Part shown: in pieces, positions 1-64,000 of the stretch
Position numbering within the stretch: position 1 is the stretch's first letter
Layout of the letters: each line of letters opens with the position of its first letter
NCBI GenBank assembly: GCA_036268875.1
Contig: DATATI010000079.1
Coordinates: forward strand, 1-64,000
DNA from: Polyangia bacterium
Lineage (GTDB): Bacteria; Myxococcota_A; Polyangia; Fen-1088
Direction of reading: 5' to 3'
DNA: 64,000 nt
Position numbers and translations under genes: made by a program
The notes under the pieces: generated by a model
Databases searched by the model: none
What the model was told of the DNA's origin: nothing
Seen by the model: only the letters and a program-made list of their open reading frames with translations

Positions 1-1
1 T

Positions 2-133
2 TCGGCCGCCGTCTCGAGCATCTCGTACAACCCCTCGGCCGAAGGCGGCAACGGCGCCTACACGGTCGGCACATCGGACGGCACACTCTACTATATCAAC
101 GCCGCCACTGATCCGACGCCGAGCCACACATGA
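2..133 (+). CDS. C-terminal end of a secreted or beta-propeller-like protein (5' end outside window)
   Basis: An open frame enters from the left edge and stops at a TGA at 131-133, giving 43 residues that end in DPTPSHT. The stretch VGTSDGTLYYINAA has the pattern of a beta-propeller blade (Gly-Thr-x-Asp-Gly-x-Leu-Tyr), as in WD40 or PQQ-type repeats. No start is visible because the gene begins upstream. About 150 bp of apparently non-coding DNA separate it from the convergent VWA gene. Only the reading frame and the blade-like pattern are directly seen; the function is unknown. Confidence 0.5.
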   Translation, partial: SAAVSSISYNPSAEGGNGAYTVGTSDGTLYYINAATDPTPSHT

Positions 134-285
134 AGCGCACCATTTGCATGTATGTCTGGCTGGTCTGACACTGTCCTGTCCCGAAATAAGATCGAACACC
201 CGCCACAGATGCTCCTCCAAGCGGCACCATCCGATCCAAACAGTCGCTTTTGATCGGGAGCGCATATCGCTCGCCGGATACCGGG

Positions 286-1722
286 CTAGCGGACGATCGA
301 GACTGGGATCTGGTTGGCAATGTTGAGCAGTATCGATTGCAGTTGCGTACTGTCAGGCGTGTTGTAAGGCTGTCCGAAACCACGCACCAATGATGCACCA
401 TACGCGATCCCTGCTGGCGAGGCACCAAAGAGCACGGTGAAAATACTGATGTTGTTGCTCGCTGCGAGATCGGCCATATCACGCCCGTGCTGGGCGGCAT
501 GCCGCGCGCAGTTGCAAAGAGCGCTTCCGTCGTTGCACGCCAGTCCGTCAGCGCAGTTGCTTCCCTGAGCGTTCGAACAACACGCTGGTCCGCCGTCGGT
601 CAGCAACACGATCGCCCGCGTGCCGTCGTTCTGAAACTGCTGGTTGGTTAGGCTGCCGATGGCCCGTTCGATACCGGCGCCTTGATCCGTGCCGCCGTAG
701 AAGCCCGCATCGCCATTTTCGTTTTCGTTGAGTCCGTTGCAGAACGGCATCCAGGGATGGTTCGGCCAGTTGACGATCGCCAACCATTTGGGATCGGCAT
801 TCGCTTTGCTGCAAATAGCCAGTCCGGATTTCTTGTTCACGTTCAACGACGACAAGCCGTCGCCGTTCCATTGAACGCGAATTCCCGAATAGTTGTTGCG
901 CAGGTTCTGCAGAGGACTCACCGCCCAGGACTTCGAGATGAAGACATCCAATCCCACCTGGTCGCTGGGTATGCCGAGTTGGTAGAGCGCATCCAGCATC
1001 GCGACGGTCGCCTTGACGGCGTTGTCGATCGGACAGCCGGACGACGAGCATGACGGGTACCCGCACGTACCTCCATTGCACGAGTAGTACGGCTGCGTGC
1101 AGTCGGAGTCCGAACGGCAGGAGACGCCATTGAAGGCGAACGAGTTGTAAAGGAAGCTGCCCGTGACATCCAACTCCATCACGATGTTGCGAACGCGATA
1201 AGCCGCCACGCTACTGCGGGTCACCGAAGCTTGAGAGAATCCCAGCACCCGTCCGAACGCCAAGCTGACGTTCCCGGCGGCGGCGGTCGGGTCGACACTG
1301 CCGCCGCTGACCATCACGGCGTTGGCCGGCACCGTGTTCGCAACGAAGCTGTGGCCGACGAAATCCCAACCGCCGAAGGTCACATTGGCGTCCCGCAAGA
1401 CGAGCGGCTTGTTCAAGACTGTGTTGGCGGCGGCGATGCGCACCGCTGTCGAACGCGCCGAGCTGAGGCTGCCGGTGGCGCGCAGGTTGACCAACGCGGC
1501 ATGAGCGGCGGCGTCGGTGCCATTCTGCATCTGCAAGCGTGCCAACCGGACGTACGCCAGATCAAACGCGAACGACGCAAAGCCCATCAACACCACGAGG
1601 CAGATCGCCATGAGGACGGCGATCGCCCCTGATTGGCGACAGCGCCCGCGCTGGTTCGTTGGGCACACCCTCGCTCGTGCCACAGACCCCCGAGGAACGC
1701 TATCAGAGCACCAATACCCCAT
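286..1722 (-). CDS. TadG-like protein with von Willebrand factor A domain
   Basis: The N-terminus reads CRQSGAIAVLMAICLVVLMG followed by FDLAYVRLARLQMQNGTDAAAHAAL. That is the Tad/Flp pilus-assembly TadG pattern: one membrane helix, then a helical segment of pilin-like type. The C-terminal half is VWA-like, with a modified MIDAS (ELDVTGSF instead of DxSxS), the strand AIVLLTDGG, and a closing helix near NIANQIPVSI. A cysteine-rich insert (CRSDSDC...CNGGTCGYPSC) interrupts the VWA fold. I chose the ATG at 1722; a TTG at 1818 would lengthen the cytoplasmic leader, and no clear Shine-Dalgarno precedes either. Probable role: envelope-anchored adhesion or pilus-associated protein. Confidence 0.75.
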   Translation of the reverse strand: MGYWCSDSVPRGSVARARVCPTNQRGRCRQSGAIAVLMAICLVVLMGFASFAFDLAYVRLARLQMQNGTDAAAHAALVNLRATGSLSSARSTAVRIAAANTVLNKPLVLRDANVTFGGWDFVGHSFVANTVPANAVMVSGGSVDPTAAAGNVSLAFGRVLGFSQASVTRSSVAAYRVRNIVMELDVTGSFLYNSFAFNGVSCRSDSDCTQPYYSCNGGTCGYPSCSSSGCPIDNAVKATVAMLDALYQLGIPSDQVGLDVFISKSWAVSPLQNLRNNYSGIRVQWNGDGLSSLNVNKKSGLAICSKANADPKWLAIVNWPNHPWMPFCNGLNENENGDAGFYGGTDQGAGIERAIGSLTNQQFQNDGTRAIVLLTDGGPACCSNAQGSNCADGLACNDGSALCNCARHAAQHGRDMADLAASNNISIFTVLFGASPAGIAYGASLVRGFGQPYNTPDSTQLQSILLNIANQIPVSIVR

Positions 1723-1805
1723 TTTCGCGGCGTCAGCGGAGTCGCTTATGCACCCGCCTCCTACTCTTGTTATCGACTGATCGTGGTACTTATTTAATGT
1801 GCGGC

Positions 1806-2004
1806 CTACGAGCGGCAATAGCCGCCCGACCTGTCGCGGGGGCTATCCAAGAAGCGCGCTGCCTTCATCTGCGTCAGGCGGCGCTGGTGCACTCCGCGGA
1901 CTCACATCGACTCGGTCGAGTTCCTTGCGGCTCATGTTGACCAGCTCCCCGTCCTGCGTGAGGCCAACGTGCCGCTTCCAGCCGCCAAAACCGGCCATTT
2001 TCAT
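1806..2004 (-). pseudogene. Degenerate N-terminal fragment of an IS (ISNCY-like) transposase
   Basis: From an ATG at 2004 the minus strand reads MKMAGFGGWKRHVGLTQDG followed by LVNMSRKELDRVDV. That is the start pattern of ISNCY/IS1202-type transposases (MSxKELDRLxVI). After that the frame changes: the next frame reads RRLTQMKAARFLD, matching the expected helix-turn-helix start (RLTQxKAAxLLGLS), and then stops at 1806. So the helix-turn-helix survives in two frames and the catalytic part is absent. The intact 53-residue frame ends at 1843. The family call is from memory of the consensus only. Confidence 0.5.
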
Positions 2005-2128
2005 GTGGCTGCTAAAGTTTGATGCGACTGGGGTTTGCACCAAACCTGGCTTGTTCTCCCTTTGCACGGGGCGTACAGTGCCGGGGGAATAATGGACGCC
2101 AATCGCCGTGCCTAGCCGAGTCTCCGAC

Positions 2129-2824
2129 ATGAACGACACGCCGACGAAAGCAGCGGACCTGGTGACCAGGGAGATCGCCGGCGAAACCCTGATCGTTCCG
2201 GTGCGTCGGGGCGCCGTCGACATCAACACTCTCTATGTTCCGAATGTCACCGCCGCCCATCTTTGGAGCCACATCGACGGCAAGCGAACGCTGACTGATT
2301 TTGTCGAGCTGTTGCTGCGCACATTTCAAATCGATCGGGCGACAGCCGAAGCAGACGTAAATGATTTTTGTCAATTCGCTGCGCGAGTCCGCCTTGACGA
2401 GTGCGGCGCCGTTGAGCGGACAGTCACCTTGACTCAAGCGGCAAATCTCCCCCTGCCCTCGACCAGTTTGGCGTATTCCATCGCTGGCATCGGGATCCGT
2501 TTGCGTGCCGCCGCACCCGATGTCCATCTTCTGGCCACCGCCACCCGGCAGGTCTTCGCTTGCTCTCCGGGACCGGACGCGGAGATCGATCTTACGGTCG
2601 ATTGGATGAGTGATCGAACGGACCCCGTCGCTGATTTGACAACGAACGGCGCGCAGCTGGTTTTCGATTCGGGTTATTTGTGGCGGCTCTATCGCGAGCC
2701 GGCCGGCGACTGGGTCGTTCATTTCATTTCCAGACGATTTGGCGCCCGCCCCTACAAGGTTGCCCGACTGTCACCGACCTTTGACCGTGGCAGCGTGCAG
2801 GTCGATCGTCGCGATGCTTGGTGA
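2129..2824 (+). CDS. PqqD-domain protein with truncated HPr-kinase-like N-terminal module
   Basis: Residues about 10-90 have the PqqD/RiPP-recognition layout: an EIAGETLIVPV strand, VPNVTAAHLWSHIDGKRT, then a helix FVELLLRTFQIDRATAEADV. The second half (LAYSIAGIGIRLRA...SPGPDAEIDLTVDW...RPYKVARLSPTFDRGSVQV) resembles the N-terminal lobe of the HprK-like kinases often found with RiPP clusters. The protein stops just before where the P-loop kinase domain should begin. Start: ATG at 2129 (MNDTPTK); a GTG at 2108 is possible. The downstream frame belongs to a different protein family, so this looks like a 3'-truncated gene. No RiPP precursor or radical-SAM gene lies nearby. Confidence 0.65.
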   Translation: MNDTPTKAADLVTREIAGETLIVPVRRGAVDINTLYVPNVTAAHLWSHIDGKRTLTDFVELLLRTFQIDRATAEADVNDFCQFAARVRLDECGAVERTVTLTQAANLPLPSTSLAYSIAGIGIRLRAAAPDVHLLATATRQVFACSPGPDAEIDLTVDWMSDRTDPVADLTTNGAQLVFDSGYLWRLYREPAGDWVVHFISRRFGARPYKVARLSPTFDRGSVQVDRRDAW

Positions 2825-3197
2825 AGCCGCCATGCGCGCCAAGCGGCTGGCCCTTGATTCCGACATTCGCCGGTCGTGGATCCTGTTCGGCGATCCCACC
2901 TGGCGCCCGGCGGCGTTCGTGGGTTTGGCTGTGGGAGACGCGGATGCAGGCGCCGACGCGGCCGCCGAACCGATCGCGCGCGACGCCGGCGCCGTCGGCT
3001 CCGCCACTGTGGACGCGGCCACCGGCCCCGATTCTACCGGAGCTGCTGCGAAGGACGACGCGGGGTGCGCCTGCACGACGGCCAGATCGGGCGGCAGGGC
3101 GGGCGGCGACGCCAGTGGCGCCGGCGCCGCACTTTTGCTGGCGATCTGCGCGTCGCGCCGGCGTCGTGTCCGTCCTGGTACCTTTCCGACTGGGTGA
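2808..3197 (+). pseudogene. C-terminal remnant of a C25-type peptidase with MYXO-CTERM-like sorting tail
   Basis: From 2808 the frame reads MLGEAAMRAKRLALDSDI followed by RRSWILFGDPTWRP, the closing motif of myxobacterial peptidase C25 (gingipain-like) proteins. An Ala/Asp-rich linker follows, then DAGCACTTARSGG, the hydrophobic AGAALLLAICA and RRRR. That tripartite Cys-motif, transmembrane helix and Arg cluster is the MYXO-CTERM pattern for cell-surface sorting. The protease body is missing: upstream sequence in this frame is not protein-like and belongs to the PqqD gene. The join lies near 2795-2810. It may be translated from the internal ATG but can hardly be active. Confidence 0.6.
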
Positions 3198-3221
3198 GGA
3201 ACGAGTACCTTTCTCGATTCT

Positions 3222-4334
3222 GTGGACTCGATCTTGCGCTGCGCGACCTTCTCTTTTGTCTTGCTGTCACTCCTGGCCGCGCCAGGGGCCGCCGCTGCCG
3301 CTGCCCCCGCGGGTGGCGCCGAGCCGGCCGTCGACGAGGCGTACCGCACCGGCATCGAGATGCGCCGCCGGGGCGACGATCGTGGCGCGTTGGCCGCGTT
3401 TCAGAAGTCGTACCGCGCCAACCCGGTGCCCCGCACGCTGGCCCAGATCGGCCTGGCCGAACAGGCCCTCGGCCGGTGGGTTGACGCCGAAGCGCACCTG
3501 ACCGAGGCGATGAAGGCGACCAGCAACCCGTGGATCGTCAAGAACCATGCCTCGCTGGAGCCTGCTCTGACGACGATCGGCGGTCACCTGGGCAGCATCG
3601 CCGTCGAGGGCCCCAGGGGCGCCGCCGTCGACGTCAACGGAGCACCGGCCGGAACGCTGCCGCTCGATCACGCCCTGCGCGTGCCTGCCGGCACCGTCGT
3701 CCTCAGCGTGCGCGCCCCCGGTTACGTGCCTATGCAGCGGATCGCCACCGTCGCCGCCGAGCAGCTGGCGCGCGAGCAGATCGATCTGGTCTCGCTGTCG
3801 CAGGCACCACCCGGCGCGGCCGAACCGCCGCCCTCCGCGCGCACCAGCGGCGGCACGCCGGCGGCGCTCGTTGATCCAGCGCTCCCGGGCACGGGCGAGG
3901 CCGGGCAGCCGCCGCCCGGGCAACCCGGGTTGTGGCATCGGCGCGCAGCCTGGACGGCGGCGGGTCTGGGCGCGGTCGCGCTGATCACCGGCGCGACGTT
4001 TCATTTCATTCACGAGGACAAGCTGTCGAGCTACAACCGCAAGGACGCCAGCAACGCCGACGTCTGCAACCGGGATGCGGCCGGGCACTTCTTCGGTCCG
4101 GCCGACTGCGCCGACGATTACAACGGCGCCGCCAGCGCCAAGACGGGGTTGATCGTCGGGTACACGGCGGCCGTCGTGTTTGGTGGCGTGTCGGCGGCGC
4201 TGTTTCTCACCGCACCGTCGGAGCGAGCGGCCTCGACGACGGCGTCGCGCAGTCGTTTGCCATCACCCGAGCGCGTGCTGGGGTGCGGTCCGGGTCCTGG
4301 TCAACTGGGTATTGTCTGCGGGGGATTGTTTTGA
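3222..4334 (+). CDS. Secreted TPR/PEGA-domain protein with membrane segment
   Basis: A GTG start gives a signal peptide (FSFVLLSLLAAPGAAAAAAP), then a TPR-like region (AYRTGIEMRRRGDDRGALAAFQ, residues about 40-100). A PEGA domain follows at about 125-190 (GSIAVEGPRGAAVDVNGAPAG...VPAGTVVLSVRAPGYVP). A proline-rich linker leads to a C-terminal transmembrane helix (AAGLGAVALITGATFHFI) and a second one (GLIVGYTAAVVFGGVSAALFL). The architecture is common in Myxococcota, where such proteins are envelope-associated and usually of unknown function. It starts 24 bp after the peptidase remnant and its start region appears intact. Confidence 0.8.
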   Translation: MDSILRCATFSFVLLSLLAAPGAAAAAAPAGGAEPAVDEAYRTGIEMRRRGDDRGALAAFQKSYRANPVPRTLAQIGLAEQALGRWVDAEAHLTEAMKATSNPWIVKNHASLEPALTTIGGHLGSIAVEGPRGAAVDVNGAPAGTLPLDHALRVPAGTVVLSVRAPGYVPMQRIATVAAEQLAREQIDLVSLSQAPPGAAEPPPSARTSGGTPAALVDPALPGTGEAGQPPPGQPGLWHRRAAWTAAGLGAVALITGATFHFIHEDKLSSYNRKDASNADVCNRDAAGHFFGPADCADDYNGAASAKTGLIVGYTAAVVFGGVSAALFLTAPSERAASTTASRSRLPSPERVLGCGPGPGQLGIVCGGLF

Positions 4335-4504
4335 ACGTACACAGTCTCTGCGGTCGGCCCAGGCGGAAAATCGGGTACGGCTGATATCCCATTGGTCACG
4401 GTATCGAGGTCAACGAGCGGCCATTCTCCGGCGATTCAATCGCCGGCCGGGCCGCCCCCACCATTGTCCGATGATGCCGACATGGAAGGTTGGAACCCGC
4501 CGCA

Positions 4505-5263
4505 ATGAAAGTCCTGGTGATTGACGTGGGTGGCACCAATATCAAGATCAGCACCGGCGGGCGCAAAGAGCCGATCAAGATCCCTTCGGGTCCCGCGATG
4601 ACCGCCGCGCAAATGGCAAAGGCCGTCAAGAAAGCCACGGCCGGCTGGAGCTATGACGCCGTGTCGATTGGCTTTCCAGGACCGGTGGCAAATCAACGGC
4701 CGGCGACGGAGCCTCACAACTTGGGGCCCGGCTGGGTGCGGTTCGACTACCAGAAGGCCTTCGGCAAACCTGTGCGGGTGGTGAACGACGCCGCCATGCA
4801 AGCCTTGGGCAGCTACCAGGGAGGACGGATGCTGTTCCTTGGGCTTGGCACCGGCCTCGGCTCGGCGTTCGTGGCCGACGGCCAGCTAGAACCACTTGAG
4901 CTGGCGCATCTGCCCTATCGAAACAACGGCACCTACGAGGACTACGTCGGCCTGCGAGGCTATCGGCGACTGGGCCGCAAAAAATGGCGACGCCACGTCA
5001 CCAAAGTGGTCAAGCTGTTGCAACAGGGTTTGCAGGCCGACTATGTCGTGCTGGGCGGAGGAAACAGCAAGAAGCTGAAGCGCCTCCCGTTCGAGGCGCG
5101 ACTGGGCGACAACGCCAATGCCATCCTGGGCGGAATCCGACTGTGGAATGCAGCGCCGAAAGGTCGGCGCTGGTCGGTTTCAACGGCACGGCAGAAGGCG
5201 CCACCAGGGCGTACCGGCAATGGAAGGCCGCCACGTCGCCTCTCTGGTTCCCCAAGCGGCTGA
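4505..5263 (+). CDS. ROK-family sugar kinase, polyphosphate-glucokinase-like
   Basis: MKVLVIDVGGTNIKIS is the phosphate-1 motif of ASKHA/ROK kinases (DxGGT). VSIGFPGPV, the ATP-site LGLGTGLGSAFV and YVVLGGGNSKKL follow in the order expected for PpgK-type polyphosphate or ATP glucokinases, which phosphorylate glucose at C6 in the cytoplasm. VVNDAAMQALGSYQG carries the catalytic Asp region. The start is ATG 4505 because the conserved N-terminus begins there. After GGIRLWN, where such proteins usually end, about 30 odd Arg/Pro/Gly-rich residues follow. This suggests the original stop was lost in the rearrangement that damaged the neighbouring gene. Confidence 0.85.
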   Translation: MKVLVIDVGGTNIKISTGGRKEPIKIPSGPAMTAAQMAKAVKKATAGWSYDAVSIGFPGPVANQRPATEPHNLGPGWVRFDYQKAFGKPVRVVNDAAMQALGSYQGGRMLFLGLGTGLGSAFVADGQLEPLELAHLPYRNNGTYEDYVGLRGYRRLGRKKWRRHVTKVVKLLQQGLQADYVVLGGGNSKKLKRLPFEARLGDNANAILGGIRLWNAAPKGRRWSVSTARQKAPPGRTGNGRPPRRLSGSPSG

Positions 5264-5264
5264 G

Positions 5265-5505
5265 TCAGCCCACGGGACAGAAGAACTCCTCGCGTGTGAC
5301 CTTTCCATTCGCGACGGTGAACAGACCGATCTCGTCAATTGCCCGTCGCTGCCCGTTCGGCTTGAAGGTGATCTCGCTCGTGTCCCGGAAATTCAGCGGC
5401 CTCCACGCTCACCGCATCGTCACTGAACAGCGTCGAGAGACATTCTTCGCGCCGGCCTTCTTTGACCAGCGCGACATATTTCTTCCCGACCTCATAGGTG
5501 TTCAT
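5265..5505 (-). pseudogene. SnoaL-like/NTF2-fold protein, internally deleted and frameshifted
   Basis: The minus strand starts well at 5505: MNTYEVGKKYVALVKEGRRE then CLSTLFSDDAVSVEA, a typical SnoaL-like N-terminus of about 36 residues. The frame then runs to a premature TGA. In the next frame the C-terminus of the same family is recognisable: NGQRRAIDEIGLFTVANGKV followed by TREEFF and a stop at 5265. The central part of the roughly 130-residue family is missing. The remnant lies only 1 bp beyond the end of the ROK gene, on the opposite strand. Confidence 0.7.
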
Positions 5506-5628
5506 TGTGGGCTTCTATTTCGTTGATTTGCTTCGCTGCGCCCCGAGCGTGAGTCGTTGCCCAACGTCGGAAAGTGTCCGGCCGTGTTTTACAAGCGTAA
5601 ATTCTGAATCAACCTGACTGGCGCGTGG

Positions 5629-6012
5629 TCAGGCGCTGGTCGGCGTGGCTTGCAGGCGGCGCCAGAACAAGTACGAGAGCGCCCAGAGCACGGCGGTGGC
5701 CGCCGCCCAGCTCCACACCTTCGGGCCATCGCCCACCGAAAAGTGGGCGATGAGCGCAGAGCCGAGGGTGATGGCGAAGCCGGCGTGGGCCCACTCTTTG
5801 AGCCGCGCCGGCACCGGCGCCAGCAGCAGCACCACGCCGAGGAGCTTGGCCCACGAGAGCTCCACCCGGAAGTAGCTGGGGAAGCCGAGGTGGACGAACA
5901 TCTGCGCCACTTGCGGCAGACGCAGTTGCGCGTAGGCGGTGAAGCCTATCTGCAGGCAGAAGAGCGCCGTGACGATCCAGAAGCCAATCACCAGTCCTTT
6001 GGAGCGAGGCAC
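5629..6012 (-). CDS. DoxX-like membrane protein
   Basis: This 127-residue protein has four predicted membrane helices: GLVIGFWIVTALFCLQIGFT, LLGVVLLLAPVPA, GFAITLGSALIAHF and AATAVLWALSYLFW. The motif LSWAKLLGVVLLLAPVP is typical of DoxX_2-type proteins. It is the last gene of a minus-strand operon, 2 bp after the stop of the SRPBCC gene. Its molecular role is unknown; such genes commonly accompany ArsR/SRPBCC pairs. Confidence 0.8.
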   Translation of the reverse strand: MPRSKGLVIGFWIVTALFCLQIGFTAYAQLRLPQVAQMFVHLGFPSYFRVELSWAKLLGVVLLLAPVPARLKEWAHAGFAITLGSALIAHFSVGDGPKVWSWAAATAVLWALSYLFWRRLQATPTSA

Positions 6013-6014
6013 GC

Positions 6015-6581
6015 TCAGGTCCCCGGGCGAGAGGGCCAGCTGGAGGACTCAACGCCGAACTGCTTGGCGTACTCGGCGTTCAATCGCTGCCAGCCGCCGA
6101 ACTTCATGGTCTCGGGGCCGACCAGGCGTCCCATGGGCTCACCGGCGAGGAACCGCTCCAGCACATCGAAACAGATGTGCCAGCCCGCCGCGCCCATCGA
6201 AATGAACCGACGGTCGATGTTGTGCCAAAGCGTGAGTCGCGTCCCGCCGCTGGGCAGCTGGTCAAGTTCCCAGCGGATGTCCTGTCCGCCCCAGTTGAAT
6301 TCGAGCAGCTTGGGCGCGTCGGCCCGCTTCACCTCGGTCTCGGAGACAAGCGGCGTCGGCGCCCCCACGGTCGAGAGCTTGGCGGTTCCAACGGCGCCGA
6401 GGTCCTGGTCCGCATCGAACGGAGCCCATTCGCGGAGCTGCGCGGGATCGGTGAGCGCCTTCCAAACCTTGGCGGGCGGGTGGGCAAGGTCGCGGATCAG
6501 AACCAGCGTCCATTTCTCTCCTTCCTTGCGAACCTCCGCGCCCATCGCGGCCCCTGGCGCATATTGCTCGTGGTTGCTCAT
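6015..6581 (-). CDS. SRPBCC / AHSA1-like lipid- or ligand-binding protein
   Basis: The sequence shows the AHSA1/SRPBCC layout: LVLIRDLAHPPAKVWKALTD followed by LREWAPFDADQDLG, then LLEFNWGGQDIRWEL and TRLTLWHNIDRR, ending in a long C-terminal helix with WQRLNAEYAKQFG. The fold is a hydrophobic-cavity helix-grip. Its start overlaps the stop of the ArsR gene by 4 bp (ATGA), so translation is probably coupled. ArsR plus SRPBCC pairs are widespread and likely sense or sequester a small hydrophobic ligand; which one cannot be told. Confidence 0.85.
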   Translation of the reverse strand: MSNHEQYAPGAAMGAEVRKEGEKWTLVLIRDLAHPPAKVWKALTDPAQLREWAPFDADQDLGAVGTAKLSTVGAPTPLVSETEVKRADAPKLLEFNWGGQDIRWELDQLPSGGTRLTLWHNIDRRFISMGAAGWHICFDVLERFLAGEPMGRLVGPETMKFGGWQRLNAEYAKQFGVESSSWPSRPGT

Positions 6582-6916
6582 GGTCTTTTCTTTCCTTTCA
6601 CAGAGGGCGCTTTTTCCATCTTGTCCAAGTGCTGCTCCAGGGCATCAACGTGCTTCGACCAGAAGCGCCGGAACGGAACCAGCCACGCGTCGAGCTCCAT
6701 CAGCGGCTCCGGTCTCAGTCGATAAAGCCGTCGCTGCGCTTCAATTCGTGATTCGACGAATCCCGCCTCTCGCAGCACGCGCAGGTGCTTGGAGACGGAC
6801 GGCTGCGACAGTCGAAGCTTGCGCTCGATCTCCCCTACCGAACGATCAGACGAGAGCAGCAAGCTCAAGATGGCCCGTCTGTTGGGCTCCGCGACGATGG
6901 CAAATGATGATTCCAC
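6578..6916 (-). CDS. ArsR/SmtB-family transcriptional regulator
   Basis: The 112-residue winged-helix protein begins MESSFAIVAEPNRRAILSLL and carries the recognition helix LRLSQPSVSKHLRVLREAGF, then the wing VESRIEAQRRLYRLRP. No metal-binding cysteines are present, so it belongs to the SRPBCC-linked ArsR subgroup rather than the metal sensors. It lies 13 bp after the DUF1801 gene and overlaps the SRPBCC gene by 4 bp. It probably autoregulates the operon; a relic of its own start codon region sits at the operon promoter (7354-7407). Confidence 0.9.
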   Translation of the reverse strand: MESSFAIVAEPNRRAILSLLLSSDRSVGEIERKLRLSQPSVSKHLRVLREAGFVESRIEAQRRLYRLRPEPLMELDAWLVPFRRFWSKHVDALEQHLDKMEKAPSVKGKKRP

Positions 6917-6929
6917 GGCCGACGAGTCC

Positions 6930-7349
6930 TTAGGACTGCCCTTTCTTCGAGGATTTCACCTTGCCCGCCTTGTTGAGGGCGACCGCTTGGCGAATCAGCG
7001 CTTTGAAGGCGGCCTGATCAACTTTTTGTCCTTCCGGGATGTCGATCGCGCGGCGTACGTTTCCCTCGAGGCTGGAGTTGAAGAGACGGGCGGGATCCTT
7101 CAGCGAGGCGCCCCTGGCGAAGGTCAGCTTGACGACCTTCTTGTAAGATTCGCCCGTGCAGATGATGCCGTCGTGGGACCAGATCGGCGTGCCCATCCAC
7201 TTCCACTCCTCGACGACGTCCGGGTCTGCTTCCTTGATGAGCTTGCGCATTCTGCCCAGGGTTTTCCCACGCCAGTCTCCGAGGTCGGCGATTCTTTGCG
7301 AGATGAGCTCCGACGCCGACTGGCCTGGGCTCGCGACCGATTTTTTCAT
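6930..7349 (-). CDS. DUF1801 (YdhG-like) protein
   Basis: The sequence contains the family core: LGDWRGKTLGRMRKLIKEAD, PDVVEEWKWMGTPIWSHDG, ICTGESYKKVVKLTFARGAS and a C-terminal Lys-rich tail. These cytosolic proteins are of unknown function. I place the start at ATG 7349 (MKKSVASPG) because the upstream in-frame codons belong to the ArsR-relic leader; an ATG-type extension to 7394 is possible. It is the first intact gene of the operon and lies 5 bp after the stop of the 17-codon leader, which suggests coupled translation. Confidence 0.85.
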   Translation of the reverse strand: MKKSVASPGQSASELISQRIADLGDWRGKTLGRMRKLIKEADPDVVEEWKWMGTPIWSHDGIICTGESYKKVVKLTFARGASLKDPARLFNSSLEGNVRRAIDIPEGQKVDQAAFKALIRQAVALNKAGKVKSSKKGQS

Positions 7350-7353
7350 GTTC

Positions 7354-7407
7354 TCATCCGTTGGCCCGCCTAGGAGGCTCTGCGATGATGGCAAACGATG
7401 ATTCCAC
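7354..7407 (-). pseudogene. Duplicated 5' end of the ArsR gene, now a 17-codon leader
   Basis: From a GTG at 7407 the minus strand encodes VESSFAIIAEPPRRANG and a stop. The downstream ArsR gene starts MESSFAIVAEPNRRAI, so the first 11 residues are nearly identical. The DNA match (7381-7408 against about 6893-6920) also extends across the start codon. This is a scar of the ancestral ArsR start next to the promoter, left when the DUF1801 gene came to lie between promoter and regulator. Confidence 0.65.
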
Positions 7408-7413
7408 AGCAGA

Positions 7414-7443
7414 CATATAGTCGAGCGTTTATATTCTCGTCAA
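7414..7443 (-). promoter_or_regulatory. Sigma-70-type promoter of the DUF1801-ArsR-SRPBCC-DoxX operon
   Basis: On the minus strand there is TTGACG (7443-7438), an 18-bp spacer and TATATG (7419-7414). The predicted transcription start is near 7407, at or next to the GTG of the leader. The spacer contains ATATA-N10-TATAT, a small inverted repeat well placed for an ArsR-type operator. This is prediction only. Confidence 0.6.
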
Positions 7444-7492
7444 GGTATATTCAGCGCGCCGCTGTCGTGCTGGCCGCGGGCCGGACCTGCAG

Positions 7493-8110
7493 GTGCGGGT
7501 CGACGCCATCGATCCGGCGCACTTTGTGTTTTCGGTCGTCGGTCCGGGGACTGACCAGGAGATTTCTATCGACGGCGGCGCCCTGCAAGGGTTTCACATC
7601 ACCTCGCGCGGCGGCTCCGGAACGGACGGCTCGGTTGGTTCTGACGGGACCAGCGGCAGCGACGGCAGCGACGGCAGCGACGCCTTCTGCCCAGACACCG
7701 GAGGCAGCGACGGCAGCGACGGCAGCAGCGGCGGCGACGGAACCAGCGGCGGCGATGGAGGCAACGGGCAGGACGGCGGCAACATTCAGGTCACGGTCAT
7801 CTGCGGCCCGGATGGGTGCTCGGCCGACACGCTCGACCGGATTCAGGCGGTCGTCGTCAGCGAAGGTGGGGCGGCTGGGCAAGGCGGCCGGGGCGGCACC
7901 GGTGGGCGCGGCGGTCGCGGTGGCGCCGGCGGTGGGGGAGCGACGTGCACCGACGAAGACGGCTCGACCACGGTCCTGTCGGCAGGTTCATCGGGCCACG
8001 ACGGCCAGAACGGCGCCGACGGCTTGGCCGGCAATGACGGCGCCGCCGGAAAGCCAGGCCTCGTGACCTGGGTCGTGCCAACCGCAACCGGGGACGGCGG
8101 AGCTGATTGA
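7493..8110 (+). CDS. Glycine-rich, collagen-like protein, probably 5'-truncated
   Basis: After a short ordered segment (RVDAIDPAHFVFSVVGPGTD) the protein is dominated by SDG/GGDG and GGxG triplets, broken by CGPDGCSADTLDRIQAVVVS. It ends in further GxxG repeats and GKPGLVTWVVP. No signal peptide or anchor is visible. The frame is open upstream to a TAG at 7418-7420 and reads GPDLQVRVDAID before the GTG used here, so coding sequence seems to continue beyond any good start. The 5' part may have been lost near 7420. Other frames through this GC-rich stretch are less protein-like. Confidence 0.5.
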   Translation: MRVDAIDPAHFVFSVVGPGTDQEISIDGGALQGFHITSRGGSGTDGSVGSDGTSGSDGSDGSDAFCPDTGGSDGSDGSSGGDGTSGGDGGNGQDGGNIQVTVICGPDGCSADTLDRIQAVVVSEGGAAGQGGRGGTGGRGGRGGAGGGGATCTDEDGSTTVLSAGSSGHDGQNGADGLAGNDGAAGKPGLVTWVVPTATGDGGAD

Positions 8111-8274
8111 TCTGTTCGCGGCCGACGTCACGGGCGGCGACTCCCTTTTCGGCGTCATTTCAGACGTTTGAAAAAAGATCGACCGCCCGGTCGAACGCCG
8201 CGCCGGCCGTTCGTCATGTCAGCAGGACCTGGCAGAGGGCCGGCCCGATCCACTTCGAAACGAAGGAGACGACC

Positions 8275-9005
8275 ATGCGCTTCATGATCATGCACAAGAA
8301 CGACCCACGCACGGAGGCGGGCCAGCCGCCCCCGATGGACCTCGTCGAGAAGATGGGCCAGTTCATCGGCCAGTACGCGCAGTCGGGCCGCTTCGTCGAC
8401 GGCGCGGGCCTGAGCGGCAGCAAAACGCGCACCCGCCTCACCTTCCGCGATGGGACGTGCACGGTGAAGCACGGCCCGTATCGCGGCGAGCACGAGCTGC
8501 CCGCGGCGACGCTGCTACTGAAGGTCAGGTCGCGCGACGAGGCGATCGGCTGGGCCGAGCGCTACGGCAAGATCCTCGGCACCGGCGAGCTTGAGCTTGG
8601 CAAGGTGAACGAGCCGTGGGACATCGGCCTTGGATCCCCGCCGGAGAATCCGCCGCTGCAGATCCTGCTTGTCGAGAAGGCCGACCATGCCTCCGAGGCC
8701 GGCGGGCGCAGCCCCAAGCAGAAGGGCGAGCTGACCCGGCTCCGGACCGAGATGACCAAGGCCGGCGTGCTGGTCGGAACGAACCAGCTGCAACCAAGCG
8801 CGAAGGCCAGGCGCCTGATGTTCACCAACAACGACTTGCGGGTGATAGACGGGCCGTTCTCGGAATCAAAGGAGCTGATCGGCGGCTTCGCGGTGATGGA
8901 GCTGTCGGGGATGAACGAGGCGATCGCCTTGTGCCGGCGGTACGCGGAGATTCTCGGCGGGACGCTGGAGATAGACATCCGGCCGCTCACGCCGCCGGAG
9001 GCGGC

Positions 9006-9009
<4 letters not shown>
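8275..9009 (+). CDS. YCII-related protein, two tandem domains
   Basis: The protein has two YCII/DGPF-type modules. The first spans residues about 1-115 ([16 protein letters not shown]...[10 protein letters not shown]...[21 protein letters not shown]). The second spans 125-240 ([15 protein letters not shown]...[17 protein letters not shown]...[20 protein letters not shown]). Family members are ferredoxin-fold proteins often linked to ECF sigma factors. The start at ATG 8275 follows AAGGAGACGACC, a good ribosome-binding site. The stop overlaps the end of the convergent rpoD gene by a few bases, so no terminator can lie between them. Confidence 0.85.
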
Positions 9010-10936
<1,927 letters not shown>

Positions 10937-10940
<4 letters not shown>

Positions 10941-11146
10941 TTCTGCGGCTCGCCCGCGGTCTTGGCTTCGCCGACGGGCGGGTCGTTCACGGACGGCATG
11001 CTCATGATGTCCTTCCGGGCTGCTTTCCAGCACTTCTGGACGATCCACGACATCGAACGATCCTGTCGCATCGCTTCGGTTCCGATCTCCTTCAGCATCT
11101 CTTCAGGAAAGTACAGACTCTGTTTTCTCTTTTCAGATCCATTCAT
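10937..11146 (-). CDS. TIGR04563-type small protein (ribbon-helix-helix-like), coupled to rpoD
   Basis: The 69-residue protein has the core [20 protein letters not shown] followed by [19 protein letters not shown]. This matches the Myxococcota-restricted TIGR04563 pattern and resembles RHH DNA-binding proteins: a short strand, then two helices. AGGATG precedes the ATG. Its stop overlaps the rpoD start by 4 bp, so the two are co-transcribed and probably translationally coupled. Its function is unknown. The position suggests a housekeeping regulatory role, but that is inference. Confidence 0.8.
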
Positions 11147-11235
11147 ATCGACATCCTACGCGCCATAAGGCCAGAAGGCGTGGTATCAAACTCAGGTTGG
11201 TTATCGGAAGCGCCGATGGCCGGAAGACCATCTGA

Positions 11236-11484
11236 ATGCCAGCACCTCGACATTATCTGCACGGCGACTACTTGGAACCATCGGACCGCAGCCCCGGCAG
11301 CGTGGTGTACTGCGCTTACTGCGACGGTTTTTGCCTGCCGGAGCATTTCTCCGACGAGCACCGGGGCGCCGAGAACATCGTCCGCTTGACGGCGGGCAAA
11401 AAGGTTCTCTACCGGGCGCGGCAAACCATCGAACGCCCGGCTGACGCGCCGAACTTCTTCGAAGGCACGCCCGATCCCGTTTGA
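11236..11484 (+). CDS. Small putative zinc-finger protein
   Basis: The protein has 82 residues. The centre reads VVYCAYCDGFCLPEHFSDEH, giving CxxCxxxC followed by HxxxxH spacing that could bind one Zn ion. The rest is polar, with no signal peptide or membrane helix. It is divergent from the TIGR04563-rpoD unit, 89 bp away, so the two may share a regulatory region. I do not recognise the family. The Cys/His arrangement and balanced composition make it more likely real than a chance frame. Confidence 0.55.
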   Translation: MPAPRHYLHGDYLEPSDRSPGSVVYCAYCDGFCLPEHFSDEHRGAENIVRLTAGKKVLYRARQTIERPADAPNFFEGTPDPV

Positions 11485-11590
11485 GATAAACGAGCGGGCG
11501 CGCGACCTCCCCAGCCTCATGCCGCGTGTTTCGCGCTTGAATTAGGGCCGCGCGGTCGCGGCCGGTTGACTCCCCGACGAGGGGAATTGG

Positions 11591-11785
11591 TCAGATGACC
11601 TTGACGCCGCTGGCCTGGGGCCCTTTTTTGCCCTGGACCACCTCGAACTCGACCTTGGTGCCCTCTTGCAGCAGAGCGCCGCCGGTGTCGTTGGCGTGAA
11701 CGAAGACGTCCTTGCCCCCGGCCTCCGGCGTGATGAAACCAAACCCCTTGGCGGTATTGAAGAACTTAACGGTGCCTTTTTGCAT
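11591..11785 (-). CDS. Cold-shock domain protein
   Basis: The 64-residue CSD reads [20 protein letters not shown], then [20 protein letters not shown] and [19 protein letters not shown]. Both RNA-binding motifs are present: RNP1 (KGFGFI) and RNP2 (VFVHA). It is an RNA chaperone acting in the cytoplasm. I start at ATG 11785, where the family begins; the frame stays open to 11833, but the extra residues are unlike any CSD protein. Several paralogues are usual in this phylum, so no specific csp letter is given. Confidence 0.93.
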
Positions 11786-11868
11786 TGGTCCCGCATCATG
11801 AGGCATCAGGGGCGCGCGGACCACCAGATTCAAAGCGAAACGACGTTTTCTTGGTCCGGGGCACCGGC

Positions 11869-12573
11869 TCAGCCGGTGGCGTTCGGACGGGCCCCGGGGA
11901 GCAGATCGGCGAAGATGAAGCCGTCACGCCTGACAATCTCGCCGCTGCGGATCGGGATGGGCCGGCTGAAAATCGGGCCGGCATAGGCAAAGGTATGAAA
12001 TTCGCCGTGCTCGCCGCAGGGATCGACTGAAGCGGGAAGGTCCGCCAGCAGGGCGGCGTCGAACTCGCGGCCCACGAAGGTTGGGTCCAGCTTGGTCGGG
12101 TCGATACAGGTCAAGCGGGCCTGAAGTTTTTCGCGCACCATGGCGGCGGCCAGCGCGTCCGTCGCCATCCCCCAGAGCGGAAACAGAGGAGTGAGCCCCG
12201 ATCCGCGCAGGCGGCCCTCTCGATACTGACGAATATCCTGGAGAAAAAGGTCGCCGAAAGCGATCGCTGTGATGCCGGCATCCCGCGCCCGCGCCATCGC
12301 CTGAGCCATCCCCGACTCGTACGCGGCGTTGCTGCACGGCCAGGGAACGGGCACCGGCCAAAGCGGCAATCCCGCCGCGGCGGCCTGGGCCAGCAGCAGC
12401 TCGGTCCGAACCGCGTGCATCGCCACGCGGTCGGCGGCCTGGTCGATGGTCGTCAACAACCCGACGACCTCTACCTCGGCCTGTTGCCTCAGCACGTGAA
12501 GCGACCAGGCGCTGTCTTTGCCGCTGCTCCAGGCCAAGAGCACCTTCGGTCGACTGGCGGTGATGGTCGGCAT
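11869..12573 (-). CDS. Dph6-like ATP-binding protein (adenine nucleotide alpha hydrolase superfamily)
   Basis: [20 protein letters not shown] is the PP-loop SGGKDS-type ATP-pyrophosphatase motif. [40 protein letters not shown] and LFPLWG follow, then [19 protein letters not shown], the hallmark of Dph6/MJ0570-type proteins. In eukaryotes Dph6 amidates diphthine; bacteria lack diphthamide, so the substrate here is unknown. Start: ATG 12573 (MPTITASRP). It is the second minus-strand gene upstream of the cold-shock gene, with about 80 bp between them. Confidence 0.85.
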
Positions 12574-12959
12574 CAGCTTCGCGAAGCGAAGGCGGGGCAG
12601 TCGCGGATGGGCTGCCGAGGATATTTGGTCGGCAGCGCGCCGCACATAAGGAACTGAGACGTCCTTGTCTGTACGACGCGGCTATTCGCGCAGCGATGGC
12701 AAAGGCTCTCCGCGAACGGGAGGGCGTTGATCTTTGGCCTGGTTTCGTCGTCGGGGCCGGGCGATCGCATCAGATCTAACCAGGGTGCCGGATCGCGGTG
12801 GCCACTGTCGAGCCCAATGCGATACGTTCCGCATTGAACCTACTTGGCCTTACGCGCAAAGCCGGGCCCGCCAGCGATCTTCCTATTTTTCTCGCTGAAT
12901 TCTGGTTCAATTGAGAGTGGATGAACCAGATTCGCCGGCTGCGGTCATTTCCTCTGTAG
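12574..12959. other. Intergenic stretch without a supported gene
   Basis: This is 386 bp between the divergent Dph6-like and ECF-sigma genes. Short frames exist on the minus strand, but none has family-like sequence or a ribosome-binding site. A hairpin-forming GCTTCGCGAAGC lies at 12579-12590. AT-richer DNA at about 12885-12925 could hold promoters for the sigma operon, but I cannot assign -35/-10 boxes with confidence. Confidence 0.4.
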
Positions 12960-13523
12960 ATGGCGCCCAAACCGTACCTCCGCCTTGCTGCGCCGTTGCC
13001 AGAGCACGGTCAGGGCGGCGACGTTATCGACGACGGACCGGTGGTCTTCGACGTGCTCTTCAAGCGATATGCCGGGTACGTCGCCGGGCTGGCCGCGCGC
13101 CTGTTGGGGTCGGGCGATGCGGACGTGGACGATATCGTGCAGGACGTCTTCTGGCTGGCCTCGCGGCGCCTGGCCAAGATCCAGAATTTGATCCAGGCGC
13201 GTGGATGGCTTTCCACCGTGACCACCCGGGTGGTGCGGCGCAAGCTGATGCGCCGGCGCTTCCGCGCGCTTTTCCACGGCGATCAGCGCAACGTTGATGT
13301 TCCGGCGCGTGGCGCGACCGCGGAAGAACACGCCTTGCTCGCACGTCTTTACGAGGTGCTGAAAAAGTTGCCGACCGATCAGCGGCTGGCGTGGTCGCTG
13401 CGCTACCTCGAGGGCGAGCCCCTCGATGCAGTGGCGGTAGCGTGTGGATGCAGTCTTTCAACAGCCAAGCGGCGGGTAGGCGCCGCAAAGAGTGTGATCG
13501 ATGAGGTGTTTCGTGATGACTGA
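12960..13523 (+). CDS. ECF-type RNA polymerase sigma factor
   Basis: The 187-residue protein has sigma region 2 (VLFKRYAGYVAGLAARLLGS, then ADVDDIVQDVFWLASRRL, residues about 30-75) and RGWLSTVTTRVVRRKLMRRR. Region 4 follows (YEVLKKLPTDQRLAWSLRYL then DAVAVACGCSLSTAKRRVGA, about 125-180). It directs transcription of a specific regulon. The next gene, a FecR-domain protein, overlaps its end by 8 bp, the usual pairing of an ECF sigma factor with a membrane-anchored regulator. The family subgroup was not determined. Confidence 0.9.
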   Translation: MAPKPYLRLAAPLPEHGQGGDVIDDGPVVFDVLFKRYAGYVAGLAARLLGSGDADVDDIVQDVFWLASRRLAKIQNLIQARGWLSTVTTRVVRRKLMRRRFRALFHGDQRNVDVPARGATAEEHALLARLYEVLKKLPTDQRLAWSLRYLEGEPLDAVAVACGCSLSTAKRRVGAAKSVIDEVFRDD

Positions 13524-14583
13524 TCAAAGGTGGGGTGTGTTGGGCGAGAAGATCGAACCCAGCTGGAGACCGGAGCGCGAGCGCGTGACCCGGGAGGCGA
13601 TCGATCGGCGCGCCAGCAGACGGCGGACAATGACCCGCGCGGGCTCGGCGTTGGGGGCGTTGGCGCTGGTGGCAGGGGGCGCGGGCGCGATCGTCGGCTT
13701 GAGGACGCATGCGCCACCGGCGACGGAGGCGATTTCGCTGTCGACGCAGGCGGCGCCCGCCCCGCTGGCGGTCGGCACGGTCACCGTCACGCATCTTTCG
13801 CCAGAGACGATCCTTGATCCGATGCCGGATCACCACGGGCGGGGGTTCGCGCTTCGTTCGGGTGGTGCGCGGTTCATGGCGCCGCACGAGGCGGGCAATC
13901 CGTTCGTGGTGATCGCCGGGGACGTGACGATCGAAGACCTGGGGACGATCTTCACGGTGCAGTACCTGGCTGCTGACAAGGTGGACGTCTCTGTCGAAGA
14001 AGGACGGGTCAAGGTTCACGCGCAGGGCGCGGACTCCGAGGTTGTCGCCGGCGAGCACCGGGCGTTCGCGGTCTCGCCGTCGCCGGCGATCAAGAAAACC
14101 AGCCGTGCGCTGGCCGAGCGGATCTCGCCGACGTCTTGGCGTCTGCTGGCCAAGAGCGGGCGCTACGACGAGGCCCACGCCGCCCTGAAGAAAGCGGGAC
14201 CAAACGCCGTCCGCGACCAGACCGCCGATCTTCTTTTGGCCGCCGACACCGCGCGCCTGGGAGGTTACCCCGCGGGCGCGGTCCCCTATCTCGAGCGCGT
14301 CGTGCGTACCCACGCCGCCGATCCGCGTTCCAGCCTGGCGTCGTTCACCCTTGGGCGCGTGCTGCTGGACGAACTTGGCCGTCCCGCCGAGGCAGCCGAG
14401 GCGTTTGCCCGCGCGCGCGGGGCAGGCGGGCCCCTGGCCGAGGACGCGCTGGCGCGCGAGGTTGAGGCGGCGTCGCGCGCCGGCGACGCGAACCGCAGCC
14501 ACACGCTGGCGCGCGAGTATCAGCAGCTTTACCCGAGCGGACGACGGGCCAAGGCCGTCGCGAGATTCGGCGGGGTCGACTGA
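13516..14583 (+). CDS. FecR-domain membrane protein, probable sigma regulator, with TPR-like C-terminus
   Basis: A cytoplasmic N-terminus of about 45 residues is followed by a transmembrane helix (AGSALGALALVAGGAGAIVG). A FecR domain then occupies residues about 90-200 (FVVIAGDVTIEDLGTIFTVQ then DVSVEEGRVKVHAQGADSEV). The C-terminal third has TPR-like repeats (LLAKSGRYDEAHAALKKAG...LGRVLLDELGRPAEAAEAFARA). The start ATG 13516 overlaps the sigma stop. The orientation fits control of the ECF factor by an envelope signal, with the TPR part in the periplasm. Confidence 0.85.
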   Translation: MTDQRWGVLGEKIEPSWRPERERVTREAIDRRASRRRTMTRAGSALGALALVAGGAGAIVGLRTHAPPATEAISLSTQAAPAPLAVGTVTVTHLSPETILDPMPDHHGRGFALRSGGARFMAPHEAGNPFVVIAGDVTIEDLGTIFTVQYLAADKVDVSVEEGRVKVHAQGADSEVVAGEHRAFAVSPSPAIKKTSRALAERISPTSWRLLAKSGRYDEAHAALKKAGPNAVRDQTADLLLAADTARLGGYPAGAVPYLERVVRTHAADPRSSLASFTLGRVLLDELGRPAEAAEAFARARGAGGPLAEDALAREVEAASRAGDANRSHTLAREYQQLYPSGRRAKAVARFGGVD

Positions 14584-14600
14584 CGACGGCGGCCGCCACG

Positions 14601-15539
14601 GTGGTCGGCGTGGCACTGGCAATGGTTAGCGCGCGGGCCAACGCCGAGCCGCGCGACAAACCGCGGGTGTCCATCGCCATCGCTGGTTGCGATGAGGCGC
14701 TGGCGCGCGAGGCGCAGCGGATCGCAGCGATCGAGCTGCGCGCGGTGCTGGTCGAACAGACTTCCGACGGCGCGACCACGCAGATCGCCGCGACCTGCGA
14801 CGCGGCGTCGGCGGATCTGCAGGTGCTGGATCCGACGACCGGCAAATCGCTGCGGCGTTCGGTGGCGCTTTTTCAGGCCGCGCCGGCGGCCCGCGCGCGC
14901 TTGCTGGCGCTGGCTATCGCCGAGTTGGTGGCAGCAAGCTGGTCCGAGCTTGAGACCAACCCGGAACCGAAGGCGCCGCCCGCCGTGCCGCTGGCCCCGG
15001 TAACGGCGCGCGAGGCGGCGCGCGGCGTGGTGGCGCGAGCGCCGATCGAGGTCGGGGTGGTGGCCGATGCGCACCTGCTGTCCAGCCGCGATCTGGTTCC
15101 GGGCGGCGGCGCCCGCAGCGCCATTGGAATCGGTGGTCGTTTCTTCTTGCGCATCGACGCCCTGGCCCATCACGCCGAACTGGCGCGCGATTCAGGGACC
15201 ATCGCTTTGACGCTGGCCAGCGTCTCGGGCGCCGTCGGCGCCTCCTTCGACGCCGCCTGGCTGCAGCCCAAGGTGAGCCTGGGGGTGCGCGCCGGCTACG
15301 CCTGGATGAACGGGGTCGCGGCCAGCGCCGCCAGCACCGGACGCAGCGAAAACGACGCCTGGTTCGGGCCCGAGCTGGCGGTCGATCTGTCGGCTTGGCC
15401 TCGCGCGCGGGTCCATCCGCTGCTGTCGCTGGCCGCTGGCGCGCACATCGTGGGGGTCAAAGGAACCGTCAGTGGTGGCAACGACGTCACGGCGACCGGA
15501 TTGTGGAGCGCTCTTAGCCTGGGCGTCGCGGTTCGATAG
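14601..15539 (+). CDS. Secreted protein of the ECF-FecR operon, putative outer-membrane beta structure
   Basis: A short hydrophobic leader (MVGVALAMVSARANAEP) is followed by about 110 residues of alpha/beta sequence with IAIAGCDEALAREAQRIAAI. The C-terminal half has alternating hydrophobic strands ending in LWSALSLGVAVR, compatible with an outer-membrane barrel. GTG 14601 is the best start found, 17 bp after the FecR stop. Third genes of this type are common in myxobacterial sigma/FecR operons and are unnamed. The barrel reading is inference from strand periodicity and the terminal aromatic/hydrophobic pattern. Confidence 0.7.
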   Translation: MVGVALAMVSARANAEPRDKPRVSIAIAGCDEALAREAQRIAAIELRAVLVEQTSDGATTQIAATCDAASADLQVLDPTTGKSLRRSVALFQAAPAARARLLALAIAELVAASWSELETNPEPKAPPAVPLAPVTAREAARGVVARAPIEVGVVADAHLLSSRDLVPGGGARSAIGIGGRFFLRIDALAHHAELARDSGTIALTLASVSGAVGASFDAAWLQPKVSLGVRAGYAWMNGVAASAASTGRSENDAWFGPELAVDLSAWPRARVHPLLSLAAGAHIVGVKGTVSGGNDVTATGLWSALSLGVAVR

Positions 15540-15550
15540 GTCAAAGACGT

Positions 15551-17065
15551 ATGGGACGGAAAAAAACACGCCCCGTGAACCATCCTGGCCGGTGGCGGCC
15601 ATTGTCTGTTGGGAGCTGGACGAAAGTGATCTGCCTGTTTCTCCTGCCGCAACGATGGCTTCCGATCTCGGCGGCCCTGACGGCGTGGGGTTGCGTCGAG
15701 CAGGCTGGACCAGTGTTGAGCAGCGCGCCCATCGTCAATCCCGATCCGGTGGCGCCGTTGCCGTCGGCCGCCCAGCTGGCCTGGCAAACCCAAGAGCTGA
15801 CCGCCTTCCTTCATTTCGGCGTCGATACGTTTTCAGGCAAGGAACAAGGAGACGGTACCGACAGTCCGGCAATCTTCAATCCCACCGCCCTTGATGCCGG
15901 CCAGTGGATGACGACGCTGCGAACCGCCGGTTTCCGTCAGGCCATGTTGACCGCCAAGCACCACGACGGATTCTGCTTGTGGCCAACCAAGTGCACCCCG
16001 TATTCGGTGACAGCCAGCCCGTGGATGGGCGGTCAGGGCGACGTGGTCGGCCAGTTCGTCCAAGCCGCTCACGAGGCGAACATTCGCGTGGGCCTGGCGC
16101 TGTCGCCCAATGATCGGCACGAGACCAGTTTGGGCACGCTCGACTATCAAGCGGTCTTTAACTGTCAGCTCACTGAGCTTCTCTCGAACTATGGCACCAT
16201 CGACGAGATCTGGCTGTGGGACGACAACGGCACCCCAGCCAGCTTTAATTTTGCCGCGGTCCACGACCTGGTGCGCCGGCTGCAGCCGGACACGCTGGTC
16301 GACGTCGGGAACGTCACCGCCAGTGTCGGTGCGGACCTGCGCAGCGTCGGGACGGCTTTGCCCACGCCTGATGCGGGCGCGCCCGATCAAACCAGCGTCA
16401 AACCCGAGCCCGGCAACACCACCGGAATGTTGGCGTGGTATCCGGCCGAGGCGGTTTATGGGATTCGTCCCGGTTGGTTCTGGCACGCCGCCGAAGACAC
16501 CCAGCTAAAGTCGCTGGGACAGTTGATCGACGTCTATTACAACTCTGTCGGGCGAAACAGCGTCCTGCTGCTTAACGTTCCGCCCAACACGCAAGGCGTG
16601 CTGGCGGCGCCCGACGTCGCTGAGTTGACCCAGTTCGGCGCCGACATTCGGGACATCTATCGGCAAAATCTGGCGGCGGCCCGTCCTGCCGTCGCCGATT
16701 CGGTCTTCAAAGGCGTGCCCGTCCATGCCGCGGCGCTGGCGGTCGACGGAAGTCCCGACACGTATTGGGCCGCCGGCCAAGGCACGACCAGCGCGCGCCT
16801 CGAGATCGATCTCGGTGGGCCACAGACCTTCAACGTCGTCAACATCCAGGAGCCGATCGCGCTGGGCGAGCGAACCACCGCCTATCACGTCGAGGTCAGC
16901 ACGGATGGCCCGTGGGTGACCATCGCCAGCGGCACGTCCATCGGCGAGCGCAACCTGCTGCGGGTCGGCACCATCACCGCCAGCAGCGTCGCCCTGGTCA
17001 TCACGCAGGCACGCGGCGCTCCCGCCATCGCAGAGTTCGGCGTCTATCTATCGCCCTTTCTGTAA
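15551..17065 (+). CDS. GH29 alpha-L-fucosidase-like protein with C-terminal discoidin/CBM32-like domain
   Basis: The GH29 signature is clear: FLHFGVDTFSGKEQG (residues about 86-100), AMLTAKHHDGFCLWPTK (131-147), IRVGLALSPNDRHE, and GTIDEIWLWDDNG (216-227), where the nucleophile Asp normally sits in a WFDG context. Here W-D is followed by a second Asp and Asn, so the site is altered. Residues about 400-500 form an F5/8 type C carbohydrate-binding module (DGSPDTYWAAGQGTTSARLE then IDLGGPQTFNVVNIQEP). A leader with AWGC near residue 48 suggests export, possibly as a lipoprotein. It would remove fucose-type sugars from glycans. Confidence 0.85.
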   Translation: MGRKKTRPVNHPGRWRPLSVGSWTKVICLFLLPQRWLPISAALTAWGCVEQAGPVLSSAPIVNPDPVAPLPSAAQLAWQTQELTAFLHFGVDTFSGKEQGDGTDSPAIFNPTALDAGQWMTTLRTAGFRQAMLTAKHHDGFCLWPTKCTPYSVTASPWMGGQGDVVGQFVQAAHEANIRVGLALSPNDRHETSLGTLDYQAVFNCQLTELLSNYGTIDEIWLWDDNGTPASFNFAAVHDLVRRLQPDTLVDVGNVTASVGADLRSVGTALPTPDAGAPDQTSVKPEPGNTTGMLAWYPAEAVYGIRPGWFWHAAEDTQLKSLGQLIDVYYNSVGRNSVLLLNVPPNTQGVLAAPDVAELTQFGADIRDIYRQNLAAARPAVADSVFKGVPVHAAALAVDGSPDTYWAAGQGTTSARLEIDLGGPQTFNVVNIQEPIALGERTTAYHVEVSTDGPWVTIASGTSIGERNLLRVGTITASSVALVITQARGAPAIAEFGVYLSPFL

Positions 17066-17093
17066 CGGTCTCTTGGAATGCCGGGGGTTTTCA

Positions 17094-18746
17094 ATGAAGG
17101 CTGACATCCGTTGCGCGGTATTTTTGTTTTGCTCGCTGCTGGCGGCGTGCAGTGGCGATATCGGTCGCCCCGGCGCCGGCGCAATGCCGGGCGGGATGTC
17201 GGGTACGACGGGGTCGGGCGGCGCCGGCGGCAGCAGCGTTCAACCGCCGCAAAATTGTCAGCAACCGCAGGCCGCCACACTGCGAGCCCGTCTGCTATCG
17301 CCCAGCCAGTACGACAACACCGTGCAGGATCTGCTGCAGGTCGGCGGTGATCCAGCCAAAGGCTTCGCGGGGGCGGGGTTTGCGCAGCTTGATGATTCTG
17401 CCGTCGAGCAACGCGCCAATGCCGCGGCCGCGGTGGCGCACGCCGCGGCCACGACGTTGTCGGCCTGGGCCCCGTGCAGTCCGACCGCCACCGATACCGC
17501 TACCTGCGAGCAACAGCTGATCGACGGGATGGGCGCGAAGGCCTTTCGCCGCCCGCTGACCGCCGACGACCGCACGCCGATGAAGGCGCTGTTCGACGCC
17601 GGCATCAAACAAAAGGATTTCGCCACCGGCGTCGAGTGGTTCTTGACCGGGCTCTTGCAGGCGCCCGACTTTCTGTATCTGCTGGCCAGGCCGGCGGGCA
17701 ACGAAAAGCCGGGGCAGGTGGTGCCCATCGAAGCCCACGACATGGCCAGCCGCCTGGCCTACTTTGTCTGGAATTCTCCGCCAGATGACGCCCTCCTGGC
17801 CTCTGCCGACGCCGGTCGGTTGAACGATCCGGCCGAGCTGCGCGCGCAGTTCAACCGCATGGTCGGTGACCAGCGATTTCTGCGCGGGGTCTCCGGCTTT
17901 TATTCGCAGTGGCTGCACCTGGATGGTTTCGCCGAGGTGGCGCGCGATGACCAGGCCTTCACCGGCGACGTGGTGACGGCGCTTTCGACGTCGCTGTTGA
18001 TGAGCGCCACGCAGATTTATTCGGCGCCGTCGCCCAACCTTTCGGATCTGTTTTCCGGCGACACCTATCCCCTCAACGCCACGTTGCGCACGTTTTATAA
18101 TCGGCCGGGGACCGGCGACGGATTTGTGCCAGTGCCAATGGACGGTGAAGGCCGGCATGGCATCGCCACCCATCCCGGCTTGATGGCTTTGATGAGTCGG
18201 CCGGACGCCAGCAACCCCATCGCCCGCGGTTTGTTCGTGCTGGGGACGTTGCTTTGTCAGGACGTGCCCGCGCCGCCGGTGGGCGTCACCATTCCGCCGT
18301 TGCCGCCGATCATGCCGGGACGGTCGACGCGCGATCGTCTGGACCAGCACACCCAGAACGCGTTCTGCAGCGCCTGCCACAACAACATCGATCCGCCCGG
18401 TTTCGCTTTGGAGAATTTCGATCAGGTCGGGCGCTTCCGGACGGTCGACAGTGGCAAGGCGGTCGACACATCGGGCGTCATCCTCGGCGGCGGCGACATC
18501 GGCGGGCCCTTCGCCAACGGCGAGGCCTTGCTGACAAAGATTGCCGGCAGTCACGACGTCCGGAGCTGCTTTTCGCGCCAGTATCTGCAATACGCTCTTT
18601 CGCGTTCGGTGGTCGCCGCCGATCAATGCTCGGTTGACGATTTGGGGAAGACCTTCGCCGCGTCGGGCGATCTCAAGCAGCTGGTCGCCGCCGTGGCCAG
18701 CAGTGATGCCTTTCGGATGCGTTTGGCGGAAGGAGTGGCGCCATGA
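17094..18746 (+). CDS. DUF1592-family lipoprotein with c-type heme-like motif (copy 1)
   Basis: A lipoprotein signal (VFLFCSLLAAC) and Gly-rich linker precede the DUF1587/1595/1592/1588/1585 series. Landmarks are LLSPSQYDNTVQDLLQVGGD, KAFRRPLTADDRTPMKALFD, DFLYLLARP, ASRLAYFVWNSPPDDALLAS and ASNPIARGLFVLGTLLCQDV. FCSACHNNIDPPGFALENFD then contains CxxCH, and the C-terminus ends VAAVASSDAFRMR. The family is abundant in Planctomycetes and Myxococcota and its role is unresolved; the CxxCH suggests electron transfer. The stop overlaps the DUF1552 start by 4 bp. Confidence 0.9.
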   Translation: MKADIRCAVFLFCSLLAACSGDIGRPGAGAMPGGMSGTTGSGGAGGSSVQPPQNCQQPQAATLRARLLSPSQYDNTVQDLLQVGGDPAKGFAGAGFAQLDDSAVEQRANAAAAVAHAAATTLSAWAPCSPTATDTATCEQQLIDGMGAKAFRRPLTADDRTPMKALFDAGIKQKDFATGVEWFLTGLLQAPDFLYLLARPAGNEKPGQVVPIEAHDMASRLAYFVWNSPPDDALLASADAGRLNDPAELRAQFNRMVGDQRFLRGVSGFYSQWLHLDGFAEVARDDQAFTGDVVTALSTSLLMSATQIYSAPSPNLSDLFSGDTYPLNATLRTFYNRPGTGDGFVPVPMDGEGRHGIATHPGLMALMSRPDASNPIARGLFVLGTLLCQDVPAPPVGVTIPPLPPIMPGRSTRDRLDQHTQNAFCSACHNNIDPPGFALENFDQVGRFRTVDSGKAVDTSGVILGGGDIGGPFANGEALLTKIAGSHDVRSCFSRQYLQYALSRSVVAADQCSVDDLGKTFAASGDLKQLVAAVASSDAFRMRLAEGVAP

Positions 18747-20209
18747 AGATTCTCAAGCACCGTCGGATCAAACGCCGCGATTTGCTCTCGTCGATCGGCG
18801 GCGCGGCGCTGGCCCTGCCGTTTCTCGAGCTGTTCGAACGCGCCGGCCGCGCCCAGAGTGCCGCCAAGACGTCGAAGTTCGCCGTCTTCTGCTACACGCC
18901 GGACGGCGTGAACCAGCAGGCGTTCTGGCCCACCGGAACCGAGACCAGTTTTCAGCTGAGCCCGATCCTGGCGCCGTTCGAGTCGTTCAAGGACAAGATG
19001 TTGATCCTGGGCCCGCAGATGACCGGCAACACGCCCAAGGGCGGGACCGGCCTTGCTTATGCCGGGCCCACCCCGCAGCACCAGGCGCCGGTGACTTTGT
19101 CCGCGCGGGTGGGGACTGGCTGCGGGACGGTCGGCGCATTTTGCAGCGCCGATCCCAACTTTGGGCTGCCGTACAAACCCGACCAGACCACCGCCAACAA
19201 CACCATCAACGGCCCGTCCATCGATCAGGTGATCGCGACAGCGGTGCAGGGCGACAGTCTTTTTTCGTCGTTGAACTTCGGCCTTCACCCCATCGGCGGC
19301 GACACGCCGTCGGACATCAACTTTGCCCAGGACGGCACGTCGCTTAAACGCATGGCTTCGGCGGATGAAGCCTGGACCCGCATCTTCGGCGGAGCGGTCG
19401 TCAGCACGGCTCCCGGCGGTGCCGCCACCCAGGCGACGCTGGATCTCCAAAAACAAAGCGCGGTCAGCGATTTCCTGCACGCTCGTTTCGGCACCTTGCG
19501 CACGGTGGTCAGCGCCGCCGATCGCCAGACGTTGGATGGGCACCTTTCCGCGTTGCGAACCTATGAGGATCGCAAGACGAAACTGCTGATGTCACAAGCC
19601 AGTCAGATGGCGATGTGCACGCAGCCATCGAAGGGCAACGTGCCCTCCGACGCTGATTCGGTGCGGACTGGCTCCGACACGCAGCTCTTGTCGCCGTTCT
19701 TCATGGACATGATCAGCGCCGCCTTCACCTGCAATCTGACCAAGGTCGCGTCGGTGACTTTCGGATATCCCGGCGGTGGCGATGCCGGTGGACTGCGCAT
19801 GCCGTGGCTGGGTTTCACTGATCCTTTGCATGCCATCTCGCACAACGGCGGCAACGCCGTCGCCCTGGACAAGTATCAAAAGATGGGCAACTGGATTGCC
19901 GGCCAAATTGCCGGGCTGATGCAAAAGCTGGCGGCGGTGCCGTTCGGATCAGGGACCTTGTTGGACAACACCACCATTTATTGGTTCAACCGCCACGGCG
20001 ACGGCAATGCCCACTCGAACTTTGCGTTGCCCAATATCCTGTTGGGCGGCACCGGCGGTTATTTCCAGATGGGTCGCTACCTGCAACTGCCGGCGACCAG
20101 TCCGACCAAGGTTCTGATCTCGATCGCCAACGCGATGGGCGTGAATGTTCCGACTTTCGGCGAAAACGCGTTGAAAGACACGTCGCCACTGGCGGGAATA
20201 GCCAGCTGA
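18743..20209 (+). CDS. DUF1552 protein with Tat-type leader (copy 1)
   Basis: A twin-arginine-like leader (RRIKRRDLLSSIGGAALALP) precedes the DUF1552 body. Landmarks are FAVFCYTPDGVNQQAFWPTG, FKDKMLILGPQMTGNTPKGG, GPSIDQVIATAVQGDSLFSS, LSALRTYEDRKTKLL, TKVASVTFGYPGGGDAGGLR and STI-type TIYWFNRHGDGNAHSNFALP. It has sulfatase/alkaline-phosphatase-like features but no demonstrated activity. The pairing with DUF1592 is a conserved two-gene unit. Export by Tat implies folding, perhaps with a cofactor, before transport. Confidence 0.9.
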   Translation: MKILKHRRIKRRDLLSSIGGAALALPFLELFERAGRAQSAAKTSKFAVFCYTPDGVNQQAFWPTGTETSFQLSPILAPFESFKDKMLILGPQMTGNTPKGGTGLAYAGPTPQHQAPVTLSARVGTGCGTVGAFCSADPNFGLPYKPDQTTANNTINGPSIDQVIATAVQGDSLFSSLNFGLHPIGGDTPSDINFAQDGTSLKRMASADEAWTRIFGGAVVSTAPGGAATQATLDLQKQSAVSDFLHARFGTLRTVVSAADRQTLDGHLSALRTYEDRKTKLLMSQASQMAMCTQPSKGNVPSDADSVRTGSDTQLLSPFFMDMISAAFTCNLTKVASVTFGYPGGGDAGGLRMPWLGFTDPLHAISHNGGNAVALDKYQKMGNWIAGQIAGLMQKLAAVPFGSGTLLDNTTIYWFNRHGDGNAHSNFALPNILLGGTGGYFQMGRYLQLPATSPTKVLISIANAMGVNVPTFGENALKDTSPLAGIAS

Positions 20210-20261
20210 ACGTTCGAAACTGGCGCAACAACAGATGCGCCGCTTGAAAGAGAGAGAAACA

Positions 20262-22202
20262 ATGATGGTCCCGATCTCTCCCCGGAAGAACGCGGGGCGA
20301 TTTCTTCCGTTATTGATCGCGGCGGCGTTGATCGCCGGCACGCGCTGCAGTTCGACGCCCCCCACCCAGTCGCCGACGGGAAGCGGCGGAAGTTCCGCCG
20401 GCAGCGGCGGTACCGGCGGCGCGAAGGCCCCCGGCAGCGGAGGGGCGATCGACGCTGGAACGGGCGGAACCTCTGGTGGCGGCGCGCCCGGCGGCAGCGG
20501 CGGTTCCAGCAATGGCGGCGCCGGCGGCAGCCCTTCATCCGACGGCGGCGGGATGGGCGGCAGCGCGACGACGTTGGACACCTGGCCACAGGCGGGCGGC
20601 CCCGACGGCACATTCCGCGTGAACGTGGACGGCGCGCCCACCACGTGGAGCGTGGCCACGAACAAGAACATTCTTTGGCAGACCAATCTGGACAGCGAAG
20701 GACAGGGCGGCATCGCCGTGTCCGGCGATCTGTTGTTTCTGACCACGTTTCTGCCCTTCACCGGCAGCAAGACCAGCCTGTCGGTCGAGGGCTATGCCAT
20801 CGACCGCAAGACCGGCGCCATCAAGTGGCGGACCAAGCCCCTCACCGGCAACGGCGAGCCCAGCAGCATGGCCTACCAGTACAGCGACGCCACGTCGTGG
20901 ACGCCGATCGCGGAGGGCAAGTACGTGTGGTTCTTTGCCTCGACGGGCCACATGGGCTGTTGGGACGTCACCGGCACGCCCGACGGGCAAGGATTCCTGG
21001 CGCCGCTCTGGGAGGGCGACTTCGCCGGTCAGGATCCGCTCTATCCGTCCAACCGCCAGCACGAGCCGTTCATGATCGGCACCGACGTGGTGATCGCTTC
21101 GCCGCTGGGCAAGGGAATGGGCGATCCGCCGACGAAGAACGCTGGCTGGAATTATCTGCACGGCATCGACAAGATGACCGGCAAGACGACCTGGGTCGCC
21201 GACGACGCCTCGACGTTCTTCAACACGGCGGTGATGGGAAAGTTGCCGAACGGCATGCCCGCCGTCGTCCACGGACGCGGCGGTCCCCACAACGTCCCCG
21301 AGCGACCGGTCGGCCTGACCATGACCAGCCTGGCGCCCGGCAGCATGGGCAAGCAGCTGTGGCAATACGTCTCGGGCGGACCGCCCATGTGCACCGGCGG
21401 CAGCGCGACCACGCCGGGAATGTGCAGCGGCGGCTCGGGCACCGCGCTTTACAACATGAGCTGGGACGAAAAATACGCCTACTGGTTCACCGAGCCGCAA
21501 AACGAAATCCTGACTGTCCTGGACGTCATGACCGGCAAGCCCGTGCATGGCTGGTCACTGTCAAAGCTGGTCGATATCAGGCGCTGGAACACGGCGATGA
21601 ACAAGTACGAGACGTTGTCAGGCGTCAACGTCAACACCATGCCCGACTGGGAATACAACTTTGCGACCATGCACGTTGTGCCCGACTGGCATTCGAACGT
21701 CGTCGCCAACGGCTATGTGTGGTTCTTGACAGTCACCAACAACAACAACCGCTGGGGCACGCACACCGGTCCCCCGCATTGCGTGGGCCGTGTCAACGTC
21801 GAGACCGGCAAGGTCGAATACCTGGAGGTGCCAGTGGGCGTGCAGCGCGCTGCCAACGCGCCCGAGACGTTGATCTACGGCAAGGACATCACCACCACGA
21901 CGATGGACGCCAAGGGCAACGACGTCGCCGACGATGCCGCGCGCTCGCACACTGACGGCTGGTCGATCCCGGCCTTCTATCCGCCGCCGATCGTGCTGGG
22001 GAACAAGATCTACTTCGGCACCACGCTGGGGATCACCTACGTCGTCGACGCCAGCGCCAAGGTCCTGGACGAAACCGCCATCCTGGGCTACGGCGATCTG
22101 GGGCCGCTGGGGCAAACCTGGAGCCTGTCCGCGCCTTCGTTCGCGGGCGGCGTGATGTACCACCACAGCAGCAAGCAGGTGGTGGCGATTCGCCAGCCAT
22201 AA
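20262..22202 (+). CDS. PQQ-type beta-propeller lipoprotein with Gly/Ser-rich linker
   Basis: The lipobox-like leader (LLIAAALIAGTRC) is followed by about 75 residues of Gly/Ser. An eight-bladed-type propeller then starts at DTWPQAGGPDGTFRVNVDG and NKNILWQTNLDSEGQGGIAV. Blade signatures include YAIDRKTGAIKWRTKPLTGN, LHGIDKMTGKTTWVADDAST, LTVLDVMTGKPVHGWSLSKL and GRVNVETGKVEYLEVPVG. It lies 52 bp downstream of DUF1552 with AGAGAGAGAAAC before the ATG, so it likely belongs to the same transcript. Quinone-ligand residues could not be judged. Confidence 0.85.
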   Translation: MMVPISPRKNAGRFLPLLIAAALIAGTRCSSTPPTQSPTGSGGSSAGSGGTGGAKAPGSGGAIDAGTGGTSGGGAPGGSGGSSNGGAGGSPSSDGGGMGGSATTLDTWPQAGGPDGTFRVNVDGAPTTWSVATNKNILWQTNLDSEGQGGIAVSGDLLFLTTFLPFTGSKTSLSVEGYAIDRKTGAIKWRTKPLTGNGEPSSMAYQYSDATSWTPIAEGKYVWFFASTGHMGCWDVTGTPDGQGFLAPLWEGDFAGQDPLYPSNRQHEPFMIGTDVVIASPLGKGMGDPPTKNAGWNYLHGIDKMTGKTTWVADDASTFFNTAVMGKLPNGMPAVVHGRGGPHNVPERPVGLTMTSLAPGSMGKQLWQYVSGGPPMCTGGSATTPGMCSGGSGTALYNMSWDEKYAYWFTEPQNEILTVLDVMTGKPVHGWSLSKLVDIRRWNTAMNKYETLSGVNVNTMPDWEYNFATMHVVPDWHSNVVANGYVWFLTVTNNNNRWGTHTGPPHCVGRVNVETGKVEYLEVPVGVQRAANAPETLIYGKDITTTTMDAKGNDVADDAARSHTDGWSIPAFYPPPIVLGNKIYFGTTLGITYVVDASAKVLDETAILGYGDLGPLGQTWSLSAPSFAGGVMYHHSSKQVVAIRQP

Positions 22203-22217
22203 CCGCGAACCGCGCCG

Positions 22218-23927
22218 TTACGGCGGGGGCGCCGTGATGTCCAGACGCATGGGCGGGCACTGTGCGTCTGTCGGTTGCAGGCGGTAAACGGTGACCGCGC
22301 CGTCGGCAAAGGCGGATTTCAGCATCGAGCCCGGTTGCGCGAAGCTTTCGCGGTTCGTGGCCAACCAATCGTTGTCGACGATCAAAAGATCGACGTGAAA
22401 GACCCGGCGCAATGCGCAGGCTAGCATCGGTTGTGGAAATTGGTTTCCCATCGCCGAGATGAACGCGCGGTGCAAGGTCGGAACGTTTGACGAATATCCG
22501 TTGACGATGGGCCGCCGGTGGTCGATCTGCGCGTAGAGGCGCCACGCTTCGCGGGCGAAAGCTGCCACGTCTTCGCCGCCGGGGAACGGCACGTGCGCCA
22601 GCACGGTGTCCGGCAGCTGACTGGCGATGAAGGTGGTCCAGGCAGTGCGCGGCCCGGGCAATGGCAGGAGGCGCGCGGGCACGCTGAGGGTCTCGACCGC
22701 GCCCAATAAACCGACCGCGATCAAGGCCGCGCGCGCCCGCCGAGAATCGCCATAACGGCGCCAAAGACCTGACAGTCCCAGCCCGGCCAGCAGGACCAGG
22801 TGCATTTGCAGAAAGATGGCGCATCGAAATGGACTGCGGACCTCGCTGAAGCCCGGCAGCCGGCGCAGCGACCCGAACGGCGTCCACCCGAAGAAAGAGA
22901 CGTTGAGCCCCAGCGTGAGAAGCCCCGCGCTGACGGCGGCGCCCGCGACGTACCAGCGCCACGGCCCGGGCCGGTCGTTCGTCGGCTTTTTCAAACCGTA
23001 CGCGGCCAGCGCCAGCACGATCAGGCCGGGAAACAGCCCGCCGGTGTACGACGTCGGGTCTTCCAGCGACGGGAACGGGACCAGCGCGTCTTGGGGCCGC
23101 GAGAGAAAATCGCCTGGCGTGGCCGACAGCGACAGCACCAGCGCGGCGTCGCGCTGAAAGGCAAATTCACGGTGGATCCGCAGCGGCCCGCGCACGATGA
23201 GCCCGATCAGCAAGCCCGCGATCAGCGCCGCCGCGCCCATTCGCACGATGGCGGCGCGTGCGAAGCGGCGCTGCGCCAGCGCGACCAACGCGGCCGCCAC
23301 CGCGAACAGCGACTCGAACAAGGCCAACTGAAGGCTGGTCAGGACCTGCGCGACCAGCGCCGCCGCGGCGATGGCGACATGCCGCGTGCGGCCCGCGCCA
23401 CCGAAGCGCACCGCCGCGTCGAGAAAAGCGATGCTGGGCCCGATCATCACCACCGGCAGCTCGCCCTGCATCTTGGCGACGAAGGGCAACGCCACCATCA
23501 ACACCGCCGCCAACAACGCGGGCCATCGTTCGACGCCCAGCGCACGGGCGCAGCGGGAAGCCAGCACTCCGTTCGCGCACAACATCGCGAGAAGAACGAG
23601 GTTGGCCGCCAGCGCTGGCGGCGCGTGCAGCGCGAACAGCGGCGATGCCATCGCGCCCGGCAAAAGCATCGGCTCTGAAAACGCGAACGCCCCTTTGGTC
23701 GGATAAAAGATCGGCGCGTCCCATAGCCCGGCATAACCATGCAGAAACCGATCGGCGCTCCACCACAAGGTCCAGACGTCGAACAACGGAATCGTCGGCG
23801 CCGATTCCGTCCCCAGCGGAATCGCCGTCGACGGATGCAGGGCCAGTGGCCACGTGCACACGATCGCCGTCGCGAATGCCGCCGCGGCGACGGCCGCGCC
23901 CCAGCGTCTGCTGGACCATCCGTCCAA
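22218..23927 (-). CDS. Polytopic membrane protein, GT-C glycosyltransferase-like
   Basis: The 569-residue protein has about ten hydrophobic helices. A luminal Asp-rich loop after helix 1 (LFDVWTLWWSADRFLHGYAG) resembles the first loop of GT-C enzymes using polyprenyl-linked sugars. A soluble C-terminal domain runs from about 440 to the end, with RPIVNGYSSNVPTLHRAF and VDLLIVDNDWL. Similar proteins are annotated only as hypothetical or mannosyltransferase-like. It is convergent with the propeller gene (15 bp between stops) and heads the minus-strand group 22218-25695. Confidence 0.7.
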   Translation of the reverse strand: MDGWSSRRWGAAVAAAAFATAIVCTWPLALHPSTAIPLGTESAPTIPLFDVWTLWWSADRFLHGYAGLWDAPIFYPTKGAFAFSEPMLLPGAMASPLFALHAPPALAANLVLLAMLCANGVLASRCARALGVERWPALLAAVLMVALPFVAKMQGELPVVMIGPSIAFLDAAVRFGGAGRTRHVAIAAAALVAQVLTSLQLALFESLFAVAAALVALAQRRFARAAIVRMGAAALIAGLLIGLIVRGPLRIHREFAFQRDAALVLSLSATPGDFLSRPQDALVPFPSLEDPTSYTGGLFPGLIVLALAAYGLKKPTNDRPGPWRWYVAGAAVSAGLLTLGLNVSFFGWTPFGSLRRLPGFSEVRSPFRCAIFLQMHLVLLAGLGLSGLWRRYGDSRRARAALIAVGLLGAVETLSVPARLLPLPGPRTAWTTFIASQLPDTVLAHVPFPGGEDVAAFAREAWRLYAQIDHRRPIVNGYSSNVPTLHRAFISAMGNQFPQPMLACALRRVFHVDLLIVDNDWLATNRESFAQPGSMLKSAFADGAVTVYRLQPTDAQCPPMRLDITAPPP

Positions 23928-23965
23928 GGTGCGGAGCAGCGTAACTCAGAACGCGGACCTTGCGG

Positions 23966-24697
23966 TTACCGCGACACCACCAGCAGCCGCGCGCCCGCCA
24001 CGATCGCGCCCAGCGCGAACGCCACCGCCACCGCTGCCGGTCGAAACGTCGCCGCGTAGGCGGCGGAGGCGACGGCCGCGGCCCACATCAAACTTTCGCC
24101 GGCGAATGCCTGCGCCCAGCGCGGGCGCGGCGCCGCAGTCGAGGTCGGCGGCGCCGGTCCCCAGGTGGGCCACAGGCGTGGCACGGTCAGGAACTGGCGG
24201 AAGGCGTCGCCGTGCTCGTCCGCCAGGTGCGCCTCCTCGCGGCCGATCAGGCGGCGCACGAAGATGAACAGCCCCGTCATCAAAACGACGAAGCCGATCC
24301 GGCTGGCCCAAAGACCGATCCCGGCGGCGACCAGAAAATTGCCCAGGTAAAGCGGGTTGCGGACAAAACGATACGGGCCGACGATGACCAGGCGCTGGGT
24401 GTGCAGGCGCGCGTCCATCATGGTGTCGGCGTTCAGGTACGCGGTGGCCCAGCTGCGCAACGCCGCGCCGGCAGTGACCAGCGCGGCGCCGACGGCGTAG
24501 GCGACGTGGCGGGTCAGGGTTCCCGAAGACGGCAACCCGGCGGCGGCCAGGCAGCTGGCCAGCCACTGTCCGGCGCTTTGCCGATCGATCCACGAACAGG
24601 CGAAGCCGAGGCCGAAGATTCCGCCGATGAACCACATGCGGTGGCGAAACTCGCCCTCGCTGGCGATGGTCCAGGGGCGGTGGCGTCCGGGTTTCAT
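23966..24697 (-). CDS. ICMT/PEMT-type membrane methyltransferase
   Basis: Residues about 105-215 contain LVIVGPYRFVRNPLYLGNFL, VAAGIGLWASRIGFVVLM, then REEAHLADEHGDAFRQFLTV and PRLWPTW. This is the isoprenylcysteine carboxyl methyltransferase/phospholipid methyltransferase signature (GPYxxVRNPxYxG, then EExxLxxxFGxxYxxY). At least five membrane helices are present, including two beyond the catalytic core. The start ATG 24697 overlaps the upstream hydrolase stop by 4 bp. The acceptor is unknown; a lipid or hydrophobic acid is likely. Confidence 0.8.
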   Translation of the reverse strand: MKPGRHRPWTIASEGEFRHRMWFIGGIFGLGFACSWIDRQSAGQWLASCLAAAGLPSSGTLTRHVAYAVGAALVTAGAALRSWATAYLNADTMMDARLHTQRLVIVGPYRFVRNPLYLGNFLVAAGIGLWASRIGFVVLMTGLFIFVRRLIGREEAHLADEHGDAFRQFLTVPRLWPTWGPAPPTSTAAPRPRWAQAFAGESLMWAAAVASAAYAATFRPAAVAVAFALGAIVAGARLLVVSR

Positions 24698-25695
24698 TGC
24701 TGGCTCCGCACAAAATCGCCGGCGCGCGCGATGGCGGCCCGGGCCTGGGGCAAGACGCTGCTGAAGGCGGGAAACACATGGACCATGTTGCCTTCGATGT
24801 GGTGCACGACGCGCACGCCGGCGGCGGCGGCGAGGGCCGCCAGCTGCTGGTTGTCGGACAGCAACAACTCGGCGCCGCCACTTTCGACGAACAGCGACGG
24901 CAGTCCGCGCAGGTCGGCGTGAATGACGGACGCCCGGGCGTGGGCGACGTCGGCGCCGTTCAAATAACGTTCGGCGCTCTGTCCCAGGGCCGGCGCAGTC
25001 AGATAATCGAACGGGGCGTTCTGCTCGATTGATTCGCCCGGGCAGGCGAGATCGGTCCACGGCGAAAACAGCAACAACGCGCGCGGCAGCGGCAGCCCGG
25101 CGTCGCGCGCCTGCACCGCCGACGCCAGCGCCAGCGCGCCGCCGGCCGAATCGCCCGCCAGAAAAAAGCGGCCCGGCGAAAGACCGTCGGCCAGCAAGGC
25201 GCGATAGGCGGCGTCGGCGTCGTCGGCGGCGGCCGGGAACGGATGCTCGGGCGCCTTTCGGTAGTCGACGGCCACCACCCGAGCGCCGGCGGCGATGGCC
25301 AGGCGGGCGATCAGATCGCGGTGGGTCGCCGGCGAGCCGATGACGTATCCGCCGCCGGGAAAATAAAGCAGGGTGGGATGCGCGCCTTCGCTCCATCCGA
25401 CGGGCGTGGAGATTTCCGTCGGCCGACCGCCCAGGGTTGTCGATGCGTGCAGGATCTGCGCGCGGCTTTGCCGGTTGACGGGCGCGGCGGGCAACGATCG
25501 GCGCAGCATCGCCGGCGGCAGGGTCACGCCGCTGCGGATGGTCCGGCGAATCAGCGCGACGGCCAGTTCAAACAGAAACGGCCAGCCGGCGAGGCGCGGG
25601 CCGCGATACAGTCGCCGCGCCGTCGTGATCACGACGGTCCAGGTGACGCCGAGTGCCAGACGCAGAAAGACCACGCGCGCGCATGAAGATAACAC
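24694..25695 (-). CDS. HSL-type alpha/beta hydrolase
   Basis: The hormone-sensitive-lipase pattern is clear: TLLYFPGGGYVIGSPATHRD (109-126), VVAVDYRKAPEHPFPAAADD, the nucleophile elbow FFLAGDSAGGALAL (177-190) and a C-terminal His in GNMVHVFP. The oxyanion motif normally reads HGGG; here the first residue is Pro (PGGG). The N-terminal 55 residues are hydrophobic/basic and may anchor it. Its start overlaps that of the divergent membrane gene by about 13 bp, so one of the two starts may really lie further inside. Probable esterase. Confidence 0.82.
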   Translation of the reverse strand: MLSSCARVVFLRLALGVTWTVVITTARRLYRGPRLAGWPFLFELAVALIRRTIRSGVTLPPAMLRRSLPAAPVNRQSRAQILHASTTLGGRPTEISTPVGWSEGAHPTLLYFPGGGYVIGSPATHRDLIARLAIAAGARVVAVDYRKAPEHPFPAAADDADAAYRALLADGLSPGRFFLAGDSAGGALALASAVQARDAGLPLPRALLLFSPWTDLACPGESIEQNAPFDYLTAPALGQSAERYLNGADVAHARASVIHADLRGLPSLFVESGGAELLLSDNQQLAALAAAAGVRVVHHIEGNMVHVFPAFSSVLPQARAAIARAGDFVRSQQ

Positions 25696-27521
25696 CGCGA
25701 CGTCGCGGCTACGGCTTTGCCGTTCTGTTCGGCCTCGGCCTGCTGTGCAGCTTGCCGGCGCTGACGGCGGGTTTTTACGCTGACGATTATGTGCAGCTTA
25801 CCAAGCTGGAATCGCCGACGCCTCTTTCCGCGCGGCTTTCGTCGTTGTTCACGTTTTCCCCGGGCGGCGCGGCGACCAGCGATCTGATTGCCAGCGGCCA
25901 GCTGCCGTGGTGGACGTCGCCGCAGTTTCAGGTGCGGTTTTTTCGCCCGCTGTCGGCGGCGCTGATGATCGCCGACCACGCTCTGTTTGGTCTGCGGCCG
26001 CTGGGCTATCACCTGCACAACCTGCTGTGGTGGCTGCTGTGGCTGGCCGGGACCGCGCTGTTGTTCCGGCGCGTCCTGTCGCCGCCGCTGGCCTTGCTGG
26101 CGTTCGCGGTGTTCGCCGTCGACGACGCGCACTGGCTGCCCATCGGCTGGATCGCCGCGCGCAACGCGACGGTGGCGATGACCTGCGTGGTGTGGGGGCT
26201 ACTCGGGTACCTGCGCTACCGCGAGGAAGACTGGCGGCCGGGCATCGTTCTCGCCGTCGGGGCGTGGGCGCTGGGATTGCTGGCGGGCGAGGCGGCGGTG
26301 TCCGGTCTGATGTACGTCGTTGCTTATGAGTTGACGGCGGGCGGGTCCGGGCGCGATGGGTCACTCTGGCGGCGCGTGCGGTCCTTGGTGCCGGTCGGGA
26401 TCTTGCTGATCGGCTACGCGGCGCTTTATCGCCTGACCGGATCAGGTGTGCGCGGCTCGGGCGCGTACATCGATCCGGTTCGCGACGGCGCGGCGTTCTT
26501 GGGCGCAGCGGCGCAGCGCGTGCCGGCGCAGTTTGGCGCGCTGGTCTTTGGGGCGCCGCTGGATCTGTGGCTGCTGCCGCCGCTGCAGCCGATCTTGATC
26601 GCCATCGGCGTCGTCGCGGTGGTGGCCACCATGCCCTGGTTTCGGGCCACGGCGCGCGCCTTGCCGGCCCCGGATCAGCGCGGCGCGCGCTGGTTGGCCT
26701 GGGGCGCGGCACTTGGTCTGTTGCCGACCTCGGCGGGACTGCTGGGCGAGCGCTCGATCGCCGCGGCCAGCGTCGGCGGCGCGGTGCTGGTGGCGGCGCT
26801 GCTGCGGCAAACGAAAGCCTGGCAGCGCGCTTCGCGCTCGATCGCCGCGCCCGACGACAAATCGCTCCGGTCGCGCCGGCTGCGGCGGGTGGGGCTTTTC
26901 ATTGGGCTTTGGGCGCTGGCGCTTCCCAACCTGGTGCTGGCCGCGCCGTGGCTGGTGACGAAGCTGCTGTTCATGCGCTGGAACGGCCACCTCGTGGAAC
27001 ACGTGGCCGAGACCGCCGTCGCCGGGGCGGGGCCGGCTCGGCGAACGGTGTTGCTGTGGTCCGACGATGCGTTCGTTGGCTCGTACACGCCGATCGTCGC
27101 CCGTCTTGGCCATCCGGACGCGCTGCCTTCGTTTCGGGTCATGGCCATGGCGCCGGTGGATCTGGAGATCACGCGGGTCGCGCCCGACACGTTGGAGCTC
27201 GGGTGCGTGGGCGCGCCGCTTTTGGCCAGCGAATGGGAGCGGCTGTTCCGCACGCCGGCCCAGCCATTGGTGGCGGGAATGACGCTGCCGCTCGACGGCG
27301 TGACCGTCCGGGTGGTCGCGGACGTCGGCGGTCGTCCATCGCGGGTGCAATTTCGTTTCGTGGTTCCTCTTGACGATCCGTCGCTGCGTTTCCTGGAATG
27401 GCGCGGCCGGCGCCTGGTTTCCGCCGAATTACCGCCGCTTGGCCAGACGCGGCGTCTTTACCGCAGCCCGCCGCTGATCGCCGCCGACGACCACAACCGC
27501 CTATTAAATCATGGTCAATAG
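25683..27521 (+). CDS. Large polytopic membrane protein, GT-C/PMT-like
   Basis: After MKITPRRRG a first helix (FAVLFGLGLLCSLPALTAGF) is followed by YADDYVQLTK, an acidic first loop typical of protein O-mannosyltransferase/ArnT-like GT-C enzymes. RFFRPLSAALMIADHALFGL and GYHLHNLLWWLLWL, then HWLPIGWIAARNATVAM, match the family of poorly characterised glycosyltransferases with DUF-type names. About ten helices are followed by a soluble domain of some 140 residues. The stop is contained in the second half of the palindrome at 27515-27521. ATG 25683 was chosen; 25653 is less likely. Confidence 0.7.
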   Translation: MKITPRRRGYGFAVLFGLGLLCSLPALTAGFYADDYVQLTKLESPTPLSARLSSLFTFSPGGAATSDLIASGQLPWWTSPQFQVRFFRPLSAALMIADHALFGLRPLGYHLHNLLWWLLWLAGTALLFRRVLSPPLALLAFAVFAVDDAHWLPIGWIAARNATVAMTCVVWGLLGYLRYREEDWRPGIVLAVGAWALGLLAGEAAVSGLMYVVAYELTAGGSGRDGSLWRRVRSLVPVGILLIGYAALYRLTGSGVRGSGAYIDPVRDGAAFLGAAAQRVPAQFGALVFGAPLDLWLLPPLQPILIAIGVVAVVATMPWFRATARALPAPDQRGARWLAWGAALGLLPTSAGLLGERSIAAASVGGAVLVAALLRQTKAWQRASRSIAAPDDKSLRSRRLRRVGLFIGLWALALPNLVLAAPWLVTKLLFMRWNGHLVEHVAETAVAGAGPARRTVLLWSDDAFVGSYTPIVARLGHPDALPSFRVMAMAPVDLEITRVAPDTLELGCVGAPLLASEWERLFRTPAQPLVAGMTLPLDGVTVRVVADVGGRPSRVQFRFVVPLDDPSLRFLEWRGRRLVSAELPPLGQTRRLYRSPPLIAADDHNRLLNHGQ

Positions 27522-27530
27522 TTGTATAAA
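27501..27530 (+). promoter_or_regulatory. Palindromic operator and -10 element ahead of the GNAT/GH3 operon
   Basis: CTATTAA (27501-27507), 7 bp, then TCAATAG (27515-27521), followed 3 bp later by TATAAA (27525-27530). A poor -35 (TTAAAT, 27504-27509) lies within the left arm. The same palindrome with the same spacing occurs at 32642-32662 before the lipoprotein gene. It lies 43 bp upstream of the next start. A dimeric regulator is implied but not identified. Confidence 0.6.
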
Positions 27531-27572
27531 CGGGCGCAGGTCGCGCGACCTCGTGAGGGAGGGGAAGTTTCC

Positions 27573-28421
27573 ATGACCACGTCCGGTCGCAAGCTGTCGG
27601 CCCGTTACCGCCGGCTTCGTTCCATCTCGGTGGACGATATCAACGAGATGCACAAGCTGTTCTCGGCCTTTTACGAGAACGCCGACGCGCCGACGTTCCT
27701 GCGTGACCTGGCCAGGAAAGACGGAGCCATCATCGTCCGCGATCGGCAGACCAAACGGATCTGCGGGTTCACCACGATCAAGAAGGTCAGCCTGTGGGAC
27801 GGCCGCCGGCGGGCGGTGGGCGTGTTCAGCGGTGACACCGTCATGGAACCGTCGTGCTGGGGCGATCGCGCGCTGAAGGATGCCTTCGCTCGCCATCTGC
27901 TTTTCCTGTGGCTGACGTCGCCGGGCGTGCCGCTTTACTGGCTGTTGATCTCGAAGGGCTACAAGACGTACATGTTGCTGGCGAACAACTTCGTCAATTT
28001 TCATCCCCGCCCCGACGGCGGGCGCGATCCCCGGCTGGAACGTCTGGTGCATGACTACACCGACAAGCTGTTTCCAGGGAAATACGATCCGCGACGAGGG
28101 ATTCTGGATTTTGGCGCCGGCTCGCAGCGGCTGCGCGAGGACGTCGCGCCGATTACCCCGGAGATGCGGCTGCACAATCCGGTGATAAATTATTTCGAGC
28201 GCACCAATCCCGGCTGGCGCGTCGGGCACGAGCTGCCGTGCATCGCCGAGATCTCGATCTCGTTGTTGCGTCCGTACCTGTTCAAGGAACGGCTGAAGGC
28301 GGCAGCGTCAGCGTCGGCCGCGTCGCTGCCGCCAATCGCCGCGTCGTCCTCGCCTTCAGATGCCTGGTCGACGGTCGCCGACGAACCGGGGGACGGGCCG
28401 CTCTCGGTCGCCGAAAAATGA
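27573..28421 (+). CDS. GNAT-like protein of the GH3 locus
   Basis: The 282-residue protein carries LRSISVDDINEMHKLFSAFY, then DGAIIVRDRQTKRICGFTTI and VGVFSGDTVMEP, then PLYWLLISKGYKTYMLLANN. The layout (sensor helix, strand with self-description, then strand and helix) recalls GNAT acyltransferases, but no clean acetyl-CoA loop is visible, so the assignment is weak. The C-terminus is Ala/Ser-rich and disordered. GGGAGGGGAAG before ATG 27573 is a strong ribosome-binding site. The stop overlaps the GH3 gene start (ATGA). Confidence 0.55.
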   Translation: MTTSGRKLSARYRRLRSISVDDINEMHKLFSAFYENADAPTFLRDLARKDGAIIVRDRQTKRICGFTTIKKVSLWDGRRRAVGVFSGDTVMEPSCWGDRALKDAFARHLLFLWLTSPGVPLYWLLISKGYKTYMLLANNFVNFHPRPDGGRDPRLERLVHDYTDKLFPGKYDPRRGILDFGAGSQRLREDVAPITPEMRLHNPVINYFERTNPGWRVGHELPCIAEISISLLRPYLFKERLKAAASASAASLPPIAASSSPSDAWSTVADEPGDGPLSVAEK

Positions 28422-30097
28422 ACCCGCCGCAGGCGCGGCTAGCGCGGGGTGCCCGCTTGATCTCGCACGGTGCTGCGTTGCTGGCTTGCCGCCCCGCGGC
28501 CCGCGCCTTCGATCGCGCCTTGCGCGACATCGAAGGTACCCAGGCGCGCAACCTGCAGCGGATCATGGCCGGTATCGCCGGGACCGCTCAGGCGCAGCGT
28601 TTGCGGTTGCGGCCCGGCATTGGACCGGCTGACTTTCGCGCGCGGGTGCCCGAGGCCGCCTACGACGACGTGGCCGAATCGATCGACCGGCAACGCGGTG
28701 GCGCGCCCGGCGAGCTGACCGTCGAACCGTGCGCGCGCTATCAACCAACCAGCGGCTCCAGCGCGCGGGTGAAATGGATCCCGTACACGGCGGCCTTCCT
28801 GGCCGAGCTGGATGCGGCGATCTCGCCCTGGGGTTTTGATCTCTACCAAAGCACGCCGGCGGTTCGGCGCGGGCGTCACTACTGGTCGCTGTCGTGGTTG
28901 CCGACCAGCCTGCGCGCGGGCGCCCACGCCGCGCCCACGAACGTGAACGACGATCGACAGCTGTTGTCGCCGGTCAAGCGGGCGTTCACCGCGCTGACGG
29001 CGGCGGTGCCGCCCTGGGTGGCGACCACCGATTCGTCCGATGATTCGTTCTTCGCCACCACCTGCTTTCTGGCGGCGGCCGATGATCTGACCCTGCTGTC
29101 GGTGTGGAGCCCGACCTTCGCGCTCAACCTGCTCGAGCGTCTGACCGCCGACCGGGCGGCCATCGCCGACGTCCTGGAGCGCGGCGCCTGGGACGAAGCG
29201 CATGGGCATTTCACCGCGCCGGCGCCGCGCGCGTCGCGGGCGGCGGCGTTGTTGCGCGCGTGGTCCGGCGAAGAGGCGCCGGAATTTTTCCGCCAGCTCT
29301 GGCCATCACTGGCCCTGGTCAGCGCGTGGGACACGGCGGGCTCGGCGCGCTGGGCCGCCGCGCTGGCGGCGTTGCTTCCGCAGGCACGTTTTCAAGGCAA
29401 GGGTCTGTGGGCCACCGAGGGCGTCGTGACGATTCCGTACCGGGGCCGTTATCCGCTGGCCGTTCGCAGCCACTATTTTGAATTCGTCGATCTCGACAGC
29501 GGCCAGGCGTGCTTTGCCTGGGAATTGCGTCCCGGCCAGACGGTGCGGCCGCTCTTGACCACCGGCGGTGGTTTGCTGCGCTATCGACTGGAGGATCGCC
29601 TGCTGGTGCGCGATTTTCTGGGCGCCACGCCGTGCTTTGAATATCTCGGCCGACTGGCCGACGTGGATATGGTGGGCGAGAAGATGAGCCCGCAAGCGGC
29701 CCGCGCCGGCCTGGACGCGCTGGCCGGCCAGGACACCGCCTGTCGCCCGCTGAGCCTGCTGGCCGTCACGCCGCCCGGCACCGCGGAAAAGCCCCGCTAT
29801 GTGGCGCTGTGCGAAGGCGAGCGTTCGGTCGGCGCCGACGACGAGCGGCGGGGCGCCCTCCTCGATCGATCGCTGCGCGCCGTGTTTCATTACAACCTGG
29901 CCCGCGACCTGGGACAGCTGGCGGCGGCGTGCGTGCTGACGCTGGCCGATGCGCGCCGCCTATATGAAGACATCGGCGCTGCCCGGGGCATGATCAGCGG
30001 CAACATGAAGATCGAACCGCTTCTGCTTTGCGACGACGCGCGTTCCGCCGCGCTGGTCAGTGAACGAATCGCCGGCGCGATCGGCCGAGGGACGTAA
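28418..30097 (+). CDS. GH3-type acyl-adenylating enzyme
   Basis: TSGSSARVKWIPYT (residues 111-124) is the phosphate-binding loop of GH3/ANL adenylating enzymes (TSGTTxxxKxIPxT). LLSVWSPTFALNLLERL, then GLWATEGVVTIPY and YFEFVD are further GH3 signatures, and GGGLLRYRLEDRLLVRDFLG then FEYLGRLADVDMVGEKMS is the catalytic end (YRxxD...FxGR...GEK). GH3 enzymes activate a carboxylate as AMP ester and conjugate it to an amine. The sequence thus predicts amide or ester formation on an unknown acid. ATG 28418 overlaps the previous stop; the next start abuts its TAA. Confidence 0.85.
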   Translation: MNPPQARLARGARLISHGAALLACRPAARAFDRALRDIEGTQARNLQRIMAGIAGTAQAQRLRLRPGIGPADFRARVPEAAYDDVAESIDRQRGGAPGELTVEPCARYQPTSGSSARVKWIPYTAAFLAELDAAISPWGFDLYQSTPAVRRGRHYWSLSWLPTSLRAGAHAAPTNVNDDRQLLSPVKRAFTALTAAVPPWVATTDSSDDSFFATTCFLAAADDLTLLSVWSPTFALNLLERLTADRAAIADVLERGAWDEAHGHFTAPAPRASRAAALLRAWSGEEAPEFFRQLWPSLALVSAWDTAGSARWAAALAALLPQARFQGKGLWATEGVVTIPYRGRYPLAVRSHYFEFVDLDSGQACFAWELRPGQTVRPLLTTGGGLLRYRLEDRLLVRDFLGATPCFEYLGRLADVDMVGEKMSPQAARAGLDALAGQDTACRPLSLLAVTPPGTAEKPRYVALCEGERSVGADDERRGALLDRSLRAVFHYNLARDLGQLAAACVLTLADARRLYEDIGAARGMISGNMKIEPLLLCDDARSAALVSERIAGAIGRGT

Positions 30098-31291
30098 ATG
30101 GATCTCGCCTCGTACGTCGCGCGCTATCCGAATGTTCGCGTGGCCACCCGGGCCGACAACGAATTGATCCTGGGTTTTTACCGCACGCTGGGCATGCAGG
30201 GCGGCGGGTTCAACATCCTGTTCGTCAAGGATCCGGACTACTTTCGTTTCCTCGACTTTGAAAGCGCCGGCCACGCCGCCTGCGTGGTGCAGGACGACGA
30301 CGGCAAGGTCGAGGGCATGTTCGCCTTCGGCATCCGGCCTTGTTACGTCGACGGCCAGCCGACGCACGTGGTGCACGTCTCCGATCTGCGCTTCGCCTCC
30401 AGCCGCAAGCGCAAGAGCAAGTTCGACTGGAAGCTGATGGCCCGCGATCTCGTCGAGGAGCTGCCGCTGGTCGACGAGTTCAAGGGCGCCCGGCACCTGC
30501 TGGGCTCGTTCGTGATGGCCAACGCGAAAGCCCGCCAGGCCATCGCCTCGCAAAAGGCGCCGTTCGACATCAGCCCCATCGCCAACTATCAGATGGTCAG
30601 CTTGCTGGCGCGCAAGCCGCTGCAGTGGGCGGGCTGGCGGCGTTCGAAGGCGGCGCGAAAATGGCAGGTTTCGCGCGGGAGCGCCGACGATCGCGAGCCG
30701 CTGCGCGCGTTCCTCGATCGGCAAAACCGCCGCCGGGCCCTGGGCTACGTGTTCGCCGGGCCCGACGACGAGCTCGACCGGCGCCTGCGGGTCTGGGATC
30801 GCTTCAGCATGGAATCGTTCTTCGTCGCTCGGGCCGGCGACGGTGCGGACGCCGGCGCCATCGTCGGGTGCTTGGCGCCCTGGGATCTGTCGGCCGGGCG
30901 GCGGATCGTTCTCGACGCCTTCCCGCCGGTGCTGGCCGCCGCCGCCACCATGGTCCGTCCGTTCATGAAGAAGATTCCCCGTCCCGGGCAGCCACTGCGG
31001 ATCCTGTACGTGACCACCCAGGAGATCGCCCTTGATCTCGACGGCGGGCAGCGGGCTTCGGTTTTCTCGGCGCTGCTGGACGCGCTTTACGCCAGCGGTG
31101 TGGCCGACGATTTTCAGATGGTGGCCCTGTGCGATTACGACAACGACAGTTTCTTGCCGCAGATCGATCCCGGTTACTTCACCATGAAGACGCCGACCAT
31201 GCTTTACCAGCTGTGCCGGCGCGGAGAGACCAACGTCTTGCGAGAGGCCGAACTGCCGTGCCACGTGGGCCACGAGATGTGTCTGACCTAG
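30098..31291 (+). CDS. Second GNAT-like protein of the GH3 locus
   Basis: The 397-residue protein contains VRVATRADNELILGFYRTLG and FVKDPDYFRFLDFESAG, then AACVVQDDDGKVEGMFAFGI and THVVHVSDLRFASSRKRKSK. The last reads like a GNAT core with a basic loop where CoA would bind. A second half (RRALGYVFAGPDDELDRRLR...IVGCLAPWD) suggests a duplicated fold. There is no signal peptide. ATG directly abuts the GH3 stop and the end overlaps the next gene by 13 bp, so the four genes are one unit. It could transfer or recognise the GH3 product; function not known. Confidence 0.6.
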   Translation: MDLASYVARYPNVRVATRADNELILGFYRTLGMQGGGFNILFVKDPDYFRFLDFESAGHAACVVQDDDGKVEGMFAFGIRPCYVDGQPTHVVHVSDLRFASSRKRKSKFDWKLMARDLVEELPLVDEFKGARHLLGSFVMANAKARQAIASQKAPFDISPIANYQMVSLLARKPLQWAGWRRSKAARKWQVSRGSADDREPLRAFLDRQNRRRALGYVFAGPDDELDRRLRVWDRFSMESFFVARAGDGADAGAIVGCLAPWDLSAGRRIVLDAFPPVLAAAATMVRPFMKKIPRPGQPLRILYVTTQEIALDLDGGQRASVFSALLDALYASGVADDFQMVALCDYDNDSFLPQIDPGYFTMKTPTMLYQLCRRGETNVLREAELPCHVGHEMCLT

Positions 31292-32700
31292 CGCAGCCCC
31301 CGGCGCCGCCCGATCGGATCGGCCTGAACCGGTCCGAGCGCGTGTACCTGGCCCTGGAAGGCGTGGCCGGCGCCATCGGTCAGGTTCACGTGCTGCGTTT
31401 TCGCCAGCCCCACGCCGAGTCCGAGCTGCGCGCAGCCCTGCGCGAGCTGGTCCGCCTGTGCCCGCGGCTGCGATCGGTGATCGAACGGCGATTCTTCGGT
31501 GCTTGCCTGGCCGTGTTGCCCGACGGCGCGCGGGTCGATGAGCTCTTCCAGCAAGCGTTTCGATCACTGCCCATCGGCACCGACGAGGCGGCGGTGAACG
31601 CGTCGCTGAACGACCTGGTCAACGAACCGTTCGCCCTGGAGCAGGGTCTGCCGTGGCGGGTGTGCTTTCTCAGCGGCAAGGGGCCGCCGATCTTGATCGT
31701 CAGCCTTCACCACGTCGTGTGCGACGGGCGCGGGATGATCACGCTGCTGGAGAACCTTCTGCGCGGCCTCAACGGCCAGGGTCACCTTCCCATGCCGGTC
31801 GAGGACTCCAGCCTTTTGCCGGCCATCTGGCCCTTGCCGGTGCCGTCGCGGTCGGCCGTGCCGGGCCGCTTGCTCAGCCTGTGGCGATCGTACCGGCTGG
31901 AAAGGCGCTCCCACGCCCGCTGGAAAAATCAGCGCGCCCTGACCCTGGTGAAAAAGAAAGCGCGCTTTGGACCGACGGGCATCGTGCTGCACACCGCGCC
32001 GGCGTCTCTGGACGCGATCAAGGCGGCGGCCGAGGCGCGCGACTGCACGGTGACCGAGCTTTTGGTGGCGGCGCTGGGTACCAGCTTCGCGGGGCCGGCC
32101 TCGGGCGATCCGGCGGCGGTGGCCAGCGTGCGCCTGTCCGTCGATCTGCGGCCGTACTTTCCCGTCGGGCGCCGCCCGACGCTGGGCAATTACGTGGCCA
32201 GCGTGGTCGTGCACCTGACCAACAACGGCGATCGCGAGGTGGCGGTGGCGTCCGCGCGGGCGCAGCTGCGCGAGGCCCGGCGGCGCTTCGAGGCGCGGGA
32301 GATGAGCTATCCGTTGCTGCGCGCCGAGCTGGCGCCGCGGCTTTTGGGCCGCCGCCTGTACGGAGCGTGCGCGCGCTGGTTCAAGCGCCGAGGCTTCCTG
32401 CAAGACGTCACCTTGCACATCTCCAACCTGGGCAGCGTCGACCGGTTGAACCGCCACGGTGATCGGGCGCAGGCCGGCGCGCTGGCCTTCTTCACGCCGG
32501 CCCTGGGACCGTATGTGGGCTGCGTGGGCCTGGGCGGGTGCCTCTATCTCGGCGTCAGCTATCCGCGCAGCGAGGTCGATGAGGCCGCCATCAAGCAGGC
32601 GCTGATCGATTTTGACCGCCAGCTGGCGGCGCTGTGCGCAACTATTGAACGTAAGTCAATAGAGTCTATACTGGGCCGCGCGGCCGGGAGGCAAAGATGA
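31279..32700 (+). CDS. Condensation-domain-like acyltransferase (CAT superfamily)
   Basis: The active-site motif LIVSLHHVVCDGRGMITLLE (HHxxxDG, residues about 140-155) is diagnostic for the CAT/condensation/PapA/WS-DGAT superfamily. VTELLVAALGTSFAG, VRLSVDLRPYFPVGRRPTLG and DVTLHISNLGSVDRL follow the expected order. As a stand-alone enzyme it should make an ester or amide from an activated acyl donor. GTG 31279 is used because the frame has no better start, and it overlaps the previous gene by 13 bp. Last gene of the GH3 operon; its 3' end contains the promoter of the following lipoprotein gene. Confidence 0.8.
   Translation: MSDLAQPPAPPDRIGLNRSERVYLALEGVAGAIGQVHVLRFRQPHAESELRAALRELVRLCPRLRSVIERRFFGACLAVLPDGARVDELFQQAFRSLPIGTDEAAVNASLNDLVNEPFALEQGLPWRVCFLSGKGPPILIVSLHHVVCDGRGMITLLENLLRGLNGQGHLPMPVEDSSLLPAIWPLPVPSRSAVPGRLLSLWRSYRLERRSHARWKNQRALTLVKKKARFGPTGIVLHTAPASLDAIKAAAEARDCTVTELLVAALGTSFAGPASGDPAAVASVRLSVDLRPYFPVGRRPTLGNYVASVVVHLTNNGDREVAVASARAQLREARRRFEAREMSYPLLRAELAPRLLGRRLYGACARWFKRRGFLQDVTLHISNLGSVDRLNRHGDRAQAGALAFFTPALGPYVGCVGLGGCLYLGVSYPRSEVDEAAIKQALIDFDRQLAALCATIERKSIESILGRAAGRQR
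32642..32672 (+). promoter_or_regulatory. Promoter with palindromic operator for the downstream lipoprotein gene
   Basis: A sigma-70-like TTGAAC (32645-32650), 16-bp spacer and TATACT (32667-32672) lie in the end of the acyltransferase gene. The palindrome CTATTGA-N7-TCAATAG (32642-32662) is perfect and overlaps -35 and spacer, so a bound dimer would block RNA polymerase. The arrangement copies that at 27501. Confidence 0.7.
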
Positions 32701-33737
32701 CGATCTCGTTGAACAGCTACAAAGGACGGATGGCGGCGGTGATCGCCGTGTGCCTGGCGGCGGGATGCGGCGGGGGATCGTCGGGCGCGAACGGCAGCGG
32801 GGGCGGCAGCGCCATCGGCGGCAGCAGCGGCAGCGGCGGCAGCGGTGGATTAACGGGCAGCAGCGGCGGCGCCAGCGGCTCTGGCGGCAGCGTCAGTGGC
32901 AGCGGTGGCGCGCCGGCGGGTGGCGACGGCGGCGGCAACGACGACGGCGTACCCACCGGCACGGCCTGTCCGCCGAAGACCGCCTTCACGCTGGGCATCC
33001 ACATCGTCATCAACTTGAGCTGGGACGGGTCGCTCGGCGCCGCCGCGGGCTCGGGTGATTTTCATCTGTGGACGCTGGCCACGATGACCGCCAACGGTCC
33101 GGCCTTGACCGGCAACATCCAGGTCTGTGGGAACACGCTGCCGCCCTTGCCGCTGGCGGCGCTGATCGGCGGCGGAACCGTGCAACTGGAAATTTCGCAG
33201 ACGGCGTGGGACGTGCCGTCGGCGCCGAAGTTTCCCACCAGCGGTACGCTGGCCGACTGGACCACCGGCGCGGCCATCACCACCATGCCGACCATCGCTC
33301 TGGTCGGGCTGACCTTGCCCGATCCGGCGTCGGCGTGGCCGGCGTCTTACACCATGGTCAACGCCGTCGATGTTGATCAGGACGGCAACCCCGGGATCAC
33401 CGCCACGCCCAAGACCGGCGCTGGTTTCGTGCAGACGCCGGTGGCGTTGCCGCTGCTGGGCGTCGGCGCGCGGGCCGACAAGCTGTATTTGGCTTCCCGA
33501 ACCGGCGTGGCGTTGAGCGGCACCTTGACCTCGTGCACAGAACAGGCGGGCAATGCCACCATCACCTTCTTCGACAGTCACGTGGTCGGCTGTCACGTCA
33601 ACGGCGGCGCGGCTTGCACCGCCGATCAGATCAACTTTGTCGATACGAACCGCACCGCGTACACGAAGATGACCGGCACCTTCACCTCGCGCATTCTGGC
33701 CGACAGCGCCAGCTGCGCCGACGCCCGCGGACTTTAG
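32697..33737 (+). CDS. Secreted Gly/Ser-linker lipoprotein of unknown function
   Basis: A lipoprotein signal (AAVIAVCLAAGC) is followed by about 65 residues of Gly/Ser repeats. The globular domain begins at AFTLGIHIVINLSWDGSLGA; its strand-rich sequence contains FHLWTLATMTANGPALTGNI and conserved-looking cysteines (C at TSCTEQ, VGCHVNGGAACTADQ, SASCADARGL). I do not recognise the domain. It starts inside the end of the acyltransferase gene (ATGA) but has its own promoter with the shared palindrome, which ties it to the GH3 locus by regulation. Confidence 0.7.
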   Translation: MTISLNSYKGRMAAVIAVCLAAGCGGGSSGANGSGGGSAIGGSSGSGGSGGLTGSSGGASGSGGSVSGSGGAPAGGDGGGNDDGVPTGTACPPKTAFTLGIHIVINLSWDGSLGAAAGSGDFHLWTLATMTANGPALTGNIQVCGNTLPPLPLAALIGGGTVQLEISQTAWDVPSAPKFPTSGTLADWTTGAAITTMPTIALVGLTLPDPASAWPASYTMVNAVDVDQDGNPGITATPKTGAGFVQTPVALPLLGVGARADKLYLASRTGVALSGTLTSCTEQAGNATITFFDSHVVGCHVNGGAACTADQINFVDTNRTAYTKMTGTFTSRILADSASCADARGL

Positions 33738-33871
33738 CGGCGACCGCGCCGGCGCTGTGGCCGGCCGGCGCCCAAAAATGGCCTCGGTTCCGTACTTCCG
33801 ATAATCTTGCGCGCGCAGGGCGCCTGATTGCCCGGACGACGGCCGACAAACATTCGCTTACGAGGGGACCG

Positions 33872-34531
33872 ATGAAGTTTTTTTTGGATCGCCTGGCGAT
33901 TGGGTTGGGCACCGTGGCCCTGGCCTGGGCATTTTCTGCTTGTTCTTCTTCGTCGAAGAGCCCGGCCGCCGGTGGCGGCGGCGGTGGCGGCGCAGGAGCG
34001 GTCGGTGGCATCAGCGTCGGGCCTGCCGGCGGCACGGTGAACCAGGACGGCGTCACGCTGATCATCCCGCCGGGCGCGCTGGCGGGTGACACCACCATCG
34101 CGGTCTCGACCACGGCGGCGCCGGCGGGATACACGGTGGCGTCGGCGGCGTATCAGTTTGCCCCGGCGGGAACGACGTTTTCGCAGCCGGTGACGGTGAC
34201 CATCCCACTGACGATGACGGCGCCGGGGGCACATCTTTTCTGGTCAAACGCCGTCGGCGACTATGACGATCTGGGAGGCACGGTCAGTGGAACGACGTTG
34301 AGCGGACAGGTCATGCACTTCAGCGTCGGCTTTGCCGGCACGCCGGCGGTCGATGGTGGTGCGGTCATCGACGCGGCGGTGGATTCCGCGCGCACGGACG
34401 TCGCGCCGCCCGACGCTGGCGCCAGCGACGTGTCAACCACGGAGGCGGCCACCAGCGTCGACTCAGGCTTGCCGTCCGACAGCGGTGCCGTCGTCGATGC
34501 CGTCGTCGACTACGCGGACGAGGCCTCGTAA
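33872..34531 (+). CDS. Lipoprotein with ZU5-like domain
   Basis: The signal GTVALAWAFSAC is followed by a Gly-rich linker, then ISVGPAGGTVNQDGVTLIIP and PGALAGDTTIAVSTTAAPAG. This is the ZU5-type motif (xGGxVxxxGVxLxIPPGAL) found in bacterial surface proteins. PAGTTFSQPVTVTIPL continues the domain. The C-terminal 60 residues are Ala/Asp/Val-rich (DSARTDVAPPDAGASD) and probably disordered. GAGGGGACC precedes ATG 33872. ZU5 in eukaryotes mediates protein contacts; here it would face the outside of the membrane. Confidence 0.75.
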   Translation: MKFFLDRLAIGLGTVALAWAFSACSSSSKSPAAGGGGGGGAGAVGGISVGPAGGTVNQDGVTLIIPPGALAGDTTIAVSTTAAPAGYTVASAAYQFAPAGTTFSQPVTVTIPLTMTAPGAHLFWSNAVGDYDDLGGTVSGTTLSGQVMHFSVGFAGTPAVDGGAVIDAAVDSARTDVAPPDAGASDVSTTEAATSVDSGLPSDSGAVVDAVVDYADEAS

Positions 34532-34562
34532 GCGACCAATCGCGAACGGCGATCGCCGCCGG

Positions 34563-34788
34563 CTATTGTCGCGCTGGCGCCACGGTGGTCGGGCCGTTGG
34601 CGTGAAGCGGGGCCAGCTCGTCGGCACCAAGCTCGCGCTCGTAGACGCGCACGTCGCGGATGCGGCCGGCGAAAAACCGTTTGCTGGCGTAGCCGACGTC
34701 GTCGTTGTGGCGGCCGAGGGAAAGCGTGGTCTCGGCCGAGGTGGCCAGCGGTTTGGCAGCGCCTTGCCAGGCCGCCTAGAGCTCGCCT
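34563..34788 (-). pseudogene. C-terminal relic of a LamG (concanavalin-like) domain protein
   Basis: The minus strand reads AAWQGAAKPLATSAETTLSL, then GRHNDDVGYASKRFFAGRI and RDVRVYERELGADELAPLH before a TAG at 34563. This is the closing part of a LamG/jellyroll fold (LxIGxxxxxxxxFxGxIDEVRIYxRALxxxEIxxL). A stop lies immediately upstream of AAWQG, and the rest of the domain is gone. The fragment abuts the 3' end of the HAD gene. Confidence 0.6.
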
Positions 34789-35509
34789 AGAGCAGACCGT
34801 CTGGATCAAGCGCGGTCAGTGCCGGCAAGACCCGATCAAATCCCAGCGTGCCGGCCACGGCGGCCGGGACGTTGTGGGGAATGATCCAGATGGTGCGCCA
34901 CCCGCGGTCGCGGGCCGCTTGCAGATTGTCCGTGCGATCGTCGGCGAAGTGAATGTGGATGTCCTGGCCGTGGCGCTGGCGCAGGTGCGCATCGACCTTG
35001 GCATAGGCCGGTGGATGCGGCTTGCCTTGCCAATCGCTGAAGGTGATGTCGAAAATGCCGTGCAGCCGCGGACTTGCCCCGGCGCCGGCGTGAGGTCTTC
35101 CCTGGCCGGCGGGCGGAGCGGCTTCTTTCGCCAGCAGGCCGCCCAGGCCCATCGCCGTCAGGCCGCGCACGACCCAGTCGCGGCGGGCGTTGGTGAAGAC
35201 ATAGAAAGGATGGGGCAGCCTGGCCAGCCAGGCGTGCAGCGCTGGATCCGGCGGCGGCAAACGATCGTCGTCAACGGCGTGAATGAAATCGCAGTAATGG
35301 TCGCGATCGACGCCAAAGTCTTCTTGCAGGCCTTTGAGGGTGGTGCCGTGCCGGGAAAACAGTCGCATGCGGGTGGCGTCGGCTTGATCGGCGGTCAGCC
35401 CCAGGAAGGTGCGGATGTAAAGGTTGATGCGATCATCGACGGCCTTCAGCGTGGGCAGGGTCGAGGGGTAAAGCGTGTGGTCGTAATCAAGCAGCAGGAT
35501 TTTCTTCAT
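34787..35509 (-). CDS. HAD-superfamily hydrolase, pyrimidine 5'-nucleotidase-like
   Basis: KKILLLDYDHTLYPSTLPTL gives motif I (DxD, D8 and D10); YVFTNARRDWVVRGLTAMG is motif II (T/N), and HIHFADDRTDNLQAARDRGW is motif IV (DDxxxN). Such SDT1-like HADs dephosphorylate nucleoside monophosphates or related compounds. Between the cap and motif IV there is an insert, LAKEAAPPAGQGRPHAGAGA, that looks like a lineage-specific loop. Start: ATG 35509; the frame is open further up, but the conserved N-terminus begins there. Confidence 0.85.
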   Translation of the reverse strand: MKKILLLDYDHTLYPSTLPTLKAVDDRINLYIRTFLGLTADQADATRMRLFSRHGTTLKGLQEDFGVDRDHYCDFIHAVDDDRLPPPDPALHAWLARLPHPFYVFTNARRDWVVRGLTAMGLGGLLAKEAAPPAGQGRPHAGAGASPRLHGIFDITFSDWQGKPHPPAYAKVDAHLRQRHGQDIHIHFADDRTDNLQAARDRGWRTIWIIPHNVPAAVAGTLGFDRVLPALTALDPDGLL

Positions 35510-35573
35510 CGGCAATCGCGTCGGTCCAAGGATAGTCGATGGCCGTTCAGACGTCTCGGCGCCGCAAATCGGG

Positions 35574-36341
35574 TCAGACGGTCCAGGGCACCGTCGGCAA
35601 ATCCATGCGGACGCTGGCCTTCTTGAAAAAACCACCGATGCTGGCCCGCACCTGACGGCCGGCGGCAGGCCGGATCTTGGCGATGGCATGGGGGGTGCCG
35701 CCCTTGATCACCACCAGCCGGTTCGGCTTCGGCAGCACGTACGATCCGAAGCCGCTGGCCATCAGCAATTCATTGGCGTCGCTGTTGTCCAGGTGACTTT
35801 GCCAGGGCGGCGGCGAAGGCCGCGCCGCGGTGTGGCGCAAGCGATGAAAGTAGACGCCGCTGTCGCGCGGCAGGGCGGCGGCGTGCGACAGCAACAGTTC
35901 GCCGCCCCACTCGATGTTCCAATCATTGTGCGCGTAGAAGATCCAGCTGCCGGTGTTGTCTTCCGAGTCACGGTGCCAGACCAAGCCCTGCCCGACCTGA
36001 TAGACGGTGGGCATGGCGCTGAAGATCTTCCAATCAGTCTGGTAACGACCGACCGAGGCGGCGAACAGCGGGGCACAGTCGACCATCGCTTTCATCACGT
36101 CGTCGATGGGCGCGCCGCAGGGATACTGGGCGTCCCATTTGTGTCCCCAGCCGACGGTGGGCCCGCGCAAGGTGTCGCTGTCTTCCAGCAGCCAGTGACC
36201 TTGCAGTCCCAGCGCGCGCACCGGGTTCATCGGCTGGATCTGAAAATAATTCCACAGTCGATCCCACACCTCCGCGCCAAGCAGGTTGTCGATGACGGTG
36301 AAGTGATCGGTCTGCGCGGTCACCTTGGTCAGGCTGGACAT
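35574..36341 (-). CDS. 2-oxoglutarate/Fe(II) dioxygenase-like protein (copy with full metal triad)
   Basis: The 255-residue protein has the facial triad: VWHRDSE (H123, D125) and GGTPHAIAKI (H219), followed by an Arg-rich segment (AAGRQVRASI) that could hold 2-oxoglutarate. WNIEWGGELLL and LPKPNRLVVIKG are typical of prolyl-4-hydroxylase-like 2OG oxygenases. Start: ATG 36341 (MSSLTKVTAQ). It is divergent from a paralogue of the same length class; 66 bp separate the two starts. The substrate is not known. Confidence 0.82.
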   Translation of the reverse strand: MSSLTKVTAQTDHFTVIDNLLGAEVWDRLWNYFQIQPMNPVRALGLQGHWLLEDSDTLRGPTVGWGHKWDAQYPCGAPIDDVMKAMVDCAPLFAASVGRYQTDWKIFSAMPTVYQVGQGLVWHRDSEDNTGSWIFYAHNDWNIEWGGELLLSHAAALPRDSGVYFHRLRHTAARPSPPPWQSHLDNSDANELLMASGFGSYVLPKPNRLVVIKGGTPHAIAKIRPAAGRQVRASIGGFFKKASVRMDLPTVPWTV

Positions 36342-36407
36342 CGCCGGCGAAAAATAACACGGCGACGTGGGCGGGGCGGACAATGCTGGTATCGTTGTAA
36401 GGCTTCG

Positions 36408-37145
36408 ATGTCGAAATCGCCCGCGGTGGTCTTTCAAACCGAATCGCTGACCGTCATCGACGATCTGTTGCCGGCCGCCGCCGTCGACGCGCTGTGGAAC
36501 TATTTTCAGCTGCAGTCGTTCCAACGCATCGACGCGCTGGGCATGCAAGGACAGTGGGCGCTGGAAGACAGCGGCGTCCTGCGCGGTCCGACCACCGGCT
36601 GGCAGCGGCGCTGGGACGCGCAATACCCGACGAAGACGCCCATCGACGCGGCCATCAAAGCGGTCGCTGACAGCGCCCCGCTGTTTGCCGCCACCGCTGG
36701 CCGGCGCGACGGCGACTGGAACGCCTTCAGCGCGTTTCCAGCGATCTATGTGGCCGGGCAAGGCCGTCTGTGGCATCGCGACGGCGACGACGAAACCGGG
36801 AGCTGGACCTACTTCGCTCATCCGCAGTGGAACATCGAGTGGGGTGGCGAGTTGTTCGTGGCTTCTGAGCGCGACCTGCTGCCGGCATCCGGCGCCTTTC
36901 TGCACCGACTGCGCCCGATGGCCGATCATCCCAACCCGCCACCCTGGAAAAGCCATCTGGACAACGACGACGCCAACCGCGCCCTGCTGGAAGAGGGAAG
37001 CGGCGTCGGATCATTTGTGGCGCCCAAGCCGAACCGGCTGGTGGTGGTCAGCGGCGCCGCCCCGCGATCCATGGCCAAGGTGCGGGCCTCGGCGGGCCGC
37101 CACGCCCACGCCAGCCTGGGTGGCGTCTTCAAGAAGACGACCTAG
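36408..37145 (+). CDS. 2OG/Fe(II) dioxygenase-like paralogue lacking the distal iron-ligand His
   Basis: The 245-residue protein aligns end to end with the divergent neighbour: LWNYFQLQSF, RGPTTGWQRRWDAQYP, LWHRDGDDETGSW (H123, D125), HPQWNIEWGGELFV and KPNRLVVVSGA. Where the neighbour has TPHAI, this copy reads APRSM, so the distal His is Arg220 (codon 37065-37067). With one ligand lost it may bind metal poorly, act on another chemistry (halogenases change the Asp, not the His), or be a non-catalytic partner. The frame and codon use look intact. Confidence 0.8.
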   Translation: MSKSPAVVFQTESLTVIDDLLPAAAVDALWNYFQLQSFQRIDALGMQGQWALEDSGVLRGPTTGWQRRWDAQYPTKTPIDAAIKAVADSAPLFAATAGRRDGDWNAFSAFPAIYVAGQGRLWHRDGDDETGSWTYFAHPQWNIEWGGELFVASERDLLPASGAFLHRLRPMADHPNPPPWKSHLDNDDANRALLEEGSGVGSFVAPKPNRLVVVSGAAPRSMAKVRASAGRHAHASLGGVFKKTT

Positions 37146-37504
37146 CGTTCGGGCGCCGGCCAGCCGCGCTTGCGGGCCAGCAAGAACCCTTCCGCGCCGT
37201 CCACTCAATCCGCTCTCATCGCCGGCACGTAACGGGTTCAGCTGGCGAAGATGTGAACAATGGTGCGCGCGGGAAGGCCCAGCCGCCCAGGACTCCGCGC
37301 GTTTTCAGCCCTTTCCGTCTAACACTGTCGTCAGCGGTTTACAGGTGTTGTTCCGGCGCCAACAATTATTATGTGACTCTGTTTTAATTGTCGTGGCCAC
37401 TCTTGACAGTTCACTTGGCGCAACACTAGGCTCGAAGAGTCGGTCGATTCACGCGGTGGGCAGCGCCGCGCCAGCCCGACGCGCGATAGTCCTCGGGAGG
37501 TTGC
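37146..37504. other. Intergenic region upstream of the second DUF1592 gene
   Basis: This is 359 bp without a supported gene. The first 60 bp on the minus strand read VDGAEGFLLARKRGWPAPER before a stop and may be the tail of a lost gene. AT-richer DNA at 37360-37400 precedes a consensus TTGACA at 37403-37408. The matching -10 is poor (ACTAGG or CTAGGC at 37425-37431). GGGAGG lies before the ATG at 37505. Confidence 0.45.
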
Positions 37505-39211
37505 ATGCGTCGCTTTTATTCAGCAGACGTTTTCCTGTTCGGCGCGTTGTCGATGGCGCTGTCGTGTACCGGCAGCATCATGGACAGCAGCGGCGAGCCG
37601 TCGGGCGGAGGCGGTTCAGGTTCAGGTGTCGTTCCGCCGGGCGGCAGCGGCTCCGGAACCGGATCGAACAAGCCGGGTGATCCCAACGCCGCCGGCCCGC
37701 TGCCGCTGCAGCGGTTGACCAATGCCGAGTACAACAACACGGTTCACGATCTGCTGGGCGACAACACGCAGCCAGCCAGTCAATTCGCCAGCGATCGGTT
37801 GACCACTTTCGAATTCCGGCGCGCCGGCGACGTGGCCGTGCAGGACGCCACGCTGTTTCGCACCGCCGCCGAGACGCTGGCCGCCGCCGCCGCGCCGAAG
37901 CTGGTGAACGGCATGTTGCTGCCCTGCGATCCGACCACGGGCGAGGACGCCTGCGCGCAGAAGTTCATCACCACCTTCGGCCAGCGGGCCTTTCGCCGTC
38001 CGCTGACCACCGACGAGATCACGCGCCTGACGACGTTCTATTCCAACGCGCGCACGTCGTTGAAGCTGTCTTTCACGGACGCCGCCGGACTGTTGATCGA
38101 AGGCATGCTGCAGGCGCCGCAGTTTCTTTATCATTGGGAAGCGGCGCCCGCCGATCCGCTGATTCACGACGGCCCGGTGGTGCGGCTGGCCGGCTATCAG
38201 GTCGCTTCGCGCCTGTCGTATTTCATCTGGGGCTCTATGCCTGATGACGATCTGCTGGCCGCGGCGGGCGCCGGGCAGCTGGACACCGCGGCGGGCGTGC
38301 AGACGGCGGCGCACCGGTTGCTGGCCGATCAAAAAGCCAAGGCCACCGTCTCGCGCTTTTTCACCGACTGGATGGCGCTGGATGGCCTCGGCGATCGAAC
38401 GAAAGATCCGACGGCGTATCCCAATTACACGGCCGCCGTGCAGCAGGCGATGCTGGACGAGACCACCGCCTTCGTCCAGAACGTGGGTTTTGGCGGCGAC
38501 GGGCGGCTGGCCACGTTCCTGGGCGCGCCGTACTCGTTCGTGAGCAACACCTTGGCGTCTTACTATGGCGTGCCGGTGTCGGGCGCGATGCCGCAGAAGA
38601 CGGATCTCAATCCGGCGCAGCGGGCGGGCTTTTTGACCCAGGGAAGTTTTCTGGCCATGACCGGCGCGCCCGATGGTTCGAACCCGGTCCTGCGTGGCAA
38701 GGCGGTCTACACCAAGTTGCTGTGCAACGTGCTGCCGCCGCCGCCCAACAACGTGCCGGCGCCCAAGCCGGCGTCGGCCGGCGGCACCACCCGCCAGCGC
38801 TTTGAAGAGCACGATCAGAACGCCTGCGCCAAGGCCTGTCATGCGCAGATGGATCCCATCGGCTTTGCCTTCGAGAACTACGACGGCATCGGGCAATACC
38901 GGACCATGGACAATGGACTGCCGGTCGACGCCACCGGCTCGCTGCTGCTGGACGGGTCGATGCAGTCGTTCAACGACGCCGTCGGGTTGACCGGTCTTCT
39001 GGCCAAGAGCGATAACGTGCGCACCTGCTTCGCCGGCGAGTGGTCGCGCTTTGCTCTTTCACGCGCCGACACCGATGCCGACGCGCCGTCGTTGCAGGCG
39101 ACGGCCCAGGCCTTCGCCACCGACAGCGCCAGCCTTCAAGATTTGATGGCCGCCATCGCGACGATGCGTAGCTTCCGTTTTCGCAGTCTGTCACCGGGAG
39201 AGATGCCATGA
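37505..39211 (+). CDS. DUF1592-family secreted protein (copy 2), unusual CxxxCH
   Basis: A signal (FLFGALSMALSC) and Gly/Ser linker are followed by the same domain series as at 17094. Landmarks are LQRLTNAEYNNTVHDLLGDN, QRAFRRPLTTDEITRLTTFY, APQFLYHWEAAP, ASRLSYFIWGSMPDDDLLAA and GSNPVLRGKAVYTKLLCNVL. ACAKACHAQMDPIGFAFENY then gives CxxxCH instead of CxxCH: relative to copy 1 (FCSACH) the first Cys is shifted by one. It shares only moderate identity with copy 1. It overlaps the DUF1552 gene by 4 bp and has its own upstream region. Confidence 0.9.
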   Translation: MRRFYSADVFLFGALSMALSCTGSIMDSSGEPSGGGGSGSGVVPPGGSGSGTGSNKPGDPNAAGPLPLQRLTNAEYNNTVHDLLGDNTQPASQFASDRLTTFEFRRAGDVAVQDATLFRTAAETLAAAAAPKLVNGMLLPCDPTTGEDACAQKFITTFGQRAFRRPLTTDEITRLTTFYSNARTSLKLSFTDAAGLLIEGMLQAPQFLYHWEAAPADPLIHDGPVVRLAGYQVASRLSYFIWGSMPDDDLLAAAGAGQLDTAAGVQTAAHRLLADQKAKATVSRFFTDWMALDGLGDRTKDPTAYPNYTAAVQQAMLDETTAFVQNVGFGGDGRLATFLGAPYSFVSNTLASYYGVPVSGAMPQKTDLNPAQRAGFLTQGSFLAMTGAPDGSNPVLRGKAVYTKLLCNVLPPPPNNVPAPKPASAGGTTRQRFEEHDQNACAKACHAQMDPIGFAFENYDGIGQYRTMDNGLPVDATGSLLLDGSMQSFNDAVGLTGLLAKSDNVRTCFAGEWSRFALSRADTDADAPSLQATAQAFATDSASLQDLMAAIATMRSFRFRSLSPGEMP

Positions 39212-40557
39212 TCGCCATTCGCACCAGCAAAACGCGCGCTCGTCTTTCGCGCCGGGCTTTCTTGCGGCGCGTGGGAGCCAGCGCCGCCGTGCTGCCGCTG
39301 CTGGAAATGGAAAAGGCGCACGGCGCCAGCGCGTATCCCAAGCGCCTGATCACCATCGCCTGGGGAAACGGCGTGGCGCAGCCGTCGTTCTATCCGACCA
39401 CCGACGATCCGACCACCACGCCGATCATGCAGCCGCTGGTACCGCTCAAAGACAAGGTCACGCTGGTCGCCGGTCTCGATTACATGACCATGCTGGCGGG
39501 CGGCCACACCTACGACGGTCATTTTTCGTTTCCCACCATGTTCACCGGCACATACAAGAATCTGGGCGGGCAATCCTCGGCCGCCACCGGCGCGTCGATC
39601 GATCAGGTGGTGTCGACGGCGATCGCCAAGACCGTGAACCTGCCGGTGCCGCTGATGAACATCACCGTGCAGGGGCGATCCACCAGCTATCGCGTCGACG
39701 GTTCTTCGAACACCGGCGAGACCAAGGTCGATCGTCTTTACAACACGCTGTTCGCCACCAAGGTGATGCCCAGCAGTCAGGTGTCAGCGCTGACCGCGCG
39801 CCGCAAAAGCGTCATCGATTATCTGGTGCCGGAGCTGTCGTCGTTCGCCGTCAAACGCGGCACCGACGATCGGGCGAAGATCGCCGCCCATCTGGATTCG
39901 ATCCGCCAGATCGAGACCAGCCTGACGGCGGCCGGGCCGGGCGCCAGTTGCATGCCGGTCAATCCGGGCGCGCCCACCGAGTATTCGGCGATGACCAAGG
40001 CGTTCTCTGATCTGGTGGCGCTGGCGTTTCGCTGCGACATCAGCCGGACCGCCAGCTTGTCGTGGGCCGACGACGGCGGCAGCGGTCCTTACACCATGCC
40101 GTTCCTGAGTCTGGGCGGCAGCAGCATGAGCAACGGCATCGGCGAGGTGCACGGCATCGCCCACGAAGGCGCGTCGGGCTATCCGAAGAAGCTCCTCATC
40201 GACACCTGGTACATGTCCCAGCTGGCGTATCTGGCCACGGCGCTGGACGGCACGGCGGAGGGCAGCGGCACGATGCTGGACAACAGCCTGATCGTGATGG
40301 GCAACGACATGAGCGAAGGATCGTTCCACTCGGTCAGCAGCATTCCCTTCGTGCTGGTCGGCCGGGCCGGCGGGGCGCTGCGCAGCGGGCGAACGGTCAA
40401 GGTCGGAAGCTGGGCCACCAAGACGGGCAACTACTGGTCCAGCGGAAAAACCGGCGTCGCGCACAATCAGCTGCTGGCGTCGATCTCCAACCTGATGGAT
40501 GTGCCGGCGACCAGCTTTGGCACCGGTTACGACGGGACGCTGGCCGAGCTGGCCTAA
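39208..40557 (+). CDS. DUF1552 protein with Tat leader (copy 2)
   Basis: The leader LSRRAFLRRVGASAAVLPLL is a Tat signal with tandem Arg. DUF1552 features follow: RLITIAWGNGVAQPSFYPTT, PLKDKVTLVAGLDYMTMLAG, ASIDQVVSTAIAKTVNLPVP, SIRQIETSLTAAG and RTASLSWADDGGSGPYTMPF, ending with SLIVMGNDMSEGSFHSVSSI. It is 449 residues long against 488 in copy 1, with different loops, so it is an old duplication or separately acquired pair. It is the last gene of the two-gene unit; no propeller follows here. Confidence 0.9.
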   Translation: MIAIRTSKTRARLSRRAFLRRVGASAAVLPLLEMEKAHGASAYPKRLITIAWGNGVAQPSFYPTTDDPTTTPIMQPLVPLKDKVTLVAGLDYMTMLAGGHTYDGHFSFPTMFTGTYKNLGGQSSAATGASIDQVVSTAIAKTVNLPVPLMNITVQGRSTSYRVDGSSNTGETKVDRLYNTLFATKVMPSSQVSALTARRKSVIDYLVPELSSFAVKRGTDDRAKIAAHLDSIRQIETSLTAAGPGASCMPVNPGAPTEYSAMTKAFSDLVALAFRCDISRTASLSWADDGGSGPYTMPFLSLGGSSMSNGIGEVHGIAHEGASGYPKKLLIDTWYMSQLAYLATALDGTAEGSGTMLDNSLIVMGNDMSEGSFHSVSSIPFVLVGRAGGALRSGRTVKVGSWATKTGNYWSSGKTGVAHNQLLASISNLMDVPATSFGTGYDGTLAELA

Positions 40558-40572
40558 GAGACCCGGGCGCGG

Positions 40573-41313
40573 TCAGGCGACGCGGCTGCCGTTCCAGACG
40601 ATCACGTCCTGGCGCTGCGCGAAGTGCAACGTCCGCGGCGGACCGTCCATCGCCAGTCCGTGCGAAGCCAAGTAGGTGTCACGCGTGATGGTGGCCTCGG
40701 CGATCTGCAGGGGCCAGGGCGCGTGATGAACCTCGTTGCGCCAGAGGGAGCCGTCGGGCGCTTGTGCGTAGAGGCAGTAGCGTTCAGTCAGCCAGTGCTC
40801 CAGTGTGCCCGGCCGACTGTGGAAGGGAACCGAGACGGCACGGTACGCGACATCAAGAGCTGGTTCGCCCGTCGGTCGGCGGCGTGAAACGTAGCGGAAG
40901 TCATCGCCCGTCGTTCGAATGCGTATCTGAGCGCGGTGGTAAGGCAGGTGAAAGAACCGCCGGGCCGCCCATACCGCCAGCGGGTTGGTGGCGTCCAGGC
41001 TGAGAAACCAGACGCCCGGCTTTCCGTCGTGCGTGACATAGAGACGGACGTTCAACTCGGGAAAGGCGGAGATCCCCGGCAGATCGGGTAGCGGGCGGCG
41101 CATGACCCCGGCCATGCGAAAGGGAACCAGTCCCACCCAAGAGGTCCCATCGAATTCGTCGATCTGTAGCGGCGCCGGAACCAGCGCGCGCAGGCGATCC
41201 GTTTTGACTGGCCAGTGGGCGAACAGCAGATCGCGCCAGCTTTGCCGCCAGACCCAGGGCGTGGTCGGCAGGGGCCAGGGACGGTGGCGGGTGTGGGCGA
41301 GCGAGGGGTGCAT
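40573..41313 (-). CDS. DUF2071 (YqjF-like) protein
   Basis: The family pattern is plain: WRDLLFAHWPVKTDRLRALV, then PLQIDEFDGTSWVGLVPFRM, FPELNVRLYVTHDGKPGVWF and LSLDATNPLAVWAARRFFHL. LTERYCLYAQAPDGSLWRNE then HHAPWPLQ complete it. These are soluble proteins of about 240 residues with an unresolved role. It is convergent with the DUF1552 gene (15 bp) and begins 53 bp from the terminator of the repeat-protein gene. No regulatory feature was seen. Confidence 0.88.
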   Translation of the reverse strand: MHPSLAHTRHRPWPLPTTPWVWRQSWRDLLFAHWPVKTDRLRALVPAPLQIDEFDGTSWVGLVPFRMAGVMRRPLPDLPGISAFPELNVRLYVTHDGKPGVWFLSLDATNPLAVWAARRFFHLPYHRAQIRIRTTGDDFRYVSRRRPTGEPALDVAYRAVSVPFHSRPGTLEHWLTERYCLYAQAPDGSLWRNEVHHAPWPLQIAEATITRDTYLASHGLAMDGPPRTLHFAQRQDVIVWNGSRVA

Positions 41314-41365
41314 TCAGTTGCTTGTGTTCTAGGTCCGAGCGGGGCGAAAGGCGCTGCCCTCCCCA

Positions 41366-41410
41366 CAAAAAATCGGCGCCCGGCGGCTTTGGGGTCCGCC
41401 GAGCGCCGAT
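41366..41410 (-). terminator. Intrinsic terminator of the NGL-repeat gene
   Basis: Arms ATCGGCGCCCGGCGG (41372-41386) and CCGCCGAGCGCCGAT (41396-41410) pair at 14 of 15 positions with a 9-nt loop. On the minus strand the stem is followed by TTTTTT (41371-41366). It lies 31 bp after the stop of the repeat-protein gene. Confidence 0.9.
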
Positions 41411-41441
41411 CAGAAGTGGGAAAGATTGGGTCGCGCCGCGA

Positions 41442-41918
41442 CTAACGCGCGGCCAGCGACGAAGCCAGCGACTGGTTCGGGTCGATGCCCGCGGCGGTCC
41501 AGGCCGACAGGCCGTTGCCGGTGGCGAGGCCGTTGCCGGTGGCGAGACCGTTGATGGAGGAGAGACCGTTGGTGGAAGAGAGACCGTTGATGGAAGAGAG
41601 GCCGTTGATGGAAGAGAGGCCGTTGATGGACGAGAGGCCATTGGTGGACATGAGGCCGTTGGTGGACATGAGGCCGTTGGTGGACGAGAGGCCGTTGCCA
41701 GTGGCGAGGCCGTTGCCAGTGGCGAGGCCGTTGGCGGTGGCGAGGCCGTTGATGGACGAGAGGCCATTGGTGGACATGAGGCCGTTGCCAGTGGCGAGGC
41801 CGTTCGCGGTCAGGGCGGCGTTAGCGCTGCCGACGCTGGCGAAGGTGGCGAGGGCAATGGCGATGGCGATGGTGGCGACCTGCAGGCTGTTCTTGATGGT
41901 GTTCGTCGTGGTGTTCAT
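41442..41918 (-). CDS. Secreted protein built of 17 NGLxxx hexapeptide repeats
   Basis: A Sec signal (LQVATIAIAIALATFASVGSANA) is followed directly by hexapeptides at exactly six-residue spacing. These are variants ATG, MST, SSI, SST and ATA after each NGL, 17 NGL units at residues 39-137, then a short tail (WTAAGIDPNQSLASSLAAR). Such regular Leu spacing suggests a small beta-solenoid or amyloid-like strand stack, but no family is recalled with confidence. No Cys, anchor or lipobox is present, so it should be soluble outside the inner membrane. It has AGGAGG before the ATG, a sigma-54-type promoter and a strong terminator, so it is a single-gene, highly regulated unit. Confidence 0.8.
   Translation of the reverse strand: MNTTTNTIKNSLQVATIAIAIALATFASVGSANAALTANGLATGNGLMSTNGLSSINGLATANGLATGNGLATGNGLSSTNGLMSTNGLMSTNGLSSINGLSSINGLSSINGLSSTNGLSSINGLATGNGLATGNGLSAWTAAGIDPNQSLASSLAAR
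41508..41804 (-). repeat. 18-bp tandem repeats encoding NGLxxx
   Basis: About 16.5 units of 18 bp are in perfect register with the reading frame. Units fall into a few DNA subtypes that occur in blocks (GGCCTCATGTCCACCAAC and GGCCTCTCTTCCATCAAC types), the sign of recent unit duplication. Copy number is likely variable between strains. Confidence 0.9.
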
Positions 41919-41967
41919 GGGACCTCCTCAATCTTTCCGTCCTCTGTTTGAGGACGATTCCCTCTTC

Positions 41968-41984
41968 AGCAAGCACCGTGCCGA
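41968..41984 (-). promoter_or_regulatory. Sigma-54 (-24/-12) promoter of the NGL-repeat gene
   Basis: Minus-strand TCGGCACGGTGCTTGCT matches the consensus YTGGCACGRNNNTTGCW at 16 of 17 positions, with GG and GC exactly 10 bp apart. The predicted start of transcription is near 41957, giving a leader of about 39 nt that contains the AGGAGG ribosome-binding site before ATG 41918. Confidence 0.8.
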
Positions 41985-42047
41985 ACGTCGCCGTGGCTCT
42001 AAGTGCATGAAATAACGATGGATAGCCGTGGCGATCAGATCTCCGGC

Positions 42048-42104
42048 TATGACTAGCGCGGACCGTCTCGATATGACTAGCGGCCGGCCAGCTTATGACT
42101 AGCG
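42048..42104 (-). repeat. Three direct repeats TATGACTAGCG, candidate enhancer (UAS) sites
   Basis: Identical 11-mers start at 42048, 42072 and 42094 (spacing 24 and 22 bp, close to two helical turns). They lie about 90-150 bp upstream of the predicted sigma-54 transcription start, the usual place for bound enhancer proteins. The flanks differ, so the 11-mer itself is conserved. Confidence 0.75.
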
Positions 42105-42131
42105 GCGAAGTCAGATCTGACCGACCGCAGC

Positions 42132-43262
42132 CTAGTCGTCCCAGGGCAGCGTGAACTCGTTGTCGGCGTCGTGCAGGAAGTTGTCGACGTACGGCGAATA
42201 GGTGGACACGGCGATCTGGTGCGCGCCCGGATCAAAACGCATCAGCCGCAGATAGCCGTTGCCGCCGTCCACCCGTTGCGCGCCGACGAATTCGCAGGGA
42301 TAGGCGCAGGACTGATAGTTCGCCAGAATCTGGTGTACGCGGGTCCCGTCGGCGCGGGTGCTGGTCAGGCGTCCGCTGCCGGGAACGATGACGTGACCGG
42401 ACAGCACAAACCGAACGTTGCTGTTCGGTTCGATCAACTTCTGCCACAGCTCCTCGCCGTCGTTGATGGTGGTGTGGGTCTGGTCGGTCATCACGTACGT
42501 GTGCGGGTTCCAGGACTGGCCTGGGCTTTTGACGTGGTCGTACCGTTCGTTTCCAAACAGATAGGCGTGCGTGATGATGATGGCTTGCCGGGCTGGGTTC
42601 GCCTTCAGGATTTGATCGGCCCAGCTGATGACCTCGTCGCGCATGCCGAACTCCAGCGACATCAACAGCCAATCGCGGCCGCCGGCGCTGACCAGGCTGT
42701 AGCTGTTTTCCAGATGCCCGTCTTCAAACGTGCCGCCAAACCACGACGTCGAGGCAAAGCTGCTGGGCGGGAAGTACGAATTGATCATTCCCGTGCGGTC
42801 GGCCAGGTTGGCGTAGTCGTGGTTGCCGGCGGTCAGGACGTAAGGCACCACGCCGTCCAGCAGGTGCAGCGCCGCGGCCGCCACCGTCCATTGCTCGGGA
42901 AGATCCTGATCGACGATGTCGCCGGCGTGCATGACGAAGGCGATCTGGTTGTCGTCGCGGTGGTTGACGATCCATTGCGTCTGAGCCGGGAAGATGTCGT
43001 GAAAGACGGCGGCGTAGTACTGCGTGTCCGGCAGAACCACCACCGTGAACGCCCCCGAGGCGGCGGGCGGCAGGGCCACGATATCGGCGCCGGCGTCCGC
43101 TTCGGTGGTGGGTGGCGCCTCGTCGGTGGCGGCGTCCAGCGCGGGCGGCGTGACGTCGGCGTCTTCGGTGGTGGTCGGGGTGGTCGCGCCCGGCGGCACG
43201 TCGTCGCCACACGAAAACACCAGCAATGCGGGCAACGGCAACCACAACAGTTTGGACTTCAT
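42132..43262 (-). CDS. Calcineurin-like metallophosphoesterase lipoprotein
   Basis: The signal LPALLVFSC is followed by an acidic/Pro-Thr linker and then the metal-site blocks in order: VVVLPDTQYYA (D-x-x), FVMHAGDIVDQ (GD), LTAGNHDYANLA (GNHD), AIIITHAYLFGNERYD (H) and RFVLSGHVIVPGSGR (GH). All canonical ligands of the two-metal site are present. It is probably an extracytoplasmic phosphodiesterase or phosphatase. ATG 43262 overlaps the stop of the small lipoprotein frame upstream, so both may be translated together. Its stop is only about 28 bp from the first TATGACTAGCG repeat. Confidence 0.88.
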   Translation of the reverse strand: MKSKLLWLPLPALLVFSCGDDVPPGATTPTTTEDADVTPPALDAATDEAPPTTEADAGADIVALPPAASGAFTVVVLPDTQYYAAVFHDIFPAQTQWIVNHRDDNQIAFVMHAGDIVDQDLPEQWTVAAAALHLLDGVVPYVLTAGNHDYANLADRTGMINSYFPPSSFASTSWFGGTFEDGHLENSYSLVSAGGRDWLLMSLEFGMRDEVISWADQILKANPARQAIIITHAYLFGNERYDHVKSPGQSWNPHTYVMTDQTHTTINDGEELWQKLIEPNSNVRFVLSGHVIVPGSGRLTSTRADGTRVHQILANYQSCAYPCEFVGAQRVDGGNGYLRLMRFDPGAHQIAVSTYSPYVDNFLHDADNEFTLPWDD

Positions 43263-43414
43263 TGCGCGCTTCCGCCGGAAGATACCGCACAAGGCAGGCG
43301 ACCGCCTACTGACCGGAAGTCGTCGTCGCTGGGTCCCGCGTCGGCGACGATGTGCCCGGCGCCGCACCCGATCGCGGCCAGCAGCAACGCACCCGACAAA
43401 CGCACGGCGCGCAT
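43259..43414 (-). CDS. Small lipoprotein-like peptide coupled to the metallophosphoesterase
   Basis: The 51 residues begin MRAVRLSGALLLAAIGC, a convincing lipoprotein signal with AIGC as lipobox. The mature part, of 35 residues, starts CGAGHIVADAGPSDDD. The TGA overlaps the ATG of the next gene (TCAT on the plus strand), typical of coupled genes. No homologue is recalled. It could also be the stump of a larger gene, since the mature part is short and ends in low-complexity sequence. Confidence 0.5.
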   Translation of the reverse strand: MRAVRLSGALLLAAIGCGAGHIVADAGPSDDDFRSVGGRLPCAVSSGGSAQ

Positions 43415-43524
43415 CCTGTGACAGATCAGCGGCCGCCAATGAAATAGGCGTGGTCGCGGCCTGGCCGTTCGACGGGGATACGGCCGAGTCACGCGCATCC
43501 GCCACGACGCCGCTGGCGCGCCGC

Positions 43525-44403
43525 TTACTGCGCGGCTGCCTTCGCGGCCGTGAACGCGTAGGTCGCGCCGGACGTCATCGACGCCTGCACCCGCACCGCA
43601 GCGCCTCCTTGGAGGTCGACCGTCAAAGCAGTGGGGAGGCCGGGTGCGGTCTCGGGCACCGGGCCTGCCAAGATGGTGGTCGTCTCGCCGGTTGGGCTTT
43701 GCGTGAAAGAAATCTCGTTCGGCAGGAACGCGCCCAGGTTGCCGACCAGGCCGCTTGCCAGTCGCGCTAGCCGATACGTGCGAAGCGTGGAAAAGTCGTC
43801 GCCGTTGTTTGGATCGTCCACCAGCGTGAGGTCGTAACCAGAGCCGAAATCGCTCAATGCCTGGTCCAGGTCTGACGGCCACGTGGGCCTGGCGAACCAT
43901 GACTCCGTCGGGGCCAGGCGGCCCCAGGCCGTGGGTTCGCTGAGCCACCCTGGGCCATCCAGAGGAGCATTCTTCTGCAATGCCGTGAAGAACCGACCGG
44001 CCATGCGATTACCATCGGCGGACACGTACACGTCGGCGGCGAACGTCACCCCGCCGCTGAAGTTCACCTGGAACTGGAACCTCACGTGCCGTTGTTCGAC
44101 GCTGCCGGTAAGCGGGCCACAGGTGTCCGCGTACGGATTCGTGGCACCTTCGGGCGGCAAGTAACCGGAGCACCCCGTCCCGGCAAAGGCGGCGGCGCTC
44201 TGGTCCAGGATCACCGCGTCCGATTCGGCGTACTGCTGCAGGACGCCCCACCTTCCCGACAACGACACCGTGGCCACGGGCATCGGCCCCGGCGTCGGCA
44301 TCGATGTTGGCGGCGACCCGTCGAACGATTGAGAGTCCTTGGCGCCGGCGCAGCCAAGACTGGCGACACCGACCAACGCCGTGACCAGCCAAATCTCCTT
44401 CAT
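43525..44403 (-). CDS. Lipoprotein of unknown function
   Basis: MKEIWLVTALVGVASLGC is a clear lipoprotein signal (ASLGC). The mature domain is strand-rich: VSLSGRWGVLQQYAESDAV, VRFQFQVNFSGGVTFAADVY, RTYRLARLASGLVGNLGAFL, ending in ALTVDLQGGAAVRVQ. It has two cysteines (TGCSGY, ADTCGPL) that may pair. No family is recognised. ATG 44403 is preceded by the OmpA stop at 44458 with a possible terminator between them. Confidence 0.75.
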   Translation of the reverse strand: MKEIWLVTALVGVASLGCAGAKDSQSFDGSPPTSMPTPGPMPVATVSLSGRWGVLQQYAESDAVILDQSAAAFAGTGCSGYLPPEGATNPYADTCGPLTGSVEQRHVRFQFQVNFSGGVTFAADVYVSADGNRMAGRFFTALQKNAPLDGPGWLSEPTAWGRLAPTESWFARPTWPSDLDQALSDFGSGYDLTLVDDPNNGDDFSTLRTYRLARLASGLVGNLGAFLPNEISFTQSPTGETTTILAGPVPETAPGLPTALTVDLQGGAAVRVQASMTSGATYAFTAAKAAAQ

Positions 44404-44436
44404 TCGGTCCTTCACCTTGATAGTCGGACGAGGGTT

Positions 44437-44460
44437 CAAAAATTGACGGGATTGTCGTCA
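44437..44460 (-). terminator. Possible weak terminator after the OmpA gene
   Basis: TGACG and CGTCA (44444-44460) form a 5-bp stem with a 7-nt loop, followed on the minus strand by ATTTTTG. The OmpA stop codon forms part of the stem. The stem is short, so efficiency is doubtful. Confidence 0.4.
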
Positions 44461-45234
44461 GAGTTCTTTGGCTTCGATGCGACGATTCTTTTGTCGGCCC
44501 TCGTCGGTGTCATTGGGGGCGATGGGGCGTTCGTCGCCGTAGCCGATGGCCGTCAGGCGGCTGCCGTCGATGCCTCTTTTGATGATGTAGATACGGCAGG
44601 CCTGCGCGCGTTTCTCTGACAGCACCTTGTTGGATTTTGAGTTGCCTTTGTTGTCGGTGTGGCCCGAGATCTCGACGTGCGCGCTTTTCTTGTGCGTCAT
44701 GAAATCGAAGACGATATCCAGCCGATCGTACGATTCGGGCCGCAATGTCGCCTTGCCGGTATCGAAGTTGATTCCACTCAGCACAAACGGAGGAGGCAGC
44801 GGCTGGCGCTTGTAGCGCAGGGTCAGCTTGACGGTCTGCTTCGGCTCGTCGGTCACCGACACCGTCGCCGCGATGTCTCGGCGGCCAAGGCTCAAGTAAG
44901 TAACGTCGTACTTTTGCCCCACCGGCACCAGCACCTCGGCATAACCCTCGGCGTCCGTCTCTTCGGTGTAATAGGTATATCCGCCCGGCGCGGTCAGCGA
45001 GATCACGACGCCCTTGATCGGTCCTTTGTCTTTGTCGATCACCATGAACTTCATCGCCGCGTCGGTCTTCGTCGCTTCGATCTTCGATGCCTTCGCGCCG
45101 TGTACATCCTTTGCGCTGTCGGAGTCGTGCAACACAAAGTCGTTACCCCCGTCGGGGGCGGGCTTTGCCGCGTATGAGGCGGCGCCGAAGGCCAGCGCCA
45201 TCGTGCCGAACATGATTGTCACCAGGTTACGCAT
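44458..45234 (-). CDS. OmpA-family outer-membrane protein
   Basis: The signal (LVTIMFGTMALAFGAASYAA) is followed by a carboxypeptidase-regulatory-like beta domain (KGPIKGVVISLTAPGGYTYY). The OmpA C-terminal peptidoglycan-binding domain then covers residues about 150-258: GINFDTGKATLRPESYDRLD, HVEISGHTDNKGNSKSNKVL then SEKRAQACRIYIIKRGIDG and YGDERPIAPNDTDEGRQKNR. The binding Asp and Arg are present in TDxxG and RxxNRRIE. ATG 45234 was used; ATG 45249 is an alternative. Confidence 0.92.
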   Translation of the reverse strand: MRNLVTIMFGTMALAFGAASYAAKPAPDGGNDFVLHDSDSAKDVHGAKASKIEATKTDAAMKFMVIDKDKGPIKGVVISLTAPGGYTYYTEETDAEGYAEVLVPVGQKYDVTYLSLGRRDIAATVSVTDEPKQTVKLTLRYKRQPLPPPFVLSGINFDTGKATLRPESYDRLDIVFDFMTHKKSAHVEISGHTDNKGNSKSNKVLSEKRAQACRIYIIKRGIDGSRLTAIGYGDERPIAPNDTDEGRQKNRRIEAKEL

Positions 45235-45382
45235 CGGGGCCGCCTCCATCGTCAAGAAACCGTCGCCTCGACGGTAACACAGGCGGGACGGGGCAGGGCC
45301 ATGCTCGGTTGTTCGCCCCGCCGACAACCTATTTTTCCGCGTCGTCGGTCCGTTCGATCTCTTGAGCGAGGGCTTTGGCTTG

Positions 45383-45973
45383 CTAGCCATTGTCTTCAAG
45401 TAAACCGTCGACCATTCCCTGTCGATCGGCATCGGGTCGGTTTTGTCCGAGCTTCCATTTTCCCGAGAGGCGCGAAATTGGGATCTCCACCCCGACGATA
45501 TTGCCGATCAACTTGCTGACATAGTCGTCCGGCGCATCCGAGACTTGCCACGGATTGTCACGACCGCTTTCATGATGTTGGGTCGCTTGCTCCACATGTT
45601 GTCGCAGCCATTGCTCATCATCGATGAACCGCGGCCGCCCATACGCGTGAACAACGACATAGTTCCAGGTGGGGACCACCCGTCCTGTCTTCTGCTTGGT
45701 CGCATACCAGGAAGGCGTAATGTAGTGGTCGGGGCCGTTGAAGATCACCACCGCATCAACGTCGGCGAGCGCCGCCTTCACGATCGGGTTCGCACGAGCA
45801 ACATGTCCTCTCACGACACCCAGAGCGCCGTGATTCCCATCGAGAAGAAACGGAAGGTGATCAACGCTGAGCCCGTCGCTGGTCAGCGCCACCAGCGTTC
45901 CAAAGGAACGCTGACGAATGAAACCGTGAAGGACCGGCGCTCGGGTCTCTTCGAATTGTTTCGGTAAATACAT
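45383..45973 (-). CDS. PaiB-type FMN-binding protein
   Basis: MYLPKQFEETRAPVLHGFIR is the typical PaiB start. SFGTLVALTSDGLSVDHLPF, then VRGHVARANPI and AVVIFNGPDHYITPSWYATK and VVPTWNYVVVHAYGRPRFID are diagnostic, ending KLGQNRPDADRQGMVDGL. In Bacillus PaiB is a negative regulator linked to sporulation and protease genes; here only the FMN-binding split-barrel fold can be inferred. The 196 residues equal the family length. Divergent from the VOC gene at 46133 with 159 bp between starts. Confidence 0.9.
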   Translation of the reverse strand: MYLPKQFEETRAPVLHGFIRQRSFGTLVALTSDGLSVDHLPFLLDGNHGALGVVRGHVARANPIVKAALADVDAVVIFNGPDHYITPSWYATKQKTGRVVPTWNYVVVHAYGRPRFIDDEQWLRQHVEQATQHHESGRDNPWQVSDAPDDYVSKLIGNIVGVEIPISRLSGKWKLGQNRPDADRQGMVDGLLEDNG

Positions 45974-46132
45974 TCGTCGATTTGAAGGGATGGTTGCCGC
46001 GCCTGGTTTTCCACGGGGACCTTCTCTGTTCGACGCCATGTTATCCGGTCCGTCGATTTTGCGCGTACTTTCGATTTGCGCCGGTCGTCCGCAAGGCCTT
46101 GTTGGAAAATCGCACGAGGGTACACTCGGCGC

Positions 46133-46489
46133 ATGATTCACGGCGCTCACGTCATCATCTACAGCAAGGATGCCGAGGCTGACCGAGCATTCTTCCGCGA
46201 CGTGCTGAACTACAAGGCGGTCGACGCTGGTCACGGGTGGCTGATCTTCGCGCTGCCGCCCGCCGAGGTCGCCGTGCACCCGTCGGACGAGAACGACGTA
46301 CACGAGCTGTTCCTGATGTGCGACGACGTCCAGGCGTTCATCGCCGAGATGGAGAAGAAGGACGTGAAGTGCTCGCCCGTCGACGAGCAGCGCTGGGGCT
46401 CGATCACGCGGCTGACGCTGCCAGGCGGCGGGAGACTCGGCGTCTACCAGCCGAAGCACGCGTCGCCGCTGACGGCGGGAGCGCCGTAG
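46133..46489 (+). CDS. VOC-superfamily (glyoxalase/bleomycin-resistance-like) protein
   Basis: The 118 residues begin MIHGAHVIIYSKDAEADRAF and continue FRDVLNYKAVDAGHGWLIFA, then VAVHPSDENDVHELFLMCDD and RWGSITRLTLPGGGRLGVYQ. Both betaalphabetabetabeta units are recognisable, with possible metal ligands His6 and Glu in HELFLM. Substrate unknown; the subfamily includes lactoylglutathione-lyase-like and resistance proteins. Start ATG 46133. The gene lies next to the cassette cluster but on the opposite strand, so it is probably not a cassette. Confidence 0.85.
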   Translation: MIHGAHVIIYSKDAEADRAFFRDVLNYKAVDAGHGWLIFALPPAEVAVHPSDENDVHELFLMCDDVQAFIAEMEKKDVKCSPVDEQRWGSITRLTLPGGGRLGVYQPKHASPLTAGAP

Positions 46490-46545
46490 GCCGGCATCAG
46501 GCGAGTCCGACGCGAGCGAGTCCCGAGCAGAAGTCGTCCATGCTA

Positions 46546-46745
46546 CTACGCGGCGCCCTTCACCCACTTGCGGCGAAGCTCCTCAGCGACCTGCTCGTGG
46601 GAGATCAGTCTTCCCGCGTCCGCGTCAGCCAGCCCGCCTCCACCTTCTGGATGACGTAGAGGTGGTAGAGGACGTCCTCGAGGCTGCCGTCATCAGGGCG
46701 CCCCTCGAGAAGCGCCGTGACGGTCTTCTTCGCCGGTTGCCTGGT
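46546..46745 (-). pseudogene. Frameshifted antitoxin gene of a toxin-antitoxin cassette
   Basis: The frame reads KKTVTALLEGRPDDGSLEDV then LYHLYVIQKVEAG, a common small antitoxin pattern (LLxxLPDDxTxEDVxYxLYVxxKV). Near 46633 one base is missing: the next frame continues LADADAGRLISHEQVAEELR and RKWVKGAA with two stops at 46548-46543, exactly the expected C-terminus. No start codon fits, since the frame is open from the attC side. The expected toxin gene after it is reduced to a short unrelated frame (MDDFCSGLARVGLA). Confidence 0.65.
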
Positions 46746-46805
46746 CAGAAGGACAGCACGCCCAATGCCGCACCCGCACGCCACGTCTGCGCGCGCTTGC
46801 TGTCC

Positions 46806-46866
46806 GTTGAACGATACTGGCGATAAGCGGCGGGCGAAGCCCGTCCGCTGCAACGGCGGGTTAGAC
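46806..46866 (-). repeat. Degenerate attC recombination site
   Basis: The minus strand begins GTCTAAC (46866-46860, RYYYAAC consensus), followed by CCGCCGTTGCAGCGGACGGG and a GGGCTTCGCCC hairpin, and ends near GTTCAAC (46812-46806), one mismatch from GTTRRRY. The right arm no longer pairs well with the left. Frames read across it give NPPLQRTG, a well-known false peptide of attC sites. Confidence 0.6.
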
Positions 46867-46958
46867 CGCGCGCTGCTCGCGCGGCTGATTCGCACAACAA
46901 GGTTCAGGTCCACGTCCAAACCCGCCGCCTTCATCTCCTTTCCCAGTTTCAGCATCCA

Positions 46959-47759
46959 TCAATCGCCAGCATCCATTTGCACGTAGAGAACTCCGTGAAG
47001 ATCGGATGGCAGTTCGACGCCGTCCTTGTACAGGGCGCAGTCACGGGAGCGACCCAGTCTCCCGATGAAATAGCCAAGCTCCAGCATGACATTTTGTCTC
47101 GCGCGCGGCCGAAGTACATCAGGGGCCTCTTCGGGAGCCCCGACATCATCGGGCGTGAGTAGAACGATCGCGTACGAAACGTCTGCGTGATGCTCGAACT
47201 TCTCGATTATGGTCCGTCCCTCATTTGGCTGCTCGCTTAAGACAACCGGATCAAGCTGGAGCTTTTCGAGGAAGCGTGCGGTTGCCAACTTGGCTTCCTC
47301 GTCGTGGCCGTGGACGACGAACACGCGGCGGGTATTCGGGACAGCAGGCTCCTCTGGTTCTGGTCCGACAGTGACAGCGGCGACGTCCTCTCGCTTTTCC
47401 TCAAGTCGAGCAATCAACCCCTCTAGCATCGTTACGGACTGAGGAATTCCGGCGGCGAACTGGCGCTGAGCCACGCCTTCCTCGCCGGCAATCATGATTC
47501 TGTGAGGGCCGTGCCAAATCTCATGATGAGCATGCTCCCGAAATTCGGGGGAGTTCGTTCCGAAGATATCGCGTATCGTTTCGCGGATACTCGATTCTGC
47601 ATTCTTGACGCGCGTGTCGTTGGAGGCGACCTGTTTGGGATCGAGCGCTCTGACGTCCTCGATGCGACGCCTGAGCTTCTTGAGACCTACGTCGATCTCA
47701 GGGAGGCCGAAAACCTTCGTCTCAAAGACTGGTGCTTGTGGGATCGAACGTTTGGCCAC
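46959..47759 (-). CDS. TIR-like (PF10137-type) protein, cut short by an in-frame TGA
   Basis: Residues about 143-266 form the TIR-like domain: RRVFVVHGHDEEAKLATARF, then LDPVVLSEQPNEGRTIIEKF, SYAIVLLTPDDVGAPEEAPD, RQNVMLELGYFIGRLGRSRD and ELPSDLHGVLYVQMDAGD. This is the domain family of Cap12/Pycsar-type effectors, where TIR domains act on NAD. After a TGA (46961-46959) the same frame continues WMLKLGKEMKAAGLDVDLN, the expected final helix, so a single GGA-to-TGA change would explain the truncation. The N-terminal part (DVGLKKLRRRIEDVRALDPK) is helical. GTG 47759 follows AGGGAG. It may be inactive or partly active. Confidence 0.75.
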   Translation of the reverse strand: MAKRSIPQAPVFETKVFGLPEIDVGLKKLRRRIEDVRALDPKQVASNDTRVKNAESSIRETIRDIFGTNSPEFREHAHHEIWHGPHRIMIAGEEGVAQRQFAAGIPQSVTMLEGLIARLEEKREDVAAVTVGPEPEEPAVPNTRRVFVVHGHDEEAKLATARFLEKLQLDPVVLSEQPNEGRTIIEKFEHHADVSYAIVLLTPDDVGAPEEAPDVLRPRARQNVMLELGYFIGRLGRSRDCALYKDGVELPSDLHGVLYVQMDAGD

Positions 47760-47788
47760 GCATGTCTCCCTGCTAGTGTCCGATAGCG

Positions 47789-47851
47789 GTCTAACGTCTT
47801 GGCGTTCAGCGGCGGCGCGTAGCGCCGTCCGTCTGCAACGCCTTGTTATGC
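47789..47851 (-). repeat. attC recombination site
   Basis: On the minus strand: GCATAAC (47851-47845), AAGGCGTTGCAG, a GC-rich central hairpin (GACGGCGCTACGCGCCGCC), CTGAACGCC and GTTAGAC (47795-47789). GGCGTT-G-CAG pairs with CTG-AACGCC leaving one unpaired G, the classical extrahelical base that sets strand choice. Total length is 63 bp. The HEPN gene ends inside it. Confidence 0.8.
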
Positions 47852-48915
47852 GGCACCGCAACTAGATGTAACCCAAGATACTTCCGCAATAGATCGCGCG
47901 TAACCTCCAATGGAAGGACATCATCCCCAATGTTTTCTCCGTGAGCGAGCTCGTCGCGCAGGCTTTTGGCCTTCTTGAAGACTGCTAGATCAGCGGATGC
48001 GGATACTGGATCCAGTGCTGCCGAAATCACGGTGAACTTGTCTTTGAGTCGGTAGCGGCTCGCCATTACCTTTCGAATCTGAGTAAAATATTGCGGCATC
48101 GGCTCGGACCGATCTTTGCCAAGCTCATCGAAGAGCAGTTTTTCGTATCGGGAAAATAGCTTGTTTATCAAGATTTCCAATGCCGTCCAAGCCGACAAGA
48201 ACGCTCTCAAACGATCATCGTCGGCCAGCAAAGAGCGAAGAAGGAGTTCTTGCACTCGGTTTACACTAGCATCGAGCACACCTGCAGCAGCTTGACTAGC
48301 AGTCATTGTCAATTGACTGTCGTCAACGAGATAGTTTGCACGCACTCGCACCGACCCCGCCGTTGCTGTATAGGACAGGATACGCCGCGAATCCGTCCGA
48401 TAGACAATAACTTGGTCAACGACAGACTGACATCCAATCACGCTCTGGAAATTCAGCGCCAACGAAGCCAGCGTCGATCTGATGATTGCTTCGTACTTCT
48501 CGCGGATTGCATCTTTGTTAACAGCGTCGAACCCAATCCATCTGTCATCAAGTTCACGAAAACCGTCCGTGCAAGGATCCTCAATAGTCCCGCGGCAGAG
48601 AAACAATGCAAACGGCCCTTGGCCGTGACGACTAACCCTGGTTGCAACATTTCTCTTAACTACGTGGTCTATTCGATCCGATGCCGATGGCAACTCCGCA
48701 GGTGCGAATAGTGCGCACAAAAGAAGCTCAGCGATCGCAGTGGCTTCGTCCGCATGAAAGCAACGCTCGTCTACGTTCTGGCTCACGATGAGCTGAACGC
48801 CAGGAGCGATTTCGCCGAGATCACGTTCTTGCGTTGGAAGCGTCAGGCCGGCGATCGCGAATGCACGGAAGTAGGTGAACCGCGCCTGCGTTGAGGATGG
48901 TTCGTCGCTGCTCAT
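47806..48915 (-). CDS. HEPN-type protein encoded in an integron cassette
   Basis: The 369-residue protein is soluble and mostly helical. Near the C-terminus, FKKAKSLRDELAHGENI contains R-x4-H (R320, H325), the catalytic motif of HEPN ribonucleases. It is preceded by AWTALEILINKLFSRYEK, a pattern seen in ApeA-like and other HEPN abortive-infection proteins. The N-terminal 200 residues are unassigned. The last 13 residues (NKALQTDGATRRR) are encoded by attC and are not part of the fold. ATG 48915 is 11 bp after the GTTATGC core. A defence role is inference from the motif and the TIR neighbour. Confidence 0.65.
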   Translation of the reverse strand: MSSDEPSSTQARFTYFRAFAIAGLTLPTQERDLGEIAPGVQLIVSQNVDERCFHADEATAIAELLLCALFAPAELPSASDRIDHVVKRNVATRVSRHGQGPFALFLCRGTIEDPCTDGFRELDDRWIGFDAVNKDAIREKYEAIIRSTLASLALNFQSVIGCQSVVDQVIVYRTDSRRILSYTATAGSVRVRANYLVDDSQLTMTASQAAAGVLDASVNRVQELLLRSLLADDDRLRAFLSAWTALEILINKLFSRYEKLLFDELGKDRSEPMPQYFTQIRKVMASRYRLKDKFTVISAALDPVSASADLAVFKKAKSLRDELAHGENIGDDVLPLEVTRDLLRKYLGLHLVAVPHNKALQTDGATRRR

Positions 48916-48932
48916 CTTGATGTCCGCATAAC

Positions 48933-49457
48933 CAGTATTCTACAGCAGCGCCCTGCAGGGATAATTTTTATCGCAGCGAAGATGCACACCTGATGCCGGT
49001 GAGTCCGAATTTGCGATCTCGACGACTGCCCCACGATCGGCCGAAAGTCCGATGGCGAGAAATTACAGACCATCGCCCTGCCGACCGTCGTCTATGCAGG
49101 ATAAAATTGTTATGCAGCGACGAAAACCGCCACGACCTGACGACCCCCAGGACCACAACGCGCCTTCCACCGTTTTCCTGTCCACGCCGCAACTCGTGCC
49201 GCCTTCTGATCCGGTCCCCATGAAACCACGTCGACGGGATCCGGTTCGTGGTCACCCGAGCATTTCATGACAATTGGTGTGCCCCATGCGTCGCGGAACT
49301 TCATGTAGACGCCGACGCCGATAGCGGCGGTGATCAGGCCGGTGATGGCCAGGACATCATGATCGTGACAGGCATCGCTTGGGTTGCGATGGTCGAATTG
49401 TCAGGCAAATGGCGCGCGCGCGATCGAACCGCGCGCCTGTGATACGGTGCCCGCCGC
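48933..49457. other. Low-coding region between cassette cluster and lipoprotein gene
   Basis: This is 525 bp in which only the GspG-like relic (49110-49390) can be recognised. Short frames on both strands have no family character. The first 180 bp are AT-richer (AATTTTTATCGCAGC at about 48963) and may be the worn edge of the cassette cluster. No complete attC was found here. Confidence 0.4.
49110..49390 (-). pseudogene. Relic of a GspG-like (type II secretion major pseudopilin) gene
   Basis: The minus strand reads VLAITGLITAAIGVGVYMKF, a pseudopilin-type hydrophobic helix, running directly in frame into RDAWGTPIVMKCSGDHEPDP then VDVVSWGPDQK. This matches the GspG C-terminal motif DPWGTPYxxxxPG...DxxSxGPDxxxGTxDDI. 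The roughly 60 residues normally between helix and motif are missing, the prepilin cleavage site is gone, and the end (AARVAAWTGKRWKA) is out of pattern. Confidence 0.5.
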
Positions 49458-50633
49458 ATGCGATCAACAATCTCTTCTTCTAGCGTCCTCACCCTGGCGA
49501 CTTGGTCACTAGCGGCTTCCTTCGGCTGCAGCTCGGGCAGCAGCCCGGCCCGTGATGCGGCGACCACCGACGCCGATGCGATGGAACAGCCACAGGACAC
49601 CGCGGACACCGGCCGCGCTACCGACGTTGCCGACACGAGTAGCACCACCGACGCGACTGACACGGCCGACGCTGGCGCGCCCACGCCGACGGTGATTGCG
49701 CAATTGAACGCCGTGCCGGCGTCGCTGGCGCTCGGCGGAGACTCGCTGTATGTGACGGTCGCTGAAACGGCGGCGGGTGGCGACGGGATGGTGGTGCGCG
49801 TGGCCAAGACGGCGACCGACGCCACCCCGGACGGTGGCGTCACCACGCTGGCGTCGGGCCTGAAACAGCCGCGGACGATCGCGGTCGCCGGCGACAAGGT
49901 TTTGTGGGCGGACACGGAATCGGCGGCTCCCGCGGCGTCGGACGTCATGACGGTGCCGACGGCGGGTGGAACCGCGACGGAGCTTATCTCCGGCGCCACC
50001 ACCATGACCCAGTTCGCGATCGCCGACTCGGTGCTTTACACGCTGACCGGCGACATAGAGGTCATCTCGGCGGTCGCGCTGGACGCGGCCGACGGCGGCG
50101 GGGCGCAGCCGGTTTATCCCGGCAATCCACCGCATGCGGCGGTCAACCCCGCCACGGACGGCACGTCGGTTTTCTTCTTCACGAACGGCGTCACCAATCT
50201 TGATCTCTTTCAGATTCCGGTGGCCGGTGGCACTCCCGTCGACATTTCCATGAACGCCACCGGCGGCAGTGTCGACTTTGATTATCTGGTGAGCGATGCG
50301 ACGACGATCTTCTGGTCGGACGCCGGGACCGGCACGGTCTTCTCGCTGGCCAAGACGGCCGGCGCCACCCGCGCGCCGCTGGGCACGTTCGACACCGGCA
50401 GCGCACCGGTGCAGTTAGCGCTGGATGGCGACAACATCTATCTATTGTCGGCCAAACAGTTGATGCGTTTGCCCAAGGTCGGCGGGACGGCCACGGTGCT
50501 GGCGTCGGTGGCGGGGACCGGAGGCGACACGTATGTGGCCAGCTTGGGCAATGCGGTTTCCTTGGCGGTCGACGATACGTTCGTCTACTGGCTGTACGAA
50601 GGGCACGGCCAGGTTCTGAAAATCGCCAAATAG
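49458..50633 (+). CDS. Beta-propeller lipoprotein
   Basis: The signal ATWSLAASFGC is followed by an Asp/Thr/Ala-rich linker of about 50 residues (TADTGRATDVADTSSTTDAT). Propeller blades then repeat: ALGGDSLYVTVAE, QPRTIAVAGDKVLWADTESA, IADSVLYTLTGDIEVISAVA, LVSDATTIFWSDAGTGTVFS, ALDGDNIYLLSAKQLMRLPK and SLAVDDTFVYWLYEGHGQVL. The pattern LAVDxxxVYW is typical of the myxobacterial YWTD/NHL-like surface propellers. Function unknown. GTG or ATG near 49458 is supported by the signal. Confidence 0.82.
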   Translation: MRSTISSSSVLTLATWSLAASFGCSSGSSPARDAATTDADAMEQPQDTADTGRATDVADTSSTTDATDTADAGAPTPTVIAQLNAVPASLALGGDSLYVTVAETAAGGDGMVVRVAKTATDATPDGGVTTLASGLKQPRTIAVAGDKVLWADTESAAPAASDVMTVPTAGGTATELISGATTMTQFAIADSVLYTLTGDIEVISAVALDAADGGGAQPVYPGNPPHAAVNPATDGTSVFFFTNGVTNLDLFQIPVAGGTPVDISMNATGGSVDFDYLVSDATTIFWSDAGTGTVFSLAKTAGATRAPLGTFDTGSAPVQLALDGDNIYLLSAKQLMRLPKVGGTATVLASVAGTGGDTYVASLGNAVSLAVDDTFVYWLYEGHGQVLKIAK

Positions 50634-50706
50634 CGCGGCAGCATCATTGATTTACCGTCCGGGCGGGATTGGTTATGGTGGTGGACCTGCCCTGACGGAG
50701 GATTGC

Positions 50707-51534
50707 ATGGGTTTTGGTCGCGTTGTTTTGCATCATTCCCCAATGAACCGGTTGTTGCTGCTTGGTTGTCTGGTGATGGGTTGTGCCCAAAGTGTGTCGG
50801 CGCCGCCGGCAATGGGCGCGGGGACCGGCGGAACGACCGTCGGTGGCAGCGGCGGCGACAACAGCGGTTCCGGTGGCAGCGGTGGCGCGACGACTGGCTC
50901 CGGCGGCGCGGGCGGCGCGCAACCGGTCGACGACGCCGGCAGCGGCGGCGGCGGTTCGTCGACGGACGCGGGCGGTACGGCGCCCGACACTGGCGTGGGC
51001 GGCAGCAGCGACGCGGCCCCGTTGCAGGAGTGCACCATGCCCTCCATCGATCGCCTGGAGCTGTGGGTGGCCACCATGGGCGAAGGAAACATGATGCCCT
51101 CGGGCGGTAACATCCTGGTCAAAGAAGGCGATCACTACGTCGGCAAGATCGTGTTCGTTGGCAACGGCTGGCACGTGGTTCCGGTTTACGCCAGCAACGA
51201 CGCCAACGGGCAGGTCGATCTGTCCAGGTCCGCCGGCTTCACGTTGACCTACAGCGCCACCAGCGACTTTTATATTCAGTTGCGCCCCGGCAATCATTGG
51301 GGCGGCGACCAGCAATTTGGCGCCAAAGTGCCGTCAACCGGCGGCGCTACGCAAAGCCAATTCATTGCCCTGACGGCAGCAACCTGGGGCCGAATCCCCG
51401 GCCTTTCGGCGCCGGCGCAAACCTTCGCTGCCACCGTCAACAATGTGCGCGGGTTGGTGATGGTGGGCGACACGGCCAACACGATCGTTTTTTCCGGGCT
51501 GCGCTTTGATAACTACATTCCGGACTGCCGCTGA
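50707..51534 (+). CDS. Gly/Ser-linker lipoprotein of unknown function
   Basis: GGAGG lies 5 bp before ATG 50707. NRLLLLGCLVMGC is the lipoprotein signal, followed by about 80 Gly/Ser/Asp residues. The globular part starts CTMPSIDRLELWVATMGEGN and is strand-rich (VGKIVFVGNGWHVVPVYASN, FTLTYSATSDFYIQLRPGNH), ending VFSGLRFDNYIPDCR. The two cysteines at its ends may be linked. Some carbohydrate-binding-like features (aromatic residues on strands) are seen but no family is recognised. Confidence 0.78.
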   Translation: MGFGRVVLHHSPMNRLLLLGCLVMGCAQSVSAPPAMGAGTGGTTVGGSGGDNSGSGGSGGATTGSGGAGGAQPVDDAGSGGGGSSTDAGGTAPDTGVGGSSDAAPLQECTMPSIDRLELWVATMGEGNMMPSGGNILVKEGDHYVGKIVFVGNGWHVVPVYASNDANGQVDLSRSAGFTLTYSATSDFYIQLRPGNHWGGDQQFGAKVPSTGGATQSQFIALTAATWGRIPGLSAPAQTFAATVNNVRGLVMVGDTANTIVFSGLRFDNYIPDCR

Positions 51535-51590
51535 CGCCAGGGAGACAATGGGGGATTGAACCCGCGGGCGGTTGCGGCGATGCTCGGGTG

Positions 51591-52010
51591 ATGAAAGATC
51601 GAATTGACCAGCTGGCCGATCTATTGATGAGCGCCGCCTATGCCGACGGGCACCTGGAAGGCGAAGAAAAGATGGCCGTTGGTAAGCTGCTGCGCTTGAC
51701 CCTGGGCGTGGGTACGCTGCCGATGGATCTCAATTTTCGCATCCAGGAGTTTTCGCCCGCCACCTTCGATCTGGAAAAGACGGCCGCCGTCTTCGCTGGT
51801 GATCCACCAGAGGCCAAGCGTTCATTGCTCGAGCTGATTGCTGCCGTTCACGCCTCCGACGCCGAGCACGACTTCGACGAAGACATCCACCTACGTCAGG
51901 TGGCCGGCGCCATCGGCCTACCGCCCTCGGCGTACGAGGACATGGTTATGGATATCGTCGAGGAAACCGATCTGCCGGCGTCGATGGCCCGCGTCCGACA
52001 CGCGCAGTAG
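51591..52010 (+). CDS. TerB-like (tellurite resistance/DUF) small helical protein
   Basis: The 139 residues are all-helical: RIDQLADLLMSAAYADGHLE then GEEKMAVGKLLRLTLGVGTL, ELIAAVHASDAEHDFDEDIH and LRQVAGAIGLPPSAYEDMV. The repeated pattern AAYADGxLxxxE and HASDAEHDFDED is the TerB metal-binding-like signature (two acidic loops). TerB proteins bind metal and are linked to stress systems, though a stand-alone gene says little. A GTG directly precedes ATG 51591 and could also be used. Confidence 0.8.
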   Translation: MKDRIDQLADLLMSAAYADGHLEGEEKMAVGKLLRLTLGVGTLPMDLNFRIQEFSPATFDLEKTAAVFAGDPPEAKRSLLELIAAVHASDAEHDFDEDIHLRQVAGAIGLPPSAYEDMVMDIVEETDLPASMARVRHAQ

Positions 52011-52109
52011 CCCCTTGGGCGCGTGCGGTCGCGGTCGCGGCATTAAAGTCGGACCCCACCGAAACCGATTCTGACTACTCCAGTATTAATGGAGGAGGAT
52101 CTGGCCGTG

Positions 52110-53252
52110 ATGCGAGGCTGCCGGGGGATGGTGCTGTTTCTTCTGGCCGCGACGGGGTGCTCTTTTTCGCCACATCTGCCCGCGGGCGGAAAAATCACCT
52201 GCGGCTCCCAGGACAAGTGCCCGTCGCAATTTCCTAATTGCTTTGACGGGACCTGCCATTCCTTCGCTTTGACCAATGATGGGGGCGGCACCGGTGGTTC
52301 CGGCGGTGGCGGAAGCGGCAGCGGGGCTGACGGTGCCGTCGTCGATCAATCCGGGCCAGTTGATCAAATGATGTCACCGGACGCGGCAGTGGATCGCACC
52401 GCCGGCGACGGGGGCGCGGATCTCGCCGTCGATCTGATGGTCGATCAAAGCGTGGACCACGGACTTACCGATGTGCCGGTCGAGGTGGGCCCGCCGCCCG
52501 ATTGGCCGGTGTGCACGCCGTCGTCGGCCGGCGACGTGCTGCTGAGTTCCGGGCTGATCGTCTATTTGCAGCTGGACGAAGGCACCAGCAATCCGGTGCT
52601 GAATGATTCATCGACCTATGACCTTGGGGTGACGGTGAACAATCTCAGCGGGGGCGGCAGCTGGGTCTCTGGTCGATTCGGCAAGGGACTGTCGCTGGCC
52701 GGCGGCAACAATGGCGCCTGGATCGCCGTCGGCGGGACGCCGCCGTCGCCGGTGTTGAACGCCATCTCCGACGGCCTCAGCTTGTCGTTGTGGGCGAAAT
52801 TTCCGCCCGGCACGCCCAAGGATGGGGTCTTGCTGTCGCGGCGCTATGCTGGCGCCCTGGGATTCTTGTATCGAATCAGCGTCTCGGCCGGTTCGTTGCG
52901 GTTCGAGATTTACAGCACCAACGGCAACCACGCCGATTACACCGGCAATCAAAAATTACCAACCAACGGAAAGTGGATGCACATCGCCGCCACCTACGGC
53001 GACAGTGGCGCTGTTCCCGGCCTGAAGCTGTACGTCAACGGTGTCTCGCACGGGGGGCAGATGTTCGGGCTGTCGCTGACCACCGAGAACACGTTGCTGC
53101 TGGTGGGCGCCGCCGAGACGCCGACCGCACCCATGCCGGAGACGACGATCGCCCAACGCTTGCAGGGCGCCCTGGACGAGGTGGCGGTGTACAACCGGCC
53201 GCTGAATCTCGACGAGATCCAGGCCCTGTCCTGCGGCGCGCGGCCGAACTAA
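52110..53252 (+). CDS. Lipoprotein with C-terminal LamG (concanavalin-like) domain
   Basis: GGAGGAGG at 52090-52097 places the start at GTG 52107 or ATG 52110 rather than at the ATG that overlaps the Shine-Dalgarno (52089). The signal MVLFLLAATGC is followed by a Cys-rich stretch (CGSQDKCPSQFPNCFDGTC) and a Gly/Asp linker. Residues about 155-375 are LamG: SGLIVYLQLDEGTSNPVLND, WVSGRFGKGLSLAGGNNGAW, LSLSLWAKFPPGTPKDGVLL, GKWMHIAATYGDSG and LQGALDEVAVYNRPLNLDEI. It should bind carbohydrate at the surface. Confidence 0.88.
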   Translation: MRGCRGMVLFLLAATGCSFSPHLPAGGKITCGSQDKCPSQFPNCFDGTCHSFALTNDGGGTGGSGGGGSGSGADGAVVDQSGPVDQMMSPDAAVDRTAGDGGADLAVDLMVDQSVDHGLTDVPVEVGPPPDWPVCTPSSAGDVLLSSGLIVYLQLDEGTSNPVLNDSSTYDLGVTVNNLSGGGSWVSGRFGKGLSLAGGNNGAWIAVGGTPPSPVLNAISDGLSLSLWAKFPPGTPKDGVLLSRRYAGALGFLYRISVSAGSLRFEIYSTNGNHADYTGNQKLPTNGKWMHIAATYGDSGAVPGLKLYVNGVSHGGQMFGLSLTTENTLLLVGAAETPTAPMPETTIAQRLQGALDEVAVYNRPLNLDEIQALSCGARPN

Positions 53253-53791
53253 CCCGTGTGGGCGCGGCGGGCGCGCAGCCGGCGCCCGAACAGATAGGCG
53301 GCGATGGCCACGTTGATCAGCAGCGCCACGATCCTGCCGGCGTTGACGTGTACGACGATCTCGTAGATCTCCAGGGGAATGAACGAAGCGGTGACGATGG
53401 CGGTCAGCCATTCCGCCCAGGTCTTGCGGCGCAGGATGCAGGTGCCTTCGACCAGGAAGATCATCGCGTATCCGATGGCCAGGATGCCCACCTCGCGCAT
53501 GCGGCTTTGCTGGGCGAACAGCACGCGCTCGGCCAGGTGGCGCAGCACGCGGTGTCCCGGCGCCCCGCCCATCCAGAAGCCCACCCGGGCAATCCAGCGG
53601 GCCACATGCTCGGGAACGACGGTCAGCGCGCCGATGCCGGCGGCCAGCAAGAAGGCCGTCTTCACCAGCTTGAAGATCCCGATGGCGATGATCAGACGAT
53701 CGCTGCGGGCGGGCTCGTCCACCCGCCGGACGGTGGACGGCAGCGACGACAAGATCAAAGGACGCGCGTCTCGCCGATGTCCAGCAGCCAC
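53249..53791 (-). CDS. DUF2127 membrane protein
   Basis: Four hydrophobic segments are seen: SDRLIIAIGIFKLVKTAFLL, MREVGILAIGYAMIFLVEGT, WAEWLTAIVTASFIPLEIYE and GRIVALLINVAIAAYLFGRR. LVEGTCILRRKTWAEWLTAI and SFIPLEIYEIV are the DUF2127 signatures. GTG 53791 overlaps the MBL gene by 37 bp; a TTG at 53758 overlapping its stop by 4 bp fits translational coupling better. The 3' end overlaps the convergent LamG gene stop by 4 bp. Function unknown. Confidence 0.82.
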   Translation of the reverse strand: MAAGHRRDARPLILSSLPSTVRRVDEPARSDRLIIAIGIFKLVKTAFLLAAGIGALTVVPEHVARWIARVGFWMGGAPGHRVLRHLAERVLFAQQSRMREVGILAIGYAMIFLVEGTCILRRKTWAEWLTAIVTASFIPLEIYEIVVHVNAGRIVALLINVAIAAYLFGRRLRARRAHTG

Positions 53792-54672
53792 AGGCGCGCC
53801 GGATCCCAGCCGCGCTGTTCAAACACCTGGCGCAGGCGCGCCGGCGGCTCGCCCATCGGTTCGTCGGTCAGCTTGAACGTTCCCCAGTGCATCGCCACCA
53901 GTTGCCGCGCGCCCAGCCGAGCGAAGGCCTCGCCGGCATCCTCGGGGTTCATGTGCTGCGGCTGCATGAACCAGCGCGGCTCGTAGGCGCCGATGGGCAG
54001 CAACGCCCAATCGATCGGTCCCGTGCGCTGGGCGATCTCGGCGAAGCCGTCGAACAGCGCGGTGTCGCCGGCGTGGTAGGCGGCGCCCTCCGGCCCGCGG
54101 AAAACAAAGCCGCTCCACAACATGTCGTTGCGGTTCCACGGCGCGCGCATCGACCAGTGGCGCGCTGGCACCGCGGTGATGGTCAGCGCCCCCATCTGAT
54201 GCGATTGCCACCAATCCAGCTCGACCAGGTTGGGAAGCCCGGCGGCGCGCAGCAACGCCCCGTTGCCGGTCGGCGTGATGAACAGAGTCTTCTTGCCGAT
54301 GCGCTTCAAAGTCGGCAGATCCAGGTGGTCGTAATGATTGTGGCTGATCGTGACCACGTCGATGGGCGGCAGGCTTTCCAGCGCCACGCCCGGCGGCGCC
54401 TGCCGTTTGATCACGCCGGAGATGCGCGTCGACCAGATGGGATCGGTGGCCACCAGCGCGCCGCCCAGGCGCAAGACGAAGGTGGCGTGTCCGATCCAGG
54501 TCAGCGAGGAAGGCGCCGCCGCGATCGCCGCGCCGTCGTTCGCCCGCACCGGCGTGACATAGCCGCCGGGATCGCGGACCCGTCGGCCGGCGATGGTGTC
54601 CAGGAAACGCCAGCGCAGAAGGTCGGCGGGTCCCCGCTGCGGCTGCGTCGCCAGGTGATCGAAACGTCCCAT
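53755..54672 (-). CDS. MBL-fold metallo-hydrolase, UlaG/NAPE-PLD-like
   Basis: The zinc motif THNHxDHxD is seen as VVTISHNHYDHLDLPTLKRI (HxHxDH). LTWIGHATFVLRLGGALVAT, then TDPIWSTRI precede it, and GPEGAAYHAGDTALFDGFAE supplies the later Asp. LVAMHWGTFKL gives the last His. The long N-terminal segment with RWRFLDTIAGRRVRDPGG and the WNRNDMLWSGFV region fit the NAPE-PLD/RomA-like group acting on lipid or nucleotide phosphodiesters. A soluble protein; it precedes the DUF2127 gene in one unit. Confidence 0.88.
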   Translation of the reverse strand: MGRFDHLATQPQRGPADLLRWRFLDTIAGRRVRDPGGYVTPVRANDGAAIAAAPSSLTWIGHATFVLRLGGALVATDPIWSTRISGVIKRQAPPGVALESLPPIDVVTISHNHYDHLDLPTLKRIGKKTLFITPTGNGALLRAAGLPNLVELDWWQSHQMGALTITAVPARHWSMRAPWNRNDMLWSGFVFRGPEGAAYHAGDTALFDGFAEIAQRTGPIDWALLPIGAYEPRWFMQPQHMNPEDAGEAFARLGARQLVAMHWGTFKLTDEPMGEPPARLRQVFEQRGWDPARLWLLDIGETRVL

Positions 54673-54699
54673 TGATTTTCTTTTCGACGAAAGCGTACC

Positions 54700-56103
54700 T
54701 CAGCCGGTCGAAAAGCGCGGCAGCTTCATCAGCGCCGACTGCAGCCCTTCGGCATACGCCGGATGCACGAACTCGGCTTCGACCAGCGTGCGGGCCGACG
54801 CCTTCGCCTGCATCAGGGCGATGAACACGTGCAACAGCTCGCCGGCCTCGGCGCCGACGATGACCGCCCCGACGATCTGTTCGGTGGCGGGATCGATCAG
54901 GACTTTGATCAAGCCGGCCAGTTCGTCGACCTCGATGGCCCGGGCCACGTTCCGGAACGGAAGCAGCGCTACTTCGACGGAGACGCCCTTGGCGCGCGCC
55001 TGACGCTGGCCGAGACCGACGCCGGCGATCTGCGGATCCGTGAAGATGGTGAACGGGATGTGGCGCTCGCCGCGCCCACGCGTCGCCTTGCCCATCAGGC
55101 CGGCGAACAAAAGCCGGTGATCATCCCAGGCCACGTGGGTGAACTGCGGCTGGTCAATGGCGTCCCCGACGGCGAAGATCCCGTCGGCGCTGGTGCGATA
55201 GCGATCGTCAGCGACGACGAAGCCTTTCGGGTCAAGGGCGATTCCGGCGCGATCGCAATCAAGGTCGTCGGTGTTCGGCCGCCGCCCGCTGGCCACCAGC
55301 AAGTGCGTGCCGCGCAATTCGCGCCCGCCCCCCAGCGTCACCGCGACGCCACCGTCGACCGACGCCAGGCCGGTGACTTCCGCGCTGGCCTCGACGGTGA
55401 TTCCTTCGTCGCGAAACACCTCGGTGATCGCCGCGCCCACGTCGTCGTCCAGCGCCGCCAGCAAGTGCGGCGCCCGTTCAATGATGGTGACGCGCGATCC
55501 GAAACGCCGGAACATCTGCCCCATCTCGCAGCCGACATAGCCGCCACCCAGCACCATCAGGTGTTCCGGCAGCGACGGCAGATCCATCACCCGGTGGCTG
55601 TCCAGCCAGGGCACGGCATCAAGGCCGGCGATGGGCGGCACCATCGGGCGGGCGCCGACGTTGATCACCACCCGGTCCGCGCGGTATCGCCGGCCAGCGA
55701 CGTCAATCTCGCGTTCGGCGACGAAGCGGGCGTGTCCGCGCAGCAGCGTCAGGTTCGGTGCGCCGGCGGCCAATCGTTTTTCGATCCCTTGCCGCCAGCG
55801 TTGCACGACGGCGTTCTTGCGGGCGATCACCGCGGGAAAATCCACTCGCACCTCGGCGCTGGCATCACCGTCGCCACGGGAAAGTCGCACGCCCAACCGG
55901 CCGGCGGTGCGGGCCACGTGCGCGGCGCGGGCGCTGGCGATCATCGTCTTGGTCGGCGTGCAGCCGCTGTTGACGCAGGTGCCGCCCAGAACACCGCGCT
56001 CGACGATCAGCACGCGCTGGCCGGCGGCGGCCAGCTTGCTGGCCAGCGGCACGCCAGCCTGGCCGGTCCCGATGATGATGACGTCGGCCGTTTCGGCAGT
56101 CAT
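54700..56103 (-). CDS. Pyridine nucleotide-disulfide oxidoreductase, mercuric-reductase/Lpd-like
   Basis: The FAD-binding N-terminus VIIIGTGQAGVPLASKLAAA leads to the redox-active disulfide GGTCVNSGCTPTKTM (CxxxxC). The NAD domain GGGYVGCEMGQMFRRFGSRV and the second FAD motif TSADGIFAVGDAIDQPQFTH follow, then the dimer domain to HPAYAEGLQSAL. The catalytic His-Glu pair of Lpd/GR (HxxxxE) is replaced: the C-terminus has FVHPAYAEGL. No MerA metal-binding N-terminal domain or C-terminal CC is present, so mercury reduction is unlikely. Confidence 0.88.
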   Translation of the reverse strand: MTAETADVIIIGTGQAGVPLASKLAAAGQRVLIVERGVLGGTCVNSGCTPTKTMIASARAAHVARTAGRLGVRLSRGDGDASAEVRVDFPAVIARKNAVVQRWRQGIEKRLAAGAPNLTLLRGHARFVAEREIDVAGRRYRADRVVINVGARPMVPPIAGLDAVPWLDSHRVMDLPSLPEHLMVLGGGYVGCEMGQMFRRFGSRVTIIERAPHLLAALDDDVGAAITEVFRDEGITVEASAEVTGLASVDGGVAVTLGGGRELRGTHLLVASGRRPNTDDLDCDRAGIALDPKGFVVADDRYRTSADGIFAVGDAIDQPQFTHVAWDDHRLLFAGLMGKATRGRGERHIPFTIFTDPQIAGVGLGQRQARAKGVSVEVALLPFRNVARAIEVDELAGLIKVLIDPATEQIVGAVIVGAEAGELLHVFIALMQAKASARTLVEAEFVHPAYAEGLQSALMKLPRFSTG

Positions 56104-56176
56104 GCGTCCGCGGAACTGTATTCACTGCGGACCAAAACGGGAAGGGGCGGTCGGTCCGGGCGTGCCGTCCTTCGGC

Positions 56177-56593
56177 TTAACCCGCGTCGTCGGACAGCGG
56201 CGGATGACCGTAAATGGGGATGGGGAGTCTGTCGATCGGTTGACCGCTGTCGGTGTTGCCGTCGGCGCTGTCCCTCGCCGCGTCCACGGCGCTGCCGCCG
56301 GTGCCCATCGCGCCGCCGGTGCCGGTGCTGCCCCCGCTGCCGCCTTTTGCTCCATCGTTGGTCGCGGCGTCCACCGGCTGGCCGCTCATCGTACCGCTGG
56401 AACAGGCGGGCGCGCCGGCCAGCGATGCGCCCAGCAACACCAGGGCCGATCGCGGCAAGCGGCCGCGTGTCGGCGCCGCGGGCAGCGCGGCGCGAAAGCT
56501 GTCGCTCAGCTGGGCGTGGCAAAACGGACAGGCGGTCTCCGTGTCGCGAATGTGTCGCGCGCACGCCGGACAGGGGCGAAAGGCAGGTTTCAT
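56177..56593 (-). CDS. Zinc-ribbon and single-helix envelope protein
   Basis: FRPCPACARHIRDTETACPF then CHAQL is a two-knuckle zinc ribbon (CxxC...CxxC). It is followed by SALVLLGASLAGAPAC, a transmembrane-like segment, and a Gly/Asp-rich tail ending GHPPLSDDAG. The architecture recurs in Myxococcota as short hypothetical proteins. The ribbon would be cytoplasmic and the tail outside. It lies 73 bp upstream of the flavoprotein start on the same strand. Confidence 0.6.
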   Translation of the reverse strand: MKPAFRPCPACARHIRDTETACPFCHAQLSDSFRAALPAAPTRGRLPRSALVLLGASLAGAPACSSGTMSGQPVDAATNDGAKGGSGGSTGTGGAMGTGGSAVDAARDSADGNTDSGQPIDRLPIPIYGHPPLSDDAG

Positions 56594-56702
56594 ACAGTCT
56601 CCTCGGTAAGCGGGCGCGATGCGATAGCGACGATCACTTTACCGTCAGAGCCGACGGGCACCCATCACTTTCATTTTTTATTCGCCCACCAGCGAAAGCG
56701 GG

Positions 56703-57224
56703 TCAGCGGGCACTGCCGCACGTTCCACCAGCGTCGTTGGCTGCGGCGATGCAGGTGCCCTGTGGCGGCAGGCAGACGATGTGAAAGTTCGGGCACACCA
56801 CCGGCTTTTGAGAATCGCAGTGCGCCTGCAGCCACTCTTGCTTCAACTGGTTCAGCTGGGTGTCGTCATTCACCAGTATCGGGCAACCGAAACCACAAGA
56901 AGTCAGATTGCCCGCCGCCGACTTCTGGCACTGATTGGCCGCGCGGGGGTTGCAGCTTTCCGCGGCATTCAAGGCGGTCTCATACATCGTTTCGATCTCG
57001 GCGCAGGCAAGGCCTGCGTCCGCGCCTCCGTCGGTACTCGTGCCGCCGTCCTTGCCCGCGGTGCCGCCGCTGCCAGCGGATGCGCCGCCCGTTCCCCCCG
57101 CAGCGCCGCCCGTGCCCGAGCCACTTTGTCCACCGGACCCTCCGTCGTCCCCGGACATTCCGGGCGAGCCTCCCGAACAGGCCACCATCAACAAGCAGCC
57201 ACACAGCCAGGCAATCGGTCGCAT
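56703..57224 (-). CDS. Cysteine-rich Gly/Ser-linker lipoprotein
   Basis: The signal MRPIAWLCGCLLMVAC (lipobox MVAC) is followed by about 65 Gly/Ser residues. The domain CAEIETMYETALNAAESCNP then QCQKSAAGNLTSCGFGCPIL, CDSQKPVVCPNFHIVCLPPQ and GTCIAAANDAGGTC has many cysteines, probably in disulfides. Start ATG 57224. This CxxxxxxYxxxxxxAxxC pattern occurs in numerous myxobacterial secreted proteins with no known function. Confidence 0.78.
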   Translation of the reverse strand: MRPIAWLCGCLLMVACSGGSPGMSGDDGGSGGQSGSGTGGAAGGTGGASAGSGGTAGKDGGTSTDGGADAGLACAEIETMYETALNAAESCNPRAANQCQKSAAGNLTSCGFGCPILVNDDTQLNQLKQEWLQAHCDSQKPVVCPNFHIVCLPPQGTCIAAANDAGGTCGSAR

Positions 57225-57347
57225 GCGGTACACCTCAGCAAATCGAAGGCCATCCGGATGACCGCGCGTTTCTGCGGCCATTCGGTCCGGCCGCTTTGAA
57301 TTGTTGGCGGCGCCCGCGGTGCCGCCTCGGATTTTCGTGATCGCGGC

Positions 57348-57551
57348 TCACCCGGCGCTGGTCTCGGCGACGGTCTCCAGCTCGATCGTCTTCATGCAGC
57401 GATAGGCGATGCGTCCGCGCAGCACTGGATCACTTTCCAACGCCGCGATGAACGCGGCCATCTGCCGATGCCAGTCCTCATGGTAAAAGGCGATCGGTTT
57501 TTTGCCACCCTTTGCAGCGAGGAATCGACCATGCCGAATGCGTTTGTTCAC
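57348..57551 (-). CDS. Small hypothetical protein
   Basis: The frame encodes 67 residues with balanced composition: KKPIAFYHEDWHRQMAAFIA then ALESDPVLRGRIAYRCMKTI and ELETVAETSAG. Two His, two Trp-like aromatic positions and a helical pattern make it look like a real protein. The start (57551) overlaps the divergent VOC gene start by about 20 bp, which is unusual. A later Met within HRQMAAF could serve. I do not recognise it. Confidence 0.35.
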   Translation of the reverse strand: MNKRIRHGRFLAAKGGKKPIAFYHEDWHRQMAAFIAALESDPVLRGRIAYRCMKTIELETVAETSAG

Positions 57552-57962
57552 GTCGAGCTCAACACCGACGACGTTCCCAAGGCCAAGGCGTTTTACAAGA
57601 GCCTGTTCAAATGGAAGCTGGGCCTGATGGGCCCCGGCTATACCAGCATCGACGTCGGCAAAGGCGGAACCGGCGGTGGGATGCAGCAGAAGCCGATGCC
57701 CGGATCACCGACCATGTGGTTGCCTTACGTGCTGGTGGATGACGTCAAGAAGACCATCGACAAGGCGCGCACGCTGGGCGCCAACATTCAGGTCGAATAC
57801 ATGGAGATCGGCGACATGGGCTCGATCGGCGTCTTCGTCGATCCGAGCGGCGCCCCGATTGGCGTGTGGGCCCCGGCCAAGAAGGTGAAAAAGAAAGCCG
57901 CCAAGAAAGCGGCGAAGAAAGCCAAAAAGGCCGCCAAAAAGGCCTCAAAAAAGCGGAAGTAA
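57531..57962 (+). CDS. VOC-family protein with Lys/Ala-rich histone-like tail
   Basis: MPNAFVHVELNTDDVPKAKA then FYKSLFKWKLGLMGPGYTSI is the VOC N-terminal unit, and MWLPYVLVDDVKKTIDKART with GSIGVFVDPSGAPIGVWAPA the second. The last 30 residues are almost purely Lys and Ala (KKVKKKAAKKAAKKAKKAAK), as in bacterial histone-H1-like proteins. The tail may bind nucleic acid or polyphosphate. Start ATG 57531 (MPNAFVH). The DNA of the tail is repetitive (AAGAAAGCC units). Confidence 0.85.
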   Translation: MPNAFVHVELNTDDVPKAKAFYKSLFKWKLGLMGPGYTSIDVGKGGTGGGMQQKPMPGSPTMWLPYVLVDDVKKTIDKARTLGANIQVEYMEIGDMGSIGVFVDPSGAPIGVWAPAKKVKKKAAKKAAKKAKKAAKKASKKRK

Positions 57963-57970
57963 CGCCCGGC

Positions 57971-59110
57971 GTGCGGCCAACGTTCTCTGTCTGTGGGCTG
58001 ACTTTTCTTCTTCTGCTCGGTGCCTGCGCGCCGGTGAGCGTGAGGAACGGGGGCGCCGAATCGCCCGCTTCAGGCCTGGCAACGGAGGGCGCCCGGACCT
58101 ACGTCTACGTGGGGACCACCGCCGGCGAGATCGCCACCTTCAGCCTGGATCAAGCCAGCGGACGATTGCGGGGGCACGGGACCATCGCCGTGGGACAAGC
58201 GCCGGCCTCGCTGGCGGCCGCTCGCGAGGGGCGGATCTTGGTCGCGACCAGCGAAGCGGCCGCCAGTGTCGTTTCGCTGGCCATCAATCCGAAGACCGGT
58301 GCCCTCACGGCTGTCGGCCGCGCTTCTTCGGGTGGCGGGCAGCCAGGCGGCACAACGGCGGACCGCAGCGGCAAATACGTGGCGGTGGCGAATCAGGGCA
58401 GCGGCAGTGTCGCCGTTCTCCCGGTTCGTCCGAATGGGTCGCTGGCGGCGGCCTCCGTGTTCGACGCTGGCCCCGGGGCGCGCGCCATTGCCTTTCATCC
58501 CAGCAATGAAGCGGCCTACGTGGCGAACTTCCGGGCCGAGACCATCTCGCAGTATTCGTTCAATATCGGGACTGGCACGTTGACGCCCAAAGCTGACCGC
58601 CCGGTGGTCTTGCCGGCACATTCGGGCCCGCGATCTTTGCTCGCGCATCCGAACGGTCGCCTGTTGTATGTGGTGAACGAGACCAGCAACACCATCGCCG
58701 CCTACGCCATCGAAGAGCCGGTGCGCACCTTGTCGCTGCTGGCGCTGCAGGTGGCGTCGACCCTTCCCGACGGGTGGCACAAACGCAAGAACCAGCTCGT
58801 CGAGGCGCGCCTCGGCCGCGGCGGACGCTTTCTCTACGCGCTCAACCGCGGCCACGACAGTCTGGTCACATTCGCCGTCGATCGAGCGACCGGCGACCTC
58901 TCTTTGGTCGGACATCACTCTTTGGGACAGTCACCCAGCGCTCTGAGTGTCGATCCCAGCGGGGAATTTCTCTTCGTCGCCCAGCAGAGCAGCCGCAACC
59001 TGGCTATCTTTCGTCTGGACCCGGTGACCGGTGCACCGACGCCGCTCGGAATCGTGCCTGTTGCCGGGGCACCGCTGTCGACCCTGGCGGTGCGCCCAGC
59101 CGCCGACTGA
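57971..59110 (+). CDS. Lactonase-family beta-propeller lipoprotein (6-phosphogluconolactonase-like)
   Basis: The signal SVCGLTFLLLLGAC is followed by seven-bladed propeller repeats: RTYVYVGTTAGEIATFSLDQ, ILVATSEAAASVVSLAINPK, KYVAVANQGSGSVAVLPVRP, AAYVANFRAETISQYSFNIG, RLLYVVNETSNTIAAYAIEE, RFLYALNRGHDSLVTFAVDR and EFLFVAQQSSRNLAIFRLDP. The YVANxxSxxxSxYxxD pattern is that of Pgl-type lactonases. The catalytic pair is not assured, so it may be only a scaffold. GTG 57971 is the best start, 8 bp after the VOC stop; no clear Shine-Dalgarno. Confidence 0.82.
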   Translation: MRPTFSVCGLTFLLLLGACAPVSVRNGGAESPASGLATEGARTYVYVGTTAGEIATFSLDQASGRLRGHGTIAVGQAPASLAAAREGRILVATSEAAASVVSLAINPKTGALTAVGRASSGGGQPGGTTADRSGKYVAVANQGSGSVAVLPVRPNGSLAAASVFDAGPGARAIAFHPSNEAAYVANFRAETISQYSFNIGTGTLTPKADRPVVLPAHSGPRSLLAHPNGRLLYVVNETSNTIAAYAIEEPVRTLSLLALQVASTLPDGWHKRKNQLVEARLGRGGRFLYALNRGHDSLVTFAVDRATGDLSLVGHHSLGQSPSALSVDPSGEFLFVAQQSSRNLAIFRLDPVTGAPTPLGIVPVAGAPLSTLAVRPAAD

Positions 59111-59160
59111 GCCGAGTGGATCTGGCGGGGTCTGGAGATCAGCCTCGGCAACGGCGGGCG

Positions 59161-60069
59161 TTACCGGTCCGGCAGCAGCAGCACTTTCCCGACGCCGCCT
59201 TTTTCGGCGAAGGTGTGGGCGGCGCCCGCTTGCGAAAATGGGAAGCGCTTGGCGACGGGGACGATCAGCTTGCCGGCCGCCGCGGCGGCGACCAGCTCGG
59301 CCAGACGTTTCGGATCACGATGGGCGGAGAAGGCCTGGACGACAAAGCCGCGCTCGTTCGCCCCCGGCGGTTCACCCAGCACGCTGCCGATGCGCCCGCC
59401 CGCTTTCAGCTTGCCCAGCAGTTTTTGCGTGGTCGTCCCACCGACGGTGTCGGCCAACGCATCGAGAGGCGCCAGCTTGGCGATCTCCTGGTCGTCGTCC
59501 AGCGCCACCACGGCCTCGGCGCCCAGCTTGTCTGCCTCCGCCTTGTGGTTGCGGCGCACGCCGGCGAACACCTTTGCACCGCGCGACTTGGCGACGAACA
59601 CCGCGACCCGCCCGACGGCGCCGGTCGCCCCGGTCACCAGCACCGCATCGCCTTCGCGGACGCCGGCGGCATCGACCAGCTGCGCTCCGGTCAGCGACAC
59701 CAGCGGCAGCGCCGCCGCGTCGATCAGATCCAGACCGGCCGGGATCTCCGCCCAGGCGTCGACCGGCGCCACCACGAACGCCGCATAGCCGTGGTCGACA
59801 AATCCCACCACGCGCGTCCCCACCTTGAACGCGGTCACGCCCGGCCCGACGGCGACCACCTCACCCGAGACGTCCCGTCCCAGCACGGCCGGAAATGTCA
59901 CCGGCCGGTAGGCTTTCAAGGCGCCGCTGCGCAACTTCCAGTCAATCGGGTTCACACCCGCCGCCGCCACGCGAACCTTGATCTCGTTGGGACCGGGCGT
60001 GGGCTCGGGGAGATCACGGACCTCCAGGCGATTGGCTTCTCCGTACTCGGGCAGGACAATGGCTTTCAT
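59161..60069 (-). CDS. NAD(P)H:quinone oxidoreductase-like MDR protein (zinc-independent)
   Basis: MKAIVLPEYGEANRLEVRDL begins the MDR fold. VAAAGVNPIDWKLRSGALKA then VLGRDVSGEVVAVGPGVTAF is the quinone-oxidoreductase N-domain without zinc cysteines, and VLVTGATGAVGRVAVFVAKS the nucleotide-binding Gly motif (GATGxVG). LLGKLKAGGRIGSVLGEPPG and TFAEKGGVGKVLLLPD finish it. It likely reduces quinones or enones with NADPH. Start ATG 60069; an in-frame ATG at 60099 exists. Confidence 0.9.
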   Translation of the reverse strand: MKAIVLPEYGEANRLEVRDLPEPTPGPNEIKVRVAAAGVNPIDWKLRSGALKAYRPVTFPAVLGRDVSGEVVAVGPGVTAFKVGTRVVGFVDHGYAAFVVAPVDAWAEIPAGLDLIDAAALPLVSLTGAQLVDAAGVREGDAVLVTGATGAVGRVAVFVAKSRGAKVFAGVRRNHKAEADKLGAEAVVALDDDQEIAKLAPLDALADTVGGTTTQKLLGKLKAGGRIGSVLGEPPGANERGFVVQAFSAHRDPKRLAELVAAAAAGKLIVPVAKRFPFSQAGAAHTFAEKGGVGKVLLLPDR

Positions 60070-60170
60070 TTTTGTTCTCCCGCACAAGAATCTGCGCACG
60101 GCAGCAGACGCCGGCCAGAGAAAAATGATTCGGCGGCCTGCAACGCCGCTTCATGCCGGCCGACTGATCT

Positions 60171-60953
60171 TCACTGCGCTGTCCAGCCGCCGTCGATGCT
60201 CTGCACGCTGCCGGTGATCGACGCGGCGTCGTCGCCGCACAGGAACACGGTCAGCGCGGCGACTTCTTCTATGCGCACGAATTGCCGGCTGGGTTGCCGT
60301 TCAAGAATGACTTTGGCGATGACCTCCTCGCGCGGAATGTGATGGACCTCGGCCTGATCGTTGATCTGCTTTTCCACCAGCGGCGTCAGCACATACCCCG
60401 GACAGACGGCGTTGCAGGTGATCCCTTGCCCGGCCGTCTCCAGAGCCACGGTCTTGGTCAGGCCCACCACACCGTGCTTGGCGGCGACGTAGGCGGCTTT
60501 GTAGGGCGACGCCACCAGGCCGTGCGCCGAGGCGATGTTGATGATGCGACCCCAATGTTTTTTCTTCATCGCCGGCAGCGCGGCGCGGATGGTGTGAAAG
60601 GCGGCGCTGAGGTTGATGGCGATGATGGCGTCCCATTTGTCGGGCGGAAATTCCTCGACCGGCGCCACGTGCTGGATGCCGGCGTTGTTCACCAGGATGT
60701 CCAGGCCGCCCAGTATTTGCGTGGTCTCGGCGATCAGCTCGGCGATCTCCGTCGGCCGGGCCAGATCCGCGGGCGAATAGCCGACGGTGACGCCGTATTC
60801 GCGGGTCAGCTCGGCGCGCAGGGCGGCGATTTCATCGGGCGGTCCAAAGCCATTCAGCATCACGTTGCAGCCGCGCGCCGCCAGCGCTCGCGCGATGCCG
60901 AGGCCGATACCGCTGGTGGATCCGGTGACCAACGCTGACTTGCCGGTTTCCAT
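60171..60953 (-). CDS. 3-hydroxybutyrate dehydrogenase (SDR)
   Basis: KSALVTGSTSGIGLGIARAL is the SDR cofactor motif (TGxxxGIG), LDILVNNAGIQHVAPVEEFP gives NNAG, and INIASAHGLVASPYKAAYVA then AKHGVVGLTKTVALE supply catalytic Ser-Tyr-Lys (YVAAK). NAVCPGYVLTPLVEKQINDQ with HHIPREEVIAKVILERQPSR is specific to 3-hydroxybutyrate dehydrogenases, which interconvert (R)-3-hydroxybutyrate and acetoacetate with NAD in PHB and ketone metabolism. 260 residues, the family length. Confidence 0.9.
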   Translation of the reverse strand: METGKSALVTGSTSGIGLGIARALAARGCNVMLNGFGPPDEIAALRAELTREYGVTVGYSPADLARPTEIAELIAETTQILGGLDILVNNAGIQHVAPVEEFPPDKWDAIIAINLSAAFHTIRAALPAMKKKHWGRIINIASAHGLVASPYKAAYVAAKHGVVGLTKTVALETAGQGITCNAVCPGYVLTPLVEKQINDQAEVHHIPREEVIAKVILERQPSRQFVRIEEVAALTVFLCGDDAASITGSVQSIDGGWTAQ

Positions 60954-60959
60954 GTTGGC

Positions 60960-61646
60960 TCACAGCCGTTCGATCTTGATGTGCTTGATGGCCGCCGATT
61001 CTTGCAGCGTGTGGGCCAGCACGTGGCCGGCAATGGGTACGGCCGTGCGGATGTCGAACATCACCCGCACCTGGCCGTTCTCGTCCGGACGTTCGAACTC
61101 TTCTTGCGTCCAGATCGCGCCGGCTCTGGTCAGCGCGTCCGTCACCGCTGCCACCGACGACTGCGCCTCGTCGACCAACACGGTGACGCGTTGCCGGGCG
61201 ATGGGCTCGCCACGATCTTCGAAACGGCGCAGCAGGGTCAAGGCGCTCAGCCCGACGGCGGTGACGAACGCGGCGATGACGTACATGCCGGCGCCGGCCG
61301 CCATGCCGATGGCCGCCACCAACCACAAGCCGGCCGCGGTGGTCAGCCCGCGGATGGTGAGGCCGGTCCGCAAAATGGCGCCCGCCCCCAGAAACCCGAT
61401 CCCCGACACCACGGAGGCCGCGATGCGCGACGGATCGACCGTGACTAGATCACCCGCCTCGTAGTGCTGAAAGTAGACAAAGCGGCTCGAGACCACCATG
61501 AAGGTCGCGGACGCCAAGGCCACGATGGTGTGCGTGCGCAGGCCCGCCGGGCGGCCGTGCAAGTCGCGCTCGAAGCCAATCAGCGCGCCGAACGCCGCCC
61601 CGACGATGATCCGCAACAGCAGCTCGGCGTGAAGACTCTGCAGCAT
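60960..61646 (-). CDS. MgtC/SapB-family membrane protein
   Basis: Four N-terminal helices include IIVGAAFGALIGFERDLHGR and GLRTHTIVALASATFMVVSS, then IAASVVSGIGFLGAGAILRT and IRGLTTAAGLWLVAAIGMAA. GFERxxxGRPAGLRTHxxV and GIGFLGAGxI are the MgtC signatures. A C-terminal ACT-like cytoplasmic domain follows (RQRVTVLVDEAQSSVAAVTD). MgtC proteins in pathogens support growth at low magnesium; the environmental role is not clear. It ends 6 bp before the 3-hydroxybutyrate dehydrogenase start. Confidence 0.92.
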   Translation of the reverse strand: MLQSLHAELLLRIIVGAAFGALIGFERDLHGRPAGLRTHTIVALASATFMVVSSRFVYFQHYEAGDLVTVDPSRIAASVVSGIGFLGAGAILRTGLTIRGLTTAAGLWLVAAIGMAAGAGMYVIAAFVTAVGLSALTLLRRFEDRGEPIARQRVTVLVDEAQSSVAAVTDALTRAGAIWTQEEFERPDENGQVRVMFDIRTAVPIAGHVLAHTLQESAAIKHIKIERL

Positions 61647-61672
61647 CTCGCGGATTACCGTACCATGCCGCT

Positions 61673-62752
61673 GTGAACCTGGCGGTCAATCCACCAGTCT
61701 TGCCGATGCTGTCGAAATCGGCTGCCGCGCTGCCGGCGGGCGACGGGTGGATCTTCGAACCGAAGTGGGACGGCTTTCGCACGCTGATCTTCCGCGACGA
61801 CGACGAGATCTTCATTCAAAGCCGCGACGAAAAACCGCTCGGCCGCTATTTCCCCGAGCTGTTGGAGCCATTGCGCGCCCAGCTGCCGCCTCGCTGCGTG
61901 CTGGACGGCGAGATCGTGATCGCCCGCGGCGGCGCGCTGGACTTCGAGGCGCTGCAGCTGCGGCTGCACCCGGCGGCCTCGCGGGCTAAGAAGCTGGCGG
62001 CGGAGATCCCGGCGTCCGTGGTGTTCTTCGATCTGCTGTGCGACGGCGCGCGCGATCTGCGGCCGGCGCCCTTTCGGGAACGGCGGGCCGCGCTGGAGGC
62101 GATGCTGGCGCGCGCGGCGCCGCCCCTGCACCTGACGCCGGCCACGCGCGATCGCTCGATCGCCCACGATTGGTTCCGGCGTTTCGAGGGCGCGGGCCTG
62201 GACGGCGTGATGGCCAAACCGGACGATGGCGCGTACCAGCCGGACAAGCGCGTGATGCTGAAGGTGAAGCACGAACGCGACTGTGATTGCGTGGTGGCCG
62301 GTTTTCGCTGGCACAAAGGCAGCGACAACACCGCGCTCGGCTCGCTGTTGCTGGGCCTTTACGACGACCGCGGCGAGCTGCAACACGTGGGCGTGTGCGC
62401 CAGCTTCACCGCCATCAAGCGCCGCGAGCTGGTGGATTTTCTGGCGCCGTATCGGCAAGACGCGCTGGTCGATCACCCGTGGCGCGAGTGGGCGGCCTAT
62501 CAGAACGAATCAGAAGGACCGCAACGCCGTCCCGGCATGGGCAGCCGCTGGAGCCAAGGAAAAGATCTCTCCTGGCAGCCGCTGCGCCCCGAGCTGGTGG
62601 TCCAGGTCGCCTATGATCACATGCAAGGCAGCCGCTTCCGCCACACCGCCCAGTTCCGCCGCTGGCGCGACGACAAACCGCCGCGCGATTGCACCCTCGC
62701 CCAGCTGGAGGTGGTGCCGCCGCAAGAGCTAGCCGCGATCTTCTCCGGTTGA
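61673..62752 (+). CDS. ATP-dependent DNA ligase, LigC-like
   Basis: Motif I WIFEPKWDGFRTLIF (nucleophile Lys31), III (CVLDGEIVIA), IIIa (VVFFDLLCDG), IV (LDGVMAKPDDGAYQPDKRVM) and V (LKVKHERDCD) are all present. An OB-fold domain with SLLLGLYDDRGELQHVGVCA and WQPLRPELVVQVAYDHMQGS then FRHTAQFRRWRDDKPP follows. The 359-residue size and lack of polymerase or nuclease domains fit the LigC group. It seals nicks in NHEJ or base repair. GTG 61673 lies 26 bp from the divergent mgtC start; the 3' end overlaps the polymerase gene by 24 bp. Confidence 0.92.
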   Translation: MNLAVNPPVLPMLSKSAAALPAGDGWIFEPKWDGFRTLIFRDDDEIFIQSRDEKPLGRYFPELLEPLRAQLPPRCVLDGEIVIARGGALDFEALQLRLHPAASRAKKLAAEIPASVVFFDLLCDGARDLRPAPFRERRAALEAMLARAAPPLHLTPATRDRSIAHDWFRRFEGAGLDGVMAKPDDGAYQPDKRVMLKVKHERDCDCVVAGFRWHKGSDNTALGSLLLGLYDDRGELQHVGVCASFTAIKRRELVDFLAPYRQDALVDHPWREWAAYQNESEGPQRRPGMGSRWSQGKDLSWQPLRPELVVQVAYDHMQGSRFRHTAQFRRWRDDKPPRDCTLAQLEVVPPQELAAIFSG

Positions 62753-64000
62753 TCCGCCGCCGGCATCCCCACCGGTCTCTTTCGCCGCCTTCCACTTTGC
62801 CCGCCATTCGCGCGTCGGATCGTCGTCGGGATCCGGCGGCTCGGCCGGCGGTCGTTCGCCTTCCGGCACGTGGCGCAGGTTCACCCGCACGCGGGTCCAG
62901 GTCGATGATCGCCCGCGCATGGAATCCACCAGCACGTCATCCACCGCCAGCAGCGTCGCCGCCTGCGGATGCCGTGCTTTCCAGCGTTCCAGGCCGGCCA
63001 GCGCCGCTGTCTTATCAGGCGAGTTGGCCACGGTGACCAGCGGCATCTTCGACCGTCGCGCCCCTTTCGGTGACGGCACCGCCGATCTGGCCGCCGACCT
63101 GGCCCGTGAGGGGGCCACCCGCGGCGCCTCGCCCTCCATCTTGCGAAAGTGCGGCGGCCAGGGCGCATCGCCCAGTCCCGCCGCGTCGTCGCGTGCCGCC
63201 AGGGCCAGCAGCGCGTCCAGCGAACCCGGGGCGTCGTCCATGCCAGCGTGCGGATCGCCGATCGCCGTCAGCCGTTGCGGCATGGTGAACACGGTGAAGT
63301 CCGCCGGCTCGCAGGCCGGCACCTCGTCCCAGCGCAGCGGCGCCGAAACGCGCGCGTCGGGCAGCGGCCGCACCGAATACGCCGAACAAGTGGTGCGATC
63401 CTTGGCGTTCTGGTTGTAGTCGAGAAAGACCCCGCGCCGTTCTTCCTTCCACCACTTCGACGTGGCCAGCGACGGCGCCCGCCGTTCGATCTCGCGCGAA
63501 AAAGCCAGCGCCGCCCGCCGCACGTCGCTGAACGTCCAGCGCGGGTGCAGGCGGGCGTTGACGTGCATGCCGCGCGAGCCGCTGGTCTTGGGCCAGCCTT
63601 GCAGGCCCAGCTCTTCCAGCAGCCCTTTCACCTCCATCGCCACCCGCCGCACGTCGTCCCAGGCCACGCCGGGGCCGGGATCCAGATCGATGCGCAGCTC
63701 GTCCGGGTGTTCCAGATCGCCGGCGCGCACCGGGTGCGGGTGCAGCTCGATGCAGCCCAGGTTCACAATCCAGGCCAGTCCCGCGGCGTCGTCGACCACC
63801 ACCTCCTCGGCGGTGCGGCCCGAAGGAAACGACAGCGTCACCGTGCGCAGCCAGGGCGGGCGCTTGTCGGGGGCGCGCTTTTGATAAAACGGCTGTCCCT
63901 CGGCGCCGTCGACGAACCGTTTCAAGACGATCGGCCGATCGCGAATGCCGCCCAGGGCGCCCGGCGCCACCGCCAGGTAATACTGAACCAGCTCCAGCTT
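62729..64000 (-). CDS. LigD-type NHEJ polymerase domain protein (5' end outside window)
   Basis: The visible 424 residues start within KLELVQYYLAVAPGALGGIR and include the archaeo-eukaryotic primase-type polymerase core of LigD: LAWIVNLGCIELHPHP, ELRIDLDPGPGVAWDDVRRV (catalytic DxD), GWPKTSGSRGMHVNARLHPR (SGSRGxH) and GVFLDYNQNAKDRTTCSAYS, then VRPLPDARVSAPLRWDEV. A basic, unordered tail of about 150 residues follows. There is no ligase or nuclease domain in view, so the ligase is supplied by the convergent LigC-like gene. It likely fills or adds ribonucleotides at DNA breaks. Confidence 0.9.
   Translation of the reverse strand, partial: KLELVQYYLAVAPGALGGIRDRPIVLKRFVDGAEGQPFYQKRAPDKRPPWLRTVTLSFPSGRTAEEVVVDDAAGLAWIVNLGCIELHPHPVRAGDLEHPDELRIDLDPGPGVAWDDVRRVAMEVKGLLEELGLQGWPKTSGSRGMHVNARLHPRWTFSDVRRAALAFSREIERRAPSLATSKWWKEERRGVFLDYNQNAKDRTTCSAYSVRPLPDARVSAPLRWDEVPACEPADFTVFTMPQRLTAIGDPHAGMDDAPGSLDALLALAARDDAAGLGDAPWPPHFRKMEGEAPRVAPSRARSAARSAVPSPKGARRSKMPLVTVANSPDKTAALAGLERWKARHPQAATLLAVDDVLVDSMRGRSSTWTRVRVNLRHVPEGERPPAEPPDPDDDPTREWRAKWKAAKETGGDAGGGSTGEDRG

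Follow-up and report, generated by a model that had tools for sequence, protein, structure and literature searches.

A conserved operon of a GH3-type enzyme, two GNAT-like proteins and an HHxxxDG acyltransferase in a Polyangia bacterium, and its possible acyl-amide product

Four adjoining genes, encoding a GNAT-like protein (GNAT1), a GH3-type acyl-adenylating enzyme, a second GNAT-like protein (GNAT2) and a stand-alone HHxxxDG acyltransferase, were found to form a real and widely conserved unit, a conclusion that we hold with very high confidence. The set occurs in many bacteria, both from soils and among marine oil degraders. The genes were studied in a stretch of 64,000 nucleotides (the window), which comes from contig C79 of the draft genome G000 of 6.15 Mb. 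The gene content and neighbours of the window suggest a member of the Myxococcota. The case that the operon is a fatty-acid-responsive pathway to an acyl-amide lipid, of the N-acyl amino acid or N-acyl amine type, is evenly poised. A distinct branch of GH3 enzymes is shown here to be linked, in many bacteria, with two unclassified GNAT families, with HxxxDG acyltransferases and with exporters.

Organization of the operon

The junctions of the four genes (Table 1) were found as described in the first-pass annotation, with an ATGA overlap of the GNAT1 and GH3 genes, followed by the TAA of the GH3 gene directly abutting the ATG of the GNAT2 gene, and a 13-bp overlap of the GNAT2 and acyltransferase genes. 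By the ORF coordinates, the acyltransferase and lipoprotein genes also share an ATGA overlap; the lipoprotein gave no match in the Pfam scan. The Pfam scans of the operon proteins detected no carrier-protein domain and no adenylating enzyme besides GH3, and the operon is not an NRPS or PKS assembly line. No exporter gene was found to adjoin the operon of the window, and this version contains no Rieske, ferredoxin, desaturase-like or radical-SAM tailoring gene.

The palindrome CTATTAAATCATGGTCAATAG was found to end at the stop codon of the preceding gene, and TATAAA comes next, at 27525-27530. The presence of this operator and -10-like box at the end of, and just past, the 25653-27521 gene indicates that the operon starts on its own. 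The abhydrolase, PEMT-type methyltransferase and membrane protein genes (22218-25695) were found on the strand opposite to the operon. The neighbours at 22218-27521 (membrane glycosyltransferase-like, methyltransferase and hydrolase genes), which had been associated with the unit, were not conserved with the cassette elsewhere and are not counted as part of it.

Table 1. Positions of the operon genes and operator-like sites (window coordinates unless a contig is given)
Feature	Position	Strand	Description
GNAT1	27573..28421	+	282 aa, single GNAT fold; ATG start; in-frame TTG at 27522
GH3-type acyl-adenylating enzyme	28418..30097	+	559 aa; PF03321, PF23571, motifs
GNAT2	30098..31291	+	397 aa; tandem GNAT, N-myristoyltransferase-like fold
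Stand-alone HHxxxDG acyltransferase, condensation/PapA type	31279..32700	+	GTG start; PF00668
Lipoprotein-like secreted protein	32697..33737	+	own promoter-like site with operator copy
Operator-like palindrome CTATTAAATCATGGTCAATAG	27501..27521		0 mismatches to CTATTRA-N7-TYAATAG; overlaps last codons of upstream gene
Second operator-like palindrome CTATTGAACGTAAGTCAATAG	32642..32662		0 mismatches to CTATTRA-N7-TYAATAG
Strict sites of the genome	G000:C29:68082, 71715, 93896, 100697; C36:157783; C21:60838; window 27501, 32642		

The GH3 enzyme

The window GH3 was found to match PF03321 (E=5.6e-29, 101.7 bits against a cut-off of 23.6) and PF23571 (E=2.9e-12, 47 bits against a cut-off of 23.6), and all three nucleotide-binding motifs, TSGSSARVK, LWATEG and GLLRYRLED, were intact when compared with the motifs given in PMC12493201. 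By these Pfam matches and motifs, the protein is a predicted GH3 acyl-acid-amido synthetase. Its profile matches in the PDB were plant GH3 enzymes only, with E down to 9e-30. In a tree of 66 GH3 proteins, including 25 from the window's phylum that are not linked to GNAT1, all of the GNAT1-linked GH3s were found on one side of a branch and the 25 unlinked ones on the opposite side (100% SH-aLRT). The window GH3 grouped with gammaproteobacterial GH3s at 45-47% identity, against about 32% to the Rieske-type GH3s of its own phylum. OlsH was the only bacterial GH3 with an experimentally shown function found in the literature searched.

The GNAT-like proteins

The GNAT1 and GNAT2 proteins of the window gave no Pfam match and none above the cut-off in NCBIfam, and a comparison of 48 GNAT1 members with Pfam matched no GNAT family and no consistent family. 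By these profile searches, GNAT1 is a family without a curated Pfam or NCBIfam model. The relatives of GNAT2 showed weak PF00583/PF13527 matches, with 12 of 41 matching PF00583 (up to 3e-5).

Confident AlphaFold2 models were obtained from alignments of the 48 GNAT1 and the 41 GNAT2 relatives, with pLDDT of 88.7 and 84.9, respectively. The GNAT1 model was matched by Foldseek to GNAT enzymes of the PDB (E ~1e-5), with 232 matches at E<=0.001, and the 50 of them that were listed were nearly all acetyltransferases or N-myristoyltransferases; the TM-scores were modest because the protein is bigger than the GNAT core. The GNAT2 model matched N-myristoyltransferases and the tandem GNAT MAB_4324 (E ~1e-11), and this modelled fold resembles long-chain acyl-CoA N-acyltransferases. 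The GNAT fold proposed for both proteins from the letters is thus borne out by the models and their Foldseek matches.

The pyrophosphate-loop position of GNAT1 was found to contain CWGDRAL and not R/Q-x-x-G-x-G/A, so its use of acyl-CoA is only putative; the GDT, WxLISKGxKT and ExPC positions were invariant among its relatives. The window GNAT2 was found to be 42% identical to that of the deltaproteobacterial locus L086 and at most about 32% identical to all others, so that the window and L086 represent one subtype and the substrate of this GNAT2 may differ.

A paralogue of GNAT1 was also found in the same genome (L153:9108-9848, which is G000:C21:60108-60848, minus strand). It is 47% identical, does not contain the SKGYKTY motif and is shorter by about 29 residues near its end; an operator copy is present and a GH3 gene is absent nearby. 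It is perhaps decayed or regulatory.

The HHxxxDG acyltransferase

The fourth protein was found to match PF00668 (E=9.7e-9, 34.9 bits against a cut-off of 30.6) and to contain the motif HHVVCDG, in which the H, D and G of HxxxDG were invariant among 12 relatives; HxxxDG was present in 17 of the 18 acyltransferase-family ORFs. The PF00668 match and the HHxxxDG motif place it in the condensation/PapA/CAT superfamily.

Conservation and co-inheritance

A GNAT1 profile search of public genomes gave at least 565 loci, of which the best 80 were analysed; a search of genome contigs for close relatives with GNAT2 only had found nothing. GH3 was present in 68 of the best 80 loci and GNAT2 also in 67, and an HxxxDG-type acyltransferase was found within about 10 kb in 46 (32 PapA-like, 14 of the window's type and nine of a third type). 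An HlyD or RND gene was found within the same distance in 54 of the 80. Many of these loci came from genera known for hydrocarbon degradation, and the taxonomy of the 80 is not an unbiased census since they were ranked by similarity to the window.

In the window's phylum, relatives of GNAT1 were found in 41 of 379 genomes and relatives of GNAT2 in 12 of 284. A strong GNAT1 (E<1e-50) was present in 21 of the 379 genomes. Of these 21, 20 were found to contain GH3, compared with 68 among the remaining 358 (Fisher p=6e-13, with no correction for relatedness); GH3 lay on the same contig as the strong GNAT1, at most 5.4 kb away, in 17 of the 21. The pairwise distances of GNAT1, GH3 and GNAT2 were correlated (r 0.79-0.84) in 50 thinned loci, and none of 2000 Mantel permutations was as high. 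The two same-family relatives of the window's genome, G269 and G365, were found to be without the gene set. The neighbourhood search that the first-pass annotation had named as a check thus shows wide co-occurrence, both in the best 80 loci and in the genomes of the phylum.

Variant loci

The usual gammaproteobacterial locus was found to contain GNAT1-GH3-GNAT2-PapA-like-HlyD-RND genes, preceded in many by a divergent AraC regulator; this gene order was found in Alcanivorax, Thalassolituus, Oleispira, Pleionea and Exilibacterium. In the loci of Marinobacter, no PapA-like gene was detected. The PapA-like partners of Gammaproteobacteria match PapA_C, and in three Moritella loci (L035:13752-16157, L049 and L076) the PapA-like protein was found to be fused to the HlyD membrane-fusion protein, which suggests that acylation is tied to export. 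The loci of Aquabacterium contained GNAT1-GH3-GNAT2, often with HlyD/ABC genes, and a window-type acyltransferase in convergent orientation. The locus L086 was found to contain all four window genes together (window-type acyltransferase, GH3, GNAT1 and GNAT2), along with a GDSL hydrolase and two more acyltransferase-like genes.

A Rieske oxygenase was found near GH3 in 12 of 16 Myxococcota-like core loci, at times with ferredoxin and desaturase-like genes. Three loci (L136:9318-17592, L143 and L144) were larger clusters with GNAT1, GH3, two to three Rieske oxygenases, ferredoxin and desaturase-like genes, and they look like secondary-metabolite clusters. The Citrobacter portucalensis IncF plasmid (L155:9941-19250) was found to contain GNAT1-GH3, two radical SAM genes, an acetyltransferase, two more radical SAM genes and a PAP2 phosphatase, and this version had no near match among E. 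coli genomes. The Rieske versions of the Myxococcota-like genomes and the radical-SAM version of Citrobacter suggest that some members may make a product other than a simple lipid. An operon of amidase, EmrA-like, EmrB-like, GNAT1, GH3, TolC-like and GNAT2 genes was found in Acinetobacter baumannii (L154:9034-18829), on a chromosome filed in PLSDB as a plasmid.

The operator-like palindrome and its regulon

The first-pass annotation had described the lipoprotein gene as co-regulated with the operon, and this is supported by perfect copies of one palindrome before GNAT1 and before the lipoprotein gene. The latter is preceded by a promoter-like site, TTGAAC-16-TATACT, at 32645-32672, and CTATTGAACGTAAGTCAATAG holds its -35-like box and precedes its -10-like box. 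The strict form CTATTRA-N7-TYAATAG was found at eight sites in the genome and at none in the backward-read control; with up to two mismatches the genome contained 19 sites, a few of them intragenic, and the control still none.

Besides those of the window, strict sites were found to precede genes for an acyl-CoA ligase of the AMP-binding type, for a Mpo1-like 2-hydroxy-fatty-acid dioxygenase and/or a 358-aa protein encoded divergently, and for a DUF1571 protein. The other strict sites lie before an acyl-CoA dehydrogenase gene, next to which are thiolase, FabG-like and MaoC genes, before the gene for a CglB-like lipoprotein and before the shortened GNAT1 paralogue. Weaker sites were found before or across the starts of genes for an aldehyde dehydrogenase, a PI-PLC-like phospholipase, a trypsin-like protease, an amine oxidase and further secreted proteins. 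The palindrome thus marks a small regulon in which genes for fatty-acid activation and beta-oxidation are joined by those for lipoproteins and for secreted enzymes; since the regulon includes secreted proteins without a lipid link (trypsin-like, CglB-like), the operator is not a pure fatty-acid signal.

Two TetR-type regulators were found in the contig C29 stretch that contains sites, one with a strong FadR-like match (1.8e-57, slightly below the cut-off) and the other with a weak FasR-like match, and these are candidate regulators of the palindrome. Outside the window's own genome, the operator gave one weak match among the other cassette loci (L054), which indicates that it is host-specific. 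The Rfam search found no element.

Proposed pathway and alternative explanations

From the computed gene set, folds, motifs, conservation and the operator common with fatty-acid genes, we infer chemical steps, an order for them, a lipid product and its export in the host. The GH3 enzyme would convert a long-chain or hydrophobic acid with ATP to acyl-AMP and, in the way that OlsH acts on ornithine, pass the acyl group onto an amine. The role of GNAT1 and of the tandem GNAT2 would be to acylate an amine or to supply the modified amine, with acyl-CoA or acyl-ACP as the donor, and the HHxxxDG protein would attach a further acyl group through an ester or amide bond. The product would then reach the envelope or the outside, for which other bacteria may use dedicated RND, ABC or MFS-type exporters. 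A fatty-acyl product is favoured because of the co-regulation with fatty-acid genes and the N-myristoyltransferase-like fold of GNAT2, and delivery to the envelope or outside because of the exporter linkage in other bacteria. The lack of a PF13444 (OlsB-type) gene in the genome also counts in favour of the acyl-amide reading. The joining of an acid with an amine or alcohol without carriers, which the first-pass annotation had proposed, may stand as the natural reading of a GH3 beside an HxxxDG acyltransferase and by the precedent of OlsH (PMC12493201), although the adjoining genes that it had drawn in are not conserved.

The main rival is a diffusible non-lipid small molecule (a signal, antibiotic or siderophore-like amide), in which case the acid activated by GH3 would be aromatic or short, the scaffold would be decorated by the GNATs and the HxxxDG protein, and an exporter would secrete the product. 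We consider this rather unlikely. The RND, ABC and MFS/TolC-type exporters that accompany the cassette agree with it, as do the Rieske, ferredoxin and desaturase-like genes of the Myxococcota-like loci and the radical-SAM genes of Citrobacter, which are typical of secondary metabolism, and by their PDB names the plant GH3s act on aromatic and jasmonate acids; however, the window version is without such tailoring genes and has its operator in common with fatty-acid genes, and the PapA/condensation-type partners and the N-myristoyltransferase-like GNAT2 favour long acyl chains. Plant GH3s can also inactivate hormones through conjugation, and a comparable inactivation or conditioning of fatty or hydrophobic acids, as detoxification or storage with no dedicated product, would suit the operator common with fatty-acid catabolism. 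It is very unlikely, as two GNATs and an HxxxDG acyltransferase kept with GH3 exceed the needs of a conjugation step, and the exporter link and the PapA-HlyD fusion suggest a product made for export.

A GH3-dependent ornithine-lipid pathway, in which the product would be an ordinary membrane lipid and the HxxxDG protein would stand in for OlsI as the O-acyltransferase, has the OlsH precedent (PMC12493201) and the absence of a PF13444 (OlsB-type) gene from the genome on its side, and an alpha/beta-hydrolase and a PEMT-type methyltransferase were found within 5 kb, as OlsI and OlsG lie beside OlsH. This is nonetheless distinctly improbable, since OlsH/OlsI need no GNAT, and a plain lipid of the inner membrane would not be expected to come with a conserved exporter. 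The neighbouring abhydrolase/PEMT pair was rejected as OlsI/OlsG, because the strand is the opposite one and the pair did not accompany the cassette at its other loci. That the four enzymes are unrelated and adjoin by chance or in a loose neighbourhood, for which the lack of the set in G269 and G365 might speak, is barely credible and already contradicted by the conservation of the set in gamma-, beta- and deltaproteobacteria and Myxococcota-like genomes, the correlated trees and the linkage statistics.

The acyl-amide pathway can also be stated more widely, as a widespread and so far undescribed group of fatty-acyl amides that are exported and perhaps act like surfactants. Their dedicated pathway, GH3-GNAT-GNAT-HxxxDG, would be switched on with fatty-acid degradation, be common in hydrocarbon-degrading marine bacteria and have branches adding Rieske oxygenases or radical-SAM enzymes. 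The chances of this wider reading are put slightly below even. A secreted acyl-amide, if true, would add a new class to the bacterial lipids and might play a part in the use of oils and lipids. As the hosts of the cassette include well-studied hydrocarbon degraders and Acinetobacter, the product is directly searchable by gene deletion and lipidomics, and the regulon suggests fatty acids as an inducer to try.

Comparison with known systems

The closest precedent is OlsH of Singulisphaera acidiphila, a GH3 that uses ATP to join free fatty acid and ornithine into N-acyl-ornithine and works with the O-acyltransferase OlsI; its authors expect other N-acyl amino acids from other bacterial GH3s (PMC12493201). 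Like the window operon, OlsH/OlsI (Sinac_1599/1601) contain a bacterial GH3 with the three nucleotide-binding motifs in an operon with further lipid-modifying genes, and for both it is proposed that a fatty acyl-amide forms at the expense of ATP and independently of ACP or CoA. Unlike it, the partner of OlsH is an alpha/beta-hydrolase O-acyltransferase with no GNAT and no HxxxDG protein, whereas the window-type GH3s are accompanied by two GNATs, HxxxDG acyltransferases and exporters; they are set apart from OlsH by these partners. The claim that no pathway with this gene set is described holds in part: no description of the cassette was found in the literature searched, and OlsH/OlsI are a partial precedent (PMC12493201). 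Literature searches that combined GH3 with Alcanivorax, Acinetobacter or myxobacteria gave no account of the cassette, and GH3 is not mentioned in the aminolipid review PMC11631085.

The plant GH3 enzymes (JAR1/GH3.11, GH3.12 and GH3.15) were the sole solved relatives of the GH3 profile, with matching domain order and motifs, but their similarity to the window GH3 is low and they are not found in such operons. The N-acyl amino acid synthases and OlsB/GlsB-type N-acyltransferases are alike in GNAT-type N-acylation and in the equivalent bond of their products (N-acyl amino acids), whereas their acyl donor is acyl-ACP or acyl-CoA and no GH3 takes part, and their models were matched by neither GNAT1 nor GNAT2. 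The N-myristoyltransferases and MAB_4324 share the fold of GNAT2 at 10-13% identity, and a protein substrate is not implied. The PapA and stand-alone condensation-type acyltransferases share the HxxxDG motif and PF00668, but the window operon is without a polyketide synthase or NRPS gene and GH3 is its only adenylating enzyme. ArpAB of A. baumannii was rejected as a described version, no GH3 neighbour being reported (PMC5387308), and the NasY/stieleriacine N-acyl-tyrosine pathways were rejected for their different synthase and lack of GH3 (PMC12479983).

Other features of the window

Two clearly similar divergent genes were seen by eye in the ORF list at about 35574-36347 (minus strand) and 36396-37145 (plus strand), with a gap of about 50 bp and with protein starts MSSLTKVTAQTDHFTVIDNLLG and MSKSPAVVFQTESLTVIDDLLP. 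The regions 17073-20209 and 37505-39211 were found to contain lipoprotein gene pairs which, by eye, are like the paired DUF1592/DUF1588 and DUF1552 genes of Planctomycetes and Myxococcota.
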